Shown here: in pieces, positions 1 through 64,000 of the stretch
How the letters are laid out: every line of letters begins with the position of its first letter
Position numbering within the stretch: the stretch's first letter is position 1
Assembly: GCA_012959695.1 (NCBI GenBank)
Contig: DUCS01000006.1
Coordinates: 1-64,000 of the forward strand
Direction: 5' to 3'
DNA: 64,000 bases
Source of the DNA: Cycloclasticus sp.
GTDB taxonomy: Bacteria > Pseudomonadota > Gammaproteobacteria > Methylococcales > Cycloclasticaceae
Made by a program: the position numbers and the translations under genes
The notes under the pieces: generated by a model
The model's input: only the letters and a program-made list of their open reading frames with translations
Database searches by the model: none
Told to the model about the DNA's origin: nothing

Positions 1-63
1 AACGGCGCGTTATAGGCATCGTTTGGTTAAAAATAACACCATCACACAATGCAGGGCGAAATA

Positions 64-375
64 ATGTCGTCATGCATAAGAGAAAGCAAAGCTACACGTA
101 AGTACATAGGGGAATCTGATTCAATCCGCCTCAAAATTAGAATAAAAAAACAGCGCGCTGAATTAAAAGCGCTAATCGCTGTGTTGCTTGAAAACGGCGA
201 GGTCCTTTATCGGTACGAGGATGAGTTTCAATATGAAACCCTTGAAGAAATGCCTTTGCCTAGCGAGTTCCTAAGCTCATCAATTGTCAATGCATATAAA
301 AAGGAGACGAAGTTATGTAGGGAGGCATTGGCAGCTCGTGCTTCAAAATTTGGCGTTAGTTTAGAAGGGAGCTAA
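64..375 (+). CDS. Hypothetical protein, about 103 residues
   Basis: I do not recognise this small protein. It is hydrophilic and charged, with a basic N-terminal third, an acidic middle (around the segment YRYEDEFQYETLEE) and a predicted helical C-terminus. I see no signal peptide, membrane segment or zinc motif. An upstream ATG exists five codons earlier, and I chose the second ATG only because the remaining N-terminus looks more natural; neither has a strong ribosome binding site. The gene stands alone ahead of the tRNA-Leu, in a stretch with no other coding signal. It could be a small accessory or phage-derived gene, and it may not be expressed. Confidence 0.4.
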   Translation: MSSCIRESKATRKYIGESDSIRLKIRIKKQRAELKALIAVLLENGEVLYRYEDEFQYETLEEMPLPSEFLSSSIVNAYKKETKLCREALAARASKFGVSLEGS

Positions 376-555
376 ACCGCCTGAAGAAACCTCTTTATGA
401 GACGGTTCTTAGATGCGGCAATAGAGCTTGTAAAGCCGCGGGGTTACTAGCTAAAAGTTTATTAAGACGATTAAAACGAATTAATCATTAAATAGCCTTA
501 AAGAAGCTCGATAGCCGAGATAGACTTTGATGACACAATTTAACTGACATCCAAT

Positions 556-587
556 AAAAAAGACCTAGCCCGAAACGAGCTAAGTCC
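556..587 (-). terminator. Rho-independent terminator after tRNA-Leu
   Basis: Read on the minus strand, GACTTAGCTC pairs with GGGCTAGGTC (G-U pairs allowed) around a short TTTC-type loop and is followed by a run of six T. It lies about 12 bases beyond the tRNA 3' end, where a tRNA transcript should stop. Confidence 0.75.
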
Positions 588-598
588 TTGTTATTCAA

Positions 599-686
599 TG
601 GTGCCTGGGGCCGGAATCGAACCGGCACGACCGTTAAAGTCGCGGGATTTTAAGTCCCGTGTGTCTACCAATTTCACCACCCAGGC
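599..686 (-). tRNA. tRNA-Leu (anticodon UAA)
   Basis: On the minus strand the sequence starts GCCTGGG and ends CCCAGGC-A-CCA, giving a perfect seven-pair acceptor stem with an encoded CCA. The T arm reads GGTTCGATTCC. The anticodon loop reads ACTTAAAAT with TAA in the centre, and a long variable arm, typical of class II tRNAs, follows the anticodon stem. Its 88 bases suit leucine tRNA. It is a single gene with its own terminator. Confidence 0.97.
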
Positions 687-749
687 AATTAAATTGAGCG
701 CGAATTTTACCCTATGACTCGGTTTAAAACGAGCGGAAAACTGAAATAA

Positions 750-1397
750 TTAGATGTTTTTTAATTGTCCGGTATCAACGGCCAACCTAACGAGCTCAAC
801 ATCATTGCTGACGCCTAGTTTCTCGTGTGCGCGATAGCGGTGGGTATTGACTGTTTTAGGGCTAATTGCTAAGGCGTCTGCGATATCACTGATGGCATGT
901 CCGTCAACAATTTTACTGATGATTTGTAATTCTCGGCTACTTAACCGAGTAAATACATTTTCATCGGGCTTTTGTGCGCTGAATAGAAGGTTGCTCGCGA
1001 CGGCAGATGATAAATAGCTTTTGCCCTGATATACCATCACGATGGCTTTAATCATCTCATCAACGGGGCAGCCTTTGTTGATGTAACCTTTTGCGCCTAA
1101 CGTGATGGATTGTTGAGGCACAGGACCATCGTCGTATACGCTGAGTGCAATAATTTTTGCTGGCGGTTGTTTTCTAACAATACGTTTAATCGCCTCGGAG
1201 CCGCCTATGCCGGGCATGTTTAAATCCATCAGGATAACGTCTGGTTGCAGCCGTTCTGACAGGTCAATGGCTTCTTCACCGGATGATGCAACTGCCATAA
1301 CAGTAATGTCTGGGTCTGCATCTAAAAGATACTCGATACCTGATCGAACAAGTTCGTGGTCATCGACCAGCAAGATATTGATGTTATTAGAATTCAT
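750..1397 (-). CDS. LuxR-type response regulator, GacA/UvrY-like
   Basis: A two-component response regulator. An N-terminal receiver domain (about residues 7-120) has the acidic pair D12-D13, the phosphoacceptor D58 in the LMDLNMPG segment and the conserved lysine in YINKG. A C-terminal LuxR-type helix-turn-helix follows (about 150-210; LSSRELQI, and PKTVNTHRYRAHEKLGV for the recognition helix). Length and layout match the GacA/UvrY/SirA family, which is phosphorylated by BarA/GacS-type hybrid kinases and activates small RNAs of the Csr/Rsm system. No kinase or small RNA is visible here, so the partner must lie elsewhere. In other gammaproteobacteria uvrY is often followed by uvrC; that neighbour is missing, so the exact orthology is not proven. 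Confidence 0.88.
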   Translation of the reverse strand: MNSNNINILLVDDHELVRSGIEYLLDADPDITVMAVASSGEEAIDLSERLQPDVILMDLNMPGIGGSEAIKRIVRKQPPAKIIALSVYDDGPVPQQSITLGAKGYINKGCPVDEMIKAIVMVYQGKSYLSSAVASNLLFSAQKPDENVFTRLSSRELQIISKIVDGHAISDIADALAISPKTVNTHRYRAHEKLGVSNDVELVRLAVDTGQLKNI

Positions 1398-1580
1398 TAA
1401 GTAGCTGTTTTTATTTTAAGGTTATTAGCTATGTTCTAAGTTTAACTTAAAAAGTCGGAAAAGTTTTATTCCTTTAACTAGCGTGCTATTTAAACAAAGA
1501 ATGCTCTATCCTTCTCTTAATAGATTTGACCCATCGTGATGGTTCGAACTCTATCACATCATGACAAAGGGCTTTTACGA

Positions 1581-2429
1581 ATGAAACTATTAAACTATGG
1601 GCTAAAAGGGCAGGAAAAACCGGCCTTACTTGATGCGGAGCAGAATATTCGTTCGTTAGACGGTATTTGCGAAGTGATTTCTTCGGAATTTTTGGCGAAC
1701 GGTCGCTTGCAGTCGTTAAAAAACATTGATATTAACGCATTGCCTCTCGTTGATAAGTACGAACGAATCGGTGCTCCTTTGCTCAACCCCGGAAAAATTA
1801 TCGCTGTTGGTCTGAATTACGACAAACACATCAAAGAGACTGGCTCTAAACAGCGAGATGAGCCCGTGCTATTCACGAAAGCAGTTAGTTCGCTAAATGG
1901 CCCGTTTGATGAAATTATGCGCCCTAAGAACGCCTCTCAGGTGGATTGGGAGATAGAGCTGGTCGTTATTATTGGTAAAGAAGCTAAATACATTACCGAA
2001 GATGAAGTAGAAGACCATATCGCTGGGTTTTGTACTGGCATTGATATATCTGAACGCCATTTCCAAAAGCACCGCAGTGGGCAGTGGTTGAAGGGCAAAA
2101 GTGCAGATACATTTGCGCCGATTGGGCCGTATTTCGTCACGTTGGATGAATTTAAGCAGTACCAATCGTGCAACGTACGCTTGGATGTAAATGGTGAACG
2201 TAAACAGTCCAGCAATACCAACACGATGATTCATTCAGTTAAAAAACTAGTGAGCTATATTAATGAATTTATGAGCCTGCAACCCGGTGATTTGATTTTT
2301 ACCGGTACCCCAGAAGGGGTAGGGTTAGGTATGAAGCCGCCGCAATTTTTGAATGCAAGTGACCAAATTATTGCCGAGGTAGAAGGGCTGGGCGTTCAAG
2401 AGCATACTGTTATTGATTGCCCTATTTAA
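1581..2429 (+). CDS. Fumarylacetoacetate hydrolase-fold protein
   Basis: A single-domain FAH-family enzyme of about 282 residues. The family includes 2-keto-4-pentenoate hydratases, ureidoglycolate lyase and acylpyruvate hydrolases. It shows the usual signatures: LLNPGKIIAVGLNYDKHIKE near the start, a DWEIELVVIIGKEA metal-binding segment with acidic ligands, KGKSADTFAPIGP in the middle and PGDLIFTGTPEGVG near the end. I start it at the internal ATG because that gives the standard family N-terminus (MKLLNYG) and places AAAGG ten bases upstream; an in-frame ATG lies 15 codons earlier. The substrate cannot be read from sequence. In this setting a role in C-C bond hydrolysis of a ring-cleavage product is possible but unproven. 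Confidence 0.85.
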   Translation: MKLLNYGLKGQEKPALLDAEQNIRSLDGICEVISSEFLANGRLQSLKNIDINALPLVDKYERIGAPLLNPGKIIAVGLNYDKHIKETGSKQRDEPVLFTKAVSSLNGPFDEIMRPKNASQVDWEIELVVIIGKEAKYITEDEVEDHIAGFCTGIDISERHFQKHRSGQWLKGKSADTFAPIGPYFVTLDEFKQYQSCNVRLDVNGERKQSSNTNTMIHSVKKLVSYINEFMSLQPGDLIFTGTPEGVGLGMKPPQFLNASDQIIAEVEGLGVQEHTVIDCPI

Positions 2430-2439
2430 CTTGGTGTAT

Positions 2440-2462
2440 TGTTCAAAGTTTGAACAGTTTTT
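2440..2462 (+). terminator. Terminator, or operator-like palindrome, after the FAH-fold gene
   Basis: TGTTCAAAGTTTGAACA is a perfect odd palindrome ten bases after the stop codon, followed by GTTTTT. The short stem and T-run fit a weak rho-independent terminator. The perfect symmetry also fits a protein-binding site; see the finding on UmuD. Confidence 0.5.
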
Positions 2463-2565
2463 GTAAGTCCAAGCCAGTACTCAAAATTTCCATTTTCACG
2501 CGACTTTTACACAAAGTTATCCACAGATTTGGTGGGTAACTTTTAAAACACCTTTCTATTTTTTT

Positions 2566-2585
2566 TGATTTATGTACACTAATCA
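2566..2585. promoter_or_regulatory. Candidate operator upstream of umuD
   Basis: TGATT-N10-AATCA forms a 20-base inverted repeat that ends 27 bases before the umuD start, in the likely promoter. A classical LexA box (CTGT-N8-ACAG) is absent. The span is similar to SOS boxes, but the half-sites are not those of LexA in known gammaproteobacteria. Confidence 0.25.
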
Positions 2586-2612
2586 AAAGTAATTTCATAA
2601 AAGGTAACGGCA

Positions 2613-3209
2613 ATGACAGAAGACACATTTAAGCGAGGCGGTTCACGGCCTGGAGCAGGGCGCAAAAAAGGCTCCTCCGTGTATGGTGAACCCACAAAAG
2701 CCGTTAGGGTTCCAGAGAGCTTGTTAGCGACTGTTACTGAGTTGCTCGAACATAAAAAGAAACAAACGGCTGAAGAGATTATGAATCATCCAGATGTTTT
2801 TTTGCCGGATTTAGATGGCCCTATACCTTCCATTCCTTTCTACGGAGCCAGTGTTGCTGCGGGTTTCCCATCTCCAGCCGATGATTTTATAGAAAAAAGA
2901 CTCGACCTTAATGAGTTGCTTATCAGTAAACCAGCCTCCACCTTTTTTGTTCGTGCAGAAGGCGAGTCTATGCTGGGTGCGGGCATACACCCAGGGGATG
3001 TGTTGGTTGTTGATCGTTCAGTTAACGCGAACGTTGGCAAAGTGGTTGTATGCGCATTAGATGGCGAATTAACCGTTAAGCGTTTACGATCCAAAGAAGG
3101 CAAGTTGGTACTATCCCCTGAAAACCCCGAGTACCCAGACATACCGCTGAATGAGGGTGCAGAGATGGTTATTTGGGGTGTTGTGACCAGTGTTATCCAC
3201 AATGTCTAA
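2613..3209 (+). CDS. umuD: UmuD-like S24 autoprotease, long form
   Basis: The LexA/UmuD-family SOS protein that is cut to UmuD' and forms DNA polymerase V with UmuC. The C-terminal S24 fold has the cleavage motif AAGFPSP (cut predicted between A83 and G84) and the Ser-Lys dyad S119 (GESM) and K156 (LTVKRL). The dyad is 37 residues apart, as in E. coli UmuD. The protein is about 60 residues longer than E. coli UmuD (198 against 139). The extra N-terminus has a basic RPGAGRKKG motif, then a segment resembling a ribbon-helix-helix strand and helix (TKAVRVPESLLATVTELLE). This suggests DNA binding, as in the repressor-type UmuDAb of Acinetobacter. It is followed 21 bases later by umuC. Confidence 0.92.
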   Translation: MTEDTFKRGGSRPGAGRKKGSSVYGEPTKAVRVPESLLATVTELLEHKKKQTAEEIMNHPDVFLPDLDGPIPSIPFYGASVAAGFPSPADDFIEKRLDLNELLISKPASTFFVRAEGESMLGAGIHPGDVLVVDRSVNANVGKVVVCALDGELTVKRLRSKEGKLVLSPENPEYPDIPLNEGAEMVIWGVVTSVIHNV

Positions 3210-3230
3210 ATTCGTCGAAAAAGCAGCTAA

Positions 3231-4502
3231 ATGCCTGCAAATATAGCCCTTGTTGATTGCAATAATTTTTATGTCAGTTGTGAACGATTATTCCGTCCAG
3301 ATTTAATAAATAAGCCCGTTGCGGTACTTAGCAATAACGATGGCTGCATTGTTGCGCGTAGCCAAGAAGTTAAAGATTTAGGTATTAAAATGGCGGTACC
3401 TGTCCATCAGGTGAAAGAGCTTATCCAACAGCATGATATTCAGCTATTTTCTTCTAATTACCCATTATATGCTGATTTATCCGCGCGCATTATGCATAGC
3501 TTATCTGCTTTTTCACCAACCATAGATGTCTATTCTATTGATGAAGCGTTCGTTGACTTAGATAGAGCCAACCTTGAACCGACGAAATTAGGGCATGATA
3601 TTAAAGATAGCTTATCGCAATGGGTCGGTATACCCGTTGGCGTAGGTATTGGACCCACTAAAACACTAGCAAAATTAGCAAACTATGCCGCTAAAAAATG
3701 GCCTAAAACAGGTGGGGTTGTTGATATTAGTGATGCCGTTAAACGAAAAAAAATTATGCAGATAACCGCTGTTAATGAGATATGGGGCGTAGGGCGTCGA
3801 TTAACTGAAAGGTTAAACGCGCTGGGTATCGAGTCGATTTGGGATTTACAGTCTCAATCCATAGGTTCCATCAGAAAACACTTCAATATAACCTTGGCGC
3901 AAACAGTACAAGAGCTACAAGGTACCCCTGTCATGCCATTTGCTGAGCCTACCAAGCCCAAACAGCAAATTATTTGTTCTAGAAGCTTTAGAGATAAGTT
4001 AACGAGTGAGCAAGATTTAGCGCAGACCCTTAGCGTATTTTGCTTACGTGCGGCCGAGAAACTGCGTGCGCAACAGGGCTTAGCTAGAAAAGTTAGCGTG
4101 TTTATTCGCACCAGCCCCTTTGATAACAGTGAGTCGTATTCAAAATCGGTGCACTACAAACTAAAATCAGCGACGAGTGATAGTCGAGACTTGCTGAAAA
4201 TAACTAAACAATTACTGGCCAGTATTTATAAAGAAGGCTATCAGTACCAACAAGCAGGCGTAGTGCTAGGCGATATTACAAGCTCAAAAGCCAGCACGGC
4301 AATCCAGCACGATTTATTCGCACCGAGTGCAGATGAACGTAGCGAAAAGCTTATGGTAACTTTAGATCAGATTAACCAACGTTTTGATAAGCAATTAACA
4401 TTGGCTGCAGTAGGGAATAAAAAGCTATGGCAATCGGTACCTATCAATCGGTCAAATCAATATACAACCGACTGGAAGGGCTTGGCACGTGTAAAAGTTT
4501 AA
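3231..4502 (+). CDS. umuC: DNA polymerase V catalytic subunit UmuC
   Basis: A Y-family translesion DNA polymerase that copies past damage when bound to UmuD'. It is full length (423 residues). The N-terminus has the catalytic DCNNFYVSCE motif, the finger segment SNNDGCIVARSQEVK and the second catalytic motif YSIDEAFVDL. Next comes VGIGPTKTLAKLANYAAKK, then helix-hairpin-helix, little-finger and C-terminal UmuC-specific domains. It sits just after umuD on the same strand, so the two form one operon under damage control. No frameshift or missing residue is seen. Confidence 0.96.
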   Translation: MPANIALVDCNNFYVSCERLFRPDLINKPVAVLSNNDGCIVARSQEVKDLGIKMAVPVHQVKELIQQHDIQLFSSNYPLYADLSARIMHSLSAFSPTIDVYSIDEAFVDLDRANLEPTKLGHDIKDSLSQWVGIPVGVGIGPTKTLAKLANYAAKKWPKTGGVVDISDAVKRKKIMQITAVNEIWGVGRRLTERLNALGIESIWDLQSQSIGSIRKHFNITLAQTVQELQGTPVMPFAEPTKPKQQIICSRSFRDKLTSEQDLAQTLSVFCLRAAEKLRAQQGLARKVSVFIRTSPFDNSESYSKSVHYKLKSATSDSRDLLKITKQLLASIYKEGYQYQQAGVVLGDITSSKASTAIQHDLFAPSADERSEKLMVTLDQINQRFDKQLTLAAVGNKKLWQSVPINRSNQYTTDWKGLARVKV

Positions 4503-4596
4503 TATTTTATACAAACACGGTATTATCATAGCGATTATATTTTGTTGCATTTTCATCATTTATTAACTACATTCTATATATGCATCACAAAAAAAT

Positions 4597-4962
4597 ATGA
4601 TTTATATGAGCTTAGCAGAAAACATTGTTAATAATCCCGCAACTATTCTATCTACTGCTTTAAGCAGGGCTGCAAAGAGTTTAAAAATATCTAAAGCTGA
4701 TATTGGTAAAGTTATTGGCAAAGATAGAACTTCGCTTAATAGAGGGCTTGACCCTAATAGTAAGAGCGGTGAGTTAGCGCTGATGTTCATTCGCTGTTAT
4801 AGAGGTTTGTTTGTTTTGGTTGGTGGTGAAAATGCTGATATGCAACATTGGATGCATACAGAAAATAAGCATTTAAGCGGCATCCCAGCAGAGCAAATAA
4901 AAACGATAGGTGGGTTAAATAAGGTTTTAGAATATATTGATGCAATGAGAGGGAAGGTTTGA
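4597..4962 (+). CDS. Xre/MbcA/ParS-type antitoxin
   Basis: The antitoxin half of an Xre-RES toxin-antitoxin pair. The N-terminal part (about residues 15-55) is a Cro/Xre-like helix-turn-helix (KSLKISKADIGKVIGKDRTS). The C-terminal part (about 60-120) is the toxin-binding domain formerly called DUF2384, with the typical FIRCYRGLFVLVGG and the closing HLSGIPAEQIKTIGGL stretch. Such antitoxins block the toxin active site and repress their own promoter. Translation may begin at this ATG or at the one three codons later. The stop codon overlaps the start of the toxin gene, as expected for a coupled pair. Confidence 0.9.
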   Translation: MIYMSLAENIVNNPATILSTALSRAAKSLKISKADIGKVIGKDRTSLNRGLDPNSKSGELALMFIRCYRGLFVLVGGENADMQHWMHTENKHLSGIPAEQIKTIGGLNKVLEYIDAMRGKV

Positions 4963-5699
4963 GCATAAAATGGCAAAAGCTACTCGAAAAAGCACCTGTA
5001 CAACCGTTAGAAAATGAAATTTTTAAAATTGTAGAGAGCCAGGAACAAGCAGCGACCAGTACTCTTGTTGATCATTTGGGTGACTTAGAAACTCTGAATC
5101 AACTTATTGATAATACAAAGCCGAAAGTAGAGGTGCTAAAAAAACAGCCCCATTACTTAATTTTGACACCATTTCGTTACCCGCCTTTATTACATGGCTC
5201 ACGGTTTGGAAAGAAAACAGAGCCTAGCCTATTTTATGGTTCGCATAATAGAGAGACAGTGCTGGCAGAAGCTGCATACTACCGTTTTTTATTTTGGAGC
5301 GGAATGACAAGGCCGCCTGAGCACGCGTATATAACGCAACACAGCATATTCAGTGTTAATTATTCAATACAAAAAGGCGTTCAACTACAGTCTGAACCTT
5401 TTTGTGACATGAGGAAAGTCTTGACACACTCAAGTTCTTACCAAGAAACACAAACATTAGGCAGTAAAATGAGGGGCGCGAATATTGAAGGTTTTGAGTT
5501 TATCTCTGCCAGAGATGAGAGCGCTGGAATCAACGTTGCTTTATTTAGCCCTGCAGCCTTTCCACCGAGACAGTCGCAGCGTTTAAAATCGAAACAAGAA
5601 CTAATGTGCGAAACTACAGGAGGTGATGTTGTGTTTTCTCTTGAAAATGGCAAGCGAACAGTTGTATTTAAGCCCGAACAAGTAAAATTTACCGGGTAA
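4959..5699 (+). CDS. RES-domain toxin
   Basis: The toxin half of the pair. RES toxins degrade NAD+ (some ADP-ribosylate targets) and stop growth. The RES fold occupies roughly residues 60-235, with the conserved arginine in HGSRFG, the glutamate in NRETVLAEAAYYR and the serine in the ALFSPAAF segment. The start is a TTG overlapping the antitoxin TGA (TTGA), preceded by a GAGAGGGA binding site inside the antitoxin gene, so toxin output is tied to antitoxin translation and kept low. The reading frame is intact. No link to the catabolic genes is evident; the pair probably stabilises the locus or acts in phage defence. Confidence 0.9.
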   Translation: MSIKWQKLLEKAPVQPLENEIFKIVESQEQAATSTLVDHLGDLETLNQLIDNTKPKVEVLKKQPHYLILTPFRYPPLLHGSRFGKKTEPSLFYGSHNRETVLAEAAYYRFLFWSGMTRPPEHAYITQHSIFSVNYSIQKGVQLQSEPFCDMRKVLTHSSSYQETQTLGSKMRGANIEGFEFISARDESAGINVALFSPAAFPPRQSQRLKSKQELMCETTGGDVVFSLENGKRTVVFKPEQVKFTG

Positions 5700-5733
5700 A
5701 AACACCCTTTGCATAACTAATGTATGCAAAGGG
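5698..5733 (-). terminator. Terminator between convergent genes
   Basis: An 11-pair perfect stem (CCCTTTGCATA with TATGCAAAGGG) around a seven-base loop. A T-run follows only when read on the minus strand, where it overlaps the toxin stop codon, so it mainly stops the hydratase-aldolase transcript. Confidence 0.8.
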
Positions 5734-5744
5734 GTACGGGGCAT

Positions 5745-6743
5745 TTACAGTGTGCCGTCAACTACCTTTTTAGCTAATTCAGCCCAGCCAGAACCGGCTT
5801 TAGCTGCGCCTTCTAAATAGTTTGCTGGAGCAGATTGGTAAGGAGGGCGACAAGGGCCTGCTTTCATCCAACCGCCAGCGTTGATGCGTTCTTTTTCTAA
5901 CTGAATGTTGTAACGCGAGAATTCAGCAAAGCCACCCGGCGGGAATAGATTGGCTAATACAGGAATCATTTTTTCATATAGGCCATTCGGTACAGACCAA
6001 TCACCTGTTTTAACGGACTCTTTAACGCTGTCACGCCAGAGAATAGTTAATTCTGGACCTGTGCAGGCACAAGGTGACCAAAATGCTGTATGGAACTCAG
6101 GGTCCATTTTAGCCGCATCGGCGTGGTCAAATTCTAATGGTAAGAAACGAATTTGCTTACGTGACACCAAGGTATGCAAATGTAATTGACCGATATTGAT
6201 ATATTTACAAGTGATAACTTGTGGAATGTTTGCAACTTGCGCCCAAAATGGAGCAGGGAAGTCGAATTTAAAAGCTTCTGGGTTGGCATAGACACAAATC
6301 GCCATTTCTGGAACCGCTTCAGCCACGTCTTGATAAAAACGAACAGCACCCGCTACATCAATTTGTTGCCACATCGGCAAACCAAGCATGGTGCCATCTG
6401 CACCAATATCACGTGCATGTTTCAACTGATGGATGGTTTCACGAGTGTTCATGGTGGTAACGCCAACAAAAACCGGTACACGGCCATTGGCAGTTTCAAC
6501 CATCACTTCCATCATTTTTTTCTTTTCTTCCCACGTTAGCGTAGCACCTTCACCAAACGTGCCTTGGCACATAATGGCATCAACACCAGCAGTAATTAGG
6601 CCTTCAACAGCTTTAGCGACTTCGTCATAATCTACGCTGTCTTCAGTTTGCCATTGGTCACCTGTATCAATCGCAGGCGTTGGAATAATCGCCCATGCGC
6701 CGTTTACGTCTTCAACTGTTAATCTGTCCTGTCTTCTTGCCAT
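5745..6743 (-). CDS. trans-o-Hydroxybenzylidenepyruvate hydratase-aldolase-like protein
   Basis: A class I aldolase of the dihydrodipicolinate-synthase superfamily, closest in pattern and length (332 residues) to NahE/PahE/PhdJ. Those enzymes split trans-o-hydroxybenzylidenepyruvate or similar arylidene pyruvates into an aromatic aldehyde and pyruvate during PAH breakdown. Visible signatures are the Schiff-base lysine K180 (VITCKYINIG), the active-site tyrosine Y152 (VYANPEAFKFDFP) and the family-specific GTFGEGATLTWEEK and AGPCRPPY near the C-terminus. It is a lone gene with its own terminator. No ring dioxygenase, dehydrogenase or ring-cleavage gene lies in the window, so it may serve a pathway encoded elsewhere or act on a non-aromatic substrate. 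Confidence 0.85.
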   Translation of the reverse strand: MARRQDRLTVEDVNGAWAIIPTPAIDTGDQWQTEDSVDYDEVAKAVEGLITAGVDAIMCQGTFGEGATLTWEEKKKMMEVMVETANGRVPVFVGVTTMNTRETIHQLKHARDIGADGTMLGLPMWQQIDVAGAVRFYQDVAEAVPEMAICVYANPEAFKFDFPAPFWAQVANIPQVITCKYINIGQLHLHTLVSRKQIRFLPLEFDHADAAKMDPEFHTAFWSPCACTGPELTILWRDSVKESVKTGDWSVPNGLYEKMIPVLANLFPPGGFAEFSRYNIQLEKERINAGGWMKAGPCRPPYQSAPANYLEGAAKAGSGWAELAKKVVDGTL

Positions 6744-6833
6744 GAGAGTTACACCTTTGCTTTTTGATAAAAAGATTATTCTAAAGTTAATTTAGATTTA
6801 TGCCAGTGACTTTTATCAGTTTTTGCTTATATT

Positions 6834-8774
6834 CTAAGTAAATGTCAGCTGTTGATAAAAATCTAAACTATCTGGGTTAGATAAAGCATCTTTGTTTTTA
6901 ACGACTTCACCATGAATTAGCTTCTTAATTGCTAATTCAACTTTTTTGCCACTTAACGTGTAGGGAATCGCTTTAGTTTGGATAATTAGAGCGGGTACAT
7001 GTCTTGGGCTACATTTGTCTCTAATGGCTTTTTTAATAGTGCTTTGTAAGTCGTCATTAAACACGGCATCATCATTTAACATAATAAACAAAATGATGCG
7101 TTCATCACCATCCCAGCGTTGGCCTACTGCAACCGAGTCTGAAATTTCAGGTAACGCTTCTACCACGCGATATAAATCGGCTGTACCTAAGCGTACGCCG
7201 CCTGGGTTTAGGGTGGCATCTGATCGGCCAAAGAAGCGTACGCCACCGTACTCATTGATATCAACATAATCGCCGTGGCACCATATGTTTGGGTACACGT
7301 CAAAATAGGCGTCGTGGTATTTTTTGCCGCCATCGTCATTTAAAAAATAAATAGGCATCACTGGGAATGCAGCGCTGCACGCCAACTCGCCTTTTTCACC
7401 AATGACAGCTTGGCCATTTTCATCCAGCGCTTCCATCTTCATCCCCAGCATGCAGCATTGTAATTCGCCACGGTAAACCGGCAACCAAGGCACACCACCC
7501 GCGAAACAGGACACGATATCGGTGCCACCAGAAATGGAAGCGAGCAATACATCTTCTTTCCAGTCACGGTAAACGTAATCAAAGCTTTTTTCTAACAAGG
7601 GAGAGCCTGTTGAAAGAATAGTTTCTAATGAAGGAAAGTCAGATAAGTCTTTAGGCGCTATACCCATGTTTTCCAGCGTATCGATATATTTAGCGCTGGT
7701 ACCAAAAATGTTGATGTTTAATTCATCAATCATCTTTAGCAAGATGCTTTTATCTGGTTTTAACGGGTTGCCGTCATACAGAACAATAGCACCGCCAGTC
7801 GCAAGGCCTGATACTAACCAGTTCCACATCATCCAACCACAGGTGGTGAAATAGAACAGCGTCTTATCACGGCTCATATCCGCATGCAACTTATGTTCTT
7901 TAAGGTGCTGAAGCAGCACGCCGCCAGCGCAATGCACGATACTCTTGGGTAAGCCAGTAGTGCCTGATGAATACATGATGTACAAAGGGTGATCGAACGG
8001 CAGTTGTTCGAAGACTAATGGCGTGGGTTCTTTGGCTAAAAAGTCATCCCAAAAGACGCCATTATTAATAGCCGCTAGTTCGGGCCTCTCAACATACTTT
8101 GCCACCACAACCGCTTCCACAGAGGGAAGGGATTCAATGATGGCATTCAATTTATCCAAGGTGTTGATATACTTGCCGCCATATAAATAGCCATCGGCAG
8201 CAATCACTACTTTGGGGTTAATTTGTTGAAAGCGATCCAGCACACCTTTAATACCAAAATCAGGTGAGGTGGATGACCATACCGCACCAATGCTGGCTGT
8301 CGCCAACATGGCAATAAGGGTTTCAGGAATATTAGGCATAAACGCAGCGACACGGTCGCCTTTGGTCAGGCCCATTTCACGTAAGCTGTGCGCTAGTTTT
8401 TCAACTTCGGTATAAAGTTCTGCATAGCTGAGCTGTGATTTAATTTGGTCTTCACCCCAAAAATGAACAGCGGTTCGGTCATCACGAAAACGCAGTAAAT
8501 TTTCTGCGAAGTTTAAACGCGAATCAGCAAACCAAGTAGCGCCTGGCATTTTATGAATATCGTCTACAACCGATGAATAAGGCGTAGAGTGAATAACGTC
8601 ATTGCTTTCCCAAATGTTTTGCCAGAACTCTGGAATATTGCCGATAGACCAATCGTACAATTCGCTGTAACTATTAAGGGAAAGGTCGTAGCGTTTGTTA
8701 ATAACTTGTGCAAATTGCCAAACTTGCGAATTCTCAATGCGAGATTGAGAAGGCGCCCAAAGTTGTTTATTCAT
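6834..8774 (-). CDS. aacS: Acetoacetyl-CoA synthetase
   Basis: An ATP-dependent ligase that turns free acetoacetate into acetoacetyl-CoA. It belongs to the ANL superfamily. Length (646 residues) and the long N-terminal acetoacetyl-CoA-synthetase region (WAPSQSRIENSQVWQFAQVIN) fit the family. The adenylation motif YSSGTTGLPKSIVH, the ISGGTDIVSCFAG motif and the C-terminal lysine region (YTLSGKKVELAIKK) are present. It starts two bases after the HMG-CoA lyase stop (TAATATG), so it is the last gene of the five-gene minus-strand operon. Both HMG-CoA lyase and an acetone-carboxylase-type enzyme can supply acetoacetate, which makes this the likely entry to central metabolism. Confidence 0.93.
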   Translation of the reverse strand: MNKQLWAPSQSRIENSQVWQFAQVINKRYDLSLNSYSELYDWSIGNIPEFWQNIWESNDVIHSTPYSSVVDDIHKMPGATWFADSRLNFAENLLRFRDDRTAVHFWGEDQIKSQLSYAELYTEVEKLAHSLREMGLTKGDRVAAFMPNIPETLIAMLATASIGAVWSSTSPDFGIKGVLDRFQQINPKVVIAADGYLYGGKYINTLDKLNAIIESLPSVEAVVVAKYVERPELAAINNGVFWDDFLAKEPTPLVFEQLPFDHPLYIMYSSGTTGLPKSIVHCAGGVLLQHLKEHKLHADMSRDKTLFYFTTCGWMMWNWLVSGLATGGAIVLYDGNPLKPDKSILLKMIDELNINIFGTSAKYIDTLENMGIAPKDLSDFPSLETILSTGSPLLEKSFDYVYRDWKEDVLLASISGGTDIVSCFAGGVPWLPVYRGELQCCMLGMKMEALDENGQAVIGEKGELACSAAFPVMPIYFLNDDGGKKYHDAYFDVYPNIWCHGDYVDINEYGGVRFFGRSDATLNPGGVRLGTADLYRVVEALPEISDSVAVGQRWDGDERIILFIMLNDDAVFNDDLQSTIKKAIRDKCSPRHVPALIIQTKAIPYTLSGKKVELAIKKLIHGEVVKNKDALSNPDSLDFYQQLTFT

Positions 8775-8775
8775 A

Positions 8776-9675
8776 TTAGTTTTTTAAAACGTTGCCGACA
8801 CGGCTATTATTAGCGATGCCGAGTTGTTGAGTAATGAATTGCCCTGCTTCGGCTAATTTTTCAAGATTAATGCCTGTCTCAATACCCATTCCATCGAGCA
8901 TATAGACCACATCTTCAGTTGAGACATTGCCCGATGCGCCTTTGGCATAAGGGCAACCACCTAATCCTGCAACCGATGAATCAATGGTTGCGACACCATA
9001 TTCTAAACAAGCCAGTAGGTTTGCAAGTGCTTGGCCGCGTGTGTCGTGAAAATGTAATGAAATTTGGTTTGCTGGTACGAGCTTAAGCACATCGTCAAGC
9101 ATCGCTTTTGCTTTGATGGGTGTGCCGATACCAATGGTGTCACCCAATGAAATTTCGTAGCAACCCATGTCGACCAAAGCTTTACTTAGACTGGCCACTT
9201 TTGTTGTGGCAATGTCGCCATCATAAGGACAACCTAGTACACAGGACACGTAACCACGTACACGCACATTTTGGGCAATGGCAGGCCGCATTAATTCTTC
9301 AATACGGTGCAATGATTCATCAATAGAACAGTTGGTGTTTTTTTGGGTGAAACTTTCAGAGGCCGCAGAGAAAACAGCAATTTCCTTAACACCACTGTCT
9401 AAAGCACGCTCCACACCTTTTAGGTTAGGTGTTAAAACGGAGTAGTTCGTTGAACTGTTTAAGTCGAGTAGGCTAAGGATGTCAGATGCATCCGCCATTT
9501 GCGGCACCCACTTAGGACTAACAAAACTAGCGACTTCAATATTTTTTACGCCGGCTTGCTCTAAGCGATGTATGAGTTCAATTTTATCGGCGGTGGATAC
9601 GTTTTGTTTGATGTTTTGCAAACCATCGCGAGGAGAGACGTCAATAATCCGGATTGATTCAGGGTAAGAGGGCAT
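8776..9675 (-). CDS. mvaB: Hydroxymethylglutaryl-CoA lyase
   Basis: Cleaves HMG-CoA to acetoacetate and acetyl-CoA; relatives also cut longer 3-hydroxy-3-alkylglutaryl-CoA in terpene breakdown. It is a TIM-barrel enzyme with the N-terminal DVSPRDGLQN motif, the metal-binding HFHDTRGQALAN and the signature VAGLGGCPYAKGASGN carrying the catalytic cysteine. I start it at the ATG placed one base after the upstream stop codon (TAATATG); an ATG seven codons earlier lies inside the CoA-transferase gene. As the lyase step it complements the carboxylase and hydratase genes found 40 kb away, which carry the same operator. Confidence 0.95.
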   Translation of the reverse strand: MPSYPESIRIIDVSPRDGLQNIKQNVSTADKIELIHRLEQAGVKNIEVASFVSPKWVPQMADASDILSLLDLNSSTNYSVLTPNLKGVERALDSGVKEIAVFSAASESFTQKNTNCSIDESLHRIEELMRPAIAQNVRVRGYVSCVLGCPYDGDIATTKVASLSKALVDMGCYEISLGDTIGIGTPIKAKAMLDDVLKLVPANQISLHFHDTRGQALANLLACLEYGVATIDSSVAGLGGCPYAKGASGNVSTEDVVYMLDGMGIETGINLEKLAEAGQFITQQLGIANNSRVGNVLKN

Positions 9676-9676
9676 A

Positions 9677-10870
9677 TTATTTTTTCGGTTTATCAAGTGT
9701 TACTTGCATCTGTTTGAAACGTTCAATTTCTTCTTCAGAATAGCCCGCAGCGGATAATATTTCAGCGTTATTTTCACCGTATTGTGGCGGTTTAAACTGT
9801 ATTTTGCCGGGCGTTCTTGATAATTTGATGGGAATGCCAGTTCCTCTGTATTCACCGTCTTGAACGACCATTTCACGTGCTATGGTTTGCGGATGTTGTA
9901 ATGCATCTTGAACGGTTTGAACAGAGCCAGCAGGGATGCCTTTTTCTAACAATTCTTGAGTGAGTGCTTTGCCGTCCATATCAACGAGCAAATCTTCAAG
10001 TATTTTGCGTAAGGCCGCTCTGTTACGTGCACGATCGGCATTGATTGCAAAACGTGGATCTGCTGCCATTTTTTCATTGCCTAGGGCTTTGCATAAACCA
10101 GCAAATTGTCGGTCGTTACCAATCGCCAAAAATAAGTAACCATTAGCAGTTGGAAGCAAGTCATAGGGTGTGATATTAGGGTGGGCACTGCCAGTTCTAT
10201 TTTGTGGCTTTCCATCTAAAAACCAATTGGCCGCATGAGGGTGAATAAGGCTAACAGCCGTGTCATATAAACTGACTTCAATGGATTGCCCTAACCCAGA
10301 GCTTTTACGTTCATGTAAGGCTAATAGAATTGCGATGACAGCGTTCATACCCGTCGTTAAATCAACAATCGGTACACCCATTCGAATAGGTGGGCGATCA
10401 GGATCACCATTAATACTCATTAATCCTGAGGTAGCCTGGGCAACAGCATCATACCCTGGGAAACCTGCATACGGGCCTGTGCTACCAAAACCTGTTACAC
10501 AACAGTGAATCAGTTTTGGGAATTTCTTTTGCAGCACATCTTTAAACCCGATACCCCATTTTTCAAGCGTACCGATTTTAAAGTTTTCAACTAAAATGTC
10601 TGCATCTTCCAGCAGTCTAAATAGAATCTCGTGCGCTTCCGTTTGGCGCATATCTAATGCGATGCACTTTTTATTACGATTTACACCATCATAATAGGCG
10701 CTGCCGCGTTCGTGATAAGGAGGACCCCAGCCACGTGTTTCATCGCCTGCCGGCGGTTCAACTTTAATAATTTGAGCACCATGGTCACCCAAAATTTGGG
10801 TGGATAATGGGCCGCCTAAAACACGTGATAAATCGACGACTTTAATGCCATCTAAAGAAGATTTAGTCAT
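9677..10870 (-). CDS. Family III CoA-transferase (CaiB/BaiF)
   Basis: Moves CoA between carboxylic acids by way of an enzyme-aspartyl intermediate. It is full length (397 residues), with the N-terminal GIKVVDLSRVLGGP, the VKVEPPAGDETRGWGPP nucleotide/CoA-binding stretch and the catalytic aspartate in VPIVDLTTG. The gene abuts its neighbours with no spacer on one side and a one-base gap on the other, so it is part of the operon with the thiolase-fold enzyme and HMG-CoA lyase. The acid it activates is unknown. Succinyl-CoA or acetyl-CoA is the usual donor in the family. Confidence 0.9.
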   Translation of the reverse strand: MTKSSLDGIKVVDLSRVLGGPLSTQILGDHGAQIIKVEPPAGDETRGWGPPYHERGSAYYDGVNRNKKCIALDMRQTEAHEILFRLLEDADILVENFKIGTLEKWGIGFKDVLQKKFPKLIHCCVTGFGSTGPYAGFPGYDAVAQATSGLMSINGDPDRPPIRMGVPIVDLTTGMNAVIAILLALHERKSSGLGQSIEVSLYDTAVSLIHPHAANWFLDGKPQNRTGSAHPNITPYDLLPTANGYLFLAIGNDRQFAGLCKALGNEKMAADPRFAINADRARNRAALRKILEDLLVDMDGKALTQELLEKGIPAGSVQTVQDALQHPQTIAREMVVQDGEYRGTGIPIKLSRTPGKIQFKPPQYGENNAEILSAAGYSEEEIERFKQMQVTLDKPKK

Positions 10871-12022
10871 TTATAAAACAGCCTCTGTGCCAAGAATTGT
10901 GGTTACTTGGCTTGATAGTACACCACCGTTACCGTTCACTAAAGCGACCTCGGGGTTTTTAACCTGACGAGCACCACATTCACCGCGTAATTGCTGAATA
11001 GCTTCGATAAGAATAAAAATGCCATACATGCCAGGATGCACACAAGACAGGCCGCCACCATTTGTGTTAACAGGAAGGCTACCACCTGGTGCAATGTTAC
11101 CGTCTGCTACGAACGCACCGCCTTCGCCTTTGGCACAAAAGCCAAGGTCTTCAAGGAATAGAATGGTGTTGATAGTAAACGCATCATAAAGTTCAACAAC
11201 GTCAACATCGTCCTTTGTTAGGCCGGCCATAGCAAAAGCGCGTTTGCCAGAATCTAGCGCTGCTGTGGTGGTTAAATCAGGCATTTGAGTGATTTGACGA
11301 TGCCAATGAGCAGTACCTGTGCCCAATAAATAAACGGGTTTATTCGGGAAGTCTTTAGCGCGTTCGCTAGAAACCATAATAACAGCGCCACCACCATCGG
11401 TGACTAAACAGCAATCTAATAAAGAGATAGGGTCGCTGATCATTCGTGAGTTAAGCACATCTTGCCGAGTTAACTCATCACGAGCAAACGCGGCTGGGTT
11501 TAACTGTGCCCATTTACGCGCAGCCACGGCCACATCAGCCATTTGCTCGCGGGTTGTGCCGTATTGATGCATATGCCGCGCTGCAGCCAAGGCGTATGAG
11601 CTAATCGGGTAACGTGGTTTATAGGGTGCTTCGTAAATTTGCTGTTCAGACATGGTGGCTAGTTTGCCACCGGCTGTGCGTTGGTTACTGCCATAACAAA
11701 TGAGTGCTACTTCGCACAAACCATTTTTTATGGCACTAGCAGCGTTTAATGTATGGGCAACAAAAGATGATCCACCGACCATACTGCCATCAGAAAAACG
11801 TGGCTTAATGCCTAAATATTCTGCCGTGCTTAGCGTGGGCATAAAGTGGTATGAAGACCCCGTAAATAGGCCGTCAACATCACTGAGTTTTAAGCCAGCA
11901 TCATCCAACGCGTTATGTGTTGCTTCAGCAAGAATATCCAATGGCATTCTGCCATGTGCTTCACCACAACCGGCTAAACCGGCACCAACAATGGCAGCAG
12001 AACCTCTTAATTCATGAGCCAT
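10871..12022 (-). CDS. Thiolase-fold SCP-x/Ltp2-like enzyme, probable aldolase
   Basis: It has the thiolase fold of the lipid-transfer-protein (SCP-x) subfamily, but the thiolase residues are altered. The nucleophilic cysteine position reads GGSSF with serine. The usual NEAF/HDCF histidine-type motif reads VELYDAFT with tyrosine. The GHPLGATG loop reads VHPGMYGIF, and the last CxG motif reads GNGGVLSS. These changes are typical of Ltp2-type proteins, which in steroid side-chain breakdown act with a DUF35 protein as retro-aldolases and not as thiolases. The DUF35 gene lies three bases upstream. I infer retro-aldol cleavage of a 3-hydroxyacyl-CoA; true thiolytic activity is unlikely without the cysteine. 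Confidence 0.85.
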   Translation of the reverse strand: MAHELRGSAAIVGAGLAGCGEAHGRMPLDILAEATHNALDDAGLKLSDVDGLFTGSSYHFMPTLSTAEYLGIKPRFSDGSMVGGSSFVAHTLNAASAIKNGLCEVALICYGSNQRTAGGKLATMSEQQIYEAPYKPRYPISSYALAAARHMHQYGTTREQMADVAVAARKWAQLNPAAFARDELTRQDVLNSRMISDPISLLDCCLVTDGGGAVIMVSSERAKDFPNKPVYLLGTGTAHWHRQITQMPDLTTTAALDSGKRAFAMAGLTKDDVDVVELYDAFTINTILFLEDLGFCAKGEGGAFVADGNIAPGGSLPVNTNGGGLSCVHPGMYGIFILIEAIQQLRGECGARQVKNPEVALVNGNGGVLSSQVTTILGTEAVL

Positions 12023-12025
12023 CGT

Positions 12026-12427
12026 TTAGCCCTCCTTATTGGGTGTAAAGACAACAAACGGTTCGTCGTCATCATTGTTAATTGAAGCGATTACCTGGTC
12101 ACCAATTTCCACTAGTTCAGAATCCACGCCTTCTACACGGCTCATCATGCGCGGGCCTTCTTCTAGAGTAACGAGGCAAACATTGTAATTACCACCACGC
12201 TCAGGTTTGCGGCGAATAGTGGTGGTTGAATAGACCTCACCCTTGCCCGATACCGTCTGCCATTCAAGTTCAAATTCACCACAATGCGGGCATACAACAC
12301 GAGGGAAGAAGTGAAGTTCATTGCAGCTTTTACATTTTGGAAGTGCAAAAATACCTTGTTTTAATCTGGAACGGTAGGCCTGATCTGGCCCTTCTTGTTC
12401 TATGGCTGACGCATCGTTTGAGGGCAT
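12026..12427 (-). CDS. DUF35 OB-fold protein with zinc ribbon
   Basis: A 133-residue acyl-CoA-binding partner of thiolase-fold enzymes. An N-terminal helix is followed by a rubredoxin-like zinc ribbon with two cysteine pairs (CKSC and CPHC, about residues 32-50) and then an OB-fold (about 55-130). In Ltp2-ChsH2 aldolases and archaeal HMG-CoA synthases the DUF35 subunit forms part of the substrate channel. It is the first gene of the minus-strand operon. The duplicated operator lies 77 to 109 bases upstream of its start. Confidence 0.9.
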   Translation of the reverse strand: MPSNDASAIEQEGPDQAYRSRLKQGIFALPKCKSCNELHFFPRVVCPHCGEFELEWQTVSGKGEVYSTTTIRRKPERGGNYNVCLVTLEEGPRMMSRVEGVDSELVEIGDQVIASINNDDDEPFVVFTPNKEG

Positions 12428-12503
12428 GTTTTCTCCTGTGAAGGTTTACAGTAATAGAAGTCTTCGAAAGATAAATGTAGTCGAACAAACTTCAATTTTA
12501 ATT

Positions 12504-12536
12504 TTAACGCTTGTGTTTAATTCTAACACTTGTTAT
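12504..12536. promoter_or_regulatory. Double operator of the catabolic regulon
   Basis: Two adjacent copies of the repeated site. 12504-12520 has core AAC-GCTT-GTG, and 12523-12536 reads CTAACACTTGTTAT. The second is identical, in inverse orientation, to the site at 25741-25754. It stands between the DUF35 operon (minus) and the thioesterase-BVMO operon (plus), closer to the former. Confidence 0.65.
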
Positions 12537-12809
12537 GTTTTCTAATCTACATTAATTGAAGACATAAATGACTAGTAAGCTACCATTTATTTGATGCCAT
12601 TTGATGATGCTTAAATTATGTCAGTTGCCAATAGAATATATGATTCTTCCAATGGGTATTGACCAAGCTGGTATGGATGGCATGGCGAAGGATATTCTAG
12701 ATTGATGGGAAAAGCACCGAGAACAAACGGATTAAAATTTTTAGCGTTGACATACTTTTTTTAAGTATAGTCAAATGAATATTAACTAACTAAATAGGCA
12801 GTACATTAC
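12537..12809. other. Intergenic stretch with a possible broken small frame
   Basis: No recognised gene. A plus-strand frame from 12604 encodes about 33 residues ending at a TGA (12703-12705), and the same frame continues ten more codons to a TAA at 12733-12735. This could be a gene remnant. Nearer the thioesterase start is a TTGACA (12747) followed by ATACTT/AAGTAT arms, possibly promoter or operator sequence, but the spacing to the nearest TATAGT is too short for a normal sigma-70 promoter. Confidence 0.2.
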
Positions 12810-13232
12810 ATGGCACGAATCATTATCATTTATCCAGAAACAACACTGTATACGCACGAATTATCCGTTCGGGTAAAAGACCTTAACATTGGCAACCATT
12901 TAGCTCACGATAGTGTTATCTCGTTATTGCATGAGGCGCGCGCTCAGTTTTTTGAAGCGAACAATATGTCCGAATTAGATGTGGAAGGTTACGGCATCAT
13001 CATGGCGGATATTGGTGTTAACTATAAAGCTGAAGCCTATTTTGGGCAGATGTTAGCGGTTGAGATAACACTGGGCGACTTTTCATCTAAGGGCTGCGAT
13101 ATGTATTATCGTATGTCTTGTAAAGAGACAGGAACGGTTGTTGCGATTGCTAAAACAGGCTTGGTATTTTTTGACTACGAAGCGAAAAAACCGGTCGCCG
13201 TTCCGCAGTCATTTTTAGATATTGTTAAATAA
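12810..13232 (+). CDS. Acyl-CoA thioesterase, hot-dog fold
   Basis: A 140-residue member of the 4-hydroxybenzoyl-CoA thioesterase (YbgC-like) superfamily. The N-terminal strand pair and central helix read VRVKDLNIGNHLAHDSVISLLHEARAQF; the usual YADTD catalytic aspartate region here is VKDLNIGNHLAHD. It likely hydrolyses an acyl-CoA, freeing CoA or trimming dead-end thioesters. It is the first gene of the plus-strand group leading into esterase and BVMO, 32 bases ahead of the esterase. Substrate unknown. Confidence 0.8.
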   Translation: MARIIIIYPETTLYTHELSVRVKDLNIGNHLAHDSVISLLHEARAQFFEANNMSELDVEGYGIIMADIGVNYKAEAYFGQMLAVEITLGDFSSKGCDMYYRMSCKETGTVVAIAKTGLVFFDYEAKKPVAVPQSFLDIVK

Positions 13233-13264
13233 AAAACAAATTTAATTTTTAAAAGGAAATAGAA

Positions 13265-14173
13265 ATGGCATCAATTGAATCTAACTTTTTGCGTGACCTA
13301 TACCAAAGTTGGACAGACCGAATGGTGGCTAACCCAAACATGACGCTTGATGATATGCGCGATGTATTTGATGAATGGGAAAAGCCTACGAAAGAGCCTG
13401 AAGGTGTCACCTACAAAAGTGATAACGTAGGAGGGGTTGATGTTATTTGGGCACTACCGGTAGATGCAGATGTTAACAAAGTATTGATATACACACATGG
13501 CGGAGGGTTTGTTGTTGGGTCGTCTTCCAGCCATCGAAAGTTAGCTGGGCATGTAGCAAAGGCATTGGGTGCAATTAGTGTGGTTTTGGATTACCGCTTA
13601 GCGCCAGAAGCACCTTTTCCTGCGCAAATTGATGATGCCGTATCGGTGTACAAAGCAATACTTTCTAGCGGTATTGAAGCGCACAACATTACGACAGTTG
13701 GTGATTCAGCCGGAGGGAATTTAGCTATTTCATCAGTACTAAAATTCCGCGAATTGGGCTTACCACTCCCGGGCAGTGTTATTGCTTTTTCACCTTGGCT
13801 AAATATGGAGTTAACCGGTTCCACACTCGATTCAAATGAAGCAACAGACGCTTTGGTAAAGCGCCCGGTTCTAGAAGCAATGTCGGGTATGTTTTTAGGT
13901 GAAAATGGTGCGGCTAATGACCCACTTGCAAACCCACTTCATGCGGATTTTTCTAATTATCCTCCGCTGTATATGAATGCGGGTAGTGATGAGACCTTGT
14001 TAGATGACTCAAGACGCCTGCATGCAATGGCCAGTGATGCCGGTGTTAATTCAACATTATCAGTAGTTGATGGCATGCAGCACGTGTTCCCATTCTTGGC
14101 CGGTCGCGCAGAAGAGGCTGATAACGAAATTAAAAAAATAGCCGCTTGGTATAAAGGCCAAAGTAGCAAATAA
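13265..14173 (+). CDS. Alpha/beta hydrolase, HSL family (ester or lactone hydrolase)
   Basis: A 302-residue hormone-sensitive-lipase-type (family IV) esterase. The oxyanion motif HGGG is at 78-81, the nucleophile S148 is in GDSAGGN, the acid is in GSDETLLDD and the histidine is in MQHVFPF. Its place directly before a Baeyer-Villiger monooxygenase matches ChnC-type caprolactone hydrolases and the esterases of acetone/methyl-ketone BVMO operons. The likely job is opening the lactone or ester made by the next enzyme. The start ATG has AAAGGAA upstream. Confidence 0.9.
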   Translation: MASIESNFLRDLYQSWTDRMVANPNMTLDDMRDVFDEWEKPTKEPEGVTYKSDNVGGVDVIWALPVDADVNKVLIYTHGGGFVVGSSSSHRKLAGHVAKALGAISVVLDYRLAPEAPFPAQIDDAVSVYKAILSSGIEAHNITTVGDSAGGNLAISSVLKFRELGLPLPGSVIAFSPWLNMELTGSTLDSNEATDALVKRPVLEAMSGMFLGENGAANDPLANPLHADFSNYPPLYMNAGSDETLLDDSRRLHAMASDAGVNSTLSVVDGMQHVFPFLAGRAEEADNEIKKIAAWYKGQSSK

Positions 14174-14197
14174 AATTTGAGATAGAGGGGAAGCAAG

Positions 14198-15892
14198 ATG
14201 GTAAAAAAAGATCAATCAATAACCCAAATGCCGGGCGCAGATTTTGATGCTGTCGTCGTTGGTGCTGGCTTTGGTGGTTTGTACATGACACACAAGCTAC
14301 GTGATCAGCTGGGTATGCACGTTCAATCTTACGATAATGCCTCTGATGTTGGCGGCACTTGGTATTGGAATCGCTACCCGGGTGCGCTGTCAGATACCGA
14401 AAGTTTTGTGTATTGTTTGTCCTTTGATAAAGACTTGCTCCAAGAATGGAATTGGAAAAACCGATATATCACTCAACCAGAGATTATGGAGTACTTAAAC
14501 CATTTTGCAGACCGTTTCGATATAAGAAAAAGTTATCAATTTGAGACTAAAGTAACGAAAGCCATTTTTAATGAACAAACCAATTTATGGGATGTTGAAA
14601 CCGACCAAGGAGATAAGGTAACAGCGCAACATTTAGTAACAGGGCTTGGGTTATTGTCCGCTGCGAATATACCAAAATTCAAGGATTATGACTTATTCAA
14701 AGGACAAACTTATCACACAGGCGCTTGGCCTCGTGATGGTGTTGATTTCACGGGTAAGCGAGTTGGTGTTATTGGAACGGGATCAACAGGGCAACAGTTT
14801 ATTACTGCCGTTGCGCCGGAAGCAGGGCATTTAACAGTTTTTCAACGTTCGCCTCAATACTCTGTTCCCGTTAGGAATCGCCCGCTAGCGGAGGAAGAGT
14901 TAAACCAAATAAAAGAAACCTACGATGAACGATGGGCGCAAGTCTTTAGTTCGGGTGTTGCATTTGGATTTGAAGAAAGCACCACGCCATGTGCCGACCT
15001 TTCAGAAGAAGAAACCGACAAAGTGTTTGAAGCAGCATGGGAAAACGGCGGTGGTTTCCGCTATATGTTTGAAACTTTCAGTGACATTGCTCTGGACCCA
15101 ATAGCAAATGAGAAAGCGGCGGCTTTTGTACGCAAGAAAATTGCTGAAACAGTGACAGACCCTGAGATGGCGGCGAAACTCACGCCGCATGACTTATATG
15201 CGAAAAGACCCTTATGTAATGCCGGTTATTACGAAACATTCAACCGTAATAATGTGGCATTAGTTGATGTAAAAGCAGACCCGATTGCAGAATTTACACA
15301 AACCGGTATTCGTACGGAAAGTGGCGAAGAACATGAACTGGATATTTTAATCTTTGCAACAGGGTTTGATGCCGTTGATGGCAGCTATACACGCATGGAT
15401 ATTCGTGGCCGAGGTGGCGTTCAAATTAAAGATAAATGGTCCGATGGGCCAACCAGTTACCTAGGCATAGCCAATGCAGGCTTCCCCAATATGCACATGA
15501 TTCTTGGCCCTAACGGCCCATTCACGAACTTACCTCCAAGCATTGAAACGCAGGTTGACTGGATTTCCGATCTTATTGAACATCTGCGGAAAACAGACCA
15601 AGCGGTTGTTGAAGCCAATCAAGATGCTGAAGATTCTTGGGGTGCTACCTGTTCAGAAATTGCCAATATGACGTTATTTTCTAAAGCAGAATCGTGGATT
15701 TTCGGTGCCAACATTCCCGGGAAAGCGCATGCGGTTATGTTTTACCTTGGTGGTCTAGGCAATTACAGAAATGTATTAGCTGAAGAAGTTAGCGACGGGT
15801 ATAAAAACTTTAGCTTTAAAAAGAAACCAGCTGAACTAGCAAATAAACCACGCGGTTTGTTTAGCAAAATAGCCAATTTTTTCGGTTTATAA
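14198..15892 (+). CDS. Baeyer-Villiger monooxygenase, type I
   Basis: An FAD- and NADPH-dependent enzyme that inserts oxygen next to a ketone carbonyl, giving an ester or lactone. Two Rossmann motifs (G22-A-G24-F-G-G27 and the GTGSTG motif at 193-198) flank the BVMO fingerprint FKGQTYHTGAWP at 167-178, which fits FxGxxxHxxxW(P/D) exactly. Length (564) is close to cyclohexanone monooxygenase, with a short C-terminal extension. It lies in a tight operon between an esterase and aldehyde and alcohol dehydrogenases, the gene content of the chn pathway. A cyclic ketone is therefore the favoured substrate, though linear or aryl ketones cannot be excluded. Confidence 0.94.
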   Translation: MVKKDQSITQMPGADFDAVVVGAGFGGLYMTHKLRDQLGMHVQSYDNASDVGGTWYWNRYPGALSDTESFVYCLSFDKDLLQEWNWKNRYITQPEIMEYLNHFADRFDIRKSYQFETKVTKAIFNEQTNLWDVETDQGDKVTAQHLVTGLGLLSAANIPKFKDYDLFKGQTYHTGAWPRDGVDFTGKRVGVIGTGSTGQQFITAVAPEAGHLTVFQRSPQYSVPVRNRPLAEEELNQIKETYDERWAQVFSSGVAFGFEESTTPCADLSEEETDKVFEAAWENGGGFRYMFETFSDIALDPIANEKAAAFVRKKIAETVTDPEMAAKLTPHDLYAKRPLCNAGYYETFNRNNVALVDVKADPIAEFTQTGIRTESGEEHELDILIFATGFDAVDGSYTRMDIRGRGGVQIKDKWSDGPTSYLGIANAGFPNMHMILGPNGPFTNLPPSIETQVDWISDLIEHLRKTDQAVVEANQDAEDSWGATCSEIANMTLFSKAESWIFGANIPGKAHAVMFYLGGLGNYRNVLAEEVSDGYKNFSFKKKPAELANKPRGLFSKIANFFGL

Positions 15893-15917
15893 ATAACCTA
15901 TTTTAAAAGAGATAATT

Positions 15918-17360
15918 ATGCAAAATCCAGATTACGCAACACTCGCTTTATATATAGATGGTGAGTGGATAGAAGATACAAAAGACAAGGGTGAGGTGTT
16001 AAACCCAGCTAATGGCGAAGTATTGGGTTTGCACCCAATGGCGACTGCCGAGCAAATTGATTGCGCGCTAGCTTCGTCCCTAAAAGGGTTCGAAATTTGG
16101 CGAAAAACGCCACATGCTGAACGTAAAGCGATTATGCATAAAGCCGCCGGGTTACTTCGTGAGCAAGCGACTGATGTTGCACGTCATATGACACTCGAAT
16201 TAGGTAAGCCGTTAGCAGACTCCGTGGCAGAAGTAGAAAATTGTGCGATGTTACTGGAGTGGTGTTCAAACGCTGCAGAAGAATCGGTTGATAGAACGCT
16301 AGATGGAATGCCAGGCTTTATTGATAGGACTGTACGCAAAGAACCCATTGGCCCCGTTGCTGCATTTGCGCCATGGAATTTTCCAGCATCACTGGCTACA
16401 CGCAAAATTGCCTCTGCTTTAGCGGTGGGCTGTTCGGTTGTTGTTAAACCGGCTGAAGAAACCCCTGCTTCATTTATGGCCGTTGTCCAAGCCTTAGATA
16501 AGGCTGGCTTACCCGCAGGTGTTATTAATTTATTACTGGGTGATCCTGCGCTTATTAGCAAGCGGTTGATTGAATCACCGGTTATTCGTAAAGTTGCCTT
16601 TACTGGCTCAACCCCAGTCGGTGAACAGCTTGCTGCAATGGCGGGGAAACATGCAAAACCTTGCGTTATGGAGCTGGGTGGGCACGCGCCTGTTTTAGTT
16701 TTTGATGATGCCAATATTGAAAAAGCATTGGACCTGTCCGTTACCACGAAAAGTAGGAATGCAGGGCAAGTTTGCATTTCTCCAACACGTTTTTATGTAC
16801 AAGATTCGGCTCATGCTGCTTTTGCTAAAGGCTTTGCTGAAAAATTTGCTGCGTTACGCGTAGGCGACGGTTTAGACTCAGATACACAAATGGGGCCTTT
16901 AGCACACGCTCGTCGTGTTCCAGCCGTTGATGCCTTAGTGAAAGATGCGGTAGAAAAAGGCGCCACCTTATTAACAGGCGGAGAGCCGTTAGATAGAGAA
17001 GGGTATTTTTACGCGCCTACCGTGTTAGCTGACGTACCAGATAATGCAAGAATTATGAAAGAGGAGCCATTCGGCCCTGTTGCCATCATTAATAAATTCA
17101 ACACCTATGATGATGCTATCAGCAAAGCAAACAGCACTGATTTTGCTTTAGCGTCATACCTATTCACGGGTTCGCAAGAAACCGCTGATAAAGCATCAAT
17201 TGATTTAGATTCTGGCAAAGTTGGCATTAATGGTTTCCCTGTCGTGTTTTTAGATTCCCCATTAGGCGGCCGTCGACAATCTGGTTATGGCAGCGAAGGT
17301 GGTTACGAAGGCTTAGATGCTTATCGTATGGTGAAATTTGTTAGTCAAAGTGAAATTTAA
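15918..17360 (+). CDS. Aldehyde dehydrogenase, semialdehyde type (ChnE-like)
   Basis: An NAD(P)-dependent aldehyde dehydrogenase of the succinate-semialdehyde-dehydrogenase class, 480 residues. Cofactor and substrate motifs are PWNFPASLATRK, FTGSTPVG, catalytic E252 (MELGGH) and nucleophile C286 (NAGQVCISPTR). The C-terminal SPLGGRRQSGYGSEGG is usual for this class. In the chn pathway the equivalent enzyme turns 6-oxohexanoate into adipate, and the neighbouring BVMO, esterase and alcohol dehydrogenase make an omega-oxo acid the likely substrate here. Confidence 0.9.
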   Translation: MQNPDYATLALYIDGEWIEDTKDKGEVLNPANGEVLGLHPMATAEQIDCALASSLKGFEIWRKTPHAERKAIMHKAAGLLREQATDVARHMTLELGKPLADSVAEVENCAMLLEWCSNAAEESVDRTLDGMPGFIDRTVRKEPIGPVAAFAPWNFPASLATRKIASALAVGCSVVVKPAEETPASFMAVVQALDKAGLPAGVINLLLGDPALISKRLIESPVIRKVAFTGSTPVGEQLAAMAGKHAKPCVMELGGHAPVLVFDDANIEKALDLSVTTKSRNAGQVCISPTRFYVQDSAHAAFAKGFAEKFAALRVGDGLDSDTQMGPLAHARRVPAVDALVKDAVEKGATLLTGGEPLDREGYFYAPTVLADVPDNARIMKEEPFGPVAIINKFNTYDDAISKANSTDFALASYLFTGSQETADKASIDLDSGKVGINGFPVVFLDSPLGGRRQSGYGSEGGYEGLDAYRMVKFVSQSEI

Positions 17361-17374
17361 AGTAGGGGAATAAA

Positions 17375-18427
17375 ATGCGTTGTCAAAGTTTAAATGAATT
17401 TGGTGGAGATGTTATCGGTGAAGACCGTCCGGATATGACGGTAACGGGAACCGAGGTGTTATTACGCGTAACCGCTAATGGTGTTTGTCATACAGATTTG
17501 CACATTCGTGAAGGTTGCTACAATTTAGGACACGGTAAAACACTCAGTTTTGCTGAACGCGGCATGAAGTTACCACGCGTGATGGGGCATGAACCCGCTG
17601 GCATTGTTGTGGCCGCAGGCCCAGATGCAGGTGAGTTAGATACCAGCAAAAACTACGTCGTTTTTCCTTGGCAAGGCTGTCGGGAATGTCATCAATGTTT
17701 GGATGGCCGAGAAAATTATTGCGCAGCGCCTCAGTACATTGGTTTGCAAGTAGATGGTGGCTATGCAGACCATGTAAAAATCCCGCATCCTCGTTATCTA
17801 TTTGATATGGGTGATATGGACCCTAGCATAGCAGCACCACTCGCATGTTCTGGGCTCACTACCTATTCAGCCCTTAAAAAAGTTGAAGCGACATTAACAA
17901 AAGCACCCGTTGTTATTATTGGTGCGGGTGGTCTAGGTTTAATGTGTATTGGCTTGGTTAAGGCGATGGGTGGCTTGCCGCCAGTTGTTGTTGATTTAGA
18001 CCCCGCCAAACGCACTGCAGCGGTTAAAGCTGGTGCTGGTGCTGCCGTTGATGGCATGGCCGATGATGCTGTTGCTCAAGTTCAAGCAGCCGTTGGTGGC
18101 CCTGCCTTAGCGGTTATAGATTTAGTCGGTGCTGAAAGCAGTTCAGGTTTAGCATTTGATGCTGTTGGTAAAGGTGGCAACATAGTGATTGTCGGCCTGT
18201 TTGGCGGTGCGGCACCTTGGCCATTGCCCCTAATACCCGTAAAAGCTGTCACTATTATGGGCAGTTACGCAGGAAGCCTGGGTGAATTTGAAGAATTAAT
18301 GGCATTAGCCATTGATGGAAAAGTACCCAGTTTGCCGACAAAAGAATACCCATTTGATTCGGCTAATGACATTTTAAATGAGTTAGAGGCAGGTAAGGTG
18401 GTAGGCCGAGCTGTACTAACACCATAA
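17375..18427 (+). CDS. Zinc alcohol dehydrogenase, 6-hydroxyhexanoate-dehydrogenase-like
   Basis: A medium-chain Zn alcohol dehydrogenase of 350 residues. The catalytic zinc ligands are the cysteine in GVCHTDLH and the histidine in MGHEPAG. The structural zinc loop GCRECHQCLDGRENYC carries four cysteines, and the nucleotide fold has GAGGLGLM. The insert after the first zinc ligand (YNLGHGKTLSFAERG) and the HPRYLFD segment resemble ChnD, which oxidises 6-hydroxyhexanoate. It is the last gene of the cassette, starting 14 bases after the aldehyde dehydrogenase. I infer it oxidises the omega-hydroxy acid released by the esterase. Confidence 0.88.
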   Translation: MRCQSLNEFGGDVIGEDRPDMTVTGTEVLLRVTANGVCHTDLHIREGCYNLGHGKTLSFAERGMKLPRVMGHEPAGIVVAAGPDAGELDTSKNYVVFPWQGCRECHQCLDGRENYCAAPQYIGLQVDGGYADHVKIPHPRYLFDMGDMDPSIAAPLACSGLTTYSALKKVEATLTKAPVVIIGAGGLGLMCIGLVKAMGGLPPVVVDLDPAKRTAAVKAGAGAAVDGMADDAVAQVQAAVGGPALAVIDLVGAESSSGLAFDAVGKGGNIVIVGLFGGAAPWPLPLIPVKAVTIMGSYAGSLGEFEELMALAIDGKVPSLPTKEYPFDSANDILNELEAGKVVGRAVLTP

Positions 18428-18510
18428 ATTAATTGAAAACGTTTTAGCAATATTAATAATGTATTGCGTTATAGAAAAGTTGGTTTTTACATATTGGGAA
18501 TAATATAAAT

Positions 18511-18536
18511 TTGTAGGTTGTAGGTTGTAGGTTGTA
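18511..18536 (+). repeat. Heptamer tandem repeat TTGTAGG
   Basis: Three perfect copies of TTGTAGG plus a partial fourth (TTGTA) lie 24 bases upstream of the operator in the leader of the carboxylase operon. Slippage could change promoter spacing. Confidence 0.9.
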
Positions 18537-18559
18537 TTTAGTATTGTTGCCGTGTAAAA

Positions 18560-18576
18560 CTAACACTTGTTTGGTA
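18560..18576. promoter_or_regulatory. Operator of the catabolic regulon, carboxylase operon
   Basis: CTAACACTTGTTTGGTA, identical over 17 bases to the site at 63024-63040. It lies 26 bases before the start codon of the carboxylase alpha subunit and just ahead of the GAGGAGG binding site, so a bound protein would block transcription. Confidence 0.7.
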
Positions 18577-18602
18577 AATAATATCCTGAGGAGGAAAGTA
18601 TT

Positions 18603-20816
18603 ATGGCTACTGTAATGAAAGAAGGCTTAGGTCTTCCATTAGAAAAAACCTTGGCATACAAGCTGAGCCAAAGAGATACCACATATGATGAAACAGGATG
18701 TTATTGGGGGACAAAAGAGCTTACGTTAAAAGACCAAGACCCTATTAAATACGAACAGTTTTTCTCACGTTTACAATCGGCTGTTTTTGCCGCTCGGGAA
18801 AAAGCGCGGTATGTTGCTGCTAGCCCTGGTGGGCGTGAAATGGGTGAGTCAGTTTGGGCATTGGCCACGGCTGAAGGTGATACGCTAGCGATGTCACTTG
18901 GGTTTATTTCCCACTGTGCGGCTTTCCCTGTTTCAATCAAACACATGATTGATAATGACTTTGAAGACAACCCAGGCATCAACGATGGTGATGTTTTTGG
19001 TACAGATGACCCTCTAACATCTGGCGCACCACACCCTGGCGACACTTATACGTTAGTCCCCATTGCTGTTGAAGGCGAAGTGATTGCATGGGCTTGTTCG
19101 GTTAACCATATTATGGAAGCCGGCGCACCGCAGGCGGGTAGTTGGCCTGTGTTTACAGTTGATACGTTTATGGATGGATTTGTATTTCCTCCCATGAAAA
19201 CAGGTGAAAATTTACGACAAGCTAAATGGTGGGAAACCCTTTGGATGCGCCGAACTCGTGCTGGCGCAATGAATATTTTAGATGACAAAATGCGTTTAGC
19301 GGGCTGTTCAATGATTCACGGTTCTATCCATGAAATTGCCGAAGAATACGGTGTTGAATATTACAAGCAAGCGTGTAAAGAAATTATTGAAGAAAGTCGT
19401 AGAATGATTCTAGACAATATGCGCTCAACGCTTATTCCAGGTCGTTATGAAGGGAGTTGTTTTAGAATTTCAATGCTTAAGGGTCAGCAAACAATCTGGA
19501 AGCACGCTGATAAAAATGAAATGCTTCATGTCCATACGATGTTCAGCCAAGATGAAAAAGGCGGCATTGTTTTTGATACGGAAGGATCATCACGTTGGGG
19601 TTACCATGGGTTTAATGGCTATCCAGGTGGATCTGATGTGGGCTTGTATTTAGGCATAACAACGACATTTGCTCATAGCTGTAAAGCCAGTGCTGGGGTG
19701 AATATGAACGTTGAAAGTATTTACCATGAAGGCAGTATTTATAATCCAGACACTGAGTTTGCCGCGTGCGCCAATATTTGGGCGCAATCCATGCAAATGC
19801 AATGCCTCTCATCCAGCGCAATACACAGAAACTTCTTTATGCGTGGTTATTTGGAAGAAGCGTTTGCTCCTGAAGATTCGTGGGATGGCGTACAAGGCAG
19901 CGGTGTTTTAGAAGACGGAACGCCCTATGGGTTTACTAATTTTGAGTGGGTAGGCGGCGGCGCAATGGGCGCATATCCGTTTAAAGATGGCACCCCATGC
20001 ACATGGGCACAACACACTCAATTATGCAATGTAGGTAACTCAGAAGAATTCGAATATTTAATTCCACCGCTTCACCATTTAGGTAGAAAGTTAGAGCCTG
20101 GTTATTGTGGGCACGGTAAATATCGTGGCGGCGTAGGCCAAAGCTCGGTCCACTGGATGCAAGAAACAGGGCAGCGCTTAGGCATTACTCGTGGTGGCTC
20201 TGCCACATCAATGACGACTTTTTTATCCTCAGGTATGAACGGCGGTTACCCTGCGCCTGGCGTGATAACGGTAACAGCGTTGAACACGAATATCCCCGAC
20301 TTGATTAAAGCAGATGGCGATACACCAACCACAGCTGGTGAAGTGCTGGCATACGCGGCTAAAGGAAAATTAACCGGTGATATTACGTCATGGAAATATG
20401 ATCCTCCTGAACAATCAATGGGTGATAACGACTTGTGGGCTAACGCTGCTGGTGCCTCTGGCGGTTGGGGTGACCCACTTGAAAGAGAAAACAGCTCGGT
20501 TGTAGAAGATATCCGTATTGGCCAATTACCTGAAGATTTTGCAAAAACAATGTATGGCGTTGTTGCTACAAAAGATGAAGACGGCATGGTGACAATGGAT
20601 GAAGCAGCAACTAAGCAAGAGCAAGACGCGCTGTATGCAAGCCGTAAAGCAGACTCTAAACCGGCTGTTGAATGGTGGAAAGAACAGAAGGCAAAAGTTG
20701 AATCTCACACAATAAGGGAAGAGCTTTTGGAAATGTATCGCAGTTCAACCAGCTTTGCGGGCTATGACAAACATTACAGAAATTTTTGGCAATTAGACGA
20801 TGATTTTGAAATTTAA
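18603..20816 (+). CDS. acxB: Acetone carboxylase-type alpha subunit (HyuB family)
   Basis: A subunit of an ATP-dependent ketone carboxylase (acetone to acetoacetate in Xanthobacter and Rhodobacter). It is a 737-residue member of the hydantoinase-B superfamily. The metal-site pattern H-x-x-D (PHPGD) with a second histidine 25 residues after the first (VNHIMEAG) keeps the spacing I recall for the acetone carboxylase Mn site. The C-terminal GGWGDPLERE, YGVV and HYRNFWQL stretches also match that family. It has a strong GAGGAGG binding site and the regulon operator in front. Acetophenone-type or other ketone substrates remain possible, because substrate specificity cannot be read from these motifs. 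Confidence 0.88.
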   Translation: MATVMKEGLGLPLEKTLAYKLSQRDTTYDETGCYWGTKELTLKDQDPIKYEQFFSRLQSAVFAAREKARYVAASPGGREMGESVWALATAEGDTLAMSLGFISHCAAFPVSIKHMIDNDFEDNPGINDGDVFGTDDPLTSGAPHPGDTYTLVPIAVEGEVIAWACSVNHIMEAGAPQAGSWPVFTVDTFMDGFVFPPMKTGENLRQAKWWETLWMRRTRAGAMNILDDKMRLAGCSMIHGSIHEIAEEYGVEYYKQACKEIIEESRRMILDNMRSTLIPGRYEGSCFRISMLKGQQTIWKHADKNEMLHVHTMFSQDEKGGIVFDTEGSSRWGYHGFNGYPGGSDVGLYLGITTTFAHSCKASAGVNMNVESIYHEGSIYNPDTEFAACANIWAQSMQMQCLSSSAIHRNFFMRGYLEEAFAPEDSWDGVQGSGVLEDGTPYGFTNFEWVGGGAMGAYPFKDGTPCTWAQHTQLCNVGNSEEFEYLIPPLHHLGRKLEPGYCGHGKYRGGVGQSSVHWMQETGQRLGITRGGSATSMTTFLSSGMNGGYPAPGVITVTALNTNIPDLIKADGDTPTTAGEVLAYAAKGKLTGDITSWKYDPPEQSMGDNDLWANAAGASGGWGDPLERENSSVVEDIRIGQLPEDFAKTMYGVVATKDEDGMVTMDEAATKQEQDALYASRKADSKPAVEWWKEQKAKVESHTIREELLEMYRSSTSFAGYDKHYRNFWQLDDDFEI

Positions 20817-20853
20817 ATAACGTTATTAAATAGCTAAAAATTAGGAGAAAAAA

Positions 20854-21402
20854 ATGGAAGTAGTTGATAAAGGTTTATTACAACAATTAGTTGAAGGTCA
20901 AATTTCAGATATTGATGTGGATGAAATGAGGCGCATGACCAAGAAAGACCCAGAACGTTTTTGGACCTACTTGGATATTTTGCAAGAAAAAGTCACGTGG
21001 GATAATAAAATATTAATGCGTTTAAATGACCATTTGTACATCGTTATGAATGGAACTGAACGCATTGTTAAATGTGATTGTGGGCATGAATATGGCGATT
21101 ATCGCGTCAATTGGAAATTACATACTGATATTCGAACACGTGATACTCAAGATAGTATGGAACAGGTTTACTATCCAGCTGCGGCGGCACCCGATCCAGA
21201 ATGGATGGAACTTCGTGAGTTTTATTGCCCTGGCTGCACTGCTCAATTAGCGGTTGAAATTGTTCCGCCCGGTTACCCGCTAATATTTGAATCTTTCCCC
21301 GACCTTGATAGGTTTTATAGAGAAATGATGGATAAACCATTGGCTGACGAATCGCCTGATTGGTTTAAAGATAAAACAGCAGACTTTTTAGCTGCACTAT
21401 AA
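20854..21402 (+). CDS. acxC: Acetone carboxylase-type gamma subunit
   Basis: The small zinc subunit of the ketone carboxylase, 182 residues. Two cysteine pairs (CDCGH about residue 72, and CPGC about 130) form the zinc site. The segments KKDPERFWTYLDILQEK, VNWKLH and FYCPGC follow the acetone carboxylase gamma pattern closely. This subunit is diagnostic: hydantoinases and oxoprolinases lack it. It sits between alpha and beta, giving the order alpha-gamma-beta, which differs from the beta-alpha-gamma (acxABC) order of Xanthobacter. Confidence 0.92.
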   Translation: MEVVDKGLLQQLVEGQISDIDVDEMRRMTKKDPERFWTYLDILQEKVTWDNKILMRLNDHLYIVMNGTERIVKCDCGHEYGDYRVNWKLHTDIRTRDTQDSMEQVYYPAAAAPDPEWMELREFYCPGCTAQLAVEIVPPGYPLIFESFPDLDRFYREMMDKPLADESPDWFKDKTADFLAAL

Positions 21403-21480
21403 ATTTGAGCTAGGTTAGTGTGCTTTTAAGCACCTTCAAGCAAATCTAGCCCTGTTGGGTATAAAAATTTAGGAGAACAC

Positions 21481-23649
21481 ATGTCAGTTTCTAAAGAACA
21501 ATTACAAAAAGATAAAAAATACATCTTAGCCCTTGATGCGGGCGGCACAATGACCGACACCATCTTGGTAAAAGATGATGGCACATTCACCGTGGGCAAA
21601 GCGCTTACTAACAAACAAGATGAAGCAGCCAGCTATAAGGAATCTGTAGAAGACGCGGCGCAAAGTATTGGTATTACGTCCAGAGAAGCGCATGAAAATG
21701 CATCGGTTAGTATTTATGCCGGTACAGGTATGCTTAATACACTGCTAACGGGCACGGGCAAAAAAGTAGGTTTGCTAGTCACGCGTGGTTTTGAAGATAT
21801 GTCTATTATGGAAGGTGGGCTAACCTATCTAGGGCAAACACAGTCTGAAATATTACATAACCAATTGCACAAACATACGAGGCCGATGGTTGATCGCCAA
21901 AATGTTCATGGTGTGAGTGAGCGTATCAGTGGTGGCAGCTATTTCATGGGCAAACACATTGACCCTGGTACTGTTATGGTTCCGCTGTGTTTAAAACATA
22001 TCAAAGAAGGAGTAAAGAAGCTCATCAAAGCTGACGTTGAGGTGATTGGTATTTTGTTCATTAATTCATATATAGAACAAAGCCATGAACACAAAGCGAA
22101 AAGCGTTGCATTAGATATGCTTAAAGATGCAGGTATTGATATTCCTGTTGTATGTTCATCGGACATTGCGCCGGTCAGCAAAGAAAACAATCGTTTAAAA
22201 AGTTTACTGCTCCAGTGTTTTGCAGCAGAACACACACGCGAAACCATTGCGGATGTTGAAAAAACAGCGATTGAAGATGGCTATAGTGCACGTTTGCTTA
22301 CCTTATTGTCGTATGGCGGTGCGGTTAATGTTGAATACCCACGCTTGTATGAAACTGTTATCTCAGGGCCTATTGGCGGCATGATGGGAGCTCAAGTGAT
22401 GAGCCAAAAATTAGGCTTAAAAAATGTGTGTACCGCCGATATGGGTGGTACTAGTTTTGATGTGGGCCTTATCGTTAATAATATGTTGTCTATTCGGAAG
22501 GACCCTGACTTTGCTGGCCACCGTTTGGCCTTGCCAATGGTTGCCATTGATTCGGTTGGTTCTGGCGCCGGTTCGGCCGTTTGGATTGATGAATATAAGC
22601 GCTTACATGTAGGCCCAGAAAGTGCTGGTGCTGAGGTGGGTATTTGTTATAAATACGATAAATTAACAGTGACAGATGTAAACGTTGCTATGGGTTATGT
22701 AGACCCTGATTACTTCTTGGGTGGTAAAGTAAAGTTAGATGTTGAAAAGGCCAAAGCAGCGTTAAAAAAGGTGGTTGCAGATCCACTCGGGCTTGATATT
22801 TACCAAGCTGGCAAAGGAATCCTTTCAGTCGTTAATGCACAAATGCGCGATGCTGCCAAAGCCATTCTTGTTTCTAAAGGCTATAACACGGGTGACTTTA
22901 CGATGATGTGTTATGGCGGTGCTGGCCCCGTCCATATGTGGGGTTATACACAAGACTTTGATTTGGCTGACGTTATTACCTTCCCTTACGCAGCTGCATT
23001 TTCAGCGTTTGGTGGTGCCTGTGCAGAATACCTACATCGTTATCATATGGGTGTGGTTATATCTATTCCTAATGGTTCAGACGATGCAGGTAAAATGGCT
23101 GTTGCTGATAAAATTGACGGCGCTTGGCGTTCACTTGAAGCGAAAGCTATCGCTGAAATGGCATCTGAAGGCATTGATTCTGAAGAGCTTGAATACCGTT
23201 ACGGTTTTTATGGCCGCTACATGGGACAGCTTGAAAGTTTCGAAACGCTATTGGATGAGGGTTCTGCAAAAAGCCCTGAAGACATTGATAAAATCATCGC
23301 CGCATTTGAAGAAATGTACACCAATATTTACCCTGATGGTGCCCGATTCCCGGACGCAGGCTATGCAATAACAGAAGTGTTTGTACAAGCTGTTGCACCT
23401 AAAGCCATGCCCGAAATTATTGAGCATGAAATTGAAGGCGTTACGCCACCTGAGGCGGCATATGTGGAAACACGTCAAGTTAGCCATGAAGGTGAATTCC
23501 ATGACTTTAAAGTATGGCAAATGTCAGAACTAAAAGCGGGTAACATCATTCATGGTCCTTCTATTATTAGAGACCCAATGACGACGGTGATTATCCCGCC
23601 TGAAAAACGTATCGAAATTGATAATTTTATGGTTCTGCACTATCGTTAA
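21481..23649 (+). CDS. acxA: Acetone carboxylase-type beta subunit (HyuA family)
   Basis: The nucleotide-binding subunit that phosphorylates substrate in ATP-dependent ketone carboxylation. It is a 722-residue hydantoinase-A-superfamily protein with the N-terminal phosphate-binding loop LDAGGTMTDT, a second nucleotide motif ADMGGTSFDVG and the glycine-rich GGAGPVHMWGY. It is the third gene of the operon, with AGGAG before the start, and is followed by a clear terminator. All three subunits are intact, so the complex should be functional. Confidence 0.9.
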   Translation: MSVSKEQLQKDKKYILALDAGGTMTDTILVKDDGTFTVGKALTNKQDEAASYKESVEDAAQSIGITSREAHENASVSIYAGTGMLNTLLTGTGKKVGLLVTRGFEDMSIMEGGLTYLGQTQSEILHNQLHKHTRPMVDRQNVHGVSERISGGSYFMGKHIDPGTVMVPLCLKHIKEGVKKLIKADVEVIGILFINSYIEQSHEHKAKSVALDMLKDAGIDIPVVCSSDIAPVSKENNRLKSLLLQCFAAEHTRETIADVEKTAIEDGYSARLLTLLSYGGAVNVEYPRLYETVISGPIGGMMGAQVMSQKLGLKNVCTADMGGTSFDVGLIVNNMLSIRKDPDFAGHRLALPMVAIDSVGSGAGSAVWIDEYKRLHVGPESAGAEVGICYKYDKLTVTDVNVAMGYVDPDYFLGGKVKLDVEKAKAALKKVVADPLGLDIYQAGKGILSVVNAQMRDAAKAILVSKGYNTGDFTMMCYGGAGPVHMWGYTQDFDLADVITFPYAAAFSAFGGACAEYLHRYHMGVVISIPNGSDDAGKMAVADKIDGAWRSLEAKAIAEMASEGIDSEELEYRYGFYGRYMGQLESFETLLDEGSAKSPEDIDKIIAAFEEMYTNIYPDGARFPDAGYAITEVFVQAVAPKAMPEIIEHEIEGVTPPEAAYVETRQVSHEGEFHDFKVWQMSELKAGNIIHGPSIIRDPMTTVIIPPEKRIEIDNFMVLHYR

Positions 23650-23672
23650 TAACGTAACGTAAAGCCGATTAA

Positions 23673-23714
23673 AAACCCGTTTTCTAAATAACTAAATTGG
23701 GAAACGGGTTTTTT
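23673..23714 (+). terminator. Rho-independent terminator of the carboxylase operon
   Basis: ACCCGTTTTC pairs with GGAAACGGGT (one G-U pair) and is followed by seven T. It ends the alpha-gamma-beta carboxylase operon and separates it from the CoA-ligase operon. Confidence 0.9.
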
Positions 23715-23788
23715 TATATATTTTCATGTCGTCAGCCAAGCCAATCTTAACGCATACAGGCTTATGACATAACTGTTTGGAGAGCATT

Positions 23789-25744
23789 ATGGAGTTTAAA
23801 CCGTACCCCAATACCGTTTGGGAGCCAAATGACGAATTAACGTCAATATCTCAAATGCAGAGGTTTATACGCACGACAGGCCTAGCTGATTACGACGAGC
23901 TGTTAAGTAAAGCTGATGAAGACCCTGAGTGGTTTTGGAATGCCGCGATTGATTTTTTAGACATCAAATTCTACCAACCGTACGATAAAGTATTAGATGC
24001 CAGTAAAGGCATTGAATGGACGCAATGGTGCGTTGGCGGCAAAACCAACATGGTGCTCAATTGCCTAGACAAACACAAAGGCACGGATGTTTGGGATAAG
24101 CCGTTTATTCATCATGAAACTGAAGCTGGGATAAAAAGCTCCCTTACTTATAAAGAACTCGATGCTAAAGTCTGCCAGTTAACCAATGGATTGCGTTCAT
24201 TAGGGCTTAAGAAAGGCGATGCTATTGGCCTTTATATGCCAATGATTCCAGAGGTAGCAGTAGCCTTTTTAGCGATTATAAAAATGGGTGGCATGGTCAT
24301 CCCTTTGTTCTCTGGCTTTGGCCCAGAACCTATTATTGTTCGCCTTAATGATGGTGAAGCAAAGGCAGTGATTACGGTTGACGGCACCTTGCGACGGTCG
24401 AAACCCGTTAACCTAAAATCAACCATTAATGAAGCCAAGAAAAAGGTTCCATCACTAGAGCATGTCATTGTTTTTGACCACATGAATTTGGCGTTAACAA
24501 AACAACAGGGTGACTATGACTGGCATGCTTTAACAAAAAATATGCCCATTGATTGCGAGACTGAAGTGATGGATGCTGAAGACCCGATGATGTTGGTTTA
24601 CACATCGGGCACAACAGGGATGCCGAAAGGGACAGTGCAAACACATTGCGGTTTTATGATTAAAGGCATGTTTGATATGCACGTATTGTCAGAATTGTCA
24701 TCAGACGACCGGATGCTGTGGATGAGTGATATGGGCTGGGTTGTCGGCCCTTTAGAAATTATGGGCGTGAGTTATACCGGTGCCACATTAATCATGGGTG
24801 AGGGAGCGCCGAATTATCCAGACCCTGGTCGAATTTGGCGGTTTATCGATGAATATAAAGTAAGTTGGTTAGGATTCGCGCCGACTATCGCTCGTATTTT
24901 TATGAGTCAAGAAGAAGACCATGTGTCTCGTTACGACTTCTCATCATTAAAAGTTGTGCTCACCACGGGCGAGCCGTGGAACCCCGATGCATGGCTTTGG
25001 TTCTTTGATAAGGTTTGCGGTAAACGCGTTCCTATTTTGAACCTCACGGGCGGTACAGAAATTGGCTGTGGCATCTTGGGCTGTACTGTTTTGCGGCCTC
25101 TAAAGCCGTGTTGTTTCAATACAGCTATTCCTGCGATGGGTGCAGATATTCTTGATGAAAAAGGCAACACTATAGCGATTGGTAAAGTTGGTGAACTGGC
25201 GTTGAGACATCATTCAATTGGATTAACGCGTGGCTTATGGAATAACCCAGAACGCTACCTTGATAGTTATTGGCGAACCCTGCCGGGGATTTGGGTGCAC
25301 GGTGATTGGGCAGTTAAAGATGATGATGGCATGTGGTATGTGCTGGGTCGTTCTGATGATACTTTGAAAATAGCGGGTAAAAGAACAGGGCCTGCTGAAA
25401 TTGAAGGCCCATTATTGGCGACAAATAGAATTGTTGAGGCTGCTGTTGTAGGTGTACCAGATGAAGTAGGTGGTTCCGCCGTTGTTTGTGTTTGTGTGCC
25501 TAAACCTGATGAAAATGATGAATCTGCTTTAGCCGAAGTACTGATAAATGCCGTGATTACCGAAATGGGTAAATCATATAAACCCAAACAAATTGTGTTT
25601 GTTGAAGACTTACCTAAAACGCGCACCATGAAAGTGATGCGTCGGGTTGTAAAAGCTTTATTATTAGGTAAAGAGCCGGGAGATTTATCTTCTATGGTTA
25701 ACCCAGAATCACTTGCGTTTTTAAAACAAAAACGTTTATTATAA
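23789..25744 (+). CDS. Acyl-CoA synthetase, acetyl-CoA-synthetase-like
   Basis: An AMP-forming ANL ligase of about 651 residues, nearer acetyl/propionyl-CoA synthetases than fatty-acyl ligases in its domain layout. The phosphate loop is YTSGTTGMPKGTVQTH. Other visible motifs are the LTGGTEIGCGI motif, the WVHGDWAVKDDDG hinge and LKIAGKRTGPAEIE. The expected C-terminal lysine region reads LPKTRTMKVMRRVVK, with lysine after TRTM. I start at the ATG after TTTGGAGAG; an upstream TTG adds four codons. The stop codon overlaps an operator that serves the next gene. The acid substrate is unknown; a short acid or a product of the ketone pathways is likely. Confidence 0.87.
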   Translation: MEFKPYPNTVWEPNDELTSISQMQRFIRTTGLADYDELLSKADEDPEWFWNAAIDFLDIKFYQPYDKVLDASKGIEWTQWCVGGKTNMVLNCLDKHKGTDVWDKPFIHHETEAGIKSSLTYKELDAKVCQLTNGLRSLGLKKGDAIGLYMPMIPEVAVAFLAIIKMGGMVIPLFSGFGPEPIIVRLNDGEAKAVITVDGTLRRSKPVNLKSTINEAKKKVPSLEHVIVFDHMNLALTKQQGDYDWHALTKNMPIDCETEVMDAEDPMMLVYTSGTTGMPKGTVQTHCGFMIKGMFDMHVLSELSSDDRMLWMSDMGWVVGPLEIMGVSYTGATLIMGEGAPNYPDPGRIWRFIDEYKVSWLGFAPTIARIFMSQEEDHVSRYDFSSLKVVLTTGEPWNPDAWLWFFDKVCGKRVPILNLTGGTEIGCGILGCTVLRPLKPCCFNTAIPAMGADILDEKGNTIAIGKVGELALRHHSIGLTRGLWNNPERYLDSYWRTLPGIWVHGDWAVKDDDGMWYVLGRSDDTLKIAGKRTGPAEIEGPLLATNRIVEAAVVGVPDEVGGSAVVCVCVPKPDENDESALAEVLINAVITEMGKSYKPKQIVFVEDLPKTRTMKVMRRVVKALLLGKEPGDLSSMVNPESLAFLKQKRLL

Positions 25745-25754
25745 CAAGTGTTAG
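25741..25754. promoter_or_regulatory. Operator of the catabolic regulon, CoA-transferase operon
   Basis: ATAACAAGTGTTAG, the exact inverse of the site at 12523-12536. It overlaps the stop codon of the CoA ligase and lies 78 bases before the CoA-transferase start. Confidence 0.65.
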
Positions 25755-25832
25755 GTAGTTTTTTGGCCAGTGAATTGCTGGGTGTAATAGTTAAATAATT
25801 TGCTCGTTAAACGGGCTATTGTAGAGTTGAAA

Positions 25833-26978
25833 ATGGTTAAAGAACAAATAGCAGAATGGCCGCTTAAAGGCATTCGTGTTTATGAAATTGGAACGAGTGT
25901 AGCAGCACCCTTTGGTACATGGATTTTAGCGGCAATGGGCGCGGAAGTTATTAAGGTAGAACCTGAAGGCCGTGGTGATGATTGTCGACATTGGGGACCT
26001 CCATTTTGGAACGGTACTTCGTCGATGTTTCAAGCATTAAACCGTGATAAAAAGTCAGTCACCGTTGATTTAAGCGACCCTAAAGATAAAGAGTGGCTGC
26101 GAAATGAAATGATTAACAAAGCCGATGTGGTATTGCAAAATATGCGCCCGGGGAAAGTTGATTCATTAGGCTTAGGCGCCGATGAAATTTGCAAAGAAAA
26201 CCCAAAGCTGGTGTATTGTAATATTTGGGCTTTTGGCAAAACCGGCCCAATGGCGGACAAGCCGGGCTACGACCCATTAATGCAAGCCTACAGTGGTTTG
26301 ATGGGATTAAATGGTGAAGAGGGGCGCCCACCAGTAAGAATCGGTACATCGGCTATTGATATGGGCACAGGCATGTGGTGTGCTATTGCCATTATTGCTG
26401 CTTTATTTAACCGTCAAAAGACCGGAGAAGGTTGCATTGTTGATACGGCATTATACGAAACAGCCCTAAGTTGGATGACCTATCACATGGCAGGTTACCA
26501 CTCCACAGGTGAATTACCGACACCACAAGGTTCTGGTGTTCAAGGTATTGCACCTTATCAAGCGTATGAATGTTCTGATGGCTTCTTGGTTATTGCTGCA
26601 CCAAACAATAAGTTATTTGAGCTGTTAAAAAGCGTATTGGGTCATCCCGATTGGACAGAAGAAGAGCGGTTTCAAACGAACCCATTACGTTTTCAAAACA
26701 AACCTGAATTAAACCGCTTGATAACAGCCATTACCATTAAGGAAACGCGATCGCATTGGCGTGAAAAACTGGATAACATAGGTATCCCTAATTCACCCAT
26801 TCAAATGGTTGATGAGGTGCTTAACGACCCACAAACGCAATCTTTGGGTATTGTTCAAGAATCTGTTGAAAATGCCATGAAGTTGGTTGGTCTACCTATT
26901 ATGTTTAACGGTAAACGGCCTCCACTACAAAACGAAGCACCTGAGTTGGGTGCCGACAACGATACTTATAAAAGCTAA
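25833..26978 (+). CDS. Family III CoA-transferase (CaiB/BaiF)
   Basis: About 381 residues, with the N-terminal GIRVYEIGTSVAAPFGTWILA, VIKVEPEGRGDDCRHWGPP and the catalytic aspartate in IGTSAIDMGTG. It begins a long plus-strand operon of beta-oxidation genes, 18 bases ahead of an acyl-CoA dehydrogenase. The start chosen is the ATG just after GAGTTGAAA; an upstream in-frame TTG is less likely. The obvious role is loading CoA on the acid processed by the following dehydrogenase. The substrate is unknown. Confidence 0.88.
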   Translation: MVKEQIAEWPLKGIRVYEIGTSVAAPFGTWILAAMGAEVIKVEPEGRGDDCRHWGPPFWNGTSSMFQALNRDKKSVTVDLSDPKDKEWLRNEMINKADVVLQNMRPGKVDSLGLGADEICKENPKLVYCNIWAFGKTGPMADKPGYDPLMQAYSGLMGLNGEEGRPPVRIGTSAIDMGTGMWCAIAIIAALFNRQKTGEGCIVDTALYETALSWMTYHMAGYHSTGELPTPQGSGVQGIAPYQAYECSDGFLVIAAPNNKLFELLKSVLGHPDWTEEERFQTNPLRFQNKPELNRLITAITIKETRSHWREKLDNIGIPNSPIQMVDEVLNDPQTQSLGIVQESVENAMKLVGLPIMFNGKRPPLQNEAPELGADNDTYKS

Positions 26979-26996
26979 ACATAAAAATAAATAATT

Positions 26997-28169
26997 ATGA
27001 CTGAATTATCAATACCACTAGGCAATGACTATGCGGATATCCGCGATGCAGTTAATAGGATTTGTGACGATTTTCCGGGCGAATACTGGCGTAAGTTAGA
27101 TGCTGAAAGTGCTTACCCTGAAGAGTTTGTTAACGCACTAACAGAGTCTGGTTTTTTATCTGCACTAATTCCAGAAGAATACGGCGGCGTTGGCTTGCCA
27201 TTAAGAGCCGCCGCAGTGATTATGGAAACGATACATGCATCCGGTGGTTCTGCCTCTGCCTGTCATGCACAAATGTACATTATGGGTGCCGTGTTGCGGC
27301 ATGGTAGCGAAGAGCAAAAACAAAAATATTTACCGAAAATTGCCACCGGTGAATTACGGTTGCAAGCCTTTGCTGTAACAGAACCAACGTCTGGTTCGGA
27401 TACAACAAAACTGCGCACTAAAGCGGTTAAAAAAGGCGATAAATATATTATTAACGGCCAAAAAGTTTGGACAAGCCGCGCGTTTCAGTCTGATTTAATG
27501 TTGCTGTTGGCTCGTACTACACCGCTTGAAGATGTCGCTAAACCGACGGATGGCTTATCCATATTCTTGGTGGATATGCGTGAAGTGGTGGGCAATGGCA
27601 TGGAAATAAAAGCGATTGATGCGATGATCAATCACAACACAACTGAAGTGTTTTTCGACAATATGGAAATACCTGCTGATGCGCTGATTGGTGAAGAAGG
27701 CAAAGGTTTTCGCTATGTCATGAGCGGTATGAATGCAGAACGAGTGATTATTGCCGGCGAAAGCATTGGTGATGCGCGGTTCTTTATCGACCGAGCAACA
27801 AACTATGCCAAAGAACGTGTGATTTTTGGTGGGCCAATTGGCAAAAACCAAGGTATTCAATTTCCAATAGCAAGAGCCTATGCGGAAATTGAAGCCGCTG
27901 AATTAATGGCAAGAAAAGCAGCAGCGCTATTTGAAGCCGATGAGCCATGCGGTGCAGAAGCTAATATGGCGAAAATGTTATGTGCTGAAGCGGCCTGGAA
28001 TGCTGGTGAAGCCTGTATGCAAACACACGGCGGATTTGCATTCGCAACTGAATATGATATTGAACGAAAGTGGCGCGAGGCAAGGCTGTATTTAATCGCA
28101 CCTATTTCAACGAATATGATATTAAGCTTTATTGGCCATCATGTATTAGGTATGCCAAAATCATACTGA
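26997..28169 (+). CDS. Acyl-CoA dehydrogenase
   Basis: An FAD enzyme of 390 residues. FAD/substrate motifs are AVTEPTSGSDTTKL and NGQKVWTSRA. The probable catalytic base is the glutamate in GMNAERVIIAGES, the isovaleryl/long-chain-type position, because the alternative EGT motif near the C-terminus is replaced by APISTN. The C-terminus ends LGMPKSY, almost as in the dehydrogenase at 58406-59572 (LGLPKSY), so the two are paralogues. It follows the CoA-transferase, which probably supplies its substrate. Confidence 0.92.
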   Translation: MTELSIPLGNDYADIRDAVNRICDDFPGEYWRKLDAESAYPEEFVNALTESGFLSALIPEEYGGVGLPLRAAAVIMETIHASGGSASACHAQMYIMGAVLRHGSEEQKQKYLPKIATGELRLQAFAVTEPTSGSDTTKLRTKAVKKGDKYIINGQKVWTSRAFQSDLMLLLARTTPLEDVAKPTDGLSIFLVDMREVVGNGMEIKAIDAMINHNTTEVFFDNMEIPADALIGEEGKGFRYVMSGMNAERVIIAGESIGDARFFIDRATNYAKERVIFGGPIGKNQGIQFPIARAYAEIEAAELMARKAAALFEADEPCGAEANMAKMLCAEAAWNAGEACMQTHGGFAFATEYDIERKWREARLYLIAPISTNMILSFIGHHVLGMPKSY

Positions 28170-28221
28170 TTAAATTAATATAAAAACCGACATAAAAAGA
28201 ACATTACAGCAGGAGAACAAC

Positions 28222-28977
28222 ATGGGAAGAGTAAGCGGAAAAATAGTATTGGTCACAGGCGCCGCAATGGGCATGGGTCGCACACATTGTGAATTATTAG
28301 CCGAAGAAGGCGCTACCGTTATCGTTACGGATATGAACACAACAGAAGGAGTTGCGACGGCTGATTCCATTAATGCAGCCGGTGGCAAAGCGGAGTTTTT
28401 ACCGCTTAATGTAACCAATGAAAGCGAATGGATTAGTGTTGTTGAGCAAATTGTTGCTAAACATGGCCAAATTGATGTGCTTGTTAATAACGCGGGCATC
28501 TTAATTATTAAAGCAGTTGAAGAAACAAGCACGGAAGAATGGGATCGTACTTTTGATATTAATGTTAAAGGTGTTTTCTTTGGTACGAAAGCTGTATTAC
28601 CCGCCATGCAAAAAGCAGGCGGTGGTTCTATCGTTAATATTTCATCTATTTATGGCATTGTTGGGGCGCCAGTATCAGCTGCTTACCAAGCAACAAAAGG
28701 TGCAGTTAGGTTATTCACTAAAGCCACAGCGGTAGATTACGCACAATACAATATTCGCGTTAACTCAGTTCATCCTGGTGTTATCGACACACCTATGACT
28801 AAGGATTTATTGCACGGTGATGAGGAAGTTCGCCAAGCGATTATGGGCACAACTATCTTAAATAGACCTGCTCAACCTCGTGAAGTGTCTTATGCGGTTT
28901 TACATTTAGCCAGCGATGATTCTTCCTTTATGAATGGATCTGAAATGGTAGTTGATGGCGGTTACACTGCTGTTTAA
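28222..28977 (+). CDS. SDR, cyclopentanol/cyclohexanol dehydrogenase-like
   Basis: A classical short-chain dehydrogenase of 251 residues: cofactor loop TGAAMGMG at 12-19, NNAG at 89-92, catalytic S141/142 and Y155-x3-K159. The whole pattern (MGRV start, TGxAMGMGxTHC, SSIYGxVGAP, VNSVHPGVIDTPM) resembles CpnA, the cyclopentanol dehydrogenase of Comamonas, from memory. It would make the cyclic ketone used by the BVMO. It lies in the operon with acyl-CoA dehydrogenases, has an AGGAG site, and stands 14 kb from the BVMO. A general hydroxyacyl or steroid dehydrogenase role is the alternative. Confidence 0.85.
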   Translation: MGRVSGKIVLVTGAAMGMGRTHCELLAEEGATVIVTDMNTTEGVATADSINAAGGKAEFLPLNVTNESEWISVVEQIVAKHGQIDVLVNNAGILIIKAVEETSTEEWDRTFDINVKGVFFGTKAVLPAMQKAGGGSIVNISSIYGIVGAPVSAAYQATKGAVRLFTKATAVDYAQYNIRVNSVHPGVIDTPMTKDLLHGDEEVRQAIMGTTILNRPAQPREVSYAVLHLASDDSSFMNGSEMVVDGGYTAV

Positions 28978-28998
28978 TCGGCAAAAGGTTTACTCAGT

Positions 28999-30147
28999 TT
29001 GCAACGTTTAAATTTTGAGCCTGTATTAACAGGCAAAAAAGAGGCCGCCTTACGTTCTGACGTGAGGCGTTTTCTTGCTAATCAAGGCACGTTTCCACCC
29101 GGAGAGGTCATTGATTCTTGGTCAGTTTGTAATCCAGAATTCAGCCGTTTAATTGCAGCTGAAGGTTGGCTTGGGATGACATGGCCAACTGAATATGGCG
29201 GCGGTGGGCGCAGTTACCTAGAGCGCTATGTGGTCATTGAAGAATTATTGGCCGCTGGTGCACCAGTTGGTGCGCATTGGGTTGCGGATCGACAAAGTGG
29301 GCCATTATTACTTCGTTTTGGAACGGAGGAACAGCGTCAACACTTCCTACCTAAAATAGTCCGTGGTGAATGCTTTTTTGCTATCGGCATGAGTGAGGCT
29401 AATAGTGGCTCTGATTTGGCATCTATTAAAACGCGTGCTGAACGCGTTGATGGAGGCTGGTTAGTTAACGGCTCTAAAATATGGACGAGTTGGGCACACG
29501 TCTGCCAACAAATGATTACGTTGTGCCGAACCGAAGCGCCAACAAAAGATCGGCATGCAGGTCTTAGCCAATTCATTATTGATTTAGACCATGAAGGGAT
29601 CACGATGAACCCGATTAAAAACATGGCCGGTGAAGAACACTTCAATGAAATTTTCTTTGATAACGTGTTTGTACCCGACACTCGTGTGATTGGTGAAGTT
29701 AACCAAGGTTGGAATCAGGTGATGGCGGAACTTGCGTTTGAACGCAGTGGGCCAGAGCGTTTTTTAAGTAGTTATCGATTGCTTGAAGCGGCTGTTGAAA
29801 TTCTTCGCGCAAAAGAGCTGCAGCAACATGCGGCAGCGATTATCGGCCAATTTACGGCTAGATTAATGGTCTTAAGGCAAATGTCACTGTCGGTTGCCAA
29901 TCAACTTCAGCAAGGGAAATTACCGGTCAATGAAGCGTCTGTTGTCAAAGACCTAGGTACCTCTTTTGAACAAGAAGTGCCAGATGCACTACGGCTTATT
30001 CTTTCTACTGAGGCTCGTTTAGATGCTAAGCAGGGTGTAGAGAGGTTGTTGTCAGATGCTATTCTAAAATCTCCCTCATTTTCGCTACGCGGTGGTACTC
30101 GTGAAATTTTAAGAGGCATTATTGCAAGAGGCCTTGGATTACGATGA
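28999..30147 (+). CDS. Acyl-CoA dehydrogenase, first partner of an adjacent pair
   Basis: 382 residues. The FAD region reads AIGMSEANSGSDLASIKT and NGSKIWTSWAH, a probable base is the glutamate in LAFERSGPER, and the C-terminus has RGGTREILRGIIARGLGL. The start is a TTG with AAAAGG 11 bases upstream, since no ATG is near the family N-terminus. Its stop overlaps the next gene (ATGA). Overlapping acyl-CoA dehydrogenase pairs are known to form alpha2-beta2 heterotetramers, especially in steroid and ring-compound breakdown, and I infer the same here. Confidence 0.88.
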   Translation: MQRLNFEPVLTGKKEAALRSDVRRFLANQGTFPPGEVIDSWSVCNPEFSRLIAAEGWLGMTWPTEYGGGGRSYLERYVVIEELLAAGAPVGAHWVADRQSGPLLLRFGTEEQRQHFLPKIVRGECFFAIGMSEANSGSDLASIKTRAERVDGGWLVNGSKIWTSWAHVCQQMITLCRTEAPTKDRHAGLSQFIIDLDHEGITMNPIKNMAGEEHFNEIFFDNVFVPDTRVIGEVNQGWNQVMAELAFERSGPERFLSSYRLLEAAVEILRAKELQQHAAAIIGQFTARLMVLRQMSLSVANQLQQGKLPVNEASVVKDLGTSFEQEVPDALRLILSTEARLDAKQGVERLLSDAILKSPSFSLRGGTREILRGIIARGLGLR

Positions 30148-31181
30148 ACGATTTAGTTAAATTAGTCGAAGAATCAGCAACGCGCATATTTAAAGATTTC
30201 TCAGAATCCGATGTCTATGACAGCATGGAAGCAGGCGCTTTTCCAATTCAATTATGGAATGACTTTCTTGCTGATGGTTGGTTTAGAACCACCTTAACAG
30301 AAGAGAATGGCGGTACTGGGCTCGGCTTAGCAGGCGGTTACGTGCTTATGCGACTTGCAGGCTACTATGCGGCACCAATACCGATTATGGAGCCGCTACT
30401 TGGCTTGTATGTCTTGTCACAAGCAGGCATGCCAATAACAGATGAGCTATTGATACCGGTTGTTTTAGATAACGAACCTGTTGGCGACACTATATCAATA
30501 GCCGGTGTACCGTGGGCACGTGATGCAGCGGGTTTAGTTGTTGTTTTCACATCCAATGGAAACACATACATTAACCTTATACGGCGTGAAAATTACACCG
30601 TTATCACATCACAAAATATGGCTGGTGAACCACGTGATGACGTGCAATTAAACATTAACCCGTTAGATGCTGCTCAGCGACTTAGTGACGATATAACAGC
30701 CTCACAAATATCAAGCTGGTTAGCGTTAGGCAAATCGGTAATGACAGCCGGCGCACTTCAACGTGTATTGGAAAGAACCGTGGAATATGCAACAGAGCGA
30801 TCACAATTTGGGCGTCAAATTGGTAAGTTTCAGGCCGTGCAGCAACAGTTGGCTGTGCAAGCAGAGCTGACCAGTGCATCGAACTGCGCAGTCGATGCCG
30901 CTATTGGCCACATTGGCACACCTCAAGAGTGGGAGCTAATTGCCTGTGCAAAAATCACCACGGCTGAGGCTGCCGGCTATGCCGCAAAAACAGCACATGC
31001 GGTACATGCGGCGATTGGTTTTACTCATGAATGCCCCTTACAGTTAAGCACCCGCCGCTTATGGTCGTGGCGTGATGAATATGGCAATGAACAAGACTGG
31101 TCAATACGTTTAGGAGAATATTCTCTTAAACTAAATACCGATGGTTTATGGCCTTGGTTAACAACACAAACAGGTGAATAG
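30144..31181 (+). CDS. Acyl-CoA dehydrogenase, second partner of an adjacent pair
   Basis: A shorter (345-residue), diverged acyl-CoA dehydrogenase. The N-terminal LTEENGGTGLGLAGGYVLM and the C-terminal helix bundle (TERSQFGRQIGKFQAVQQQLA) are recognisable. The central FAD-binding beta region is degenerate (no SEP/SGSD motif), and no glutamate is found at either usual catalytic position. This is the normal state of the helper subunit in heteromeric enzymes. The start overlaps the previous stop by four bases, so translation is coupled and the subunits are probably made in equal amounts. Confidence 0.88.
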   Translation: MNDLVKLVEESATRIFKDFSESDVYDSMEAGAFPIQLWNDFLADGWFRTTLTEENGGTGLGLAGGYVLMRLAGYYAAPIPIMEPLLGLYVLSQAGMPITDELLIPVVLDNEPVGDTISIAGVPWARDAAGLVVVFTSNGNTYINLIRRENYTVITSQNMAGEPRDDVQLNINPLDAAQRLSDDITASQISSWLALGKSVMTAGALQRVLERTVEYATERSQFGRQIGKFQAVQQQLAVQAELTSASNCAVDAAIGHIGTPQEWELIACAKITTAEAAGYAAKTAHAVHAAIGFTHECPLQLSTRRLWSWRDEYGNEQDWSIRLGEYSLKLNTDGLWPWLTTQTGE

Positions 31182-31190
31182 GAGAGCAGT

Positions 31191-31991
31191 GTGACAAAAG
31201 CAGTAGAGAGTGAATTAGTTGACGGCATCGCCATATGGCGGATGAATCTTATTGAAACGCGTAATGCAATTTCAGACGGTAATATGATCGAAGAACTGGT
31301 CGAATTAGCTGAACAAGCACAAGCAAACCCTGATGTACGTGTTGTTATTCTTACCGGTAATGGCCCTGCTTTTTCATCGGGTGGTAATGTTAAAAAAATT
31401 CGTGCTGAAATGACTGAATCAGACAAAACGCCACACGAGTTGGCTAACTGGTATCGGGAAGGCATTCAACGGATTCCACTGGCGTTCCAAAAACTTGATG
31501 TGCCAATTATTGCGGCAGTTAACGGGCCAGCGATTGGTGCAGGTTGCGATTTAACGTGTATGTGCGATATGCGAATTGCTGCCGAAAGTGCGCGTTTTGC
31601 TGAAAGTTTCGTAAAGCTTGGCATTATTCCTGGCGACGGTGGTGCGTGGTTACTACCTCGTGCAGTTGGCTTAGCAAAAGCTGCTGAAATGGCGTTTACT
31701 GGCGACCCCATCTGTGCACAAGAAGCGCTGGAATGCGGTTTAGTATCAAAAGTGGTTGCAGACGAAGACTTGATGGACGAAGCCTTAAAGCTAGCGAAAC
31801 GAGTGGCTGCAAACCCGCCAGTATCGGTACGAATGGCAAAACAACTGATGCGCGAAGGCCAAAATACGAATTTAGAAACACATCTACAAATGGCCGCCGT
31901 TATGCAAGCGGTATCACACAGAACAGATGATCACCGTGAAGCGATGAACTCTATTTTCGAAAAAAGAAAAGGCGACTATAAAGGACGTTAA
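31191..31991 (+). CDS. Enoyl-CoA hydratase/isomerase family protein
   Basis: A crotonase of 266 residues. The oxyanion-hole segments are GPAFSSGGNVKKI and NGPAIGAGCDLTCMCD, followed by VKLGIIPGDGGAWLLPR. The start is GTG, preceded by AGGAGAG, which also overlaps the end of the previous gene region. It follows the dehydrogenase pair and precedes an SDR, giving the dehydrogenation-hydration-oxidation order of beta-oxidation. Hydratase is the default; isomerase or hydrolase activity is possible in this superfamily. Confidence 0.88.
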   Translation: MTKAVESELVDGIAIWRMNLIETRNAISDGNMIEELVELAEQAQANPDVRVVILTGNGPAFSSGGNVKKIRAEMTESDKTPHELANWYREGIQRIPLAFQKLDVPIIAAVNGPAIGAGCDLTCMCDMRIAAESARFAESFVKLGIIPGDGGAWLLPRAVGLAKAAEMAFTGDPICAQEALECGLVSKVVADEDLMDEALKLAKRVAANPPVSVRMAKQLMREGQNTNLETHLQMAAVMQAVSHRTDDHREAMNSIFEKRKGDYKGR

Positions 31992-32029
31992 AGCCGGACC
32001 CAACAAGAACATAATATTGGAGAATAAAT

Positions 32030-32938
32030 ATGATGATGAAAGATAAAGTGGTTTTAGTAACAGGTGCGGGCCGAGGTATTGGCAGAGCAATGGCGATTAT
32101 GATGGCTCAAGAAGGTGCTAAAGTCGTTGTTAACGATTTAGGCGCCGGTGTTGGCGGTGAAGAAACGGGCGAAAGCCCTGCTGAAGAAGTCGTTGCAACT
32201 ATACGTGCTGCGGGCGGAGAAGCCGTAATTAATGGTGATAATGTAGCCAGCCTTGATGGTGCAGAGGCGATGATTCAGGATGCGATAGATAACTTTGGTC
32301 GAATCGATACCGTTGTTAATAATGCAGGTATTCTTCGGGATAGAATTTTCCATAAAATGTCGCCAGAAGAATGGAGCTCAGTTATTAATGTGCATCTAAA
32401 TGGCAGTTTTAACACGGCACATTTTGCTGCTAAACATTTCAAGAAACAAGAAAGCGGTAGCTTTGTGTTCATGACATCAACCTCAGGCTTAATTGGTAAC
32501 TTTGGCCAGGCGAACTATTCTGCTGCTAAAGCGGGCATTGCATCATTGTCTAAGAGCATTGCGCTTGATATGCAACGCTACAACGTACGTTCAAATTGCA
32601 TATCACCGTTTGCATGGAGCCGTATGATTGGTGCTATACCAGTGAACACGCCTGAAGAGAAAGCACGCGTTGATAAATTAAAAGAAATGACGCCTGAAAA
32701 AATCGCACCAATGGCAGTTTATTTAGCCAGTGATTCGGCCAGCGATGTGTCTGGGCAAATTTTCGCAGTAAGAAATAACGAAGTATTCTTGATGGGTCAA
32801 TCACGGCCATTGCGTTCTACGCACCGATCAGAAGGTTGGACACCACAAACCATTTCGGAACATGCAATCCCTGCATTAAAATCTAGCTTTTATCCGTTGG
32901 ATAGATCAGCAGATGTGTTCTCTTGGGATCCAGTTTAA
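32030..32938 (+). CDS. SDR, 3-hydroxyacyl-CoA dehydrogenase type
   Basis: 302 residues, resembling the dehydrogenase domain of peroxisomal multifunctional enzyme (17-beta-HSD4). Cofactor loop TGAGRGIGRA, the family-specific NDLGAGVGGEETGESPAEEVV, NNAG, and the catalytic YSAAK. A C-terminal tail of about 60 residues extends beyond a usual SDR (after NNEVFLMGQ), also typical of this group. It probably oxidises the 3-hydroxyacyl-CoA made by the preceding hydratase. The start could be any of the first two ATG codons (MMMKDK). Confidence 0.88.
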   Translation: MMMKDKVVLVTGAGRGIGRAMAIMMAQEGAKVVVNDLGAGVGGEETGESPAEEVVATIRAAGGEAVINGDNVASLDGAEAMIQDAIDNFGRIDTVVNNAGILRDRIFHKMSPEEWSSVINVHLNGSFNTAHFAAKHFKKQESGSFVFMTSTSGLIGNFGQANYSAAKAGIASLSKSIALDMQRYNVRSNCISPFAWSRMIGAIPVNTPEEKARVDKLKEMTPEKIAPMAVYLASDSASDVSGQIFAVRNNEVFLMGQSRPLRSTHRSEGWTPQTISEHAIPALKSSFYPLDRSADVFSWDPV

Positions 32939-32965
32939 TAACATTACTATAAGAAGGGGATCGGT

Positions 32966-34630
32966 ATGCTAAGTTACGATTATGGAGTGAGTGATGTACC
33001 GCTAGTGGGTAAAACCATTGGCAATGTGTTTGATGAAACGGTACAGCGTTACCCAGATAAAATGGCCCTCATCAGTCGTCATCAGAACATTCGTTGGACC
33101 TATCAACAATACAAAGAACAAGTAGATGCGTTTGCAGCTGGTTTAATTGAACTTGGCCTAAAGCCAGGCGAGCGTATCGGCATATGGTCGCAAAACAAAG
33201 CCGAATGGGCCGCCGTTCAGTTTGCAACCGCCAAAGCAGGCCTGATATTAGTCAACATCAATCCTGCATACCGTAGTAGTGAACTTGAATATGCATTAAA
33301 TAAATCAGGTTGTGTCGCTCTAGTCACATCTCCTGAATTTAAGTCCAGCAACTACATTGATATCCTACTGAAAATAGCCCCTGAAATAACTACTTGTGCA
33401 GCTGGTAAGCTTGTTTCCGAGCGGTTGCCGGCATTACACACCCTAATAAAGTTAGGTGACGAGAAAACACCAGGCATGCATAACTATGCTGATGTCATGT
33501 CGATGGGAACGGACAGCGCTGTCTCTATCATGCAAACTTTGGCAGGGCAATTACAGTTTGATGATGCCATCAACATACAATTTACCAGTGGCACAACCGG
33601 CTCTCCTAAAGGCGCAACATTAAGCCACCATGGTATTGTAAATAATGCACGCCTAACGGCCAATACAATGGGGATTACTGATAAAGATATCGTGTGTATT
33701 CCCGTACCGATGTATCACTGTTTCGGCATGGTGATTGGTACCTTAATGTGCGCTGTAACGGGTGCCACAGCGGTTATGCCTGGTGAAGCCTTTGAACCAA
33801 GCTCCGTATTAAAAACAGTATCCGATGAACGCTGTACAACACTGTATGGCGTACCCACCATGTTTATCGCCATGTTGGGTGTTGAAGGTTTCGCAAACTA
33901 CGATCTTAATTCGCTTCGTACAGGTGTTATGGCCGGTTCGCCATGCCCTGCAGAGGTGATGAAACAAGTCATTAATGAAATGCACCTGTATCAAATGACC
34001 GTAGCCTATGGAATGACAGAATTAAGCCCTGTATCAAATCAATCATTAATGGATGACTCTTTTGATTTAAGGGTATCTACCGTTGGATTAACGCACCCCC
34101 ATGTTGAAGGAAAAATCGTCGATGAAAACAACCGCATCGTTGAGCGGGGTGAAATAGGTGAGTACTGCGCACGTGGTTACAGCGTTATGATCGGCTATTG
34201 GGGTGATGAAGAAAAAACAGCCGAGTCAATTGATGCAGGTGGTTGGATGCACACAGGTGATTTAGCAACCATGGATGAAAATGGTTACGTCACTGTTGTG
34301 GGGCGTTCAAAAGACATGGTTATTCGCGGTGGTGAAAATATTTACCCTAAAGAAATTGAAGACTTTTTGTATCAACACGACAAAATTGAGGACGTACAAG
34401 TGATAGGCGTGCCCGATGAGAGAATGGGTGAAGAAATTTGTGCTTGGGTTAAATTAACACCCAACGGGCAATTAACTGAAGATGAGCTTAAAGCTTATTG
34501 CAAAGAAGAAATTGCGCATTACAAAGTGCCGCGTTATATCAAATTTGTTGACGAATTCCCGATGACGGTAACAGGCAAGATTCAAAAATTTGTTATGCGC
34601 GACACCATGAAAAAAGAATTGAATTTATAA
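32966..34630 (+). CDS. Acyl-CoA synthetase (AMP-forming, ACSF2/FadD-like)
   Basis: An ANL ligase of 554 residues. The phosphate loop is [17 protein letters not shown]. It also has [34 protein letters not shown] and [11 protein letters not shown], and the catalytic lysine in [10 protein letters not shown]. The layout fits medium-chain or branched acyl-CoA synthetases. It is in the middle of the plus-strand operon, 27 bases after the SDR, with AAGAAGGGG upstream. It would activate a free acid entering or re-entering the pathway. Confidence 0.9.
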
Positions 34631-34663
34631 TAACAAACAACATTGATAAAAGGATATAACACT

Positions 34664-35467
34664 ATGAAATATGAAGATTTTCAGCATTTATTATTTGACC
34701 ATAAAGACAATGGCGTATTACTAGTAACACTGAATAGACCCGAAGTAATGAATGCAACTAATGCAAGATTACATTGGGAACTAACAAAAATTTGGGACGT
34801 TATCGAAGAAGATGATAATACAAAAGTTGTCGTCGTAACAGGCGCAGGTGATCGCGCATTTTCTGCAGGTGGTGATTTAGATTGGGTTAGCGGCATGGTG
34901 GGCAACGCTGCCGCGCTAGAAGGCGTAAGAAAAGAAGCAGCCGACTTGGTTTACAACATTTTAAGTTTCGAGAAACCGATTATTTCAGCCATTAACGGCG
35001 TAGCAGTTGGCGCGGGGTTGGTTGTTGCGATGTTAGCGGATATCAGCGTTATTTCTAAAGAACACGGCAAGTTTACAGATGGCCATGTCAAACTAGGTGT
35101 TGCAGCGGGCGACCATGCAGCCATTATTTGGCCCTTGCTATGCGGTATGGCAAAAGCGAAGTACTACCTAATGACAGCTGATTTTGTAAATGGTGAAGAA
35201 GCCGAACGAATCGGCATGGTAAGCCTTTGTGTGCCACATGACGAGTTAATGGAAAGATCCATGAAAGTTGCCAACAAACTAGCCAGAGGCAGCCAATCTG
35301 CCATTAAAGGCACCAAGAAAACACTGAACGGCTGGATGCAAATGGCATCACCAATCTTTGAAGCATCCTTACGCGAAGAAATGCTTAACTTCCTCGGTGA
35401 CGATGCAAAAGAAGGCGTGGCCGCGGTAAGAGAGAAAAGGGCACCTAACTTTCCGTCAGCACAATAA
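34664..35467 (+). CDS. Enoyl-CoA hydratase/isomerase family protein
   Basis: A crotonase of about 267 residues. The oxyanion segments are AFSAGGDLDWVSGM and NGVAVGAGLVVAMLADI. The region usually carrying the first catalytic glutamate reads DGHVKLGVAAGDHAAIIWP, without the common PE motif, so activity may not be simple hydration. I start at the ATG that has AAAGGA ten bases upstream; a TTG seven codons earlier is less likely. It follows the ligase and precedes a methyltransferase in the same run. Confidence 0.85.
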   Translation: MKYEDFQHLLFDHKDNGVLLVTLNRPEVMNATNARLHWELTKIWDVIEEDDNTKVVVVTGAGDRAFSAGGDLDWVSGMVGNAAALEGVRKEAADLVYNILSFEKPIISAINGVAVGAGLVVAMLADISVISKEHGKFTDGHVKLGVAAGDHAAIIWPLLCGMAKAKYYLMTADFVNGEEAERIGMVSLCVPHDELMERSMKVANKLARGSQSAIKGTKKTLNGWMQMASPIFEASLREEMLNFLGDDAKEGVAAVREKRAPNFPSAQ

Positions 35468-35483
35468 CTAATAAAGCCATATT

Positions 35484-36275
35484 ATGTCCGACGGTATCGT
35501 ATTCAGTGATGAGGTAAACCACGCATTAAAAATGGCTTATCAAACGCCTGATATTGTTGCCGCTAGGGCTGAGGTGATATCAGGGCTTGTTTTACAAAAG
35601 GGTCAAAGAATCTTAGATATTGGTTCTGGGCCGGGGCTACTCGTACGTGATATCGCTGACTCAATTGGTAAATCGGGTTCAGTACTGGGTGTTGATTTAG
35701 CTGATAACATGCTTGAATCGGCTTCAACGCTTTGTGCTGACCTATCCAATGTGTCTTTTGAAAAGGGTGATGCCATGTCATTGCCTTGCCAAGATAATAG
35801 TTTTGACGCCGTCGTTTCTACCCAAGTGTATGAATACGTCCCTGATTTGAATGCAGCACTAGTTGAGTTTGCACGTGTTCTAAAACCTGGTGGCAGAGGG
35901 GTTATAGTTGATACGGATTGGGCTTTTCCGTACTGGAATGCGGTTGATTTTGATGTACGTGATCTGATTGTTGATGCTTGGAAGGCCCATTGCCCGCAGG
36001 AATCTGTTCCGTTACGTTTAGCTGGAGCTATTAAAGCGTCTGGGTTAGCACTTAACCAGACTAAAGTAGTGCCCATCACAAACACGAGTTACGATGAAAC
36101 CAATTTTAGTTATTGGCTATCTAAAATCATCGGTGCCTTCATCACAGGCCAGCCAAACATTAATGAGAGTGATATTAAAGATTGGTTGAAAGGGCTAGAA
36201 ACGCTTCATAATAAGGGTGAATATTTATTTTGTATAAATCGATATTTATTTGAAATATCAAAGCCTGCTTGCTGA
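35484..36275 (+). CDS. Class I SAM-dependent methyltransferase
   Basis: 263 residues with motif I ILDIGSGPGLLVRDI (about 42-56), the acidic VLGVDLADNML, GDAMSLPCQDNSFDAVVS and ARVLKPGGRGVIVD, all typical of the Methyltransf_11/UbiE-like fold. It is the last gene of the plus-strand operon, 16 bases after a crotonase. A methyltransferase is odd in a degradation operon; it may act on a hydroxylated intermediate, a quinone or a regulator. No specific substrate can be inferred. Confidence 0.8.
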   Translation: MSDGIVFSDEVNHALKMAYQTPDIVAARAEVISGLVLQKGQRILDIGSGPGLLVRDIADSIGKSGSVLGVDLADNMLESASTLCADLSNVSFEKGDAMSLPCQDNSFDAVVSTQVYEYVPDLNAALVEFARVLKPGGRGVIVDTDWAFPYWNAVDFDVRDLIVDAWKAHCPQESVPLRLAGAIKASGLALNQTKVVPITNTSYDETNFSYWLSKIIGAFITGQPNINESDIKDWLKGLETLHNKGEYLFCINRYLFEISKPAC

Positions 36276-36320
36276 GCATTTTTAAAAGGCTCTCGGGTAA
36301 TTTTTGCCTTACTATCTAAA

Positions 36321-37091
36321 CTATAAAGCCGAAGCACCACCATCCACTGAATACACGCCACCTGTGCAATAAGATGCGTCGTCGCTGCATAGAAAGGCCA
36401 TTAGAGACGCAACTTCTTCGGGTTCGCCATAACGAGCCATCGGCATCATTTTGTTGAGCTGCTCTTTTGCGGCGGCTTCTTGACCTGGGGCAAAGCCAGT
36501 TTCTAATGAGCGCATCATTCTTGTTTCTATAGGCGCTGGGTTGACGGTATTAATGCGTATACCTTGTGTGGCATATTCTTGTGAAACGCTGCGCATCATG
36601 CCGATAACAGCGTGTTTGCTGGTGACATAAGGCGATATGTTGGGCGTACCTTTAATGCCAGCAACAGAAGAGGTGATGACGATACTGCCACCGCCGTTTT
36701 CAAGCATGGCTGGAATCACATATTTCAGCCCTAGCCAAACCCCTTTAATATTAACGTTAATAACTTGATCGAACATGTCGATAGGGGAGTCAACAATGGG
36801 GGCGACAACGCCTTCTATGCCGGCATTGTTGATAAAGTAATCAACCGCACCATAACGCTCGATAGTTGCTTTAACGTAGCCTTGAACTTGTTCAACTTTA
36901 GTCACATCTGCTACGTAGTATGAGACATCACTATCAGAGGATATGCTGTTAACCGCTTCTTTTAGAACACTTTCGTCTAAATCAACTAGCAACACATTCG
37001 CACCTTTTTTAGCAAACAATTGTCCTGTTGCAAGGCCAATGCCTCTTGCGCCGCCAGTAATGATGACTGTTTTATCTTTGAAGTTTGCCAT
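36321..37091 (-). CDS. Short-chain dehydrogenase/reductase
   Basis: A classical SDR of 256 residues: TGGARGIGLA cofactor loop, NNAG, ITSSVAG and the catalytic YVTSK, ending YSVDGGASAL. The aspartate in LLVDLDES after the second strand favours NAD(H). It is the last gene of a minus-strand operon after a VWA protein (14-base gap). A hydroxyacyl-CoA or alcohol dehydrogenase role is likely, with substrate unknown. Confidence 0.85.
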   Translation of the reverse strand: MANFKDKTVIITGGARGIGLATGQLFAKKGANVLLVDLDESVLKEAVNSISSDSDVSYYVADVTKVEQVQGYVKATIERYGAVDYFINNAGIEGVVAPIVDSPIDMFDQVINVNIKGVWLGLKYVIPAMLENGGGSIVITSSVAGIKGTPNISPYVTSKHAVIGMMRSVSQEYATQGIRINTVNPAPIETRMMRSLETGFAPGQEAAAKEQLNKMMPMARYGEPEEVASLMAFLCSDDASYCTGGVYSVDGGASAL

Positions 37092-37105
37092 GTGTATTTC
37101 CTTTG

Positions 37106-38326
37106 CTAATGTGTAAATTCAATATTAGGAGCGGTCACGGGTTTACGCAGCAACGTTTGGATAGCTGACCCTAAACCGCCAATGGTTAATGGGTACATTC
37201 GGTCACTGAGCAATTGCCGTGTGATTTTATTTGAAGGCCGCCTATCCCAGTTTTTTTCGTTATCTGGGTTTAACCAAACGGTGTTGGGAAATGCAGTTAG
37301 AAGACGTTGCATCCACACGGCACCTGCTTCTTCGTTCCAATGTTCAACTGAACCACCCGGATAGGTAATTTCATATGGACTCATGCTGGCATCACCGACA
37401 AATATCAATTTATAGTCGCTTGGATAACGGTTGATGATATCCATCATCGGCGTTGCTTCGTTATAACGGCGTGTATTATCTTTCCAGAGGTATTCGTACG
37501 TGAAGTTATGGAAATAGTAATGTTCTATGTGTTTGAACTCTGTTTTTGTCGCAGAGAAAAGTTCTTCACAGATACGGATATGGTCATCCATTGAACCACC
37601 AATATCCAACAACAGTAAAACTTTTATCGCGTTATGCCGCTCAGGCACCATTTTTAAATCAAGATAACCTGCATTAGCCGCAGTGGAGCGAATGGTGTCG
37701 TCTAAATCAAGTTCTTCATCGGAGCCTTGACGCGCAAATTTTCGTAGTTTGCGTAGGGCGACTTTGATGTTACGTGTATTCAGCTCAACGTTATCGTCTA
37801 AGTTCCTAAATTCTCGTTTATCCCAGACCTTGGTGGCACGACGATGGCGTGATTCATGTTGGCCAATGCGGATACCTTCAGGGTTATAGCCGTACGCTCC
37901 GAAAGGGGAGGTACCACCCGTTCCAATCCATTTATTACCGCCATGATGTTCTTCTTTTTGTTCTTTGAGGCGTTTCTTAAGTGTCTCCATTAATTCTTCC
38001 CATCCACCTAGGGATTGAATTTTCTGTTTTTCTTCTTCAGTTAGTAGTTTCTCGGCTTGTTTTTTTAACCATTCGTCGGGGATGTTTGCAAAGATCTCAT
38101 CGACGCTAATATCACTTTCTAAACCATTAAAGGTGGTCGCAAAGACTCGGTCAAAGCGGTCGTAGTGTCGTTCATCCTTAACCAGAGCGGTGCGTGATAA
38201 ATAGTAAAAAGCTTGGATATTAAAGCGCGCAAGTTGTGCTTTTAGCGCGCTTAATAACGATAGCAGTTCAGTAATGCTGACAGGTATGCCCGCTTTACGT
38301 AGATCAAGAAAAAAACTGATGAACAT
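37106..38326 (-). CDS. VWA-domain protein, CoxE-like
   Basis: A 406-residue protein. The N-terminal region is alpha-helical and charged (LTEEEKQKIQ, LMETLKKRLKEQKEE), and the C-terminal von Willebrand A domain has the metal site LLLDIGGSMDD (canonical DxSxS changed to DxGxS), FHNF and FVGDASM. Such proteins pair with MoxR-type AAA+ ATPases as a metal-insertion or remodelling chaperone for another enzyme. The MoxR gene is eight bases upstream. It has no signal peptide or membrane segment, so it is cytoplasmic. The client is unknown. Confidence 0.85.
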   Translation of the reverse strand: MFISFFLDLRKAGIPVSITELLSLLSALKAQLARFNIQAFYYLSRTALVKDERHYDRFDRVFATTFNGLESDISVDEIFANIPDEWLKKQAEKLLTEEEKQKIQSLGGWEELMETLKKRLKEQKEEHHGGNKWIGTGGTSPFGAYGYNPEGIRIGQHESRHRRATKVWDKREFRNLDDNVELNTRNIKVALRKLRKFARQGSDEELDLDDTIRSTAANAGYLDLKMVPERHNAIKVLLLLDIGGSMDDHIRICEELFSATKTEFKHIEHYYFHNFTYEYLWKDNTRRYNEATPMMDIINRYPSDYKLIFVGDASMSPYEITYPGGSVEHWNEEAGAVWMQRLLTAFPNTVWLNPDNEKNWDRRPSNKITRQLLSDRMYPLTIGGLGSAIQTLLRKPVTAPNIEFTH

Positions 38327-38334
38327 GGCGCTTT

Positions 38335-39189
38335 TTAGTCGTTCCGTTGCCGACGATTGATAAAGGCAAGCCGCTCAAATAAATGCACATCTTGTTCATT
38401 TTTAAGTAAGGCACCATGCATTTTTGGCAGGATATTGTCGTTACTCTCACGTAGTGTGTCAGCTGACAAATCTTCTGCTAATAATAACTTTATCCAGTCG
38501 AGTAATTCCGACGTTGATGGTTTCTTCTTTAAACCAGCGACATCTCTTACTTCAAAAAACAGCCCGAGTGCTTCAGCGAGTAAATCCTTTTTTAATGAAG
38601 GAAAGTGAACGTCTACAATTTTTTCCATTGTTTCCAATTCAGGGAATCGGATGTAGTGGAAAAAACAGCGTCTTAAAAAAGCATCCGGTAATTCTTTTTC
38701 GTTATTGCTGGTGATGATGATAAGAGGGCGGTGTGTTGCTTTTACCAGTTCTTGAGTTTCATACACAAAGAATTCCATACGATCCAGTTCTTGGAGTAAG
38801 TCGTTTGGAAATTCGATATCCGCTTTATCAATTTCATCAATTAATAAAATCGCACGCTTATCGCTGGTGAAGGCTTCCCATATTTTCCCCTTAACAATGT
38901 AGTTGCCAATATCGTGCACGCGGTCATCGCCGAGTTGAGAATCACGCAGACGAGACACTGCATCGTATTCGTATAAGCCCTGATGTGCTTTCGTTGTTGA
39001 TTTGATATGCCATTCAATTAAGGGCGCGTCTAATGATTTTGCCACTTCAATTGCTAATTGGGTTTTCCCTGTGCCGGGCTCACCTTTAATCAATAATGGA
39101 CGTTCTAACGTCAGCGCGGCATTAACCGCCATGGTGAGTTCTTCTGTGGCGACATAGTCGTTGGTTCCTTCAAATGTATTGCTCGACAT
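38335..39189 (-). CDS. MoxR-family AAA+ ATPase
   Basis: 284 residues, with Walker A GEPGTGKTQL (about 37-46), Walker B AILLIDEIDKAD and sensor 1 IITSNNEKELP, followed by arginine-finger region RRCFFHYIRFP. It is a member of the MoxR/CoxD group that works with VWA proteins as a dedicated chaperone pair. It lies between an acyl-CoA dehydrogenase and the VWA gene in the same minus-strand operon, so it may mature an enzyme of this regulon. Confidence 0.9.
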   Translation of the reverse strand: MSSNTFEGTNDYVATEELTMAVNAALTLERPLLIKGEPGTGKTQLAIEVAKSLDAPLIEWHIKSTTKAHQGLYEYDAVSRLRDSQLGDDRVHDIGNYIVKGKIWEAFTSDKRAILLIDEIDKADIEFPNDLLQELDRMEFFVYETQELVKATHRPLIIITSNNEKELPDAFLRRCFFHYIRFPELETMEKIVDVHFPSLKKDLLAEALGLFFEVRDVAGLKKKPSTSELLDWIKLLLAEDLSADTLRESNDNILPKMHGALLKNEQDVHLFERLAFINRRQRND

Positions 39190-39220
39190 AGTGGTTTTTT
39201 ATATATGATTAATAGGGTGA

Positions 39221-40372
39221 TTATAAGGGGTTTTGTTCAATAAGCTGCTTGGCAATAATAATACGTTGTAACTCGTTTGTTCCTTCACCAATAGCTAGCA
39301 GAGGGGCATCGCGGTAGTAACGTTCTACGTTAAACTCAGTTGAATAACCATACGCACCGTGAATCCGCAGGGCTTCTGCAGAATTGCTCATGGCGGCTTC
39401 GGTAGCAAATAGTTTTGCCATACCGGCTTCCATATCACAACGTTCACCACGGTCAAACGCGGTTGCTGCCGATTGGACTAATAGTCGAGCCGCTTCAACG
39501 CGTGTGGCCATATCAGCAAGGTATATTTGAATCGATTGATGCTGGCAAATAGGTTTGCCAAAGGTTTTACGTTCTTGCGAATAGGCGATTGAGTCGTTTA
39601 ATGCTGCTGATGCAACACCAATGCCCCGAGCAGCTACATTAATGCGGCCCAAGGCTAAAGCCCCCAACGCATGTTGTAAGCCCTGGCCTTCCTCCAAACC
39701 AATTAGGTTTTCTTTAGGTAAACGGTAATTTTCTAAAAAAAATTCGGCGGTATCAATGCCTTTGTAGCCCAATTTTTTCAGTTTATTGCCCATCACAAAA
39801 CCTTCACCTTTAGGTGCAATAAATAAACTCATGCCCTTATGTGCGGGGTTTGTGGAAGGGTCTGTTTTAACCAATAGGGCAAAGCAGCTGCCGTGTAGGC
39901 TATTGGTAATCCATGTTTTTGAGCCATTTATGATGTAGCTGTCACCGTCCAATGTTGCTGTGGTTTTAACAGCTTGCAAGTCGGTTCCACAGTTGGCTTC
40001 TGTTAACGCTAATGCGCCGCGTATTTCACCCGATGCAAACAGAGGCAACCATTTGTTTTTTTGTTGTTCTGTACCAAAGCGTTGTACCGACATGGCCATA
40101 ATTAGGTGAGAGTTAAACACACCGGTTAATGACATCCATACACAGGCAATGCGTTCGACAATTTTTGCGTAGGTACTAACAGGTAAACCTAAGCCACCGT
40201 ATTGTGGGTCTATAACGGCACCAAACAGACCCATTTCTTTCATCTGTTCAACGATCTCTTCAGGGTATTCATCATCGGCTTCAAGTTGGTGTACTTGAGG
40301 CTTGATTTTAATAAGGAATTTATCGACGGCATCGAGCATTAATTGCTCTGTCTCGGTTTCTTCAGTTGTCAT
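39221..40372 (-). CDS. Acyl-CoA dehydrogenase
   Basis: 383 residues, short/branched-chain type. FAD motifs are ALTEANCGTDLQAVKT and NGSKTWITNSLHG. The likely base is the glutamate of the C-terminal IGEGTNELQRIIIAKQL motif. It is the first gene of the minus-strand operon with MoxR, VWA and SDR, with the regulon operator 19 bases upstream of its start codon, in the promoter shared with the divergent Nudix gene. Confidence 0.92.
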   Translation of the reverse strand: MTTEETETEQLMLDAVDKFLIKIKPQVHQLEADDEYPEEIVEQMKEMGLFGAVIDPQYGGLGLPVSTYAKIVERIACVWMSLTGVFNSHLIMAMSVQRFGTEQQKNKWLPLFASGEIRGALALTEANCGTDLQAVKTTATLDGDSYIINGSKTWITNSLHGSCFALLVKTDPSTNPAHKGMSLFIAPKGEGFVMGNKLKKLGYKGIDTAEFFLENYRLPKENLIGLEEGQGLQHALGALALGRINVAARGIGVASAALNDSIAYSQERKTFGKPICQHQSIQIYLADMATRVEAARLLVQSAATAFDRGERCDMEAGMAKLFATEAAMSNSAEALRIHGAYGYSTEFNVERYYRDAPLLAIGEGTNELQRIIIAKQLIEQNPL

Positions 40373-40390
40373 TCGTCCCTCTATTAATCT

Positions 40391-40406
40391 ACCAAACGCT
40401 TGTTAT
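40391..40406. promoter_or_regulatory. Operator of the catabolic regulon, ACAD/Nudix divergent promoter
   Basis: ACCAAACGCTTGTTAT, with core AAC-GCTT-GTT like the other sites. It lies between two divergent genes and could control both. Confidence 0.6.
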
Positions 40407-40486
40407 AATGCTTTGTATCAGATATTGCAAATACCCCGTTGCTAGCGCTACTAGTTTTTAAGCTCACAACAAAAATGGAGACGTCA

Positions 40487-41230
40487 ATGGTAAAACAAGC
40501 AGCGGCATTAATATTAATACGCAATGCAAAAAGTGGCATAGAAGTGTGCATGTTAAGGCGGGTTGGCTCATCACGTTTTGCACCTGGCGCGTATGTATTC
40601 CCCGGTGGTGGCGTTGAAGAGCAAGATAAATCTCTTGGGCACACCATGGGGATAACAGCGACAACAGATTATGCGACAGAAAAAATCGCAGCGATTAGAG
40701 AGGCCTTTGAAGAAGCGGGTATTTTAGCGGGGGCATCTAAATCAAATATAACTGAGCAGAATAGAAAGCGTTTACATGCTGGTGAAATCAGTTTTCAACA
40801 ATTACTGGATGACCATGACACCTGCTTGAACCTTGACGCTGTTGTTTTTTATGACCATTGGATAACGCCCGAAGGTGCGCCGATTCGATTTGATACGCGG
40901 TTCTTTTTAACAACTATGTTAGAGGGCGAGGGCCAGGAGCTTATTCACGATGATGCCGAAACAGACGCCTCTTGTTGGGCAAACCCGGCTGATTTATTAG
41001 CGCAATATGATCGTAAAGAGATTAAATTGATGCCGGTGACTCATGTGCAGCTTAAGCGGTTATCGATGCTGTCATCGGTTGAGGATGCGTTAACTAGGGC
41101 GAAACAATGCAAGGGTATTACGGCTACCTTACCGGTGTTGAACTTTGATGAATCGGGCAAGCCGACTTCTGTGACTATCGATTTACAAGAAGGGGTTGTT
41201 GAGTATCCCGTTTATTTAAAGGGTAGGTAG
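40487..41230 (+). CDS. Nudix hydrolase, NUDT19-like
   Basis: About 247 residues. The Nudix box is split: the first glycines FPGGGVEEQD lie near residue 40, and REAFEEAGIL follows near 71-80, with an insertion between them. This split box is typical of the NUDT19/RP2p group, some of which hydrolyse CoA and acyl-CoA diphosphates. That fits a role in CoA balance in a cell rich in CoA thioesters. I start at the ATG with GGAGA just upstream; two in-frame alternatives lie 4 and 16 codons earlier. Confidence 0.82.
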   Translation: MVKQAAALILIRNAKSGIEVCMLRRVGSSRFAPGAYVFPGGGVEEQDKSLGHTMGITATTDYATEKIAAIREAFEEAGILAGASKSNITEQNRKRLHAGEISFQQLLDDHDTCLNLDAVVFYDHWITPEGAPIRFDTRFFLTTMLEGEGQELIHDDAETDASCWANPADLLAQYDRKEIKLMPVTHVQLKRLSMLSSVEDALTRAKQCKGITATLPVLNFDESGKPTSVTIDLQEGVVEYPVYLKGR

Positions 41231-41568
41231 TCTTTGGAGAGGCCATAACTTCATAATAACCAATAATACGGTAGACATTAATAGTCGTAGGTTATGGTCA
41301 ACCTGGTAGTGATACAGCTACTAAAGCTTTAGCTTTTCGCTGCCGCGAGGGCGTTCATTTCTTTTTACGACAAAAAGAAACGAACCAAAGAAAAGGTCGC
41401 CCAAATCGCAGGAATTAATTCTTTTCGGGCTCGCACTAAACTCGCTACGCTCAGACAAAGCCCTCGCTTATCCGAAAAGAATTAATTCCTAACGCGATAG
41501 CAGGGGAAGGTAAGTCAAAAGCTGTTTTTTTCGGATGCTTAAACTTATGGCTCGACAGGTTAATTCAG
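41231..41568. repeat. Intergenic gap with inverted-repeat element
   Basis: No gene is seen in this 338-base gap between convergent genes. It holds two nested structures. 41353-41366 and 41372-41385 form a 14-base inverted repeat with one mismatch and a five-base loop. 41411-41428 and 41472-41489 form a perfect 18-base inverted repeat (GGAATTAATTCTTTTCGG and its complement) around 43 bases. Such TTCTTTTT...AAAAAGAA stretches recall the dispersed non-coding repeats common in gammaproteobacteria. They may also end transcription from both sides. Confidence 0.75.
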
Positions 41569-42927
41569 TTATTTAGATTTTGAACGGCCCAATAAAGTCA
41601 CCAATTCTGGAATTTCATCAAAGGTCAACATGCCAGCATTAGACAGTTTTTGAACACAGTCTATTTTACCGCCCATCCAAATCACAAACACAGGGTAGTC
41701 AGCTGAACGCTCAATATCCAGCAAGCTCTGCGTAATATTTTCTGCAATGCTGTCCATTAAACCCATAAAAACGACCAATCCATCATATTCTTTAGATTGG
41801 ATAAGTGCCGTTGCCACATCGCCTAGCATGGTTGGCTGTGCGACCATGGCGGCGGTTAAGTCGACTGGATTTTGGGTTGTGCTGTGGGCAGATAGTAAGG
41901 GCTTCACCAAATTGTGCAGCGGTTCACTGAAGTCATTTACATCAAGCCCGCTGGCGGTTAACTGGTCTGACAGCATCACGCCTGCGCCACCAGATATAGA
42001 GATAACACCAATTCGACCGCCGTTTAGGCTAAGGCCTGACAGGCTAAATTGGCACTGTTTAATCATTTCACTCAACGAGTCAACTTCGATAACGTCGGTG
42101 CGCTCAAAGATGGCTTGGTAGTCCACACCATTGCGTGTATTTGAAGCAGTATGTGCTTGTGTGGCTCTTGAACCGGCGGCCGTCTTTCCACCTTTTAGGG
42201 CAACTACCGTTTTGTTTTTTTGCTTTGCAAGCATCAGTGCCTGTTCAAACCGTTCGGGGTCTCGAATCGCCTCAATGTACAATGAAATAACATGTGTTTC
42301 TGGATCATTGGCTAAGTACTCAACAATGTCCGCCAAATCCACGTTAGACTCATTCCCGCTCGAAATCCATTTGCTCACACCAATATCAGCACGAATGGTT
42401 TTATCCAGCCAGTACGCCCCTAGGGCGCCACTGTGGCCTGCAAAACTTAAGTGACCTACTTTTAATGGGTGGTTTTCCATTGCGGTGGTAAAGGAGGCAA
42501 TTAATTGTGTTTGTGTATTGATAAAGCCAAGACAGTTTGGGCCAAGTAAACGAGCATCCGTGCCTTCAAACAATGCTTCAAGTCGCTGTTGTTTTTCTAG
42601 GCCTTCCGCATCAATTTCCGCATAACCCGATGCAAAGATGACAAAGTTTTTAATACCGCGCTCAATGCCGGTTTTAACGATACTTTCGACGATCACTTCT
42701 GGCGTGGCAAGCACTGCAAGGTCAACGGGCTTTTCCAAATCAGCGAGTGATGCAATGGCAGGTATGCCTTGGACTATTTTAGACCTTGGATTAACGGGAA
42801 TAATATCCCCTTGATACCCCAAACGCTTCATATAGGCGATAGGGCGGCCACCGAGTTTATGTGGGTTATCCGAAGCGCCAACAATCGCCACGGAGCGTGC
42901 TTCAAACAATGCATTAAGTGTGGACAT
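41569..42927 (-). CDS. ADP-forming acyl-CoA synthetase alpha-like protein
   Basis: 452 residues with a CoA-binding Rossmann domain (SVAIVGASDNPHKLGG, VNPRSK), a succinyl-CoA-ligase-like middle (LLGPNCLGFIN, SGNESNVDL) and a phosphohistidine-type segment KTAAGSRATQAHTAS. This is the alpha half of an NDP-forming acyl-CoA synthetase (AcdA/PimA type). The ATP-grasp beta half, often fused to give about 700 residues, is missing, and no separate beta gene is in the window. It may pair with a beta subunit elsewhere or act as a CoA-thioester protein. It lies five bases after the acyl-CoA dehydrogenase. Confidence 0.85.
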   Translation of the reverse strand: MSTLNALFEARSVAIVGASDNPHKLGGRPIAYMKRLGYQGDIIPVNPRSKIVQGIPAIASLADLEKPVDLAVLATPEVIVESIVKTGIERGIKNFVIFASGYAEIDAEGLEKQQRLEALFEGTDARLLGPNCLGFINTQTQLIASFTTAMENHPLKVGHLSFAGHSGALGAYWLDKTIRADIGVSKWISSGNESNVDLADIVEYLANDPETHVISLYIEAIRDPERFEQALMLAKQKNKTVVALKGGKTAAGSRATQAHTASNTRNGVDYQAIFERTDVIEVDSLSEMIKQCQFSLSGLSLNGGRIGVISISGGAGVMLSDQLTASGLDVNDFSEPLHNLVKPLLSAHSTTQNPVDLTAAMVAQPTMLGDVATALIQSKEYDGLVVFMGLMDSIAENITQSLLDIERSADYPVFVIWMGGKIDCVQKLSNAGMLTFDEIPELVTLLGRSKSK

Positions 42928-42931
42928 TAAA

Positions 42932-44068
42932 TTAAAACCCTAATGAACGAGCAATGATATTACGTTGAATCTCGCTGGTGCCTTCGCCAATAATATAGAG
43001 CAAGCTATCACGATGTATTCGTCCCACAGAATATTCGCGCATGATGCCAGCGCCACCTAGAATACGAATAGCGTCTTCACTGACTTTAACGGCCATTTCA
43101 CTGGCGATTAATTTTATTTTTGCGGCCATGGCATTATCCAAAGTGCCTTGATCCACTTGCCAAGCACCGTAATATACCAGCCATTGTGCGGCTTCTATTT
43201 CTGCAGACATGTTTGCTAACTTATGTCCAATTGCTTGAAATTTACCAATCGGTTTATCAGAAATAATACGCTCATGTGCGTAGGTATTTGCCTCTTCAAA
43301 TGCGGCTTTCGCCATGCCTAAACAATTCGCAGATACACCCACTCGATTTTCGGTAAGTGATTCAAGGATAATAGGGTAATTACCTTCTTGGCCTCCTAAT
43401 AAAGCGTCATCTGAAACAAATAAATCATCGATAAAGAGTAGCCCTGTTTCAGATGCCTTTATGCTTTCTTTGGCCAGCTTTTGAATCTCGATATTGGCGG
43501 ATGGTAAATCAACAATAAACAGGCTAATACTGGAGGCTTTTAATTCATCAGATGTGCGCGCGGCCAGCAACATAAAGTCGGCCATCGGCGCATTGGTGAT
43601 GTAAAGTTTGCTGCCATTGATAACGTAGCCACCATCAACTTTTTTTGCATGGGTTTTAAGCGCTCGAATATTCGAACCACCATCTGGTTCACTTAAACCG
43701 AAACAAGACACTTTTGTGCCTGCCATTGCGGGTTTGAGATATTGTTCTTTTTGCTGCTCCGTGCCAATGCGCCAAATTGGCCAAATACCGAGGTGGCTAT
43801 GTGCTGATAATGAGGATGCAAAAGCCTGACATACTCGGCTTGTTTCTTCTCGAATAATACAATCAGCTATCTTGTCGAAGCCGCCACCGCCATCTTTTTC
43901 AGGATAACGCGCAGCAATTAAGCCCATTTCGCCCCATTTAGGAAACAGCTCTTTGGGGAAAACCTCATTGTCATCCGCCTCCCTAACAAGCGGTGCTAAT
44001 TCAGTTTCTGAAAAACGTCTGACGGTCTCTCTAAGTAATATATGCTCTTCGCTAAAGTTGAAATTCAT
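42932..44068 (-). CDS. Acyl-CoA dehydrogenase
   Basis: About 378 residues. Motifs are FGLSEPDGGSNIRALKT (SGSD region as GGSN), NGSKLYITNAPMA and the C-terminal base motif IGEGTSEIQRNIIARSLGF. It is of the short or branched-chain type. I choose the ATG giving MNFNFSEEH, the family N-terminus; an upstream ATG adds 16 unlikely residues. It forms a two-gene minus-strand unit with the ADP-forming synthetase-like gene, divergent from a CoA-transferase. No regulon operator is visible in the 120-base divergent gap. Confidence 0.9.
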   Translation of the reverse strand: MNFNFSEEHILLRETVRRFSETELAPLVREADDNEVFPKELFPKWGEMGLIAARYPEKDGGGGFDKIADCIIREETSRVCQAFASSLSAHSHLGIWPIWRIGTEQQKEQYLKPAMAGTKVSCFGLSEPDGGSNIRALKTHAKKVDGGYVINGSKLYITNAPMADFMLLAARTSDELKASSISLFIVDLPSANIEIQKLAKESIKASETGLLFIDDLFVSDDALLGGQEGNYPIILESLTENRVGVSANCLGMAKAAFEEANTYAHERIISDKPIGKFQAIGHKLANMSAEIEAAQWLVYYGAWQVDQGTLDNAMAAKIKLIASEMAVKVSEDAIRILGGAGIMREYSVGRIHRDSLLYIIGEGTSEIQRNIIARSLGF

Positions 44069-44188
44069 GGGAAGCCTGTATGTTGGAATAATCTGTACTT
44101 TCAAAGATTCTAGCATTACTATAAATCTAATGGTAGTTAGAATTATGCAAGCATAATGACCAGTTTTTTATCTTAATTTGGAGTTGAA

Positions 44189-45385
44189 ATGGCATCAAAA
44201 GGGCCGTTATCGGGTATCAAAGTACTAGACCTAAGTTCGCTTATTCTTGGACCGTATATTTCTCAAATTATGGCGGAATGGGGCGCAGACGTTATTAAAG
44301 TAGAAGCGCCTGCTGGGGATATTACTCGCAACATTGCAACAACAAAAACACCTGGCATGTCGGCTATTTTTATGAATCTTAATCATAATAAACGTAGCAT
44401 CGTGTTGGATTTAAAAACACCAGAAGGTCAGGATGTATTAAAACGTTTGGTAAAAAACAGTGATGTGATTGTTCACAATTACCGACCTAGGCCAGCTAAA
44501 AAATTAGGCGTTTCCTACGAACAACTTTCTAGCATTAATCCTAAATTGGTTTCATGCATCGCCGTGGGTTATGGGCGTGATGGCCGATACAGTGAACGGC
44601 CAGCCTACGACGATTTAATTCAGGGCATTTGTGGCATTGCCGATTTAAACGGTCGATATAACGAGTCCCGCCCGGGCTATGTTCCCACTGCATTAGCCGA
44701 TAAAGTGGGTTCATTAATGTCGTTATCGGCAATACTGGCAGCACTTTACGATGCGGAAAAAACAGGTGTTGGTCAAGAGGTTGAAAGCCCCATGTTTGAG
44801 ACGCTGGCTTCCTTTCTATTGCTGGAACATTTAACAGGGCCGGCTTACGAACCACCACTTGGTCCACCAGGCCATTTACGCCAAATGACACCACTACGCC
44901 GCCCCTTTAAAACTAGTGATAGTTATATTTGCGCCTTACCTTATACCGACAAACATTGGCGATCATTGTTTAAGATTATTGATGAAGAAGCGTTAATTAA
45001 TGATCCACGCTTTTCTAGCGTTGCTAAACGGACGGATAATACCATCGAGCTTTATCAGATGATTGAGAATCTGTTACAACAAAACACGACTGAATACTGG
45101 TTAGCCGAGCTGGAATTAGCGGATATACCTTTCGCACCTGTTTCAACGTTAGATGATTTGTTGAAGGACCCGCACCTACATGACGTTGGTTTATTTGAAG
45201 AATATGAACACCCATCAGAAGGGCGTTTACGTCGAGTAAAGTCGCCGGTTACGTTTTCAAAGCCGATGATCAATGAACCGATATGTGCATCTTCCTTGGG
45301 CGAGAACAGTCGTGAAATATTGCAAGAAGCAGGCTATGACGACAACCAAATTGATAGGCTGTTTAAGGCAAGCGTTAGCGCTTAA
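44189..45385 (+). CDS. Family III CoA-transferase (CaiB/BaiF)
   Basis: 398 residues with GIKVLDLSSLILGPYISQIMAEWG, VIKVEAPAGDITRNI and the catalytic aspartate in ALADKVGSLM. The segment AYDDLIQGICGIADLNGR is typical of the family. It is a single plus-strand gene, whose stop codon overlaps the stop of the dioxygenase gene on the other strand. Substrate unknown; it stands between an acyl-CoA dehydrogenase and the atu-like operon, so a branched acid is plausible. Confidence 0.88.
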   Translation: MASKGPLSGIKVLDLSSLILGPYISQIMAEWGADVIKVEAPAGDITRNIATTKTPGMSAIFMNLNHNKRSIVLDLKTPEGQDVLKRLVKNSDVIVHNYRPRPAKKLGVSYEQLSSINPKLVSCIAVGYGRDGRYSERPAYDDLIQGICGIADLNGRYNESRPGYVPTALADKVGSLMSLSAILAALYDAEKTGVGQEVESPMFETLASFLLLEHLTGPAYEPPLGPPGHLRQMTPLRRPFKTSDSYICALPYTDKHWRSLFKIIDEEALINDPRFSSVAKRTDNTIELYQMIENLLQQNTTEYWLAELELADIPFAPVSTLDDLLKDPHLHDVGLFEEYEHPSEGRLRRVKSPVTFSKPMINEPICASSLGENSREILQEAGYDDNQIDRLFKASVSA

Positions 45386-46203
45386 GTTGGTACATCGCCC
45401 TTAATGGATACGCGGTGTAATAATCGACGATAGCCGGTGTAATCATTTATAGGGTAATGATGCGTGGATCGGTTATCCCATAAAACATACATACCTGGTT
45501 GCCATTTAATTCGGCATTGAAACTCTGGTTTTCGCGCGTGTTGGTACAGTTTATTTAATAATGGCTGGCTTTCCTCTTCAGTCCATCCGTCAAAGCAAAG
45601 CGTATGCGCTTCATTTACATACAGTGTCTTTTCACCGGTTTCTGGGTGGGTTCTAACAACGGGGTGAGTATGGGTAAATGTTTTCGTCTTCGTGTCTTTT
45701 GCCAGCCGTGCTTCACGTGTTTTTGATACTGCCGCTTTATTTGACGTATTAATGCCACGTAGCGTTGAAATTTGTTCTTTCACCTCATCCGATAGGGTTT
45801 CATAGGCCGTTCCCATATTGCAAAAGATGGTGTCTCCACCAATAGGGGGTAGCTCAAGTGCGTATAAACTCGCGCCAGCTGCTGGGGCTTTAAGATAGCT
45901 GGTGTCGGAATGCCAAACTCCGCCAAAGTTGATAGTTTCATCCGGCAATTTAAGAACCTCAGCCACATAGGGCATGTTATCCATGCCCTCTAAGAAAGGG
46001 TATTTATCTAATTCACCAAACTGGCGTGTGCAATCGACTTGTTGTTGAGGCGTTAATGATTGTTCAGGAAATATTAGAACTTTGCGCTCTAACCAGACCG
46101 CTTTAAGTGACTTAAGCGTTTCTGTCGGAATAGGTTTTGATAAACCTAAACCACGGATGGTAGAGCCGATATGTGGGCTGATAGGGCCTGCTTTAAAAGA
46201 CAT
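45382..46203 (-). CDS. TauD/TfdA-family Fe(II)/2-oxoglutarate dioxygenase
   Basis: 273 residues. The iron ligands are H98 and D100 in WHSDTSY and H263 near the C-terminus (LLHRVSI), and an arginine in YRRLLHR would bind 2-oxoglutarate. Relatives hydroxylate taurine, alkyl sulfates, 2,4-D and acids such as 4-trimethylaminobutyrate. The gene is 12 bases after the PECR/AtuB-like SDR and shares its operator-controlled promoter, so it likely hydroxylates an intermediate or a carboxylic acid of the atu-like pathway. The exact substrate is not readable. Confidence 0.88.
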   Translation of the reverse strand: MSFKAGPISPHIGSTIRGLGLSKPIPTETLKSLKAVWLERKVLIFPEQSLTPQQQVDCTRQFGELDKYPFLEGMDNMPYVAEVLKLPDETINFGGVWHSDTSYLKAPAAGASLYALELPPIGGDTIFCNMGTAYETLSDEVKEQISTLRGINTSNKAAVSKTREARLAKDTKTKTFTHTHPVVRTHPETGEKTLYVNEAHTLCFDGWTEEESQPLLNKLYQHARKPEFQCRIKWQPGMYVLWDNRSTHHYPINDYTGYRRLLHRVSIKGDVPT

Positions 46204-46215
46204 AAAATGGCGAAA

Positions 46216-47067
46216 CTAAAAGGATGGCGCCTTATACAAAGGAAAGCCATCGTTCGCTTTACAATTATTATGTTCTGGCACAATCCAGTTTTCTTTTGCT
46301 AACGGCAAGCCGCCGTCAACCGCAAGCACTTCACCGGTAATGTACGAGGCACCATCCGATAATAAATAGACGATGGCTGATGATATTTCAGCTTCGGTCG
46401 CTTGGCGCTTCATCGGAATTTGATGTCGACGTTCCCTAAGTTTTTTCTTAAATTCTTCAGGGTAGGTTTCCATACCACTAGAGGCAACCGAGCCTGGAGC
46501 AACAGCGTTGACGCGAACACCTGAATGCACCCATTCCAGTGCAGCGGTTTGGGTAAGATTCACCATGCCCGCGCGGGCAGCTCCTGTGTGCGCCATATGC
46601 GGCATACCGTACGCAGTGGTGGCAACAATATTAACGATAGCGCCGCCGTGTTGTTTCATGTGAAGGTTATACACCTCACGCATCATATAAAAGCCACCGT
46701 TTAGGTTGTTTTTAATTACCGCTTCCCAACCTTTATCGCTGATATCTTCCAATTTAGATGGGAATTGACCGCCGGCATTATTGACTAGGCCATCAATTTT
46801 TCCGTGCTTAGATAAGATGCCATTGAGTGCCGTTTTGATAGCGTTTGAATCCCTGATATCAACGCTATAAAAGTCGCAAACATAGCCGTTATTTTCCAGT
46901 TCAGCAGCAACGTTTTGTAGTTTGTCCAATGAGCGACCGATAAGTATCAGATGAGCCCCAAGAGAGGCCAGTTCATGTGCTGTACATCGACCGATACCAC
47001 TACCACCACCTGTTACGATAATAACCTTATCTTTAAAAAGTGCTTCTTTGTAAATTGATGTGTACAT
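46216..47067 (-). CDS. SDR, AtuB/PECR-like
   Basis: 283 residues with TGGGSGIGRCTA, NNAGGQFPSKLEDIS and the motif HTGAARAGMVNLTQ in place of the usual YxxxK. This variant is seen in peroxisomal trans-2-enoyl-CoA reductase and the citronellol-catabolism dehydrogenases AtuB/AtuG. The long C-terminus (ENWIVPEHNN) also fits that group. It is divergent from the atu-like operon, and the perfect palindromic operator lies 41 bases upstream. In Pseudomonas aeruginosa the atu cluster also carries two such SDRs. Confidence 0.88.
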   Translation of the reverse strand: MYTSIYKEALFKDKVIIVTGGGSGIGRCTAHELASLGAHLILIGRSLDKLQNVAAELENNGYVCDFYSVDIRDSNAIKTALNGILSKHGKIDGLVNNAGGQFPSKLEDISDKGWEAVIKNNLNGGFYMMREVYNLHMKQHGGAIVNIVATTAYGMPHMAHTGAARAGMVNLTQTAALEWVHSGVRVNAVAPGSVASSGMETYPEEFKKKLRERRHQIPMKRQATEAEISSAIVYLLSDGASYITGEVLAVDGGLPLAKENWIVPEHNNCKANDGFPLYKAPSF

Positions 47068-47107
47068 GGTTAATTCCGATGATGGGTTTAATAAATTCCT
47101 TTATAAA

Positions 47108-47121
47108 CTAACAGTTGTTAG
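47108..47121. promoter_or_regulatory. Operator of the catabolic regulon, atu-like divergent promoter
   Basis: CTAACAGTTGTTAG, a perfect 14-base palindrome with core AAC-AGTT-GTT. It is the most symmetric copy of the site and sits between the SDR/dioxygenase unit and the atu-like operon. Confidence 0.7.
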
Positions 47122-47181
47122 ATTGAATAAATTAAGTTTATACTTAACGATAAAGAATATCCACCTTGGGGGTTAGTCACA

Positions 47182-48342
47182 GTGCTATTTAGTCAAGATC
47201 ACGAGATGTTGCGTGAAGCAACCGCGAAGTTCGTTGAACGGGAAATAAACCCTTATGTTGATGAATGGGAAGACGCAGGTATTTTCCCTGCGCACGAGTT
47301 ATTTAAAAAAATGGGCGACGCTGGGTTTCTTGGTATTGGACGTGATGAAAAATGGGGCGGTCTCGGGCTCGATTATTCATACGTGGTTGTGTTTGCCGAA
47401 GAAATTGGACGTATTAAGTGCTCCGGCATTTCTACAGCCATTGGTGTGCAAACAGATATGTGCACGCCTGCCTTAGCCAATTTTGGTAGCGATGAATTAA
47501 AACGTAAGTACTTGGTTCCGGCGATTACAGGTGAGTCGGTCGGTTGTATTGGTGTGAGTGAAGAGGGCGCTGGTTCGGATGTTGCCTCGATTAAAACAAA
47601 TGCCAAGCGCGTTGGTGATGAATACATTATCAATGGCGGGAAAATGTGGATTACCACATCAACGCAAGCAGATTGGGTATGTTTGTTGTGTAACACCAGT
47701 GAAGAAAATGGCCCGCATAAAAACAAATCTCTAATCATTGTACCGCTTGATACTAAAGGCGTAACACGCGGCAAAAGCTTAAAAAAATTGGGCGCGCATA
47801 GTTCAGACACAGCACCGCTTTATTTTGATGATGTGCATGTACCAGTCGGCAATTTAATTGGCGAAGAGGGTAAGGGTTTTATTTATCAAATGAAGCAGTT
47901 TCAAGAAGAGCGACTGTTTGTTATGTCTAAATATTTAAGTCAAGTACAAGACGCAGTGGATATCACCATCGACTACACCAAACAGCGTAAAGCCTTTGGC
48001 AAACCGCTAATCGCTAACCAAGAAATTTATTTTAAATTAGCAGAAATGCAAACAGATATTCAGTCTGTTAGAGCGCTTATTTATCACGCTTGTGAAAAGT
48101 ATATTAATGGTGAAGATGTTGATATGCTCACCTCAATGGCTAAATTTAAAGTAGGTGCTCTCGGTCAGACCATTCCATCAGCCTGTCTCCAATATTGGGG
48201 CGGCCAAGGTTTTATGTGGGATAACCTAATTAGCCGAATTTTCCGCGATACACGCCTCTGCTCAATAGGGGGTGGTGCCAATGAAGTGATGTTAGAAATC
48301 ATCTCAAAACGCATGGGTATCCATCCAACCTCTTTAAAATAA
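47182..48342 (+). CDS. Acyl-CoA dehydrogenase, AtuD-like position
   Basis: 386 residues. The FAD region is GVSEEGAGSDVASIKT and NGGKMWITTSTQA. The likely base is a glutamate in QFQEERLFVMS, and the C-terminus reads IGGGANEVMLEIISKRMG, as in citronellyl-CoA and long-chain-type dehydrogenases. The start is GTG with TTGGGGG upstream. It is the first gene of the operon with the carboxylase beta subunit. The expected job is introducing the double bond in a 3-methyl-branched acyl-CoA before carboxylation. Confidence 0.9.
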   Translation: MLFSQDHEMLREATAKFVEREINPYVDEWEDAGIFPAHELFKKMGDAGFLGIGRDEKWGGLGLDYSYVVVFAEEIGRIKCSGISTAIGVQTDMCTPALANFGSDELKRKYLVPAITGESVGCIGVSEEGAGSDVASIKTNAKRVGDEYIINGGKMWITTSTQADWVCLLCNTSEENGPHKNKSLIIVPLDTKGVTRGKSLKKLGAHSSDTAPLYFDDVHVPVGNLIGEEGKGFIYQMKQFQEERLFVMSKYLSQVQDAVDITIDYTKQRKAFGKPLIANQEIYFKLAEMQTDIQSVRALIYHACEKYINGEDVDMLTSMAKFKVGALGQTIPSACLQYWGGQGFMWDNLISRIFRDTRLCSIGGGANEVMLEIISKRMGIHPTSLK

Positions 48343-48351
48343 GTAAACGTT

Positions 48352-49971
48352 ATGGCCATTATTCAAAGTAAAGTTAATCAGCAAAGCGAAGCCTATCAAA
48401 AAAATCGTGAGGAGTTACTTGCGCTTATTGATGAGGTCACATTGCTAGAACAAAAAGTACATGCTGCGTCAAATAGAAAGCGTGAATTATTTAAAAAAAG
48501 AGGGCAGTTGCTACCGCGTAACCGCTTGGCTTTATTGCTTGATCCTGGTGCAAGTTTTATTGAGCTCAGTACCTTAGCGGGTTTAGGCCAATATGATGAC
48601 GATGGCAAAGAAGACGTATTTGGTGCAGGCATTATTGTTGGCATTGGCTACATCGAAAACACCCGTTGTATGATTTGTATTAATGATGCGGCAATTAAAG
48701 CGGGTACTAATATGCCGCAAGCCTATTACAAGGTGCGCCGTGCTCAAGAGATCGCAGCATCAGCCAAATTACCGTTTATTTGTTTAGTACAAAGCGGTGG
48801 TGGCAACCTGTTTTTGCAGCATTTAGGTTTTAACCGTGCAGGGCATCGTTTTATGAGTCAAGCGCATGCTTCAGCTGCGGGCATTCCACAAATTACATTA
48901 GTACACGGCGCCTCAACCGCAGGTGGTGCTTATATACCCGGTATGTCCGATTATGTGGTGATGGTGCGCGATAAAGCACGGGCATATTTGGCCGGTCCAC
49001 CGTTGCTTAAAGCAGCAACGGGCGAGGTTGCCGAAGAGGAAGAATTAGGTGGCGCAGAGATGCACGCAAGACAATCAGGTTTGGCCGAGTACTTAGCTGA
49101 AGACGATGCTGACGCGATTGAAATAACCCGCGAAGTTGTTAAAAGCTTGGCTTGGGGCGATCGTATTCCTCATACACACGAGAAAAGCTTTAAGCCACCG
49201 CGCTACGATATAGATGAATTATGTGGGATAGTGCCAGCCGATTATCGCAAGCCGTATGACTGCCGTGAAATTATTGCACGGCTTATCGATGACTCTGATT
49301 TTGTTGATTTTAAACCTAATTATGATTCATTTACGGTCTGCGGGTTTGCAGAAATTGAAGGTCAGGCCTGTGGGTTTATTGGTAACAATGGCCCTATTAC
49401 AAATAGTGGTGCGGGTAAAGCAACACAGTTTATTCAGCTATGTTGCCAAGCAGGCAAACCCATTATATTTCTTCAAAACACAACTGGCTTTATTGTCGGT
49501 GTGGAACATGAGCAGGCCGGTATGATTAAAAACGGTGCCAAGCTGATTCAAGCGGTATCGAATGCGACGGTTCCTCGTATCACCTTAAACGTTGGTGGCG
49601 CGTTTGGTGCGGGAAACTATGCTATGTCGGGACTTTCTTTTGAACCGGACTTCTTATTTGCTTGGCCGACCAATCGCTTAGCGATGATGGGTGGAGAGCA
49701 AGCAGCAACGGTGATGTCGATTGTTTACGAGAACAAACAAAAAGCGAATGATCGTCCCATTGATGAGGCATTTTTAGACAAACAGTCTAAAGAAATTGTT
49801 GATTATTATGCGGATGCTTCATCGGCTTTATATTGCACCTCTCAAGTTTGGGATGAAGGGATTATTGACCCGCGTAAAAGTCGCCGGTTATTAGCTGAGT
49901 TACTGGATATTTGCATGAAAGGTCGTCAAACGCAATTGGACTCAAATACTTTCGGTGTTGCAAGAATCTAA
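48352..49971 (+). CDS. atuC: Acyl-CoA carboxylase beta subunit, geranyl-CoA/methylcrotonyl-CoA type
   Basis: The carboxyltransferase subunit of a biotin-dependent carboxylase (539 residues). The N-domain has RGQLLPRNRLALLLDPGASFIEL-type sequence, split by ALAGLGQYDDDGK-like insert, and GASTAGGAYIPGMSDY. The C-domain has NNGPITNSGAGKATQF, VGVEHEQAGMIKNGAK and MGGEQAATVMS. The N-terminal pattern (GQLLPRNRL, DDDGK) is nearer AtuC (geranyl-CoA carboxylase) than LiuB, as I recall them. The alpha subunit is encoded two genes downstream. It carboxylates the gamma-methyl of a 3-methyl-2-enoyl-CoA; chain length is not readable here. Confidence 0.88.
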   Translation: MAIIQSKVNQQSEAYQKNREELLALIDEVTLLEQKVHAASNRKRELFKKRGQLLPRNRLALLLDPGASFIELSTLAGLGQYDDDGKEDVFGAGIIVGIGYIENTRCMICINDAAIKAGTNMPQAYYKVRRAQEIAASAKLPFICLVQSGGGNLFLQHLGFNRAGHRFMSQAHASAAGIPQITLVHGASTAGGAYIPGMSDYVVMVRDKARAYLAGPPLLKAATGEVAEEEELGGAEMHARQSGLAEYLAEDDADAIEITREVVKSLAWGDRIPHTHEKSFKPPRYDIDELCGIVPADYRKPYDCREIIARLIDDSDFVDFKPNYDSFTVCGFAEIEGQACGFIGNNGPITNSGAGKATQFIQLCCQAGKPIIFLQNTTGFIVGVEHEQAGMIKNGAKLIQAVSNATVPRITLNVGGAFGAGNYAMSGLSFEPDFLFAWPTNRLAMMGGEQAATVMSIVYENKQKANDRPIDEAFLDKQSKEIVDYYADASSALYCTSQVWDEGIIDPRKSRRLLAELLDICMKGRQTQLDSNTFGVARI

Positions 49972-49972
49972 T

Positions 49973-50791
49973 ATGCTGACATTACCGACAACGCAGACCT
50001 TATTGCTAGAGCATTCAAAGGGGCGACTTTATATTACCTTTAATCGCCCAGAAAGCCGCAATGCAATGAACAACAAAATGGTTCAAGAGTTACACGACTT
50101 GGCTGATTTTTTAGCGAAAACCTCACTCATTAGGGTAGTGATATTACGCGGATCAGAGGGGAATTTTTGCGCCGGTGGTGATATTAAAGAACGCAAAACA
50201 CAAACAGATACGGCTGTTGTTGGAACAGACCCGGCACGCGAACGTAATATTCGTTCAGGTAACTTGTTTAATAAGTTTTGGAATTTGCCGCAAACCTTGA
50301 TTGTTGTTGTCGAAGGCGCAGCCATGGGTGGTGGCTTTGGATTCGCATGTTTGGCCGACTTAACCTTGGTGCATACGCAAGCCAAAATGGGCATGCCTGA
50401 AACGACACTGGGTATTGCGCCAGCGCAAATTGCACCGTATGTGGTGAATCGTATTGGCTTGTCTAAAGCCAAACAAATGGCGCTGACTGGGCAAAAAATC
50501 AGTGGTGAGGATGCGTATCGGTTGGGTCTTGCTCATTACTGCGCAGAATCAAATAAGGCACTAGAAGAGTTGCTGGAGTCAGTTCTTGACTCCGTCGAAC
50601 GTTGCGGACCGAAAGCGAGTGCAGCGACAAAAAAAATCATGCACCAAGCGGTGAAACTGATAAATGAGCAGACGATTGATTTTGCTGCTGAGGTATTTTC
50701 AGAATTAAATAAACAGCAAGAGGGGCGCGAAGGACATCGTGCTTTTGTGGAAAAAAGAAAACCCAATTGGCTAGTAGACTCAGGTGAATAA
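49973..50791 (+). CDS. atuE: Enoyl-CoA hydratase, AtuE/LiuC-like
   Basis: A crotonase of about 272 residues. The oxyanion segments are NFCAGGDIKERK and EGAAMGGGFGFACLADL, with PETTLGIAPAQIAPYVVNR supplying a catalytic glutamate. In atu and liu operons this enzyme hydrates the glutaconyl-CoA made by the carboxylase. I start at the ATG one base after the carboxylase stop (TAATATG); a TTG six codons earlier overlaps it. The stop shares one base with the alpha-subunit start, so translation of all three carboxylase-module genes is coupled. Confidence 0.87.
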   Translation: MLTLPTTQTLLLEHSKGRLYITFNRPESRNAMNNKMVQELHDLADFLAKTSLIRVVILRGSEGNFCAGGDIKERKTQTDTAVVGTDPARERNIRSGNLFNKFWNLPQTLIVVVEGAAMGGGFGFACLADLTLVHTQAKMGMPETTLGIAPAQIAPYVVNRIGLSKAKQMALTGQKISGEDAYRLGLAHYCAESNKALEELLESVLDSVERCGPKASAATKKIMHQAVKLINEQTIDFAAEVFSELNKQQEGREGHRAFVEKRKPNWLVDSGE

Positions 50792-52761
50792 TGAATATAT
50801 TTAATACAATTTTGATTGCAAACCGTGGTGAAATTGCGGTGCGGGTTATTAAAACGGCTAAGAAAATGGGTTATCACACGGTGGCTGTCTACAGTGATGC
50901 AGATGCCGGTTCTTTACACGTGAGTCTTGCCGATACAGCGGTTTGCATTGGTGGCACATCGGCGGATCAGTCTTATTTGGATATAGATAAAATTTTACAC
51001 GCAGCTGCTCGCTCGAATGCAGGTGCCATTCATCCGGGATATGGTTTTTTATCTGAGTCTACAGCGTTTGCTGAACGTTGTGAGCAAGCTGGCATTACCT
51101 TCATTGGACCGTCTGCGCGGGCCATTTCGTTGATGGGTAATAAAACCATTGCGCGTCAACACATGGTTGATGCAGCCGTACCCTTGGTGCCAGGTTACGA
51201 TGGTGATTCTAACGACGACAGTGTGTTACAAAAAGAAGCTGAACGTATTGGCTACCCAGTGATGGTTAAAGCCGCAGCAGGTGGTGGTGGTCGTGGTATT
51301 CGGTTAGTGAGAGAAGCGGCTAAGTTGGTGGCGGAAATTGCGTCAGCAAGAGGCGAGGCACTGAGTAGTTTTGGTTCCGATGAGCTGTTGCTTGAAAAGT
51401 GTATTGAACAGGCACGACACATTGAAATTCAAGTATTTGCAGACCAAATGGGTCATACGGTTTACTTAGGTGAACGTGATTGTTCCATGCAGCGTCGCAA
51501 CCAAAAAGTTATTGAAGAGTCGCCTGCTCCGCAGATGACTGACGCGTTACGCCAAAAAATGGGTGAAGCAGCGGTTGAAGCAGCTAAATCAGTTAATTAT
51601 GTGGGTGCGGGGACCGTTGAATTTTTGGTTACCCAGTCGGACGAGTTTTATTTTTTAGAAATGAATACGCGCTTGCAAGTAGAGCACCCGGTTACTGAGC
51701 TGGTCACAGGCTTAGACTTAGTCGAATGGCAGCTAAGGGTCGCAGCGGGTGAGCCATTACCGCTACAACAACATGAGATCAGCCTTACCGGGCATGCGAT
51801 TGAAGTGCGTTTGTACGCCGAAGATTGCGATAACGGTTTTACGCCACAAACAGGTACGATTTTAGAATGGGTCAAGCCAACGGGTGAGGGCGTTAGAGTT
51901 GATGAAGGCATCAGCAAAGGGCAAGAGGTCAGCCCTTATTATGACTCGATGCTGGCAAAACTTATCACTTATGGTAGTACCCGTGATGAAGCGTTGCGTC
52001 GTCTAAAGCATGCGTTGACGCAGACCGTATTATTGGGTTTGCCAAGCAACAAACAGTTTTTATTAAGACTATTAGCGGATCCAACTTTTGTCGAGGGAAA
52101 AGCCACCACGCGGCATATAGAAGAGAATATCTTAGTGCAACAAGAACTATCTGAAGCGGCAAATGTAAGTCAGGATAGTTGGGCTTTGGCTGCTGTTCTA
52201 TTATCACGCACCGTGGGCGCAAGTGGTTGGCGTAGCACAGGCACGTTGCGTTGGCCTGTTCGCTTAAAGCAGGGTGAGCAAACACGTGATTTTTTTGTCG
52301 CCCAAGATAGCAATCAATACTGCGTGGAAGACGATGAAGCGAACAGCCTGACATTAACGATATTAAAAGAATCCAGTGAACATAAGGGTCAAATGCTTGT
52401 TTTATCGAATGATATGCAGCAAGCGGTCAACGTCGCGTTTGGACAACAACAGATCCTTTACGTTGATAATGGCAGCGAGACATTGAACTTTCAAAAAATA
52501 TCATTTTCTGAAAAAAAGGCAGAGGAAGAACTCGGTGCAAACCTCGTTGCGCCGATGAGCGGCCGTATCGCAGAGGTTAAGGTTAGCATCGGTCAAAGTG
52601 TCAAAAAAGGCGATTTATTAATTGTGTTGGAGTCGATGAAAATGTTTCAAGAATTAACCGCAACGCAAGCCGGTGTTGTGAGTGAAATTTACGTTACTGA
52701 AGACACTCAAGTAGATGTTGGCGTGCCGTTAATTGATATTGAGCAAGAGGAAAAAACATGA
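50791..52761 (+). CDS. atuF: Acyl-CoA carboxylase alpha subunit (biotin carboxylase plus BCCP)
   Basis: 656 residues: biotin carboxylase N-domain (LIANRGEIAVRVIKTAKKMG), ATP-grasp with KAAAGGGGRGIRLVR, the HIEIQVFADQMG, ERDCSMQRRNQKVIEE and EMNTRLQVEHPVTE motifs, a linker domain, and a C-terminal biotinyl domain with K617 in ESMKM. Length and layout match AtuF and LiuD. It supplies carboxybiotin to the beta subunit encoded upstream. Its stop overlaps the AtuA start (ATGA). Confidence 0.92.
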   Translation: MNIFNTILIANRGEIAVRVIKTAKKMGYHTVAVYSDADAGSLHVSLADTAVCIGGTSADQSYLDIDKILHAAARSNAGAIHPGYGFLSESTAFAERCEQAGITFIGPSARAISLMGNKTIARQHMVDAAVPLVPGYDGDSNDDSVLQKEAERIGYPVMVKAAAGGGGRGIRLVREAAKLVAEIASARGEALSSFGSDELLLEKCIEQARHIEIQVFADQMGHTVYLGERDCSMQRRNQKVIEESPAPQMTDALRQKMGEAAVEAAKSVNYVGAGTVEFLVTQSDEFYFLEMNTRLQVEHPVTELVTGLDLVEWQLRVAAGEPLPLQQHEISLTGHAIEVRLYAEDCDNGFTPQTGTILEWVKPTGEGVRVDEGISKGQEVSPYYDSMLAKLITYGSTRDEALRRLKHALTQTVLLGLPSNKQFLLRLLADPTFVEGKATTRHIEENILVQQELSEAANVSQDSWALAAVLLSRTVGASGWRSTGTLRWPVRLKQGEQTRDFFVAQDSNQYCVEDDEANSLTLTILKESSEHKGQMLVLSNDMQQAVNVAFGQQQILYVDNGSETLNFQKISFSEKKAEEELGANLVAPMSGRIAEVKVSIGQSVKKGDLLIVLESMKMFQELTATQAGVVSEIYVTEDTQVDVGVPLIDIEQEEKT

Positions 52762-54545
52762 GAAAGATTAGAATAGGTGGTGCGTCAGGCTATTGGGGTG
52801 ATAGTGCCTACGCCACGCAACAGATACTAGAAAAAGGAAAAGTTGATTATTTGGTGTACGACTATTTAGCAGAAGTCACGATGTCGCTGCTTGCTAATGC
52901 AAGATCAAAATCTGATCAGTTGGGTTATGCAACAGACTTTGTTCAACAAATCTTAAAACCCAATTTAAAAAGCATCGCCGAACAAGATGTGAAAGTAGTG
53001 GCAAATGCTGGCGGCGTTAACTTGCCAGCATGCCAAAAAGCTATTCAAGCCATTTTGGATGAACAAGGCATTAAATTGAAAGTTGGCGTGGTCAGTGGAG
53101 ATAATTTATTACCAAGAGCGGATGAGTTCAGGGCCGATGGTGTCACTGAGATGACCAGTGGTGATGCTTTTCCTGACAAGTTGGCAAGCATAAATTCTTA
53201 CCTTGGCGCATTTCCTGTTGCAGCTGCGCTAGATGCAGGTGCTGACATTGTTATTACGGGTCGCGTTGTTGATTCTGCCACGACACTTGGCGTTCTTATA
53301 CATGAATACAAATGGGGCTTAGATGATTACGACAAATTATCGATGGGGTCTTTGGCCGGGCATTTAATTGAATGTGGCTGCCAAATTACCGGTGGTAATT
53401 TTACTGATTGGCGTGATACCAGTGATGGCTGGGCAGACATGGGTTACCCCATTGTTGAATGTGAACAGAATGGCGAATTCGTTGTTACAAAACCAGACAA
53501 CACCGGCGGGCTTGTTTCTCCGCTCACCATTTCCGAACAATTGATTTATGAAATTGGCGATCCGCAGGCCTATTACTTACCGGATGTGGTGTGTGACTTT
53601 GCCTCCGTTACTTTGCATGAGGAATCAAACAATAGGGTGTTAGTCCGTGGTGCCAAAGGTTATCCAGCAACTGATCAATACAAAGTGTCTGCCACCTATT
53701 TAGATGGGTATCGTGCGACCTATACACAGTTAATTTCTGGGTTCGATGTAGTCGAAAAAACGCAAATCACTGCAGAAAGAATATTAGAGCGTTGCAAAAA
53801 ACAATTTGCAGACCTGGATTATGGGGATTTTAGGCAAACATCAACAAACCTGTTAGGCGCTAATGCCTTATGGAATAAAGATATTTTTCAAACGCCTGAT
53901 AATCTACTGGAAGTGGTCTTGCGCATATCTGTTCATCATGACAAACGCGAAGCCGTGGCCTTATTTTCTCGAGAAGTAATGGGGGTTATTTTAAACATGA
54001 CCGGCGGGCGTTGTGCAGCTGGTGCAGCCGGCAGGCCAAAAGTATCGCCCGTCATTAATCTATACTCATTTTTATTAAACAAATCCAAAGTCACCGCGAT
54101 GGTTGATGTGGATGGGCAAGCAGTTTCATTCCAATCTACAGAAGGTGAAACATTTGATTACAATCTTATTAAAAGGCAAGAAGCACCCTTAGTATCACCT
54201 GATAACCGACAGACTCGCCAAGTGCAATTAATCGAACTGGCTGTCGCTCGTAGTGGTGATAAAGGTGATTTTGCCAATATAGGCGTAATTGCTCGTAAAC
54301 CCGAATACATGCAATACATTGCCGAAGCAGTGACTGAAAGCTCTATTGCAAACTGGTTCTCTCACATATTAGGTGGGCGGGTTGAACGCTTTTACTTACC
54401 CGGCATTAACGCGCTTAATTTCCTAATGTACGACGCGCTGGGTGGTGGTGGCGTGGGCTCAATGAATATTGACGTACAAGGCAAAACCTACGCCCAACAA
54501 GTGTTGATGATGCCCATCGATATCCCTGTTAATTTATTAGATTAA
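52758..54545 (+). CDS. atuA: AtuA-family acyclic terpene utilisation protein
   Basis: 595 residues: an N-terminal DUF1446/AtuA domain (IGGASGYWGDS, VANAGGVNLPAC, VVSGDNLLPR, ITGRVVDSATT; about 1-450) fused to the C-terminal AtuA-like ferredoxin-fold domain (about 490-590; ARSGDKGDFANIGVIAR, GGGGVGSMNID). AtuA is required for growth on citronellol in Pseudomonas, but its reaction is not known. Its presence is the best marker that this operon belongs to the terpene/branched-chain atu type rather than plain leucine (liu) breakdown. It overlaps the carboxylase alpha stop by four bases. Confidence 0.92.
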   Translation: MRKIRIGGASGYWGDSAYATQQILEKGKVDYLVYDYLAEVTMSLLANARSKSDQLGYATDFVQQILKPNLKSIAEQDVKVVANAGGVNLPACQKAIQAILDEQGIKLKVGVVSGDNLLPRADEFRADGVTEMTSGDAFPDKLASINSYLGAFPVAAALDAGADIVITGRVVDSATTLGVLIHEYKWGLDDYDKLSMGSLAGHLIECGCQITGGNFTDWRDTSDGWADMGYPIVECEQNGEFVVTKPDNTGGLVSPLTISEQLIYEIGDPQAYYLPDVVCDFASVTLHEESNNRVLVRGAKGYPATDQYKVSATYLDGYRATYTQLISGFDVVEKTQITAERILERCKKQFADLDYGDFRQTSTNLLGANALWNKDIFQTPDNLLEVVLRISVHHDKREAVALFSREVMGVILNMTGGRCAAGAAGRPKVSPVINLYSFLLNKSKVTAMVDVDGQAVSFQSTEGETFDYNLIKRQEAPLVSPDNRQTRQVQLIELAVARSGDKGDFANIGVIARKPEYMQYIAEAVTESSIANWFSHILGGRVERFYLPGINALNFLMYDALGGGGVGSMNIDVQGKTYAQQVLMMPIDIPVNLLD

Positions 54546-54565
54546 AACCGAGTAAGGAGTTACTA

Positions 54566-56188
54566 ATGTCGATTGCTAAGCCTATTTTGTCCTCACAAAG
54601 AATTGAAACAATGCAAAGTACGGGGCATTGGCAAGGAAAAACAATACTTGATTTTTTTGATGCCAATGTTGCAAAGCAAGGCGATAAAACAGCGGTTATC
54701 GCCTACGGTAAGGAAAATAACACAAGGGTTTCAAAAACATACCAAGAGTTGGCTGATTTATCTGACAGGTTCGCAGCTGGCTTGCTCAAACAAGGTATAA
54801 AAAAAGGCGATGTGGTGTCTTATCAATTACCCAACTGGTGGGAATTTGTTGTTGTTTATCTAGCTTGTATGCGTGTTGGTGCTATTAGTAACCCACTAAT
54901 GCCCATCTTTAGAGAGCAAGAGCTGTCATTCATGCTTAGCTTTGCTGAATCAAAGTTAGTCATTGGTCCGGACACCTTCAAAAAATTCAACCACGCTGAA
55001 TTGCTTAACAAACTTCAGTCAGACTTACCGTCTCTTGAGGCGGTTTGGAGTATCGGCGACAACGGCCTTGATGCATACATGGTTGAACAGGTGACTGAAC
55101 AAGACAGGGCGACATTTGAAGCGGTTAAATTAACACCGAATGATGTGTTCCTCATCATGTACACATCGGGTACTACAGGCGCACCGAAAGGGGTCATGCA
55201 TACCTCAAATACCCACGAGTATTCAGCGCGTAAGTTTATTGAACGCAGCGAATTAACCAGTGAAGAGCTGATACTGATGGGCTCACCTACAGCACATATG
55301 ACCGGTTTAATGTACGGTGTGTCTGTTCCCATTATGCTCGGTTCAACGACTGTACTTTTAGATCAATGGGATGCTGACCTTGCCTGGAAAATTATTCGCG
55401 ATGAACAAATCGCCTTTACCATGGGTGCAACGCCATTCTTAGCTGATTTAAGCGACTCAAGTGCTGTTGATGACTGTAATCACGATAAATTTAGACTCTT
55501 CGCCTGTGGTGGCGCACCGGTACCGCCAGCGCTAGGGCGTCGTGCTTCAGCAAGGCTCAATGTTAATTTAGTGACCGTGTGGGGAATGACAGAAATGTCT
55601 GCCGTTACCACCACATTACTGACTGATTCAGAAGAAAAAGTATTTGAAACCGATGGTTGTCCATATGATGGTACGGAAGTGAGGGTGATAGACCAACAAG
55701 ATGCAGCTGTAGAAAACGGTACCGAAGGGCGGTTACAAACGCGTGGTGCGGGCAACTTTGTAGGCTATTTAAAACGCCCAGAAGCGCACGATACTGACGA
55801 AGAAGGTTGGTTTGAAACTGGCGATTTAGCCAAAATCGTTCATGAACATTACATTCGTATTACAGGTCGTTCAAAAGACATCATCATCCGAGGCGGGGAG
55901 AACATTCCAGTGGCCGTGGTGGAAAATTTTTTATATCGCCACGATGCCCTTCAGGATGTTGCTATTGTCGCCAAAGCAGATGAACGATTAGGTGAGCGGG
56001 CTTGTTGTTACATAACATTAAGGCCACAGCAAAGTTTTGATTTAGAGACATTAAAAACTTACCTTTCGGATGAAGGTCTTAGCAAAAACTATTGGCCTGA
56101 ATATCTAGAAATACTAGATGCAATGCCAAGGACAGCAAGCGGTAAAATACAAAAATTTAAATTAAGAGACATGGCTAATAACGGTTAG
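54566..56188 (+). CDS. Acyl-CoA synthetase, AtuH-like position
   Basis: An ANL ligase of 540 residues, similar to cyclohexanecarboxylate-CoA and 2,3-dihydroxybenzoate-type ligases in its layout. Motifs are YTSGTTGAPKGVMHT, WGMTEMSA, TGRSKDIIIRGGENIPVAVVE, and the catalytic lysine in RTASGKIQKFKLRDM. An AAGGAG site precedes the start. In the atu cluster a CoA ligase activates citronellate/geranate; here an acid of similar or alicyclic type is likely. Confidence 0.89.
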   Translation: MSIAKPILSSQRIETMQSTGHWQGKTILDFFDANVAKQGDKTAVIAYGKENNTRVSKTYQELADLSDRFAAGLLKQGIKKGDVVSYQLPNWWEFVVVYLACMRVGAISNPLMPIFREQELSFMLSFAESKLVIGPDTFKKFNHAELLNKLQSDLPSLEAVWSIGDNGLDAYMVEQVTEQDRATFEAVKLTPNDVFLIMYTSGTTGAPKGVMHTSNTHEYSARKFIERSELTSEELILMGSPTAHMTGLMYGVSVPIMLGSTTVLLDQWDADLAWKIIRDEQIAFTMGATPFLADLSDSSAVDDCNHDKFRLFACGGAPVPPALGRRASARLNVNLVTVWGMTEMSAVTTTLLTDSEEKVFETDGCPYDGTEVRVIDQQDAAVENGTEGRLQTRGAGNFVGYLKRPEAHDTDEEGWFETGDLAKIVHEHYIRITGRSKDIIIRGGENIPVAVVENFLYRHDALQDVAIVAKADERLGERACCYITLRPQQSFDLETLKTYLSDEGLSKNYWPEYLEILDAMPRTASGKIQKFKLRDMANNG

Positions 56189-56212
56189 CCGATACTCATA
56201 CAGGAGAAGAGA

Positions 56213-57379
56213 ATGAATCCAGCATTATTGAATGACGACGAAAAAATGATCCAAGAAATGGCGCAGCGTTTTGCAAAAGAGCGCCTATATGACGGTTATC
56301 GAGAACGTGCCATCAGCAGTGAATCCACGCTTGACCGTGGGCTTATTAAAGAAATGGGTGACCTTGGCCTGTTAGCGCCGAATATTCCCGAAGAGTATGG
56401 CGGTATTGGTGCGTCTAGTTTTGTCAATGGTTTGATTTGTGAGGCTATTGCGTATGGTGATTTTAACCTTAGCTATTTGAATATGACTAATCCATTAATG
56501 AGCGATGTCATCATGCGTTTCGGCACAGAGGAAATGAAACATGAAATTCTACCTAAAATGGCATCGGGTGATCTAATTTCAGCCTTAGGCTTAACAGAAC
56601 CACGGGGTGGTTCAGATGCAGGTAATCTCATTTTAAAAGCCGAGAAAACGGATACCGGCTATATCTTGAATGGTGAAAAGACATCAATGAGTTACGCAAC
56701 CCAAGCCGATAATGTATTGATGTTTGCAAGAACAGGCACGGTTGAATCTGGCCCTTATGGAGTATCTGCCTTTTTGGTCGATTTAAACTTGCCAGGTATC
56801 TCTCGCACAGAATTCGATGATATTGGTACCAAGCCAGTTGGTCGAGGCTCTGTATTTTTTGATAATGTCGAAATTCCAGCTTCCGCCTTATTGGGTAACG
56901 AAAATGAAGGCTTCACAAAAATCATGGTTGGGTTTGATTTAAGTCGTGTATTAATAGCACTTGAATGCGTAGGAACTGCTCAAGTTTCCGTAGATGAGAC
57001 ATGGGAATATGTTCAACAACGTGAAGCCTTTGGTACACCGTTGGTTAAATTCCAAGGCGTCTCATTCCCCTTAGCTGAGCACGAAAGCATGTTGGAAGTA
57101 TTGCGTGCTCTGGCCTATCAAACACTTAGGTTACGCGATGGCGGCCACAAGCATACTAAAGAGGCCGCTATTTTAAAGTGGATGGCGCCAAAATATGCCA
57201 CAGAAATTTTACAAAACTGTTTACTACTAAGCGGGCACTATGGCTACACAACCGATTTGCCACATCAACAAAGAATGCTAGACGTACTCGGTCTACAAAT
57301 TGGCGACGGCACGGCGCAAATTATGAAAACAGTTATCTCTAGAGAAAAAGTCGGCAAAATAGCCCTACAGTACAAATAA
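56213..57379 (+). CDS. Acyl-CoA dehydrogenase with Asp in the base motif
   Basis: 388 residues. FAD motifs are GLTEPRGGSDAGNL and NGEKTSMSYATQA. The C-terminal base motif, normally EGT, reads IGDGTAQIMK, so aspartate replaces glutamate, and the alternative position reads DLSRVLIALE without the NER glutamate. An aspartate base has been reported for cyclohexane-carboxyl-CoA-type dehydrogenases. It follows a ligase with a similar leaning, so an alicyclic acyl-CoA substrate is a reasonable guess. Confidence 0.88.
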   Translation: MNPALLNDDEKMIQEMAQRFAKERLYDGYRERAISSESTLDRGLIKEMGDLGLLAPNIPEEYGGIGASSFVNGLICEAIAYGDFNLSYLNMTNPLMSDVIMRFGTEEMKHEILPKMASGDLISALGLTEPRGGSDAGNLILKAEKTDTGYILNGEKTSMSYATQADNVLMFARTGTVESGPYGVSAFLVDLNLPGISRTEFDDIGTKPVGRGSVFFDNVEIPASALLGNENEGFTKIMVGFDLSRVLIALECVGTAQVSVDETWEYVQQREAFGTPLVKFQGVSFPLAEHESMLEVLRALAYQTLRLRDGGHKHTKEAAILKWMAPKYATEILQNCLLLSGHYGYTTDLPHQQRMLDVLGLQIGDGTAQIMKTVISREKVGKIALQYK

Positions 57380-57414
57380 ACGTTACTATTTTTTCATAAG
57401 AAAAAGGAGTTGAT

Positions 57415-57729
57415 ATGTCAGTCATAAGATCAAGTGCGATGGAATATGTAGAGTCCGGAATAGAAGGTATTTCCCAATGTGAGCTGTGGGATAACGGCAC
57501 CAATGGAGGCACCTCACTCGTGCGTCTTCTTGCAGGTGCATACTTCCCTAACCATAACCACCCTGGTTGGGAGCAAGCCTATATTTTATCGGGCAAAGTT
57601 GCCGTTGGCACAGAAGTGGTTGAAAAAGGCGATTATCTATTTGCAAAAGCCGGTGATATTCATGACGCTAAAGCAATAGAAGATACTGAGATTTTAGCCT
57701 TTACTGAAAAAGGCGTTGAGCTAATATAA
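57415..57729 (+). CDS. Small cupin protein
   Basis: 104 residues forming one cupin barrel. Metal-binding residues are visible in PNHNHPGWEQAYILSGKV (two histidines and a glutamate), with a later histidine in GDIHDAKA. It resembles ChrR-like and dihydroxyacetophenone-dioxygenase-like cupins, but this is too general to assign a reaction. It is the last intact gene of the atu-like operon, with AAGGAG upstream. Confidence 0.8.
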   Translation: MSVIRSSAMEYVESGIEGISQCELWDNGTNGGTSLVRLLAGAYFPNHNHPGWEQAYILSGKVAVGTEVVEKGDYLFAKAGDIHDAKAIEDTEILAFTEKGVELI

Positions 57730-57765
57730 ACTTTAACTATCCAACACATTAAACGGTGAGTTTTT

Positions 57766-57840
57766 ATGTCTAGTCCTTCAGTAGCTAATAACAAAAGTAC
57801 CGAAGTAAACAAGGTTGATGTTGTCGTCGTAATAGTTTAA
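57766..57840 (+). pseudogene. 5' remnant of a flavin monooxygenase-like gene
   Basis: An ATG opens a frame of 24 codons ending in the run VDVVVV, the typical first strand of a flavoprotein monooxygenase (normally followed by GAGFAG), and then stops at TAA. The dinucleotide-binding loop is gone. It is immediately followed, in another frame, by the remnant of an unrelated gene, so a deletion seems to have joined the two. Confidence 0.6.
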
Positions 57841-58391
57841 ATTTTGTTGCATTATCAGCATCAAAACAACTTAAGACAGGGCATACGCTAGTTGCAGCAA
57901 CCGGCAACATACACGAACAATTTAAAGGAAAAATTGCCTATTTAGGTGTTTCGAAAAAAATTGAGAATAACATGCTCTAGTCACTTGGTTATTTTGGTTA
58001 CTACCCGGAGAATGATAAAGGCAACTATACAGAAGACCATCGCGTACGTGGCTCATTGGCTTACACCTTTAAATTCGAAGGTTGGCAACTTATGCATCGT
58101 TCTCGCGTTGAATACAGAATGGGGCAGGCGCCTAATGGATTTAGATACCGCCCAGCTTTAGAATTATCAAGAAAAGCATCGCTACTTGATACATTGTTAA
58201 TTCCCTATGTAGAAGCCGAAACTTTTTACGATTTTAGACAAGACAAAGTGACATTAAGCTTAATAACGGCAGGCATAAAGTGGCCAATAAACTCACAATT
58301 TATCGTTAAATTGGCACACTTTAATATTTACCTTAACAGCCCGAGTCGGCATGTAAGCGGCTCATTGTTGGCACTTCACCTTAAGTTATAA
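57840..58391 (+). pseudogene. 3' remnant of a DUF2490-like outer-membrane protein gene
   Basis: The frame encodes a beta-rich, DUF2490-like protein (segments RVRGSLAYTFKFEGW, HRSRVEYRMGQ, YVEAETFYDFRQDKV, then a last strand ending LHLKL). It lacks a start and signal peptide, and it contains an in-frame TAG at 57978-57980, after which the same frame runs on to 58391. A separate ATG at 58056 could make the last 111 residues but would not give an exported barrel. It is probably a decaying gene. Confidence 0.65.
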
Positions 58392-58405
58392 AGTTAACTA
58401 GCTAA

Positions 58406-59572
58406 TTAATATGACTTGGGCAAGCCCAGTGCTTTTTCTGCGATATAACATAAGGCTAACTGCGGACTAACGGGGGCAATGCGTGGAATGAGCGACTCAC
58501 GTAAATAACGTTCAACGTGGTATTCTTTTGCATAGCCAAAACCACCATGAGTCATAACGGCGGTTTCACAAGCATGAAAGCCGGCTTCGCCTGCAAGGTA
58601 TTTGGCAGCATTGGCATTTGCACCACATTCTTGATTGTTATCGTATTGATAGGCAGCAGACACCACCATTAACCAAGCTGCTTCTAGTTCGGCCCAACAA
58701 ATAGCAAGAGGATGCTGAATTCCTTGGTTCTGAGCAATAGGCCGGTTAAAAACAATCCGTTCTTTAGCGTAGTTTTTCGCTTTATCTAACGCCACTCGCC
58801 CTAAGCCAACCGCTTCGCCAGCAATCAGAATCCGCTCTGGATTCATACCGTGAAGAATGTATTCAAAGCCACTGCCTTCTTCACCAATTCGGTCTTCAAT
58901 GGGTATCTCTAGGCCATCAATAAATAATTCATTAGAATCAACTGCTTTCCTACCCATTTTGTCTATTTCTTGTATGTCAATCTTGCTGCGATTCAAATCA
59001 GTATAAAAAAGACTAAGCCCATGGGTCGATTTTTTAACATCTTCTAGTGGGGTAGTGCGAGCCAATAACAGTATTTTATCAGCGACTTGCGCAGTAGAAA
59101 TCCATACTTTTTGGCCATTAACAATATACTTATCACCTTTGCGAATAGCTAAGGTTTTAAGCTGAGTGGTATTGAGCCCGGTATTAGGTTCGGTAACAGC
59201 AAAACAGGCTTTTTCTTTACCTTCCGCCATGGGCCGTAACATGCGCTGTTTTTGCTCTTCGTTACCGTAGATAACCACAGGGTTAAGGCCAAAAATGTTG
59301 ATGTGAACAGCTGATGCGCCAGACATGCCTGCGCCGGATTCAGCGATGGTGCTGGCCATAATAGCAGCTTCAGTTATACCTAACCCAGAGCCACCATAAG
59401 TTTCTGGAATACAAATACCCAACCAACCACCCTCGGCTATTGCATTATAAAAGTCATGAGGAAAGCCACCATTTTTATCACGCTCTAGCCAATAATTGTC
59501 GTCAAAGGGGCCGCACAATTTGAAAATAGACTCGCGTATGGCTTGTTGTTCTTCGGTATAAGAGAAATTCAT
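58406..59572 (-). CDS. Acyl-CoA dehydrogenase
   Basis: 388 residues, of the same subgroup as the dehydrogenase at 26997-28169: FDDNYWL near the start, AVTEPNTGLNTTQL, NGQKVWISTAQ, a probable base glutamate in GMNPERILIAGEA, and a C-terminus APVSPQ...LGLPKSY lacking EGT. It is a lone minus-strand gene (155 bases from the thiolase start region), convergent with the pseudogenes. Substrate unknown. Confidence 0.92.
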   Translation of the reverse strand: MNFSYTEEQQAIRESIFKLCGPFDDNYWLERDKNGGFPHDFYNAIAEGGWLGICIPETYGGSGLGITEAAIMASTIAESGAGMSGASAVHINIFGLNPVVIYGNEEQKQRMLRPMAEGKEKACFAVTEPNTGLNTTQLKTLAIRKGDKYIVNGQKVWISTAQVADKILLLARTTPLEDVKKSTHGLSLFYTDLNRSKIDIQEIDKMGRKAVDSNELFIDGLEIPIEDRIGEEGSGFEYILHGMNPERILIAGEAVGLGRVALDKAKNYAKERIVFNRPIAQNQGIQHPLAICWAELEAAWLMVVSAAYQYDNNQECGANANAAKYLAGEAGFHACETAVMTHGGFGYAKEYHVERYLRESLIPRIAPVSPQLALCYIAEKALGLPKSY

Positions 59573-59727
59573 TGTATTGAAAGTCGGAAGTTAATTGAGT
59601 TTTGAAAGTGGTGTAAATTTTATTAACGTATATAAATCCTTAGCAGTACTTTTACACCATTTAACGCATGACATCTTGAGTATAATAATGTCGGTCATAC
59701 ACATTATAATAATGCTTTGATAATGAG

Positions 59728-60933
59728 TTATGACTGGTTTTCAATCACCATTGCAATACCTTGCCCTACACCAATGCACATAGATATAAGTGCGTAACGT
59801 CCGCCTGTTTTCTGTAATTGACGTGCGGCTGTTAAGGCTATTCGCGCACCGGATGCGCCTAATGGGTGACCTACTGCAATAGCGCCACCATTTGGGTTAA
59901 TACGTGGGTCATCAGCAGCAATGCCCAATTGCTTTAAATCACCCAGTACTTGTGCGGCAAAGGCTTCGTTGACCTCAATAACATCCATTTGTTCAATGCT
60001 TAGGTTAAGCCTTTTAAGCAATTTTTGACAAGCTGGAACGGGGCCAAGGCCCATAATGGTTGGCTCGATGCCGGCGGTTGCGCCACCTAGTACGCGTGCC
60101 ATGGGTTTTAATTGGTGGTTTTCGCCGAAGGCTCGACTGCCCACTAAAACAGCGGCAGCACCATCGTTAATGCCGGATGCGTTAGCAGCGGTAACAACCC
60201 CATCTTCAAATAAGGGGCGCATGGTTGACATCTTATCGAGTGTTGCTTGAGGGCGAGGGTGCTCATCGGTGTTGACGACAATGTCTGGCTTGCCACGTCT
60301 TTGTGGGATGTTAATCGGTATTATTTCTTCGTCAAAGAAGCCTTTATCGCTTGCATTAGCCCATTTTTGCTGTGAGTTATAAGCGAATACATCACATTGT
60401 TCTCGGCTAATATTTTCCTGCTTTGCAACGTTATCTGCTGTTTCCGGCATGGCTTCGTGTCCGTATTGCTTACCCATAATCGGATTAGGGAAGCGTACGC
60501 CAATCGCGCTGTCATAAACTGTTATATCTTTGCTGAAAGCAGTATTACTTTTATTGAACGTTAAGGGTGCTCGGGTCATACTTTCCACGCCACCAGCGAT
60601 GAAAACATCACCTTCACCACAGGTTATGGCACGAGATGCATCGATAATAGCTGCTAAGCTACTGCCACATAACCTATTAATCGTTTGCCCACTCACTTGA
60701 ACAGGCAGACCAGCTAATAAAGTAGCATAACGGGCAATGTTGCGGCTATCTTCTCCAGACTGACACGCGCAGCCTAAAACTACATCATCTATCAATAAGG
60801 GATCGAATTTATTCCGTTCAACCAGTGCTTTAATTACAGCTGCCGCCAAATCATCTGGCCGCACGTTTGCAAGCGAGCTACAGTATTTTCCAAAAGCGGT
60901 TCTTGCACCATCATAGATATAAGCATCTAACAT
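59728..60933 (-). CDS. Acetyl-CoA acyltransferase (thiolase)
   Basis: A true thiolase of 401 residues: nucleophile C89 (RLCGSSLAA), VNEAFAAQ, the histidine of [10 protein letters not shown] and C386 in CIGVGQG. The layout ([31 protein letters not shown]) resembles beta-ketoadipyl-CoA and FadA-type thiolases, so cleavage of 3-oxoacyl-CoA or 3-oxoadipyl-CoA is likely. It is 13 bases after FadH and shares its operator-controlled promoter. With acetoacetyl-CoA as substrate it would complete the acetoacetate route. Confidence 0.93.
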
Positions 60934-60946
60934 GTTTTTTCCTTAA

Positions 60947-62977
60947 TTAATTACTGAGTTTATACGCCAGCCTAACGCCATCTCGAATGGCTTGTGCCGC
61001 ATCCAATTCACGAACTTCTTTTACTCCACCAATATGGATAACCTTAGGCGCTAGGGTGCTGATGCTATCCGCTAGCTCGTCGCAAGGTTCTTGGCCTGCA
61101 CATATGATAATTGTGTCGGCTGGGATAACCCTAATTTCACCTTCGCGTTCAATATGAAGGCCCGCGTCATCAATTTTTATGTACTCTAAATCACCTAATA
61201 ATTTGACACCACGTTTATGTAATTCGGCTTGGTGAATCCAGCCCGTGGTTTTGCCTAGTGAGCGACCGAATTTTCCTGATTTACGTTGCATCAACGTTAC
61301 GTCACGAATTTGTTTGTTTCCAACTGTTTTTCCTAATAAAGCACCCGGTTTTTTACCTTCAGGGTCAATGCCCCAGCTGTCGTTATATTCAGTTATAGGG
61401 TCTTTATTTGAATGGTTATGTGTAATAAATTCAGCCATATCAAAACCAATACCACCAGCCCCAAGAATAAGGACTTTTTGGCCGATCTTGTTGGGCTGAT
61501 TAAAGGCTTCTTGATAATTTAAAACAGAAGCATGGTTGATACCCGAAATACCTAATTGTCTTGGTTTAATACCAGACGACAGCACGATGACATCATACTG
61601 TTCGGACTGAAGCTGATTGGCATCTGCTGTGCAGTTTAACTTTACGCTAACCCCGTACTTATCAAGCATCACAGCAAAGTACCTAAGCAATTCGTCAAAC
61701 TCTTCTTTGCCCGGCACTAAATGGGCGTAAAGCAGTTGGCCACCAATCGTTGAGGCAGATTCGTATAGCGTTACGCTATGCCCAGCTTTAGCGGCCTCAA
61801 TTGAGAAAGAAAGACCCGCTGCGCCCGCGCCAATAACCGCTATTTTTTGTGCGCTTGTTGATGTATTAATAGCGGGATAAAGTGTTTCATGACACGCTCT
61901 TGGATTGACTAAGCAACTAGCTATTTTGCCAGCAAATATATGATCTAAACACGATTGATTACAGGCAATACAGGTATTGATCTCATCAAATTGTTGGTTC
62001 TTTGCTTTGTTTACGAAATCGGCATCTGCAAGAAAGGGTCTTGATAAATACACCATATCGGCTTCATTGTTGTCGATAATTTTTTCCGCAACTTCAACAG
62101 TATTTATGCGGTTTGCAGCGGCAACGGGGATGTTGACGACTTGTTTTATTTTAGCCGTTGCCCAAGCAAACGCACCGCGTGGCACTTGCATTGCAATGGT
62201 CGGAATAGCGGCTTCATGCCAACCAATGCCTGTGTTAATAATATCTATACCTGCGGACTCCAAGGCGATCGCGAATTGCTGTGCTTCATCAATATTCCAC
62301 CCATCTTCAACCAGTTCAAGCACCGACATGCGGTATTGAATAATAAAGTTTTCACCCAGCGCTTTGCGCGTAGAACGAACAATGTCTAATGGCAAACGAG
62401 ACCTGTTTTCAAAGCTGCCACCCCATTGGTCAGAACGATGATTTGTTCGCGGAGCTGTAAATTCATTTAGAAAATACCCTTCAGACCCTAATAATTCAAT
62501 GCCATCAAAACCAGCTTGTTGGGCCAACTGGGCACAATTCACAAAGTCATCAATGGTTTGCATAATCTCAGCGTCGGACATTTCTTTTGGCACAAAGGGA
62601 TTGATAGGGGAACGTATGGCACTGGGTGCAACTAAGTTCTCGTGTTTTGCATATCGGCCGGCATGCAGTATTTGCATAAGGATGTTGCTATTAGCCTTGT
62701 GTACTGTATCCGTAATAAATTTGTATTGTTCCACATGCTCGGCGTTGGTTAGCATCATTGCGCCTGGGCTAATAAGGCCTTCTTCATTGGGTGAAACACC
62801 ACCGGTTACAATTAACGAAACACCGCCGTCTGCGCGCTCTTTATAAAAGGCTGCTAAGCGACCAAAAGGGTCGTCTGAGTGATCTAACCCCGTGTGCATT
62901 GAGCCCATAATGAAACGGTTAGGCAAGGTTAAATGACCAATTTTAATGGGTGTAAATAACTGTTTTGATGATGTCAT
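60947..62977 (-). CDS. fadH: 2,4-Dienoyl-CoA reductase (NADPH)
   Basis: 676 residues: N-terminal old-yellow-enzyme TIM barrel (FMN; MGSMHTGLDH, HAGRYAKHE), the iron-sulfur cysteine group CIACNQSCLDHI and CLVNPRAC in the middle, and a C-terminal FAD/NADPH domain (AVIGAGAAGLSFSIEAAKAGH, ILGAGGIGFDMAEF). It removes conjugated double bonds during beta-oxidation of unsaturated acids. Its presence suits an unsaturated or terpenoid chain. It is the first gene of the minus-strand unit with the thiolase, with the operator 46 bases upstream. Confidence 0.94.
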   Translation of the reverse strand: MTSSKQLFTPIKIGHLTLPNRFIMGSMHTGLDHSDDPFGRLAAFYKERADGGVSLIVTGGVSPNEEGLISPGAMMLTNAEHVEQYKFITDTVHKANSNILMQILHAGRYAKHENLVAPSAIRSPINPFVPKEMSDAEIMQTIDDFVNCAQLAQQAGFDGIELLGSEGYFLNEFTAPRTNHRSDQWGGSFENRSRLPLDIVRSTRKALGENFIIQYRMSVLELVEDGWNIDEAQQFAIALESAGIDIINTGIGWHEAAIPTIAMQVPRGAFAWATAKIKQVVNIPVAAANRINTVEVAEKIIDNNEADMVYLSRPFLADADFVNKAKNQQFDEINTCIACNQSCLDHIFAGKIASCLVNPRACHETLYPAINTSTSAQKIAVIGAGAAGLSFSIEAAKAGHSVTLYESASTIGGQLLYAHLVPGKEEFDELLRYFAVMLDKYGVSVKLNCTADANQLQSEQYDVIVLSSGIKPRQLGISGINHASVLNYQEAFNQPNKIGQKVLILGAGGIGFDMAEFITHNHSNKDPITEYNDSWGIDPEGKKPGALLGKTVGNKQIRDVTLMQRKSGKFGRSLGKTTGWIHQAELHKRGVKLLGDLEYIKIDDAGLHIEREGEIRVIPADTIIICAGQEPCDELADSISTLAPKVIHIGGVKEVRELDAAQAIRDGVRLAYKLSN

Positions 62978-63023
62978 TCCTATTCCTTTTTTGGCTAATA
63001 CGACGGCTCGATAACTTTACAAT

Positions 63024-63040
63024 CTAACACTTGTTTGGTA
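63024..63040. promoter_or_regulatory. Operator of the catabolic regulon, fadH divergent promoter
   Basis: CTAACACTTGTTTGGTA, identical over 17 bases to the site before the ketone carboxylase operon. It sits between the fadH/thiolase unit and the divergent crotonase operon. Confidence 0.7.
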
Positions 63041-63094
63041 GCATAATAATCATAGTATGAATGCTTTTTTTAAGCAAATATAGAGAACAAATAC

Positions 63095-63880
63095 ATGCCG
63101 AATACGGATGAGTTAATTTACGAAGTAAACAACGGTGTCGCCACCATTTGCCTTAACCGCCCAGAAAGAAAAAACGCCTTATCGACGAGTTTGGTTGGCA
63201 AATTACGTGATGCGTGGGAGTGGGTGGATACTGATGATGCTGTAAAAGTTGTTGTATTAACGTCGACAGATTGCGGTGTGTTTTGTGCGGGCATGGATTT
63301 AAAAGAAGCTGCCGAAATTAAGCAACAAACAGGTGAAGATGTTCTTTCAACATTAAAGGACCCTTTTCATCAACGGATGCGCGACGTTAAAAAACCCATT
63401 ATCGCCGCCATGACAGGGCACTTGATGGCTGGTGGCATGTTGCTGAGTTTAAATTCAGACTTACGTGTTGGGCTTGTTAATACCCGCGTCGGTATCACAG
63501 AAGCTAAGATTGGCCGTGGATCGCCCTGGGCTGTGCCATTGATCGGCATGTTGCCGCAACCGCTTATTATGGAATTAGTATTAACGGCTGCGCAAATGCC
63601 TATTCAACGATTCTATGACGTTGGATTTATCAATTACCTAGAAGAAACCCCAGAGCTTGTTAGAGAGCGGGCATACAGCTTGGCTAATACCATTCGAGAC
63701 AATGCACCGCTATCTGTAGTGGCTGCGAAAGCAAGCATCATGTGCGCGATGAGTTTGGGTTGTGATGATGGATTAGCAGAAGCAAAGCGTTTACATGAAG
63801 TGGTTTACGCCAGTGAAGACGGTATTGAAGGGCCATTATCTTTTGCCGAAAAAAGAAAACCTCAATGGAAAGGTCGATAA
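63095..63880 (+). CDS. Enoyl-CoA hydratase/isomerase family protein
   Basis: A crotonase of 261 residues. The oxyanion segments are GVFCAGMDLKEA and TGHLMAGGMLLSLNSDL, and EAKIGRGSPWAVP replaces the usual PE...GxGG segment, so the first catalytic glutamate position is not typical. It is the first gene of an operon continuing past the window into an acyl-CoA dehydrogenase, divergent from fadH with the operator between them. Confidence 0.87.
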   Translation: MPNTDELIYEVNNGVATICLNRPERKNALSTSLVGKLRDAWEWVDTDDAVKVVVLTSTDCGVFCAGMDLKEAAEIKQQTGEDVLSTLKDPFHQRMRDVKKPIIAAMTGHLMAGGMLLSLNSDLRVGLVNTRVGITEAKIGRGSPWAVPLIGMLPQPLIMELVLTAAQMPIQRFYDVGFINYLEETPELVRERAYSLANTIRDNAPLSVVAAKASIMCAMSLGCDDGLAEAKRLHEVVYASEDGIEGPLSFAEKRKPQWKGR

Positions 63881-63913
63881 GATATTTCAGATAACAAATA
63901 ATTAAGGTATCTC

Positions 63914-64000
63914 ATGAATTTTGAACTAAATGACGAACAACGCATGATCTACGAATATGGCGACCAAGTTGCTAAAACGTTTGATCAATCGTATTGGCTT
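63914..64000 (+). CDS. Acyl-CoA dehydrogenase, N-terminus only (window edge)
   Basis: The first 29 codons of a gene that runs off the window. MNFELNDEQRMIYEYGDQ and the DQSYWL segment match the start of the dehydrogenases at 26997 and 58406. It lies 33 bases after the crotonase with AAGG upstream. This would be the ninth acyl-CoA dehydrogenase-type gene in the window. Confidence 0.8.
   Translation, partial: MNFELNDEQRMIYEYGDQVAKTFDQSYWL

Follow-up and report, generated by a model that had tools for sequence, protein, structure and literature searches.

The Atu pathway of terpene catabolism in Pseudomonas (atuABCDEFGH, in the order given in PMC4847356) is the nearest described counterpart of the cluster reported here. 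The cluster has homologues of AtuA, B, C, D, E and F together with a CoA ligase, its carboxyltransferase is of the geranyl-CoA carboxylase (GCC) type, and the logical order of reactions is the same. It differs from the Atu operon in running D-C-E-F-A with a divergent B-like SDR, in carrying an AliA-like ligase and an AliB-like second dehydrogenase, in having a carboxyltransferase from a separate clade, and in a palindrome common to an alicyclic-acid operon. The departure from the Pseudomonas gene order had been pointed out in a first-pass annotation of this DNA, and it holds. The ThnO/ThnL/ThnQS/ThnV system of anaerobic naphthalene degradation in N47, by its description in PMC12016498 and PMC11659651, likewise has a tertiary beta-carbon dehydrogenase, a hydratase, an AtuA-like lyase and a thiolase acting in the same order. 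However, the ring in N47 already bears its carboxyl group, derived from naphthalene, whereas the cluster would need a biotin carboxylase to add one, and ThnQ and ThnS are two genes whereas AtuA of the cluster is one protein; the ThnQ/ThnS work is itself cited as unpublished. The bad-ali pathway for cyclohexanecarboxylate (R. palustris, Aromatoleum CIB) is matched on the contig by an AliB-hydratase-BadI-PimC/D-like operon with the same palindrome, and in the cluster by a ligase and a second dehydrogenase resembling AliA and AliB. Unlike bad-ali, the cluster has a carboxylase, AtuE and AtuA, and its AliA/AliB-like proteins score below the equivalog cut-offs. Lastly, the Liu pathway (LiuB/LiuD methylcrotonyl-CoA carboxylase, MCC) draws on the same enzyme superfamily, but the cluster carboxyltransferase fails both the Phe/insertion test and the tree test for membership.

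The window, a stretch of 64,000 nucleotides, comes from a Cycloclasticus-type genome, the host being a marine hydrocarbon degrader. Cycloclasticus is a marine degrader of aromatics and short alkanes. Every gene named in the first-pass annotation is an open reading frame at the position given for it (Table 1), including the carboxylase alpha and beta subunits, AtuE-like hydratase, AtuA, ligase and AtuD- and AtuB-like genes. Homologues of AtuC, AtuD, AtuE, AtuF and AtuA are co-located, which is the gene set of an Atu operon, and identity of the core genes to canonical atu clusters is 41–60%. Both labels, AtuB-like and AtuD-like, were borne out: in the comparison with the canonical-order atu cluster of genome G225, identity is 53% for the SDR and 54–57% for dehydrogenase 1, and across canonical atu-cluster enzymes dehydrogenase 1 shows 53–57%.

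Table 1. Features of the cluster and its flanks (positions in the window)
Feature	Position	Strand	Basis or remark
TauD/TfdA-type 2-oxoglutarate dioxygenase	45382..46203	-	PF02668 199 bits; peripheral
SDR oxidoreductase, AtuB-like	46216..47067	-	PF13561
Operator-like palindrome CTAACAGTTGTTAG	47108..47121		divergent SDR/dehydrogenase promoter
Acyl-CoA dehydrogenase 1, AtuD-like	47182..48342	+	Pfam, residue alignment
Carboxyltransferase beta subunit, GCC-type (AtuC-like)	48352..49971	+	PF01039
Enoyl-CoA hydratase, AtuE-like	49955..50791	+	nearest solved relative 4zu2
Biotin carboxylase with biotin carrier domain (alpha subunit, AtuF-like)	50791..52761	+	PF00289, PF02786, PF02785, PF00364
AtuA: AtuA domain fused to AtuA ferredoxin-like domain	52758..54545	+	PF07287 464 bits, PF23544 93 bits
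Acyl-CoA ligase, AliA-like	54566..56188	+	TIGR03208 624 bits
Acyl-CoA dehydrogenase 2, AliB-like	56213..57379	+	TIGR03207 466 bits
Small cupin protein	57415..57729	+	PF12973; peripheral, conservation inconsistent
Thiolase adjoining cluster	59728..60933	-	PF00108/PF02803
2,4-dienoyl-CoA reductase-like flavoenzyme	60947..62977	-	PF00724 + PF07992

In a sample of the order, the carboxyltransferase recurs in 8 of 200 other genomes, so the gene set is more than a chance assembly. Synteny was mapped at seven same-genus loci out of the eight genomes with the recurring carboxyltransferase. The core of dehydrogenase, carboxyltransferase, hydratase, biotin carboxylase and AtuA is present at all seven; the ligase with the second dehydrogenase, the SDR and a nearby thiolase orthologue are each found in six of seven, and the 2,4-dienoyl-CoA reductase-like gene is syntenic with the thiolase. 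TauD, cupin and second dehydrogenase, named as companions in the first-pass annotation, are all present. However, TauD (4/7 loci) and the cupin (an orthologue in just one other mapped region) are ruled out as core parts, and the TauD gene lies just outside the start (46216) that had been assigned to the operon.

The carboxyltransferase had been thought closer to GCC than to MCC, and this is supported. Its best solved relative is GCC beta (5ikl, 619 bits; the MCC structure 3u9r scores 452), and its residues from 4 onwards align with the GCC N-terminus, an N-terminal extension without counterpart in PCC. In the tree it lies on the GCC side, split from the MCC side with 100/100 support, in a separate 12-row clade of its own (100/100). 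Under the selectivity rule set out in PMC4673880, PaGCC has Gly162 and no insertion, and MCC has Phe and a three-residue insertion. The window enzyme lacks the insertion and has Ala163 at this position, a small residue but not the Gly of the rule; within the clade the residue is Ala in 10 of 12 rows and Gly in the other two. Pocket residues and phylogeny, the check proposed for membership of the LiuB/LiuD clade, thus gave no such placement, and LiuB/LiuD identity is ruled out. A second leucine-type (MCC) operon would share the enzyme superfamily and the step order, but with Ala for Phe, no insertion and a fully supported GCC-side position it can hardly be right, the more so as the contig already encodes, at ~111 kb, a carboxyltransferase of MCC type that has both Phe and the insertion. 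Being GCC-like and not MCC-like, the window carboxyltransferase likely takes a substrate larger than methylcrotonyl-CoA.

Both the AtuA domain and the ferredoxin-like domain were detected in AtuA. A lyase role for the family is described in PMC4847356 and PMC12016498, and AtuA, inside the operon, is most likely the pathway lyase. The first-pass annotation had instead placed the lyase step 40 kb away; 16 of the 18 genus genomes have one copy of the HMG-CoA lyase encoded there, with the cluster or without it, and we reject that enzyme for this role as not tied to the cluster. We propose that AtuA would cleave a carboxylated tertiary 3-hydroxyacyl-CoA, with the adjacent thiolase a candidate for thiolysis of the 3-oxoacyl-CoA product. 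A PDB search with AtuA returned no solved relative, nothing being better than E 0.5, and its fold model is of poor quality (mean pLDDT 56).

Dehydrogenase 1 has Glu in helix G (QEER) and Gly replacing Tyr (IGGG), as in canonical atu dehydrogenases. PMC11659651 links Gly at this site, as found in IVD and ThnO, with a tertiary beta-carbon; since both cluster dehydrogenases have it, the rule as given there does not separate dehydrogenase 1 from 2 in the residue alignment. Dehydrogenase 2 is 51% identical to the genome's own AliB, with the common motif QIGDGTAQI, and falls under the TIGR03207 equivalog cut-off (575.35 bits). The ligase similarly falls under that of TIGR03208 (792.3 bits), a score reached in none of the 18 genus genomes, and in the own-genome and genus search it was the only strong AliA-like ligase found in its own draft genome. 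By sequence, both proteins appear to belong to the AliA/AliB families of cyclohexanecarboxylate metabolism, a point missed by the first-pass annotation. The nearest solved relative of the hydratase (232 bits) is an isohexenylglutaconyl-CoA hydratase.

These assignments can be read in more than one way. We give roughly even odds to the view that an Atu-type carboxylation/lyase module has here been turned to a beta-branched acyl-CoA, probably an alicyclic one, and its recruitment into an alicyclic-acid regulon is our best reading. Among characterised enzymes, those closest to the core act on acyclic isoprenoid CoAs, which speaks against it. A conventional Atu operon with altered gene order, serving acyclic isoprenoids (citronellate/geranate, or phytanate-like 3-methyl acids of algal or petroleum-isoprenoid origin), is a possibility that we take seriously without favouring it. 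Here the AtuD-C-E-F-A homologues would release the beta-methyl branch in the form of acetate, and what remains would enter beta-oxidation and the Liu/MCC pathway of the contig. The identity of the core to canonical atu clusters, AtuE and GCC as nearest solved relatives, the Liu-type MCC encoded on the same contig together with an IVD-like dehydrogenase and a thiolase, and the adjacent 2,4-dienoyl-CoA reductase-like gene all fit this; moreover, marine Sulfitobacter plasmids carry AtuA, carboxylases, a dienoyl-CoA reductase and an AliB-like dehydrogenase together. It fits less well with the separate carboxyltransferase clade and its different pocket signature, the AliA/AliB-like companions, and the shared palindrome and co-occurrence with AliB/BadI. 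The longer branched acyl-CoA suggested in the first-pass annotation is likely as to size; given the AliA/AliB-like companions, the hydrocarbon-degrading host and the common palindrome, the odds of an alicyclic acyl-CoA are no lower than those of a longer acyclic one.

The palindrome (14 bp, CTAAC-N4-GTTAG) is conserved across the seven genomes aligned and occurs in the cluster promoter of 8/8 covered same-genus genomes. It is also present in the AliB promoter of the cyclohexanecarboxylate operon in 8/8 covered same-genus genomes, with a perfect copy on the window's own contig. Three hits of this promoter scan are marked as inside or overlapping a dehydrogenase gene, as its script takes the longest reading frame. 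The window has one exact match against 0.03 expected from shuffles, and 23 copies occur in 635 kb against 0–2 for ten control palindromes; the shuffles kept dinucleotides, except that one test of the AliB-promoter copy kept base composition only. The cluster and the cyclohexanecarboxylate operon are apparently under one switch, and this, with the nearness of the cluster to genes for opening six-membered carbon rings, suggests that the cluster contributes to the breakdown of cyclic acids from petroleum, not of plant terpenes. A TetR-type protein encoded at C6:92251-92850 is a candidate regulator for the palindrome sites. Many of the contig's other acyl-CoA operons are preceded by a one-mismatch copy, so that the regulon may not be specific to alicyclic compounds but extend more widely. 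The palindrome is absent from the cluster promoter in all four clade loci outside the genus set (L028, L035, L045, L046), which we count against recruitment into an alicyclic-acid regulon.

The cyclohexanecarboxylate operon lies on the same contig ~40 kb from the cluster. Its AliB (590.8 bits against 575.35) and BadI (478 against 467.6) exceed their cut-offs; the PimC/PimD-like genes are below theirs, which, like the sub-threshold ligase and dehydrogenase 2, weighs against our best reading. In favour of an alicyclic setting, over-cut-off BadI occurs within the genus only in genomes with the AliA-like ligase (8/11 vs 0/7, Fisher p = 0.004). AtuA presence alone is not significantly associated with BadI there (6, 4, 2, 6; p = 0.19), again a point against; these co-occurrence tests make no correction for kinship, G356 and G466 belong to one genus, and incomplete genomes are scored as absences. 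Outside the genus, also in its favour, over-cut-off BadI was found in 4/5 genomes with the carboxyltransferase clade and in 0/4 with a canonical-type carboxyltransferase, the latter arguing against the acyclic isoprenoid operon. Also counted against an alicyclic-acid role are Polycyclovorans, where the clade occurs but no BadI exceeds the cut-off, and G013, G019 and G056, which have the core but likewise no such BadI (G013 also lacks a PimC orthologue).

Genome G019 bears on a further alternative, a 2-methylcyclohexanecarboxylate route. The AliB-like dehydrogenase would give 2-methylcyclohex-1-enecarboxyl-CoA, the methyl group would be carboxylated and the double bond hydrated, and AtuA would release acetate and 2-oxocyclohexanecarboxyl-CoA, the BadI substrate. 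This would account for the AliB-like dehydrogenase in the operon and for the BadI link. However, G019 retains the core and the AtuD-like enzyme and lacks the AliB-like enzyme, AliA-like ligase and BadI, on none of which the core can depend there; we consider this route improbable.

Returning to the re-used Atu module, we infer the following steps. The AliA-like ligase would form the CoA thioester, and the AtuD-like dehydrogenase (the AliB-like one for some substrates) would give an alpha,beta-unsaturated thioester at a beta-carbon unable to become a ketone. The GCC-type biotin carboxylase would then put CO2 on the gamma carbon, the AtuE-like hydratase would yield a tertiary alcohol, and AtuA would break the C–C bond beside the new carboxylate, leaving a 3-oxoacyl-CoA for the adjacent thiolase. 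Cyclohexylacetyl-CoA is a candidate substrate. Tentatively, and with some doubt on our part, this could extend to aerobic ring opening, in which the biotin-dependent GCC-type enzyme puts CO2 on the ring of cyclohexylideneacetyl-CoA and, once the product is hydrated, AtuA cuts the ring bond, yielding 3-oxoazeloyl-CoA and then pimeloyl-CoA. Cyclohexylacetate (from even-chain alkylcyclohexanes) would then be usable by marine hydrocarbon degraders, with the BadI route alongside for cyclohexanecarboxylate (from odd-chain ones) and one regulator for both.

If the module is indeed re-used in this way, the repertoire of several Cycloclasticus lineages would extend to alicyclic (naphthenic) acids, by a regulated route that borrows the Atu module from terpene catabolism to pass a tertiary beta-carbon. 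Such re-use would also give a distinct clade of GCC-like enzymes a testable function, strengthen the case that AtuA acts generally as a lyase on carboxylated tertiary alcohols, and yield genes that could serve as markers of cycloalkane degradation at oil seeps and spills. In the PMC papers searched we found no paper pairing Cycloclasticus with geranyl-CoA carboxylase, or that enzyme with cyclohexyl-type compounds and hydrocarbons; among the matches listed for Cycloclasticus with alicyclic terms, no title concerned an alicyclic-acid pathway in the genus.

Further evidence for an alicyclic setting comes from 369 genomes sampled across the class, where over-cut-off BadI and the carboxyltransferase clade occur in the same three genomes, from two genera. 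Moreover, on a sponge-symbiont contig, BadI and PimC/PimD-like genes lie within a few kb of the cluster end.

The cluster lies on contig C6, which spans 160.7 kb of a 1.7-Mb draft genome (80% complete) and whose first 64 kb make up the window, and every gene listed in the first-pass annotation was found at its position. A minus-strand SDR gene is followed on the plus strand by dehydrogenase 1, carboxyltransferase (beta subunit), hydratase, biotin carboxylase, AtuA, CoA ligase and dehydrogenase 2. Since these core genes overlap or almost touch, the arrangement is operon-like.

Positions of the cluster and of other features on contig C6 and a compared locus
Feature	Position	Remarks
S24 peptidase (UmuD-like), Y-family polymerase (IMS)	window 2613-4502	SOS mutagenesis pair
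HMG-CoA lyase	window 8776-9696	above its family cut-off
alpha/beta hydrolase, FMO-like enzyme, aldehyde dehydrogenase, alcohol dehydrogenase	window 13265-18427	genes in a row
hydantoinase-B-like, acetone-carboxylase-gamma-like, caprolactamase/acetophenone-carboxylase-like	window 18603-23649	consecutive; preceded by a one-mismatch palindrome
CoxE-type VWA protein, AAA ATPase	window 37106-40372	adjoin an acyl-CoA dehydrogenase
TauD	window 45382-46203 (-)	flanks the core
Atu-like cluster	window 46216-57729	
small cupin		flanks the core opposite TauD
AmoC/PmoC-like fragment (153 aa)	C6:68663-69124 (L023:4663-5124)	possibly left over from a particulate hydrocarbon monooxygenase
TetR-type gene	C6:92251-92850	candidate regulator
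AliB, hydratase, BadI, PimC/PimD-like dehydrogenases	C6 about 94.4-100.2 kb	alicyclic gene group
third carboxylase, PaaK-like ligase, lipid-transfer/thiolase-like protein	C6 about 102-108.7 kb (L002, L024, L025)	directly downstream of the PimC/D-like genes
in-frame TAG, carboxyltransferase gene of genome G039	L018 about 9979-9983	decayed gene or assembly error

The nearest solved relative of the carboxyltransferase is the geranyl-CoA carboxylase (GCC) beta subunit 5ikl (619 bits), compared with 452 bits for the Pseudomonas methylcrotonyl-CoA carboxylase (MCC) beta subunit. Jurado et al. (PMC4673880) give a selectivity rule by which MCC carries Phe preceded by a three-residue insertion and GCC carries Gly with no insertion. 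Across 25 aligned rows, the window enzyme has Ala at this position and no insertion, as do the rows from Cycloclasticus, locus L028, Polycyclovorans and Panacagrimonas; the canonical-type rows have Gly, and Gly also fills this column in genomes G356 and G466, where the alignment differs locally by one residue. The second and third carboxyltransferases of C6 show Phe with the insertion. The tree splits the GCC side from the MCC side at 100/100 support and places the window enzyme next to the canonical GCC rows, within a clade of 12 rows (100/100). The long branches flagged by the program all lie outside this clade. Selectivity site and tree placement together indicate that, at the level of sequence, the enzyme is of GCC type yet belongs to a distinct subfamily. 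The tree also sets the third carboxylase of C6 apart, on a long branch that it shares with a Sulfitobacter plasmid enzyme, and groups a chain of PDB 9tps, labelled propionyl-CoA carboxylase beta and bearing the MCC signature, with Pseudomonas MCC (91/97); the chain may be mislabelled, or the enzyme may be atypical.

The hydratase is closest to AtuE (4zu2), and dehydrogenase 1 shares 53-57% identity, and the catalytic pattern QEER, IGGG, with its counterparts among the dehydrogenases of canonical-type atu clusters in other genomes. The top families of the ligase (TIGR03208, 624 bits, cut-off 792) and dehydrogenase 2 (TIGR03207, 466 bits, cut-off 575) are both cyclohexanecarboxylate families, each scoring below its cut-off. 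Dehydrogenase 2 and the C6 AliB are 51% identical and both contain QIGDGTAQI.

The first-pass annotation was thus upheld in its choice of GCC over MCC, by tree and pocket site, and was not supported where it put the lyase step 40 kb away; AtuA, inside the operon, is the most likely lyase. Among 18 genus genomes (our own and 17 others assigned to the genus by genome search), the distant HMG-CoA lyase is single-copy in 16, including 7 of the 8 lacking AtuA, and is best explained as the leucine-pathway lyase. A review that covers the lyase role of AtuA compares its reaction with that of LiuE. We regard the enzyme classes and the assignment of AtuA as the lyase as fairly secure.

Of 201 genomes sampled from the order, ours included, 9 have the carboxyltransferase (E <= 1e-150): our own, 7 others in the genus and 1 from another family. 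The five genes from dehydrogenase 1 to AtuA occur at all 7 mapped same-genus loci, the ligase, dehydrogenase 2 and SDR at 6 (genome G019 lacks them) and TauD at 4; orthologs of the thiolase and dienoyl-CoA-reductase-like genes adjoining the cluster lie nearby at 6. A scan of titled genome contigs matched 11 loci by carboxyltransferase alignment, 5 from Cycloclasticus (one a symbiont of a poecilosclerid sponge) and others including Polycyclovorans and Panacagrimonas. Matches in Cycloclasticus records stood at 80-82%; on these, and on the 17 genomes grouped with ours, we base the assignment to this genus.

A promoter alignment of seven genomes revealed a conserved palindrome, CTAAC-N4-GTTAG, upstream of dehydrogenase 1. 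C6 holds two exact copies (0.15 expected), one in the cluster promoter and one in that of AliB. Across 46 loci (794 kb) we found 23 copies, every one within the 635 kb of the 36 Cycloclasticus-type loci, two of which are from genome G014; ten composition-matched control palindromes gave 0-2 copies. Eight lie in cluster promoters, namely in all 8 same-genus clusters with the promoter covered, and 12 adjoin an MmgE/PrpD-like gene facing AliB or, at loci without AliB, PimC or the hydratase, the opposite side in G019 falling beyond the sequence piece covered. The other three are elsewhere, one immediately before a TetR-type gene in genome G035. All 8 AliB promoters covered contain the palindrome. 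At four clade loci beyond the genus set (L028, L035, L045, L046), the cluster promoter lacks the palindrome even when 2 mismatches are allowed, so shared control is shown within the genus only. The regulon may be broad, because copies with one mismatch precede several other C6 acyl-CoA operons, including the HMG-CoA lyase operon and the thiolase/dienoyl-CoA reductase promoter; the window has 7, counting the perfect copy, against 1.32 expected.

In the alicyclic group of C6, AliB (590.8 bits, cut-off 575.35) and BadI (478, cut-off 467.6) exceed their equivalog limits; the PimC-like (476) and PimD-like (394) proteins score under theirs (624 and 653). Over-cut-off BadI occurs in 8 of the 18 genus genomes, that is in 8/11 with an AliA-like ligase and 0/7 without (p = 0.004, kinship ignored); its association with AtuA alone is weak (p = 0.19). 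Among 369 genomes sampled from the class, the carboxyltransferase clade (>=67% identity) and over-cut-off BadI occur in the same three, from two genera; when the BadI limit is relaxed (12 genomes, 8 genera), the genus-level chance figure is 8e-4. Outside the genus, 4 of 5 clade genomes have over-cut-off BadI (G014, G356, G466 and Panacagrimonas, with G356 and G466 also counted in the class sample) and Polycyclovorans lacks it, as do all 4 genomes with canonical-type carboxyltransferases. Cluster and alicyclic group share a contig in G023, G039 and G047, with largely the same intervening genes, and just a few small genes separate them on the 15.6-kb sponge-symbiont contig. G039 keeps the third-carboxylase group, a possible further carboxylation pathway, and G047 keeps part of it.

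Beta-oxidation cannot pass a tertiary beta-carbon, and the Atu pathway solves this by desaturation, carboxylation of the gamma-carbon, hydration and cleavage beside the new carboxylate. Taken through these steps, cyclohexylacetyl-CoA would give exactly the compound whose cleavage is reported for ThnQ/ThnS, AtuA-like lyases of anaerobic naphthalene degradation (N47), and thiolysis would then yield pimeloyl-CoA. G019 fits this route better than one requiring BadI, because it combines the five core genes alone with a PimC ortholog at a distance of about 31 kb and lacks BadI, as well as AliB and an AliA-like ligase. G013, which has the cluster and neither a PimC ortholog nor over-cut-off BadI, does not fit it well. 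We infer an alicyclic substrate at about an even chance and consider the specific opening of the cyclohexylacetate ring less likely than not. The substrate may instead be an acyclic isoprenoid, because compounds of this kind are what the nearest characterised enzymes act on and because Sulfitobacter plasmids bring AtuA together with several carboxylases, a dienoyl-CoA reductase and an AliB-like dehydrogenase. In these plasmid islands (L051, L052), one of which has AtuA in two copies, the carboxylases include several biotin carboxylases, and there are also an HMG-CoA lyase and a citryl-CoA-lyase-like gene; their AliB-like dehydrogenase is 61% identical to dehydrogenase 2.

Elsewhere in the window, the row containing the FMO-like enzyme looks like a cyclic-ketone/lactone route. 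The enzyme itself scores 272 bits with the Baeyer-Villiger lactone synthase family NF045818 (cut-off 1100), to which it is related, and the aldehyde dehydrogenase of the row has an ortholog near the Atu-like cluster in G056, G019 and G031. In G047, weak relatives of the CoxE-type and AAA ATPase genes adjoin the cluster.
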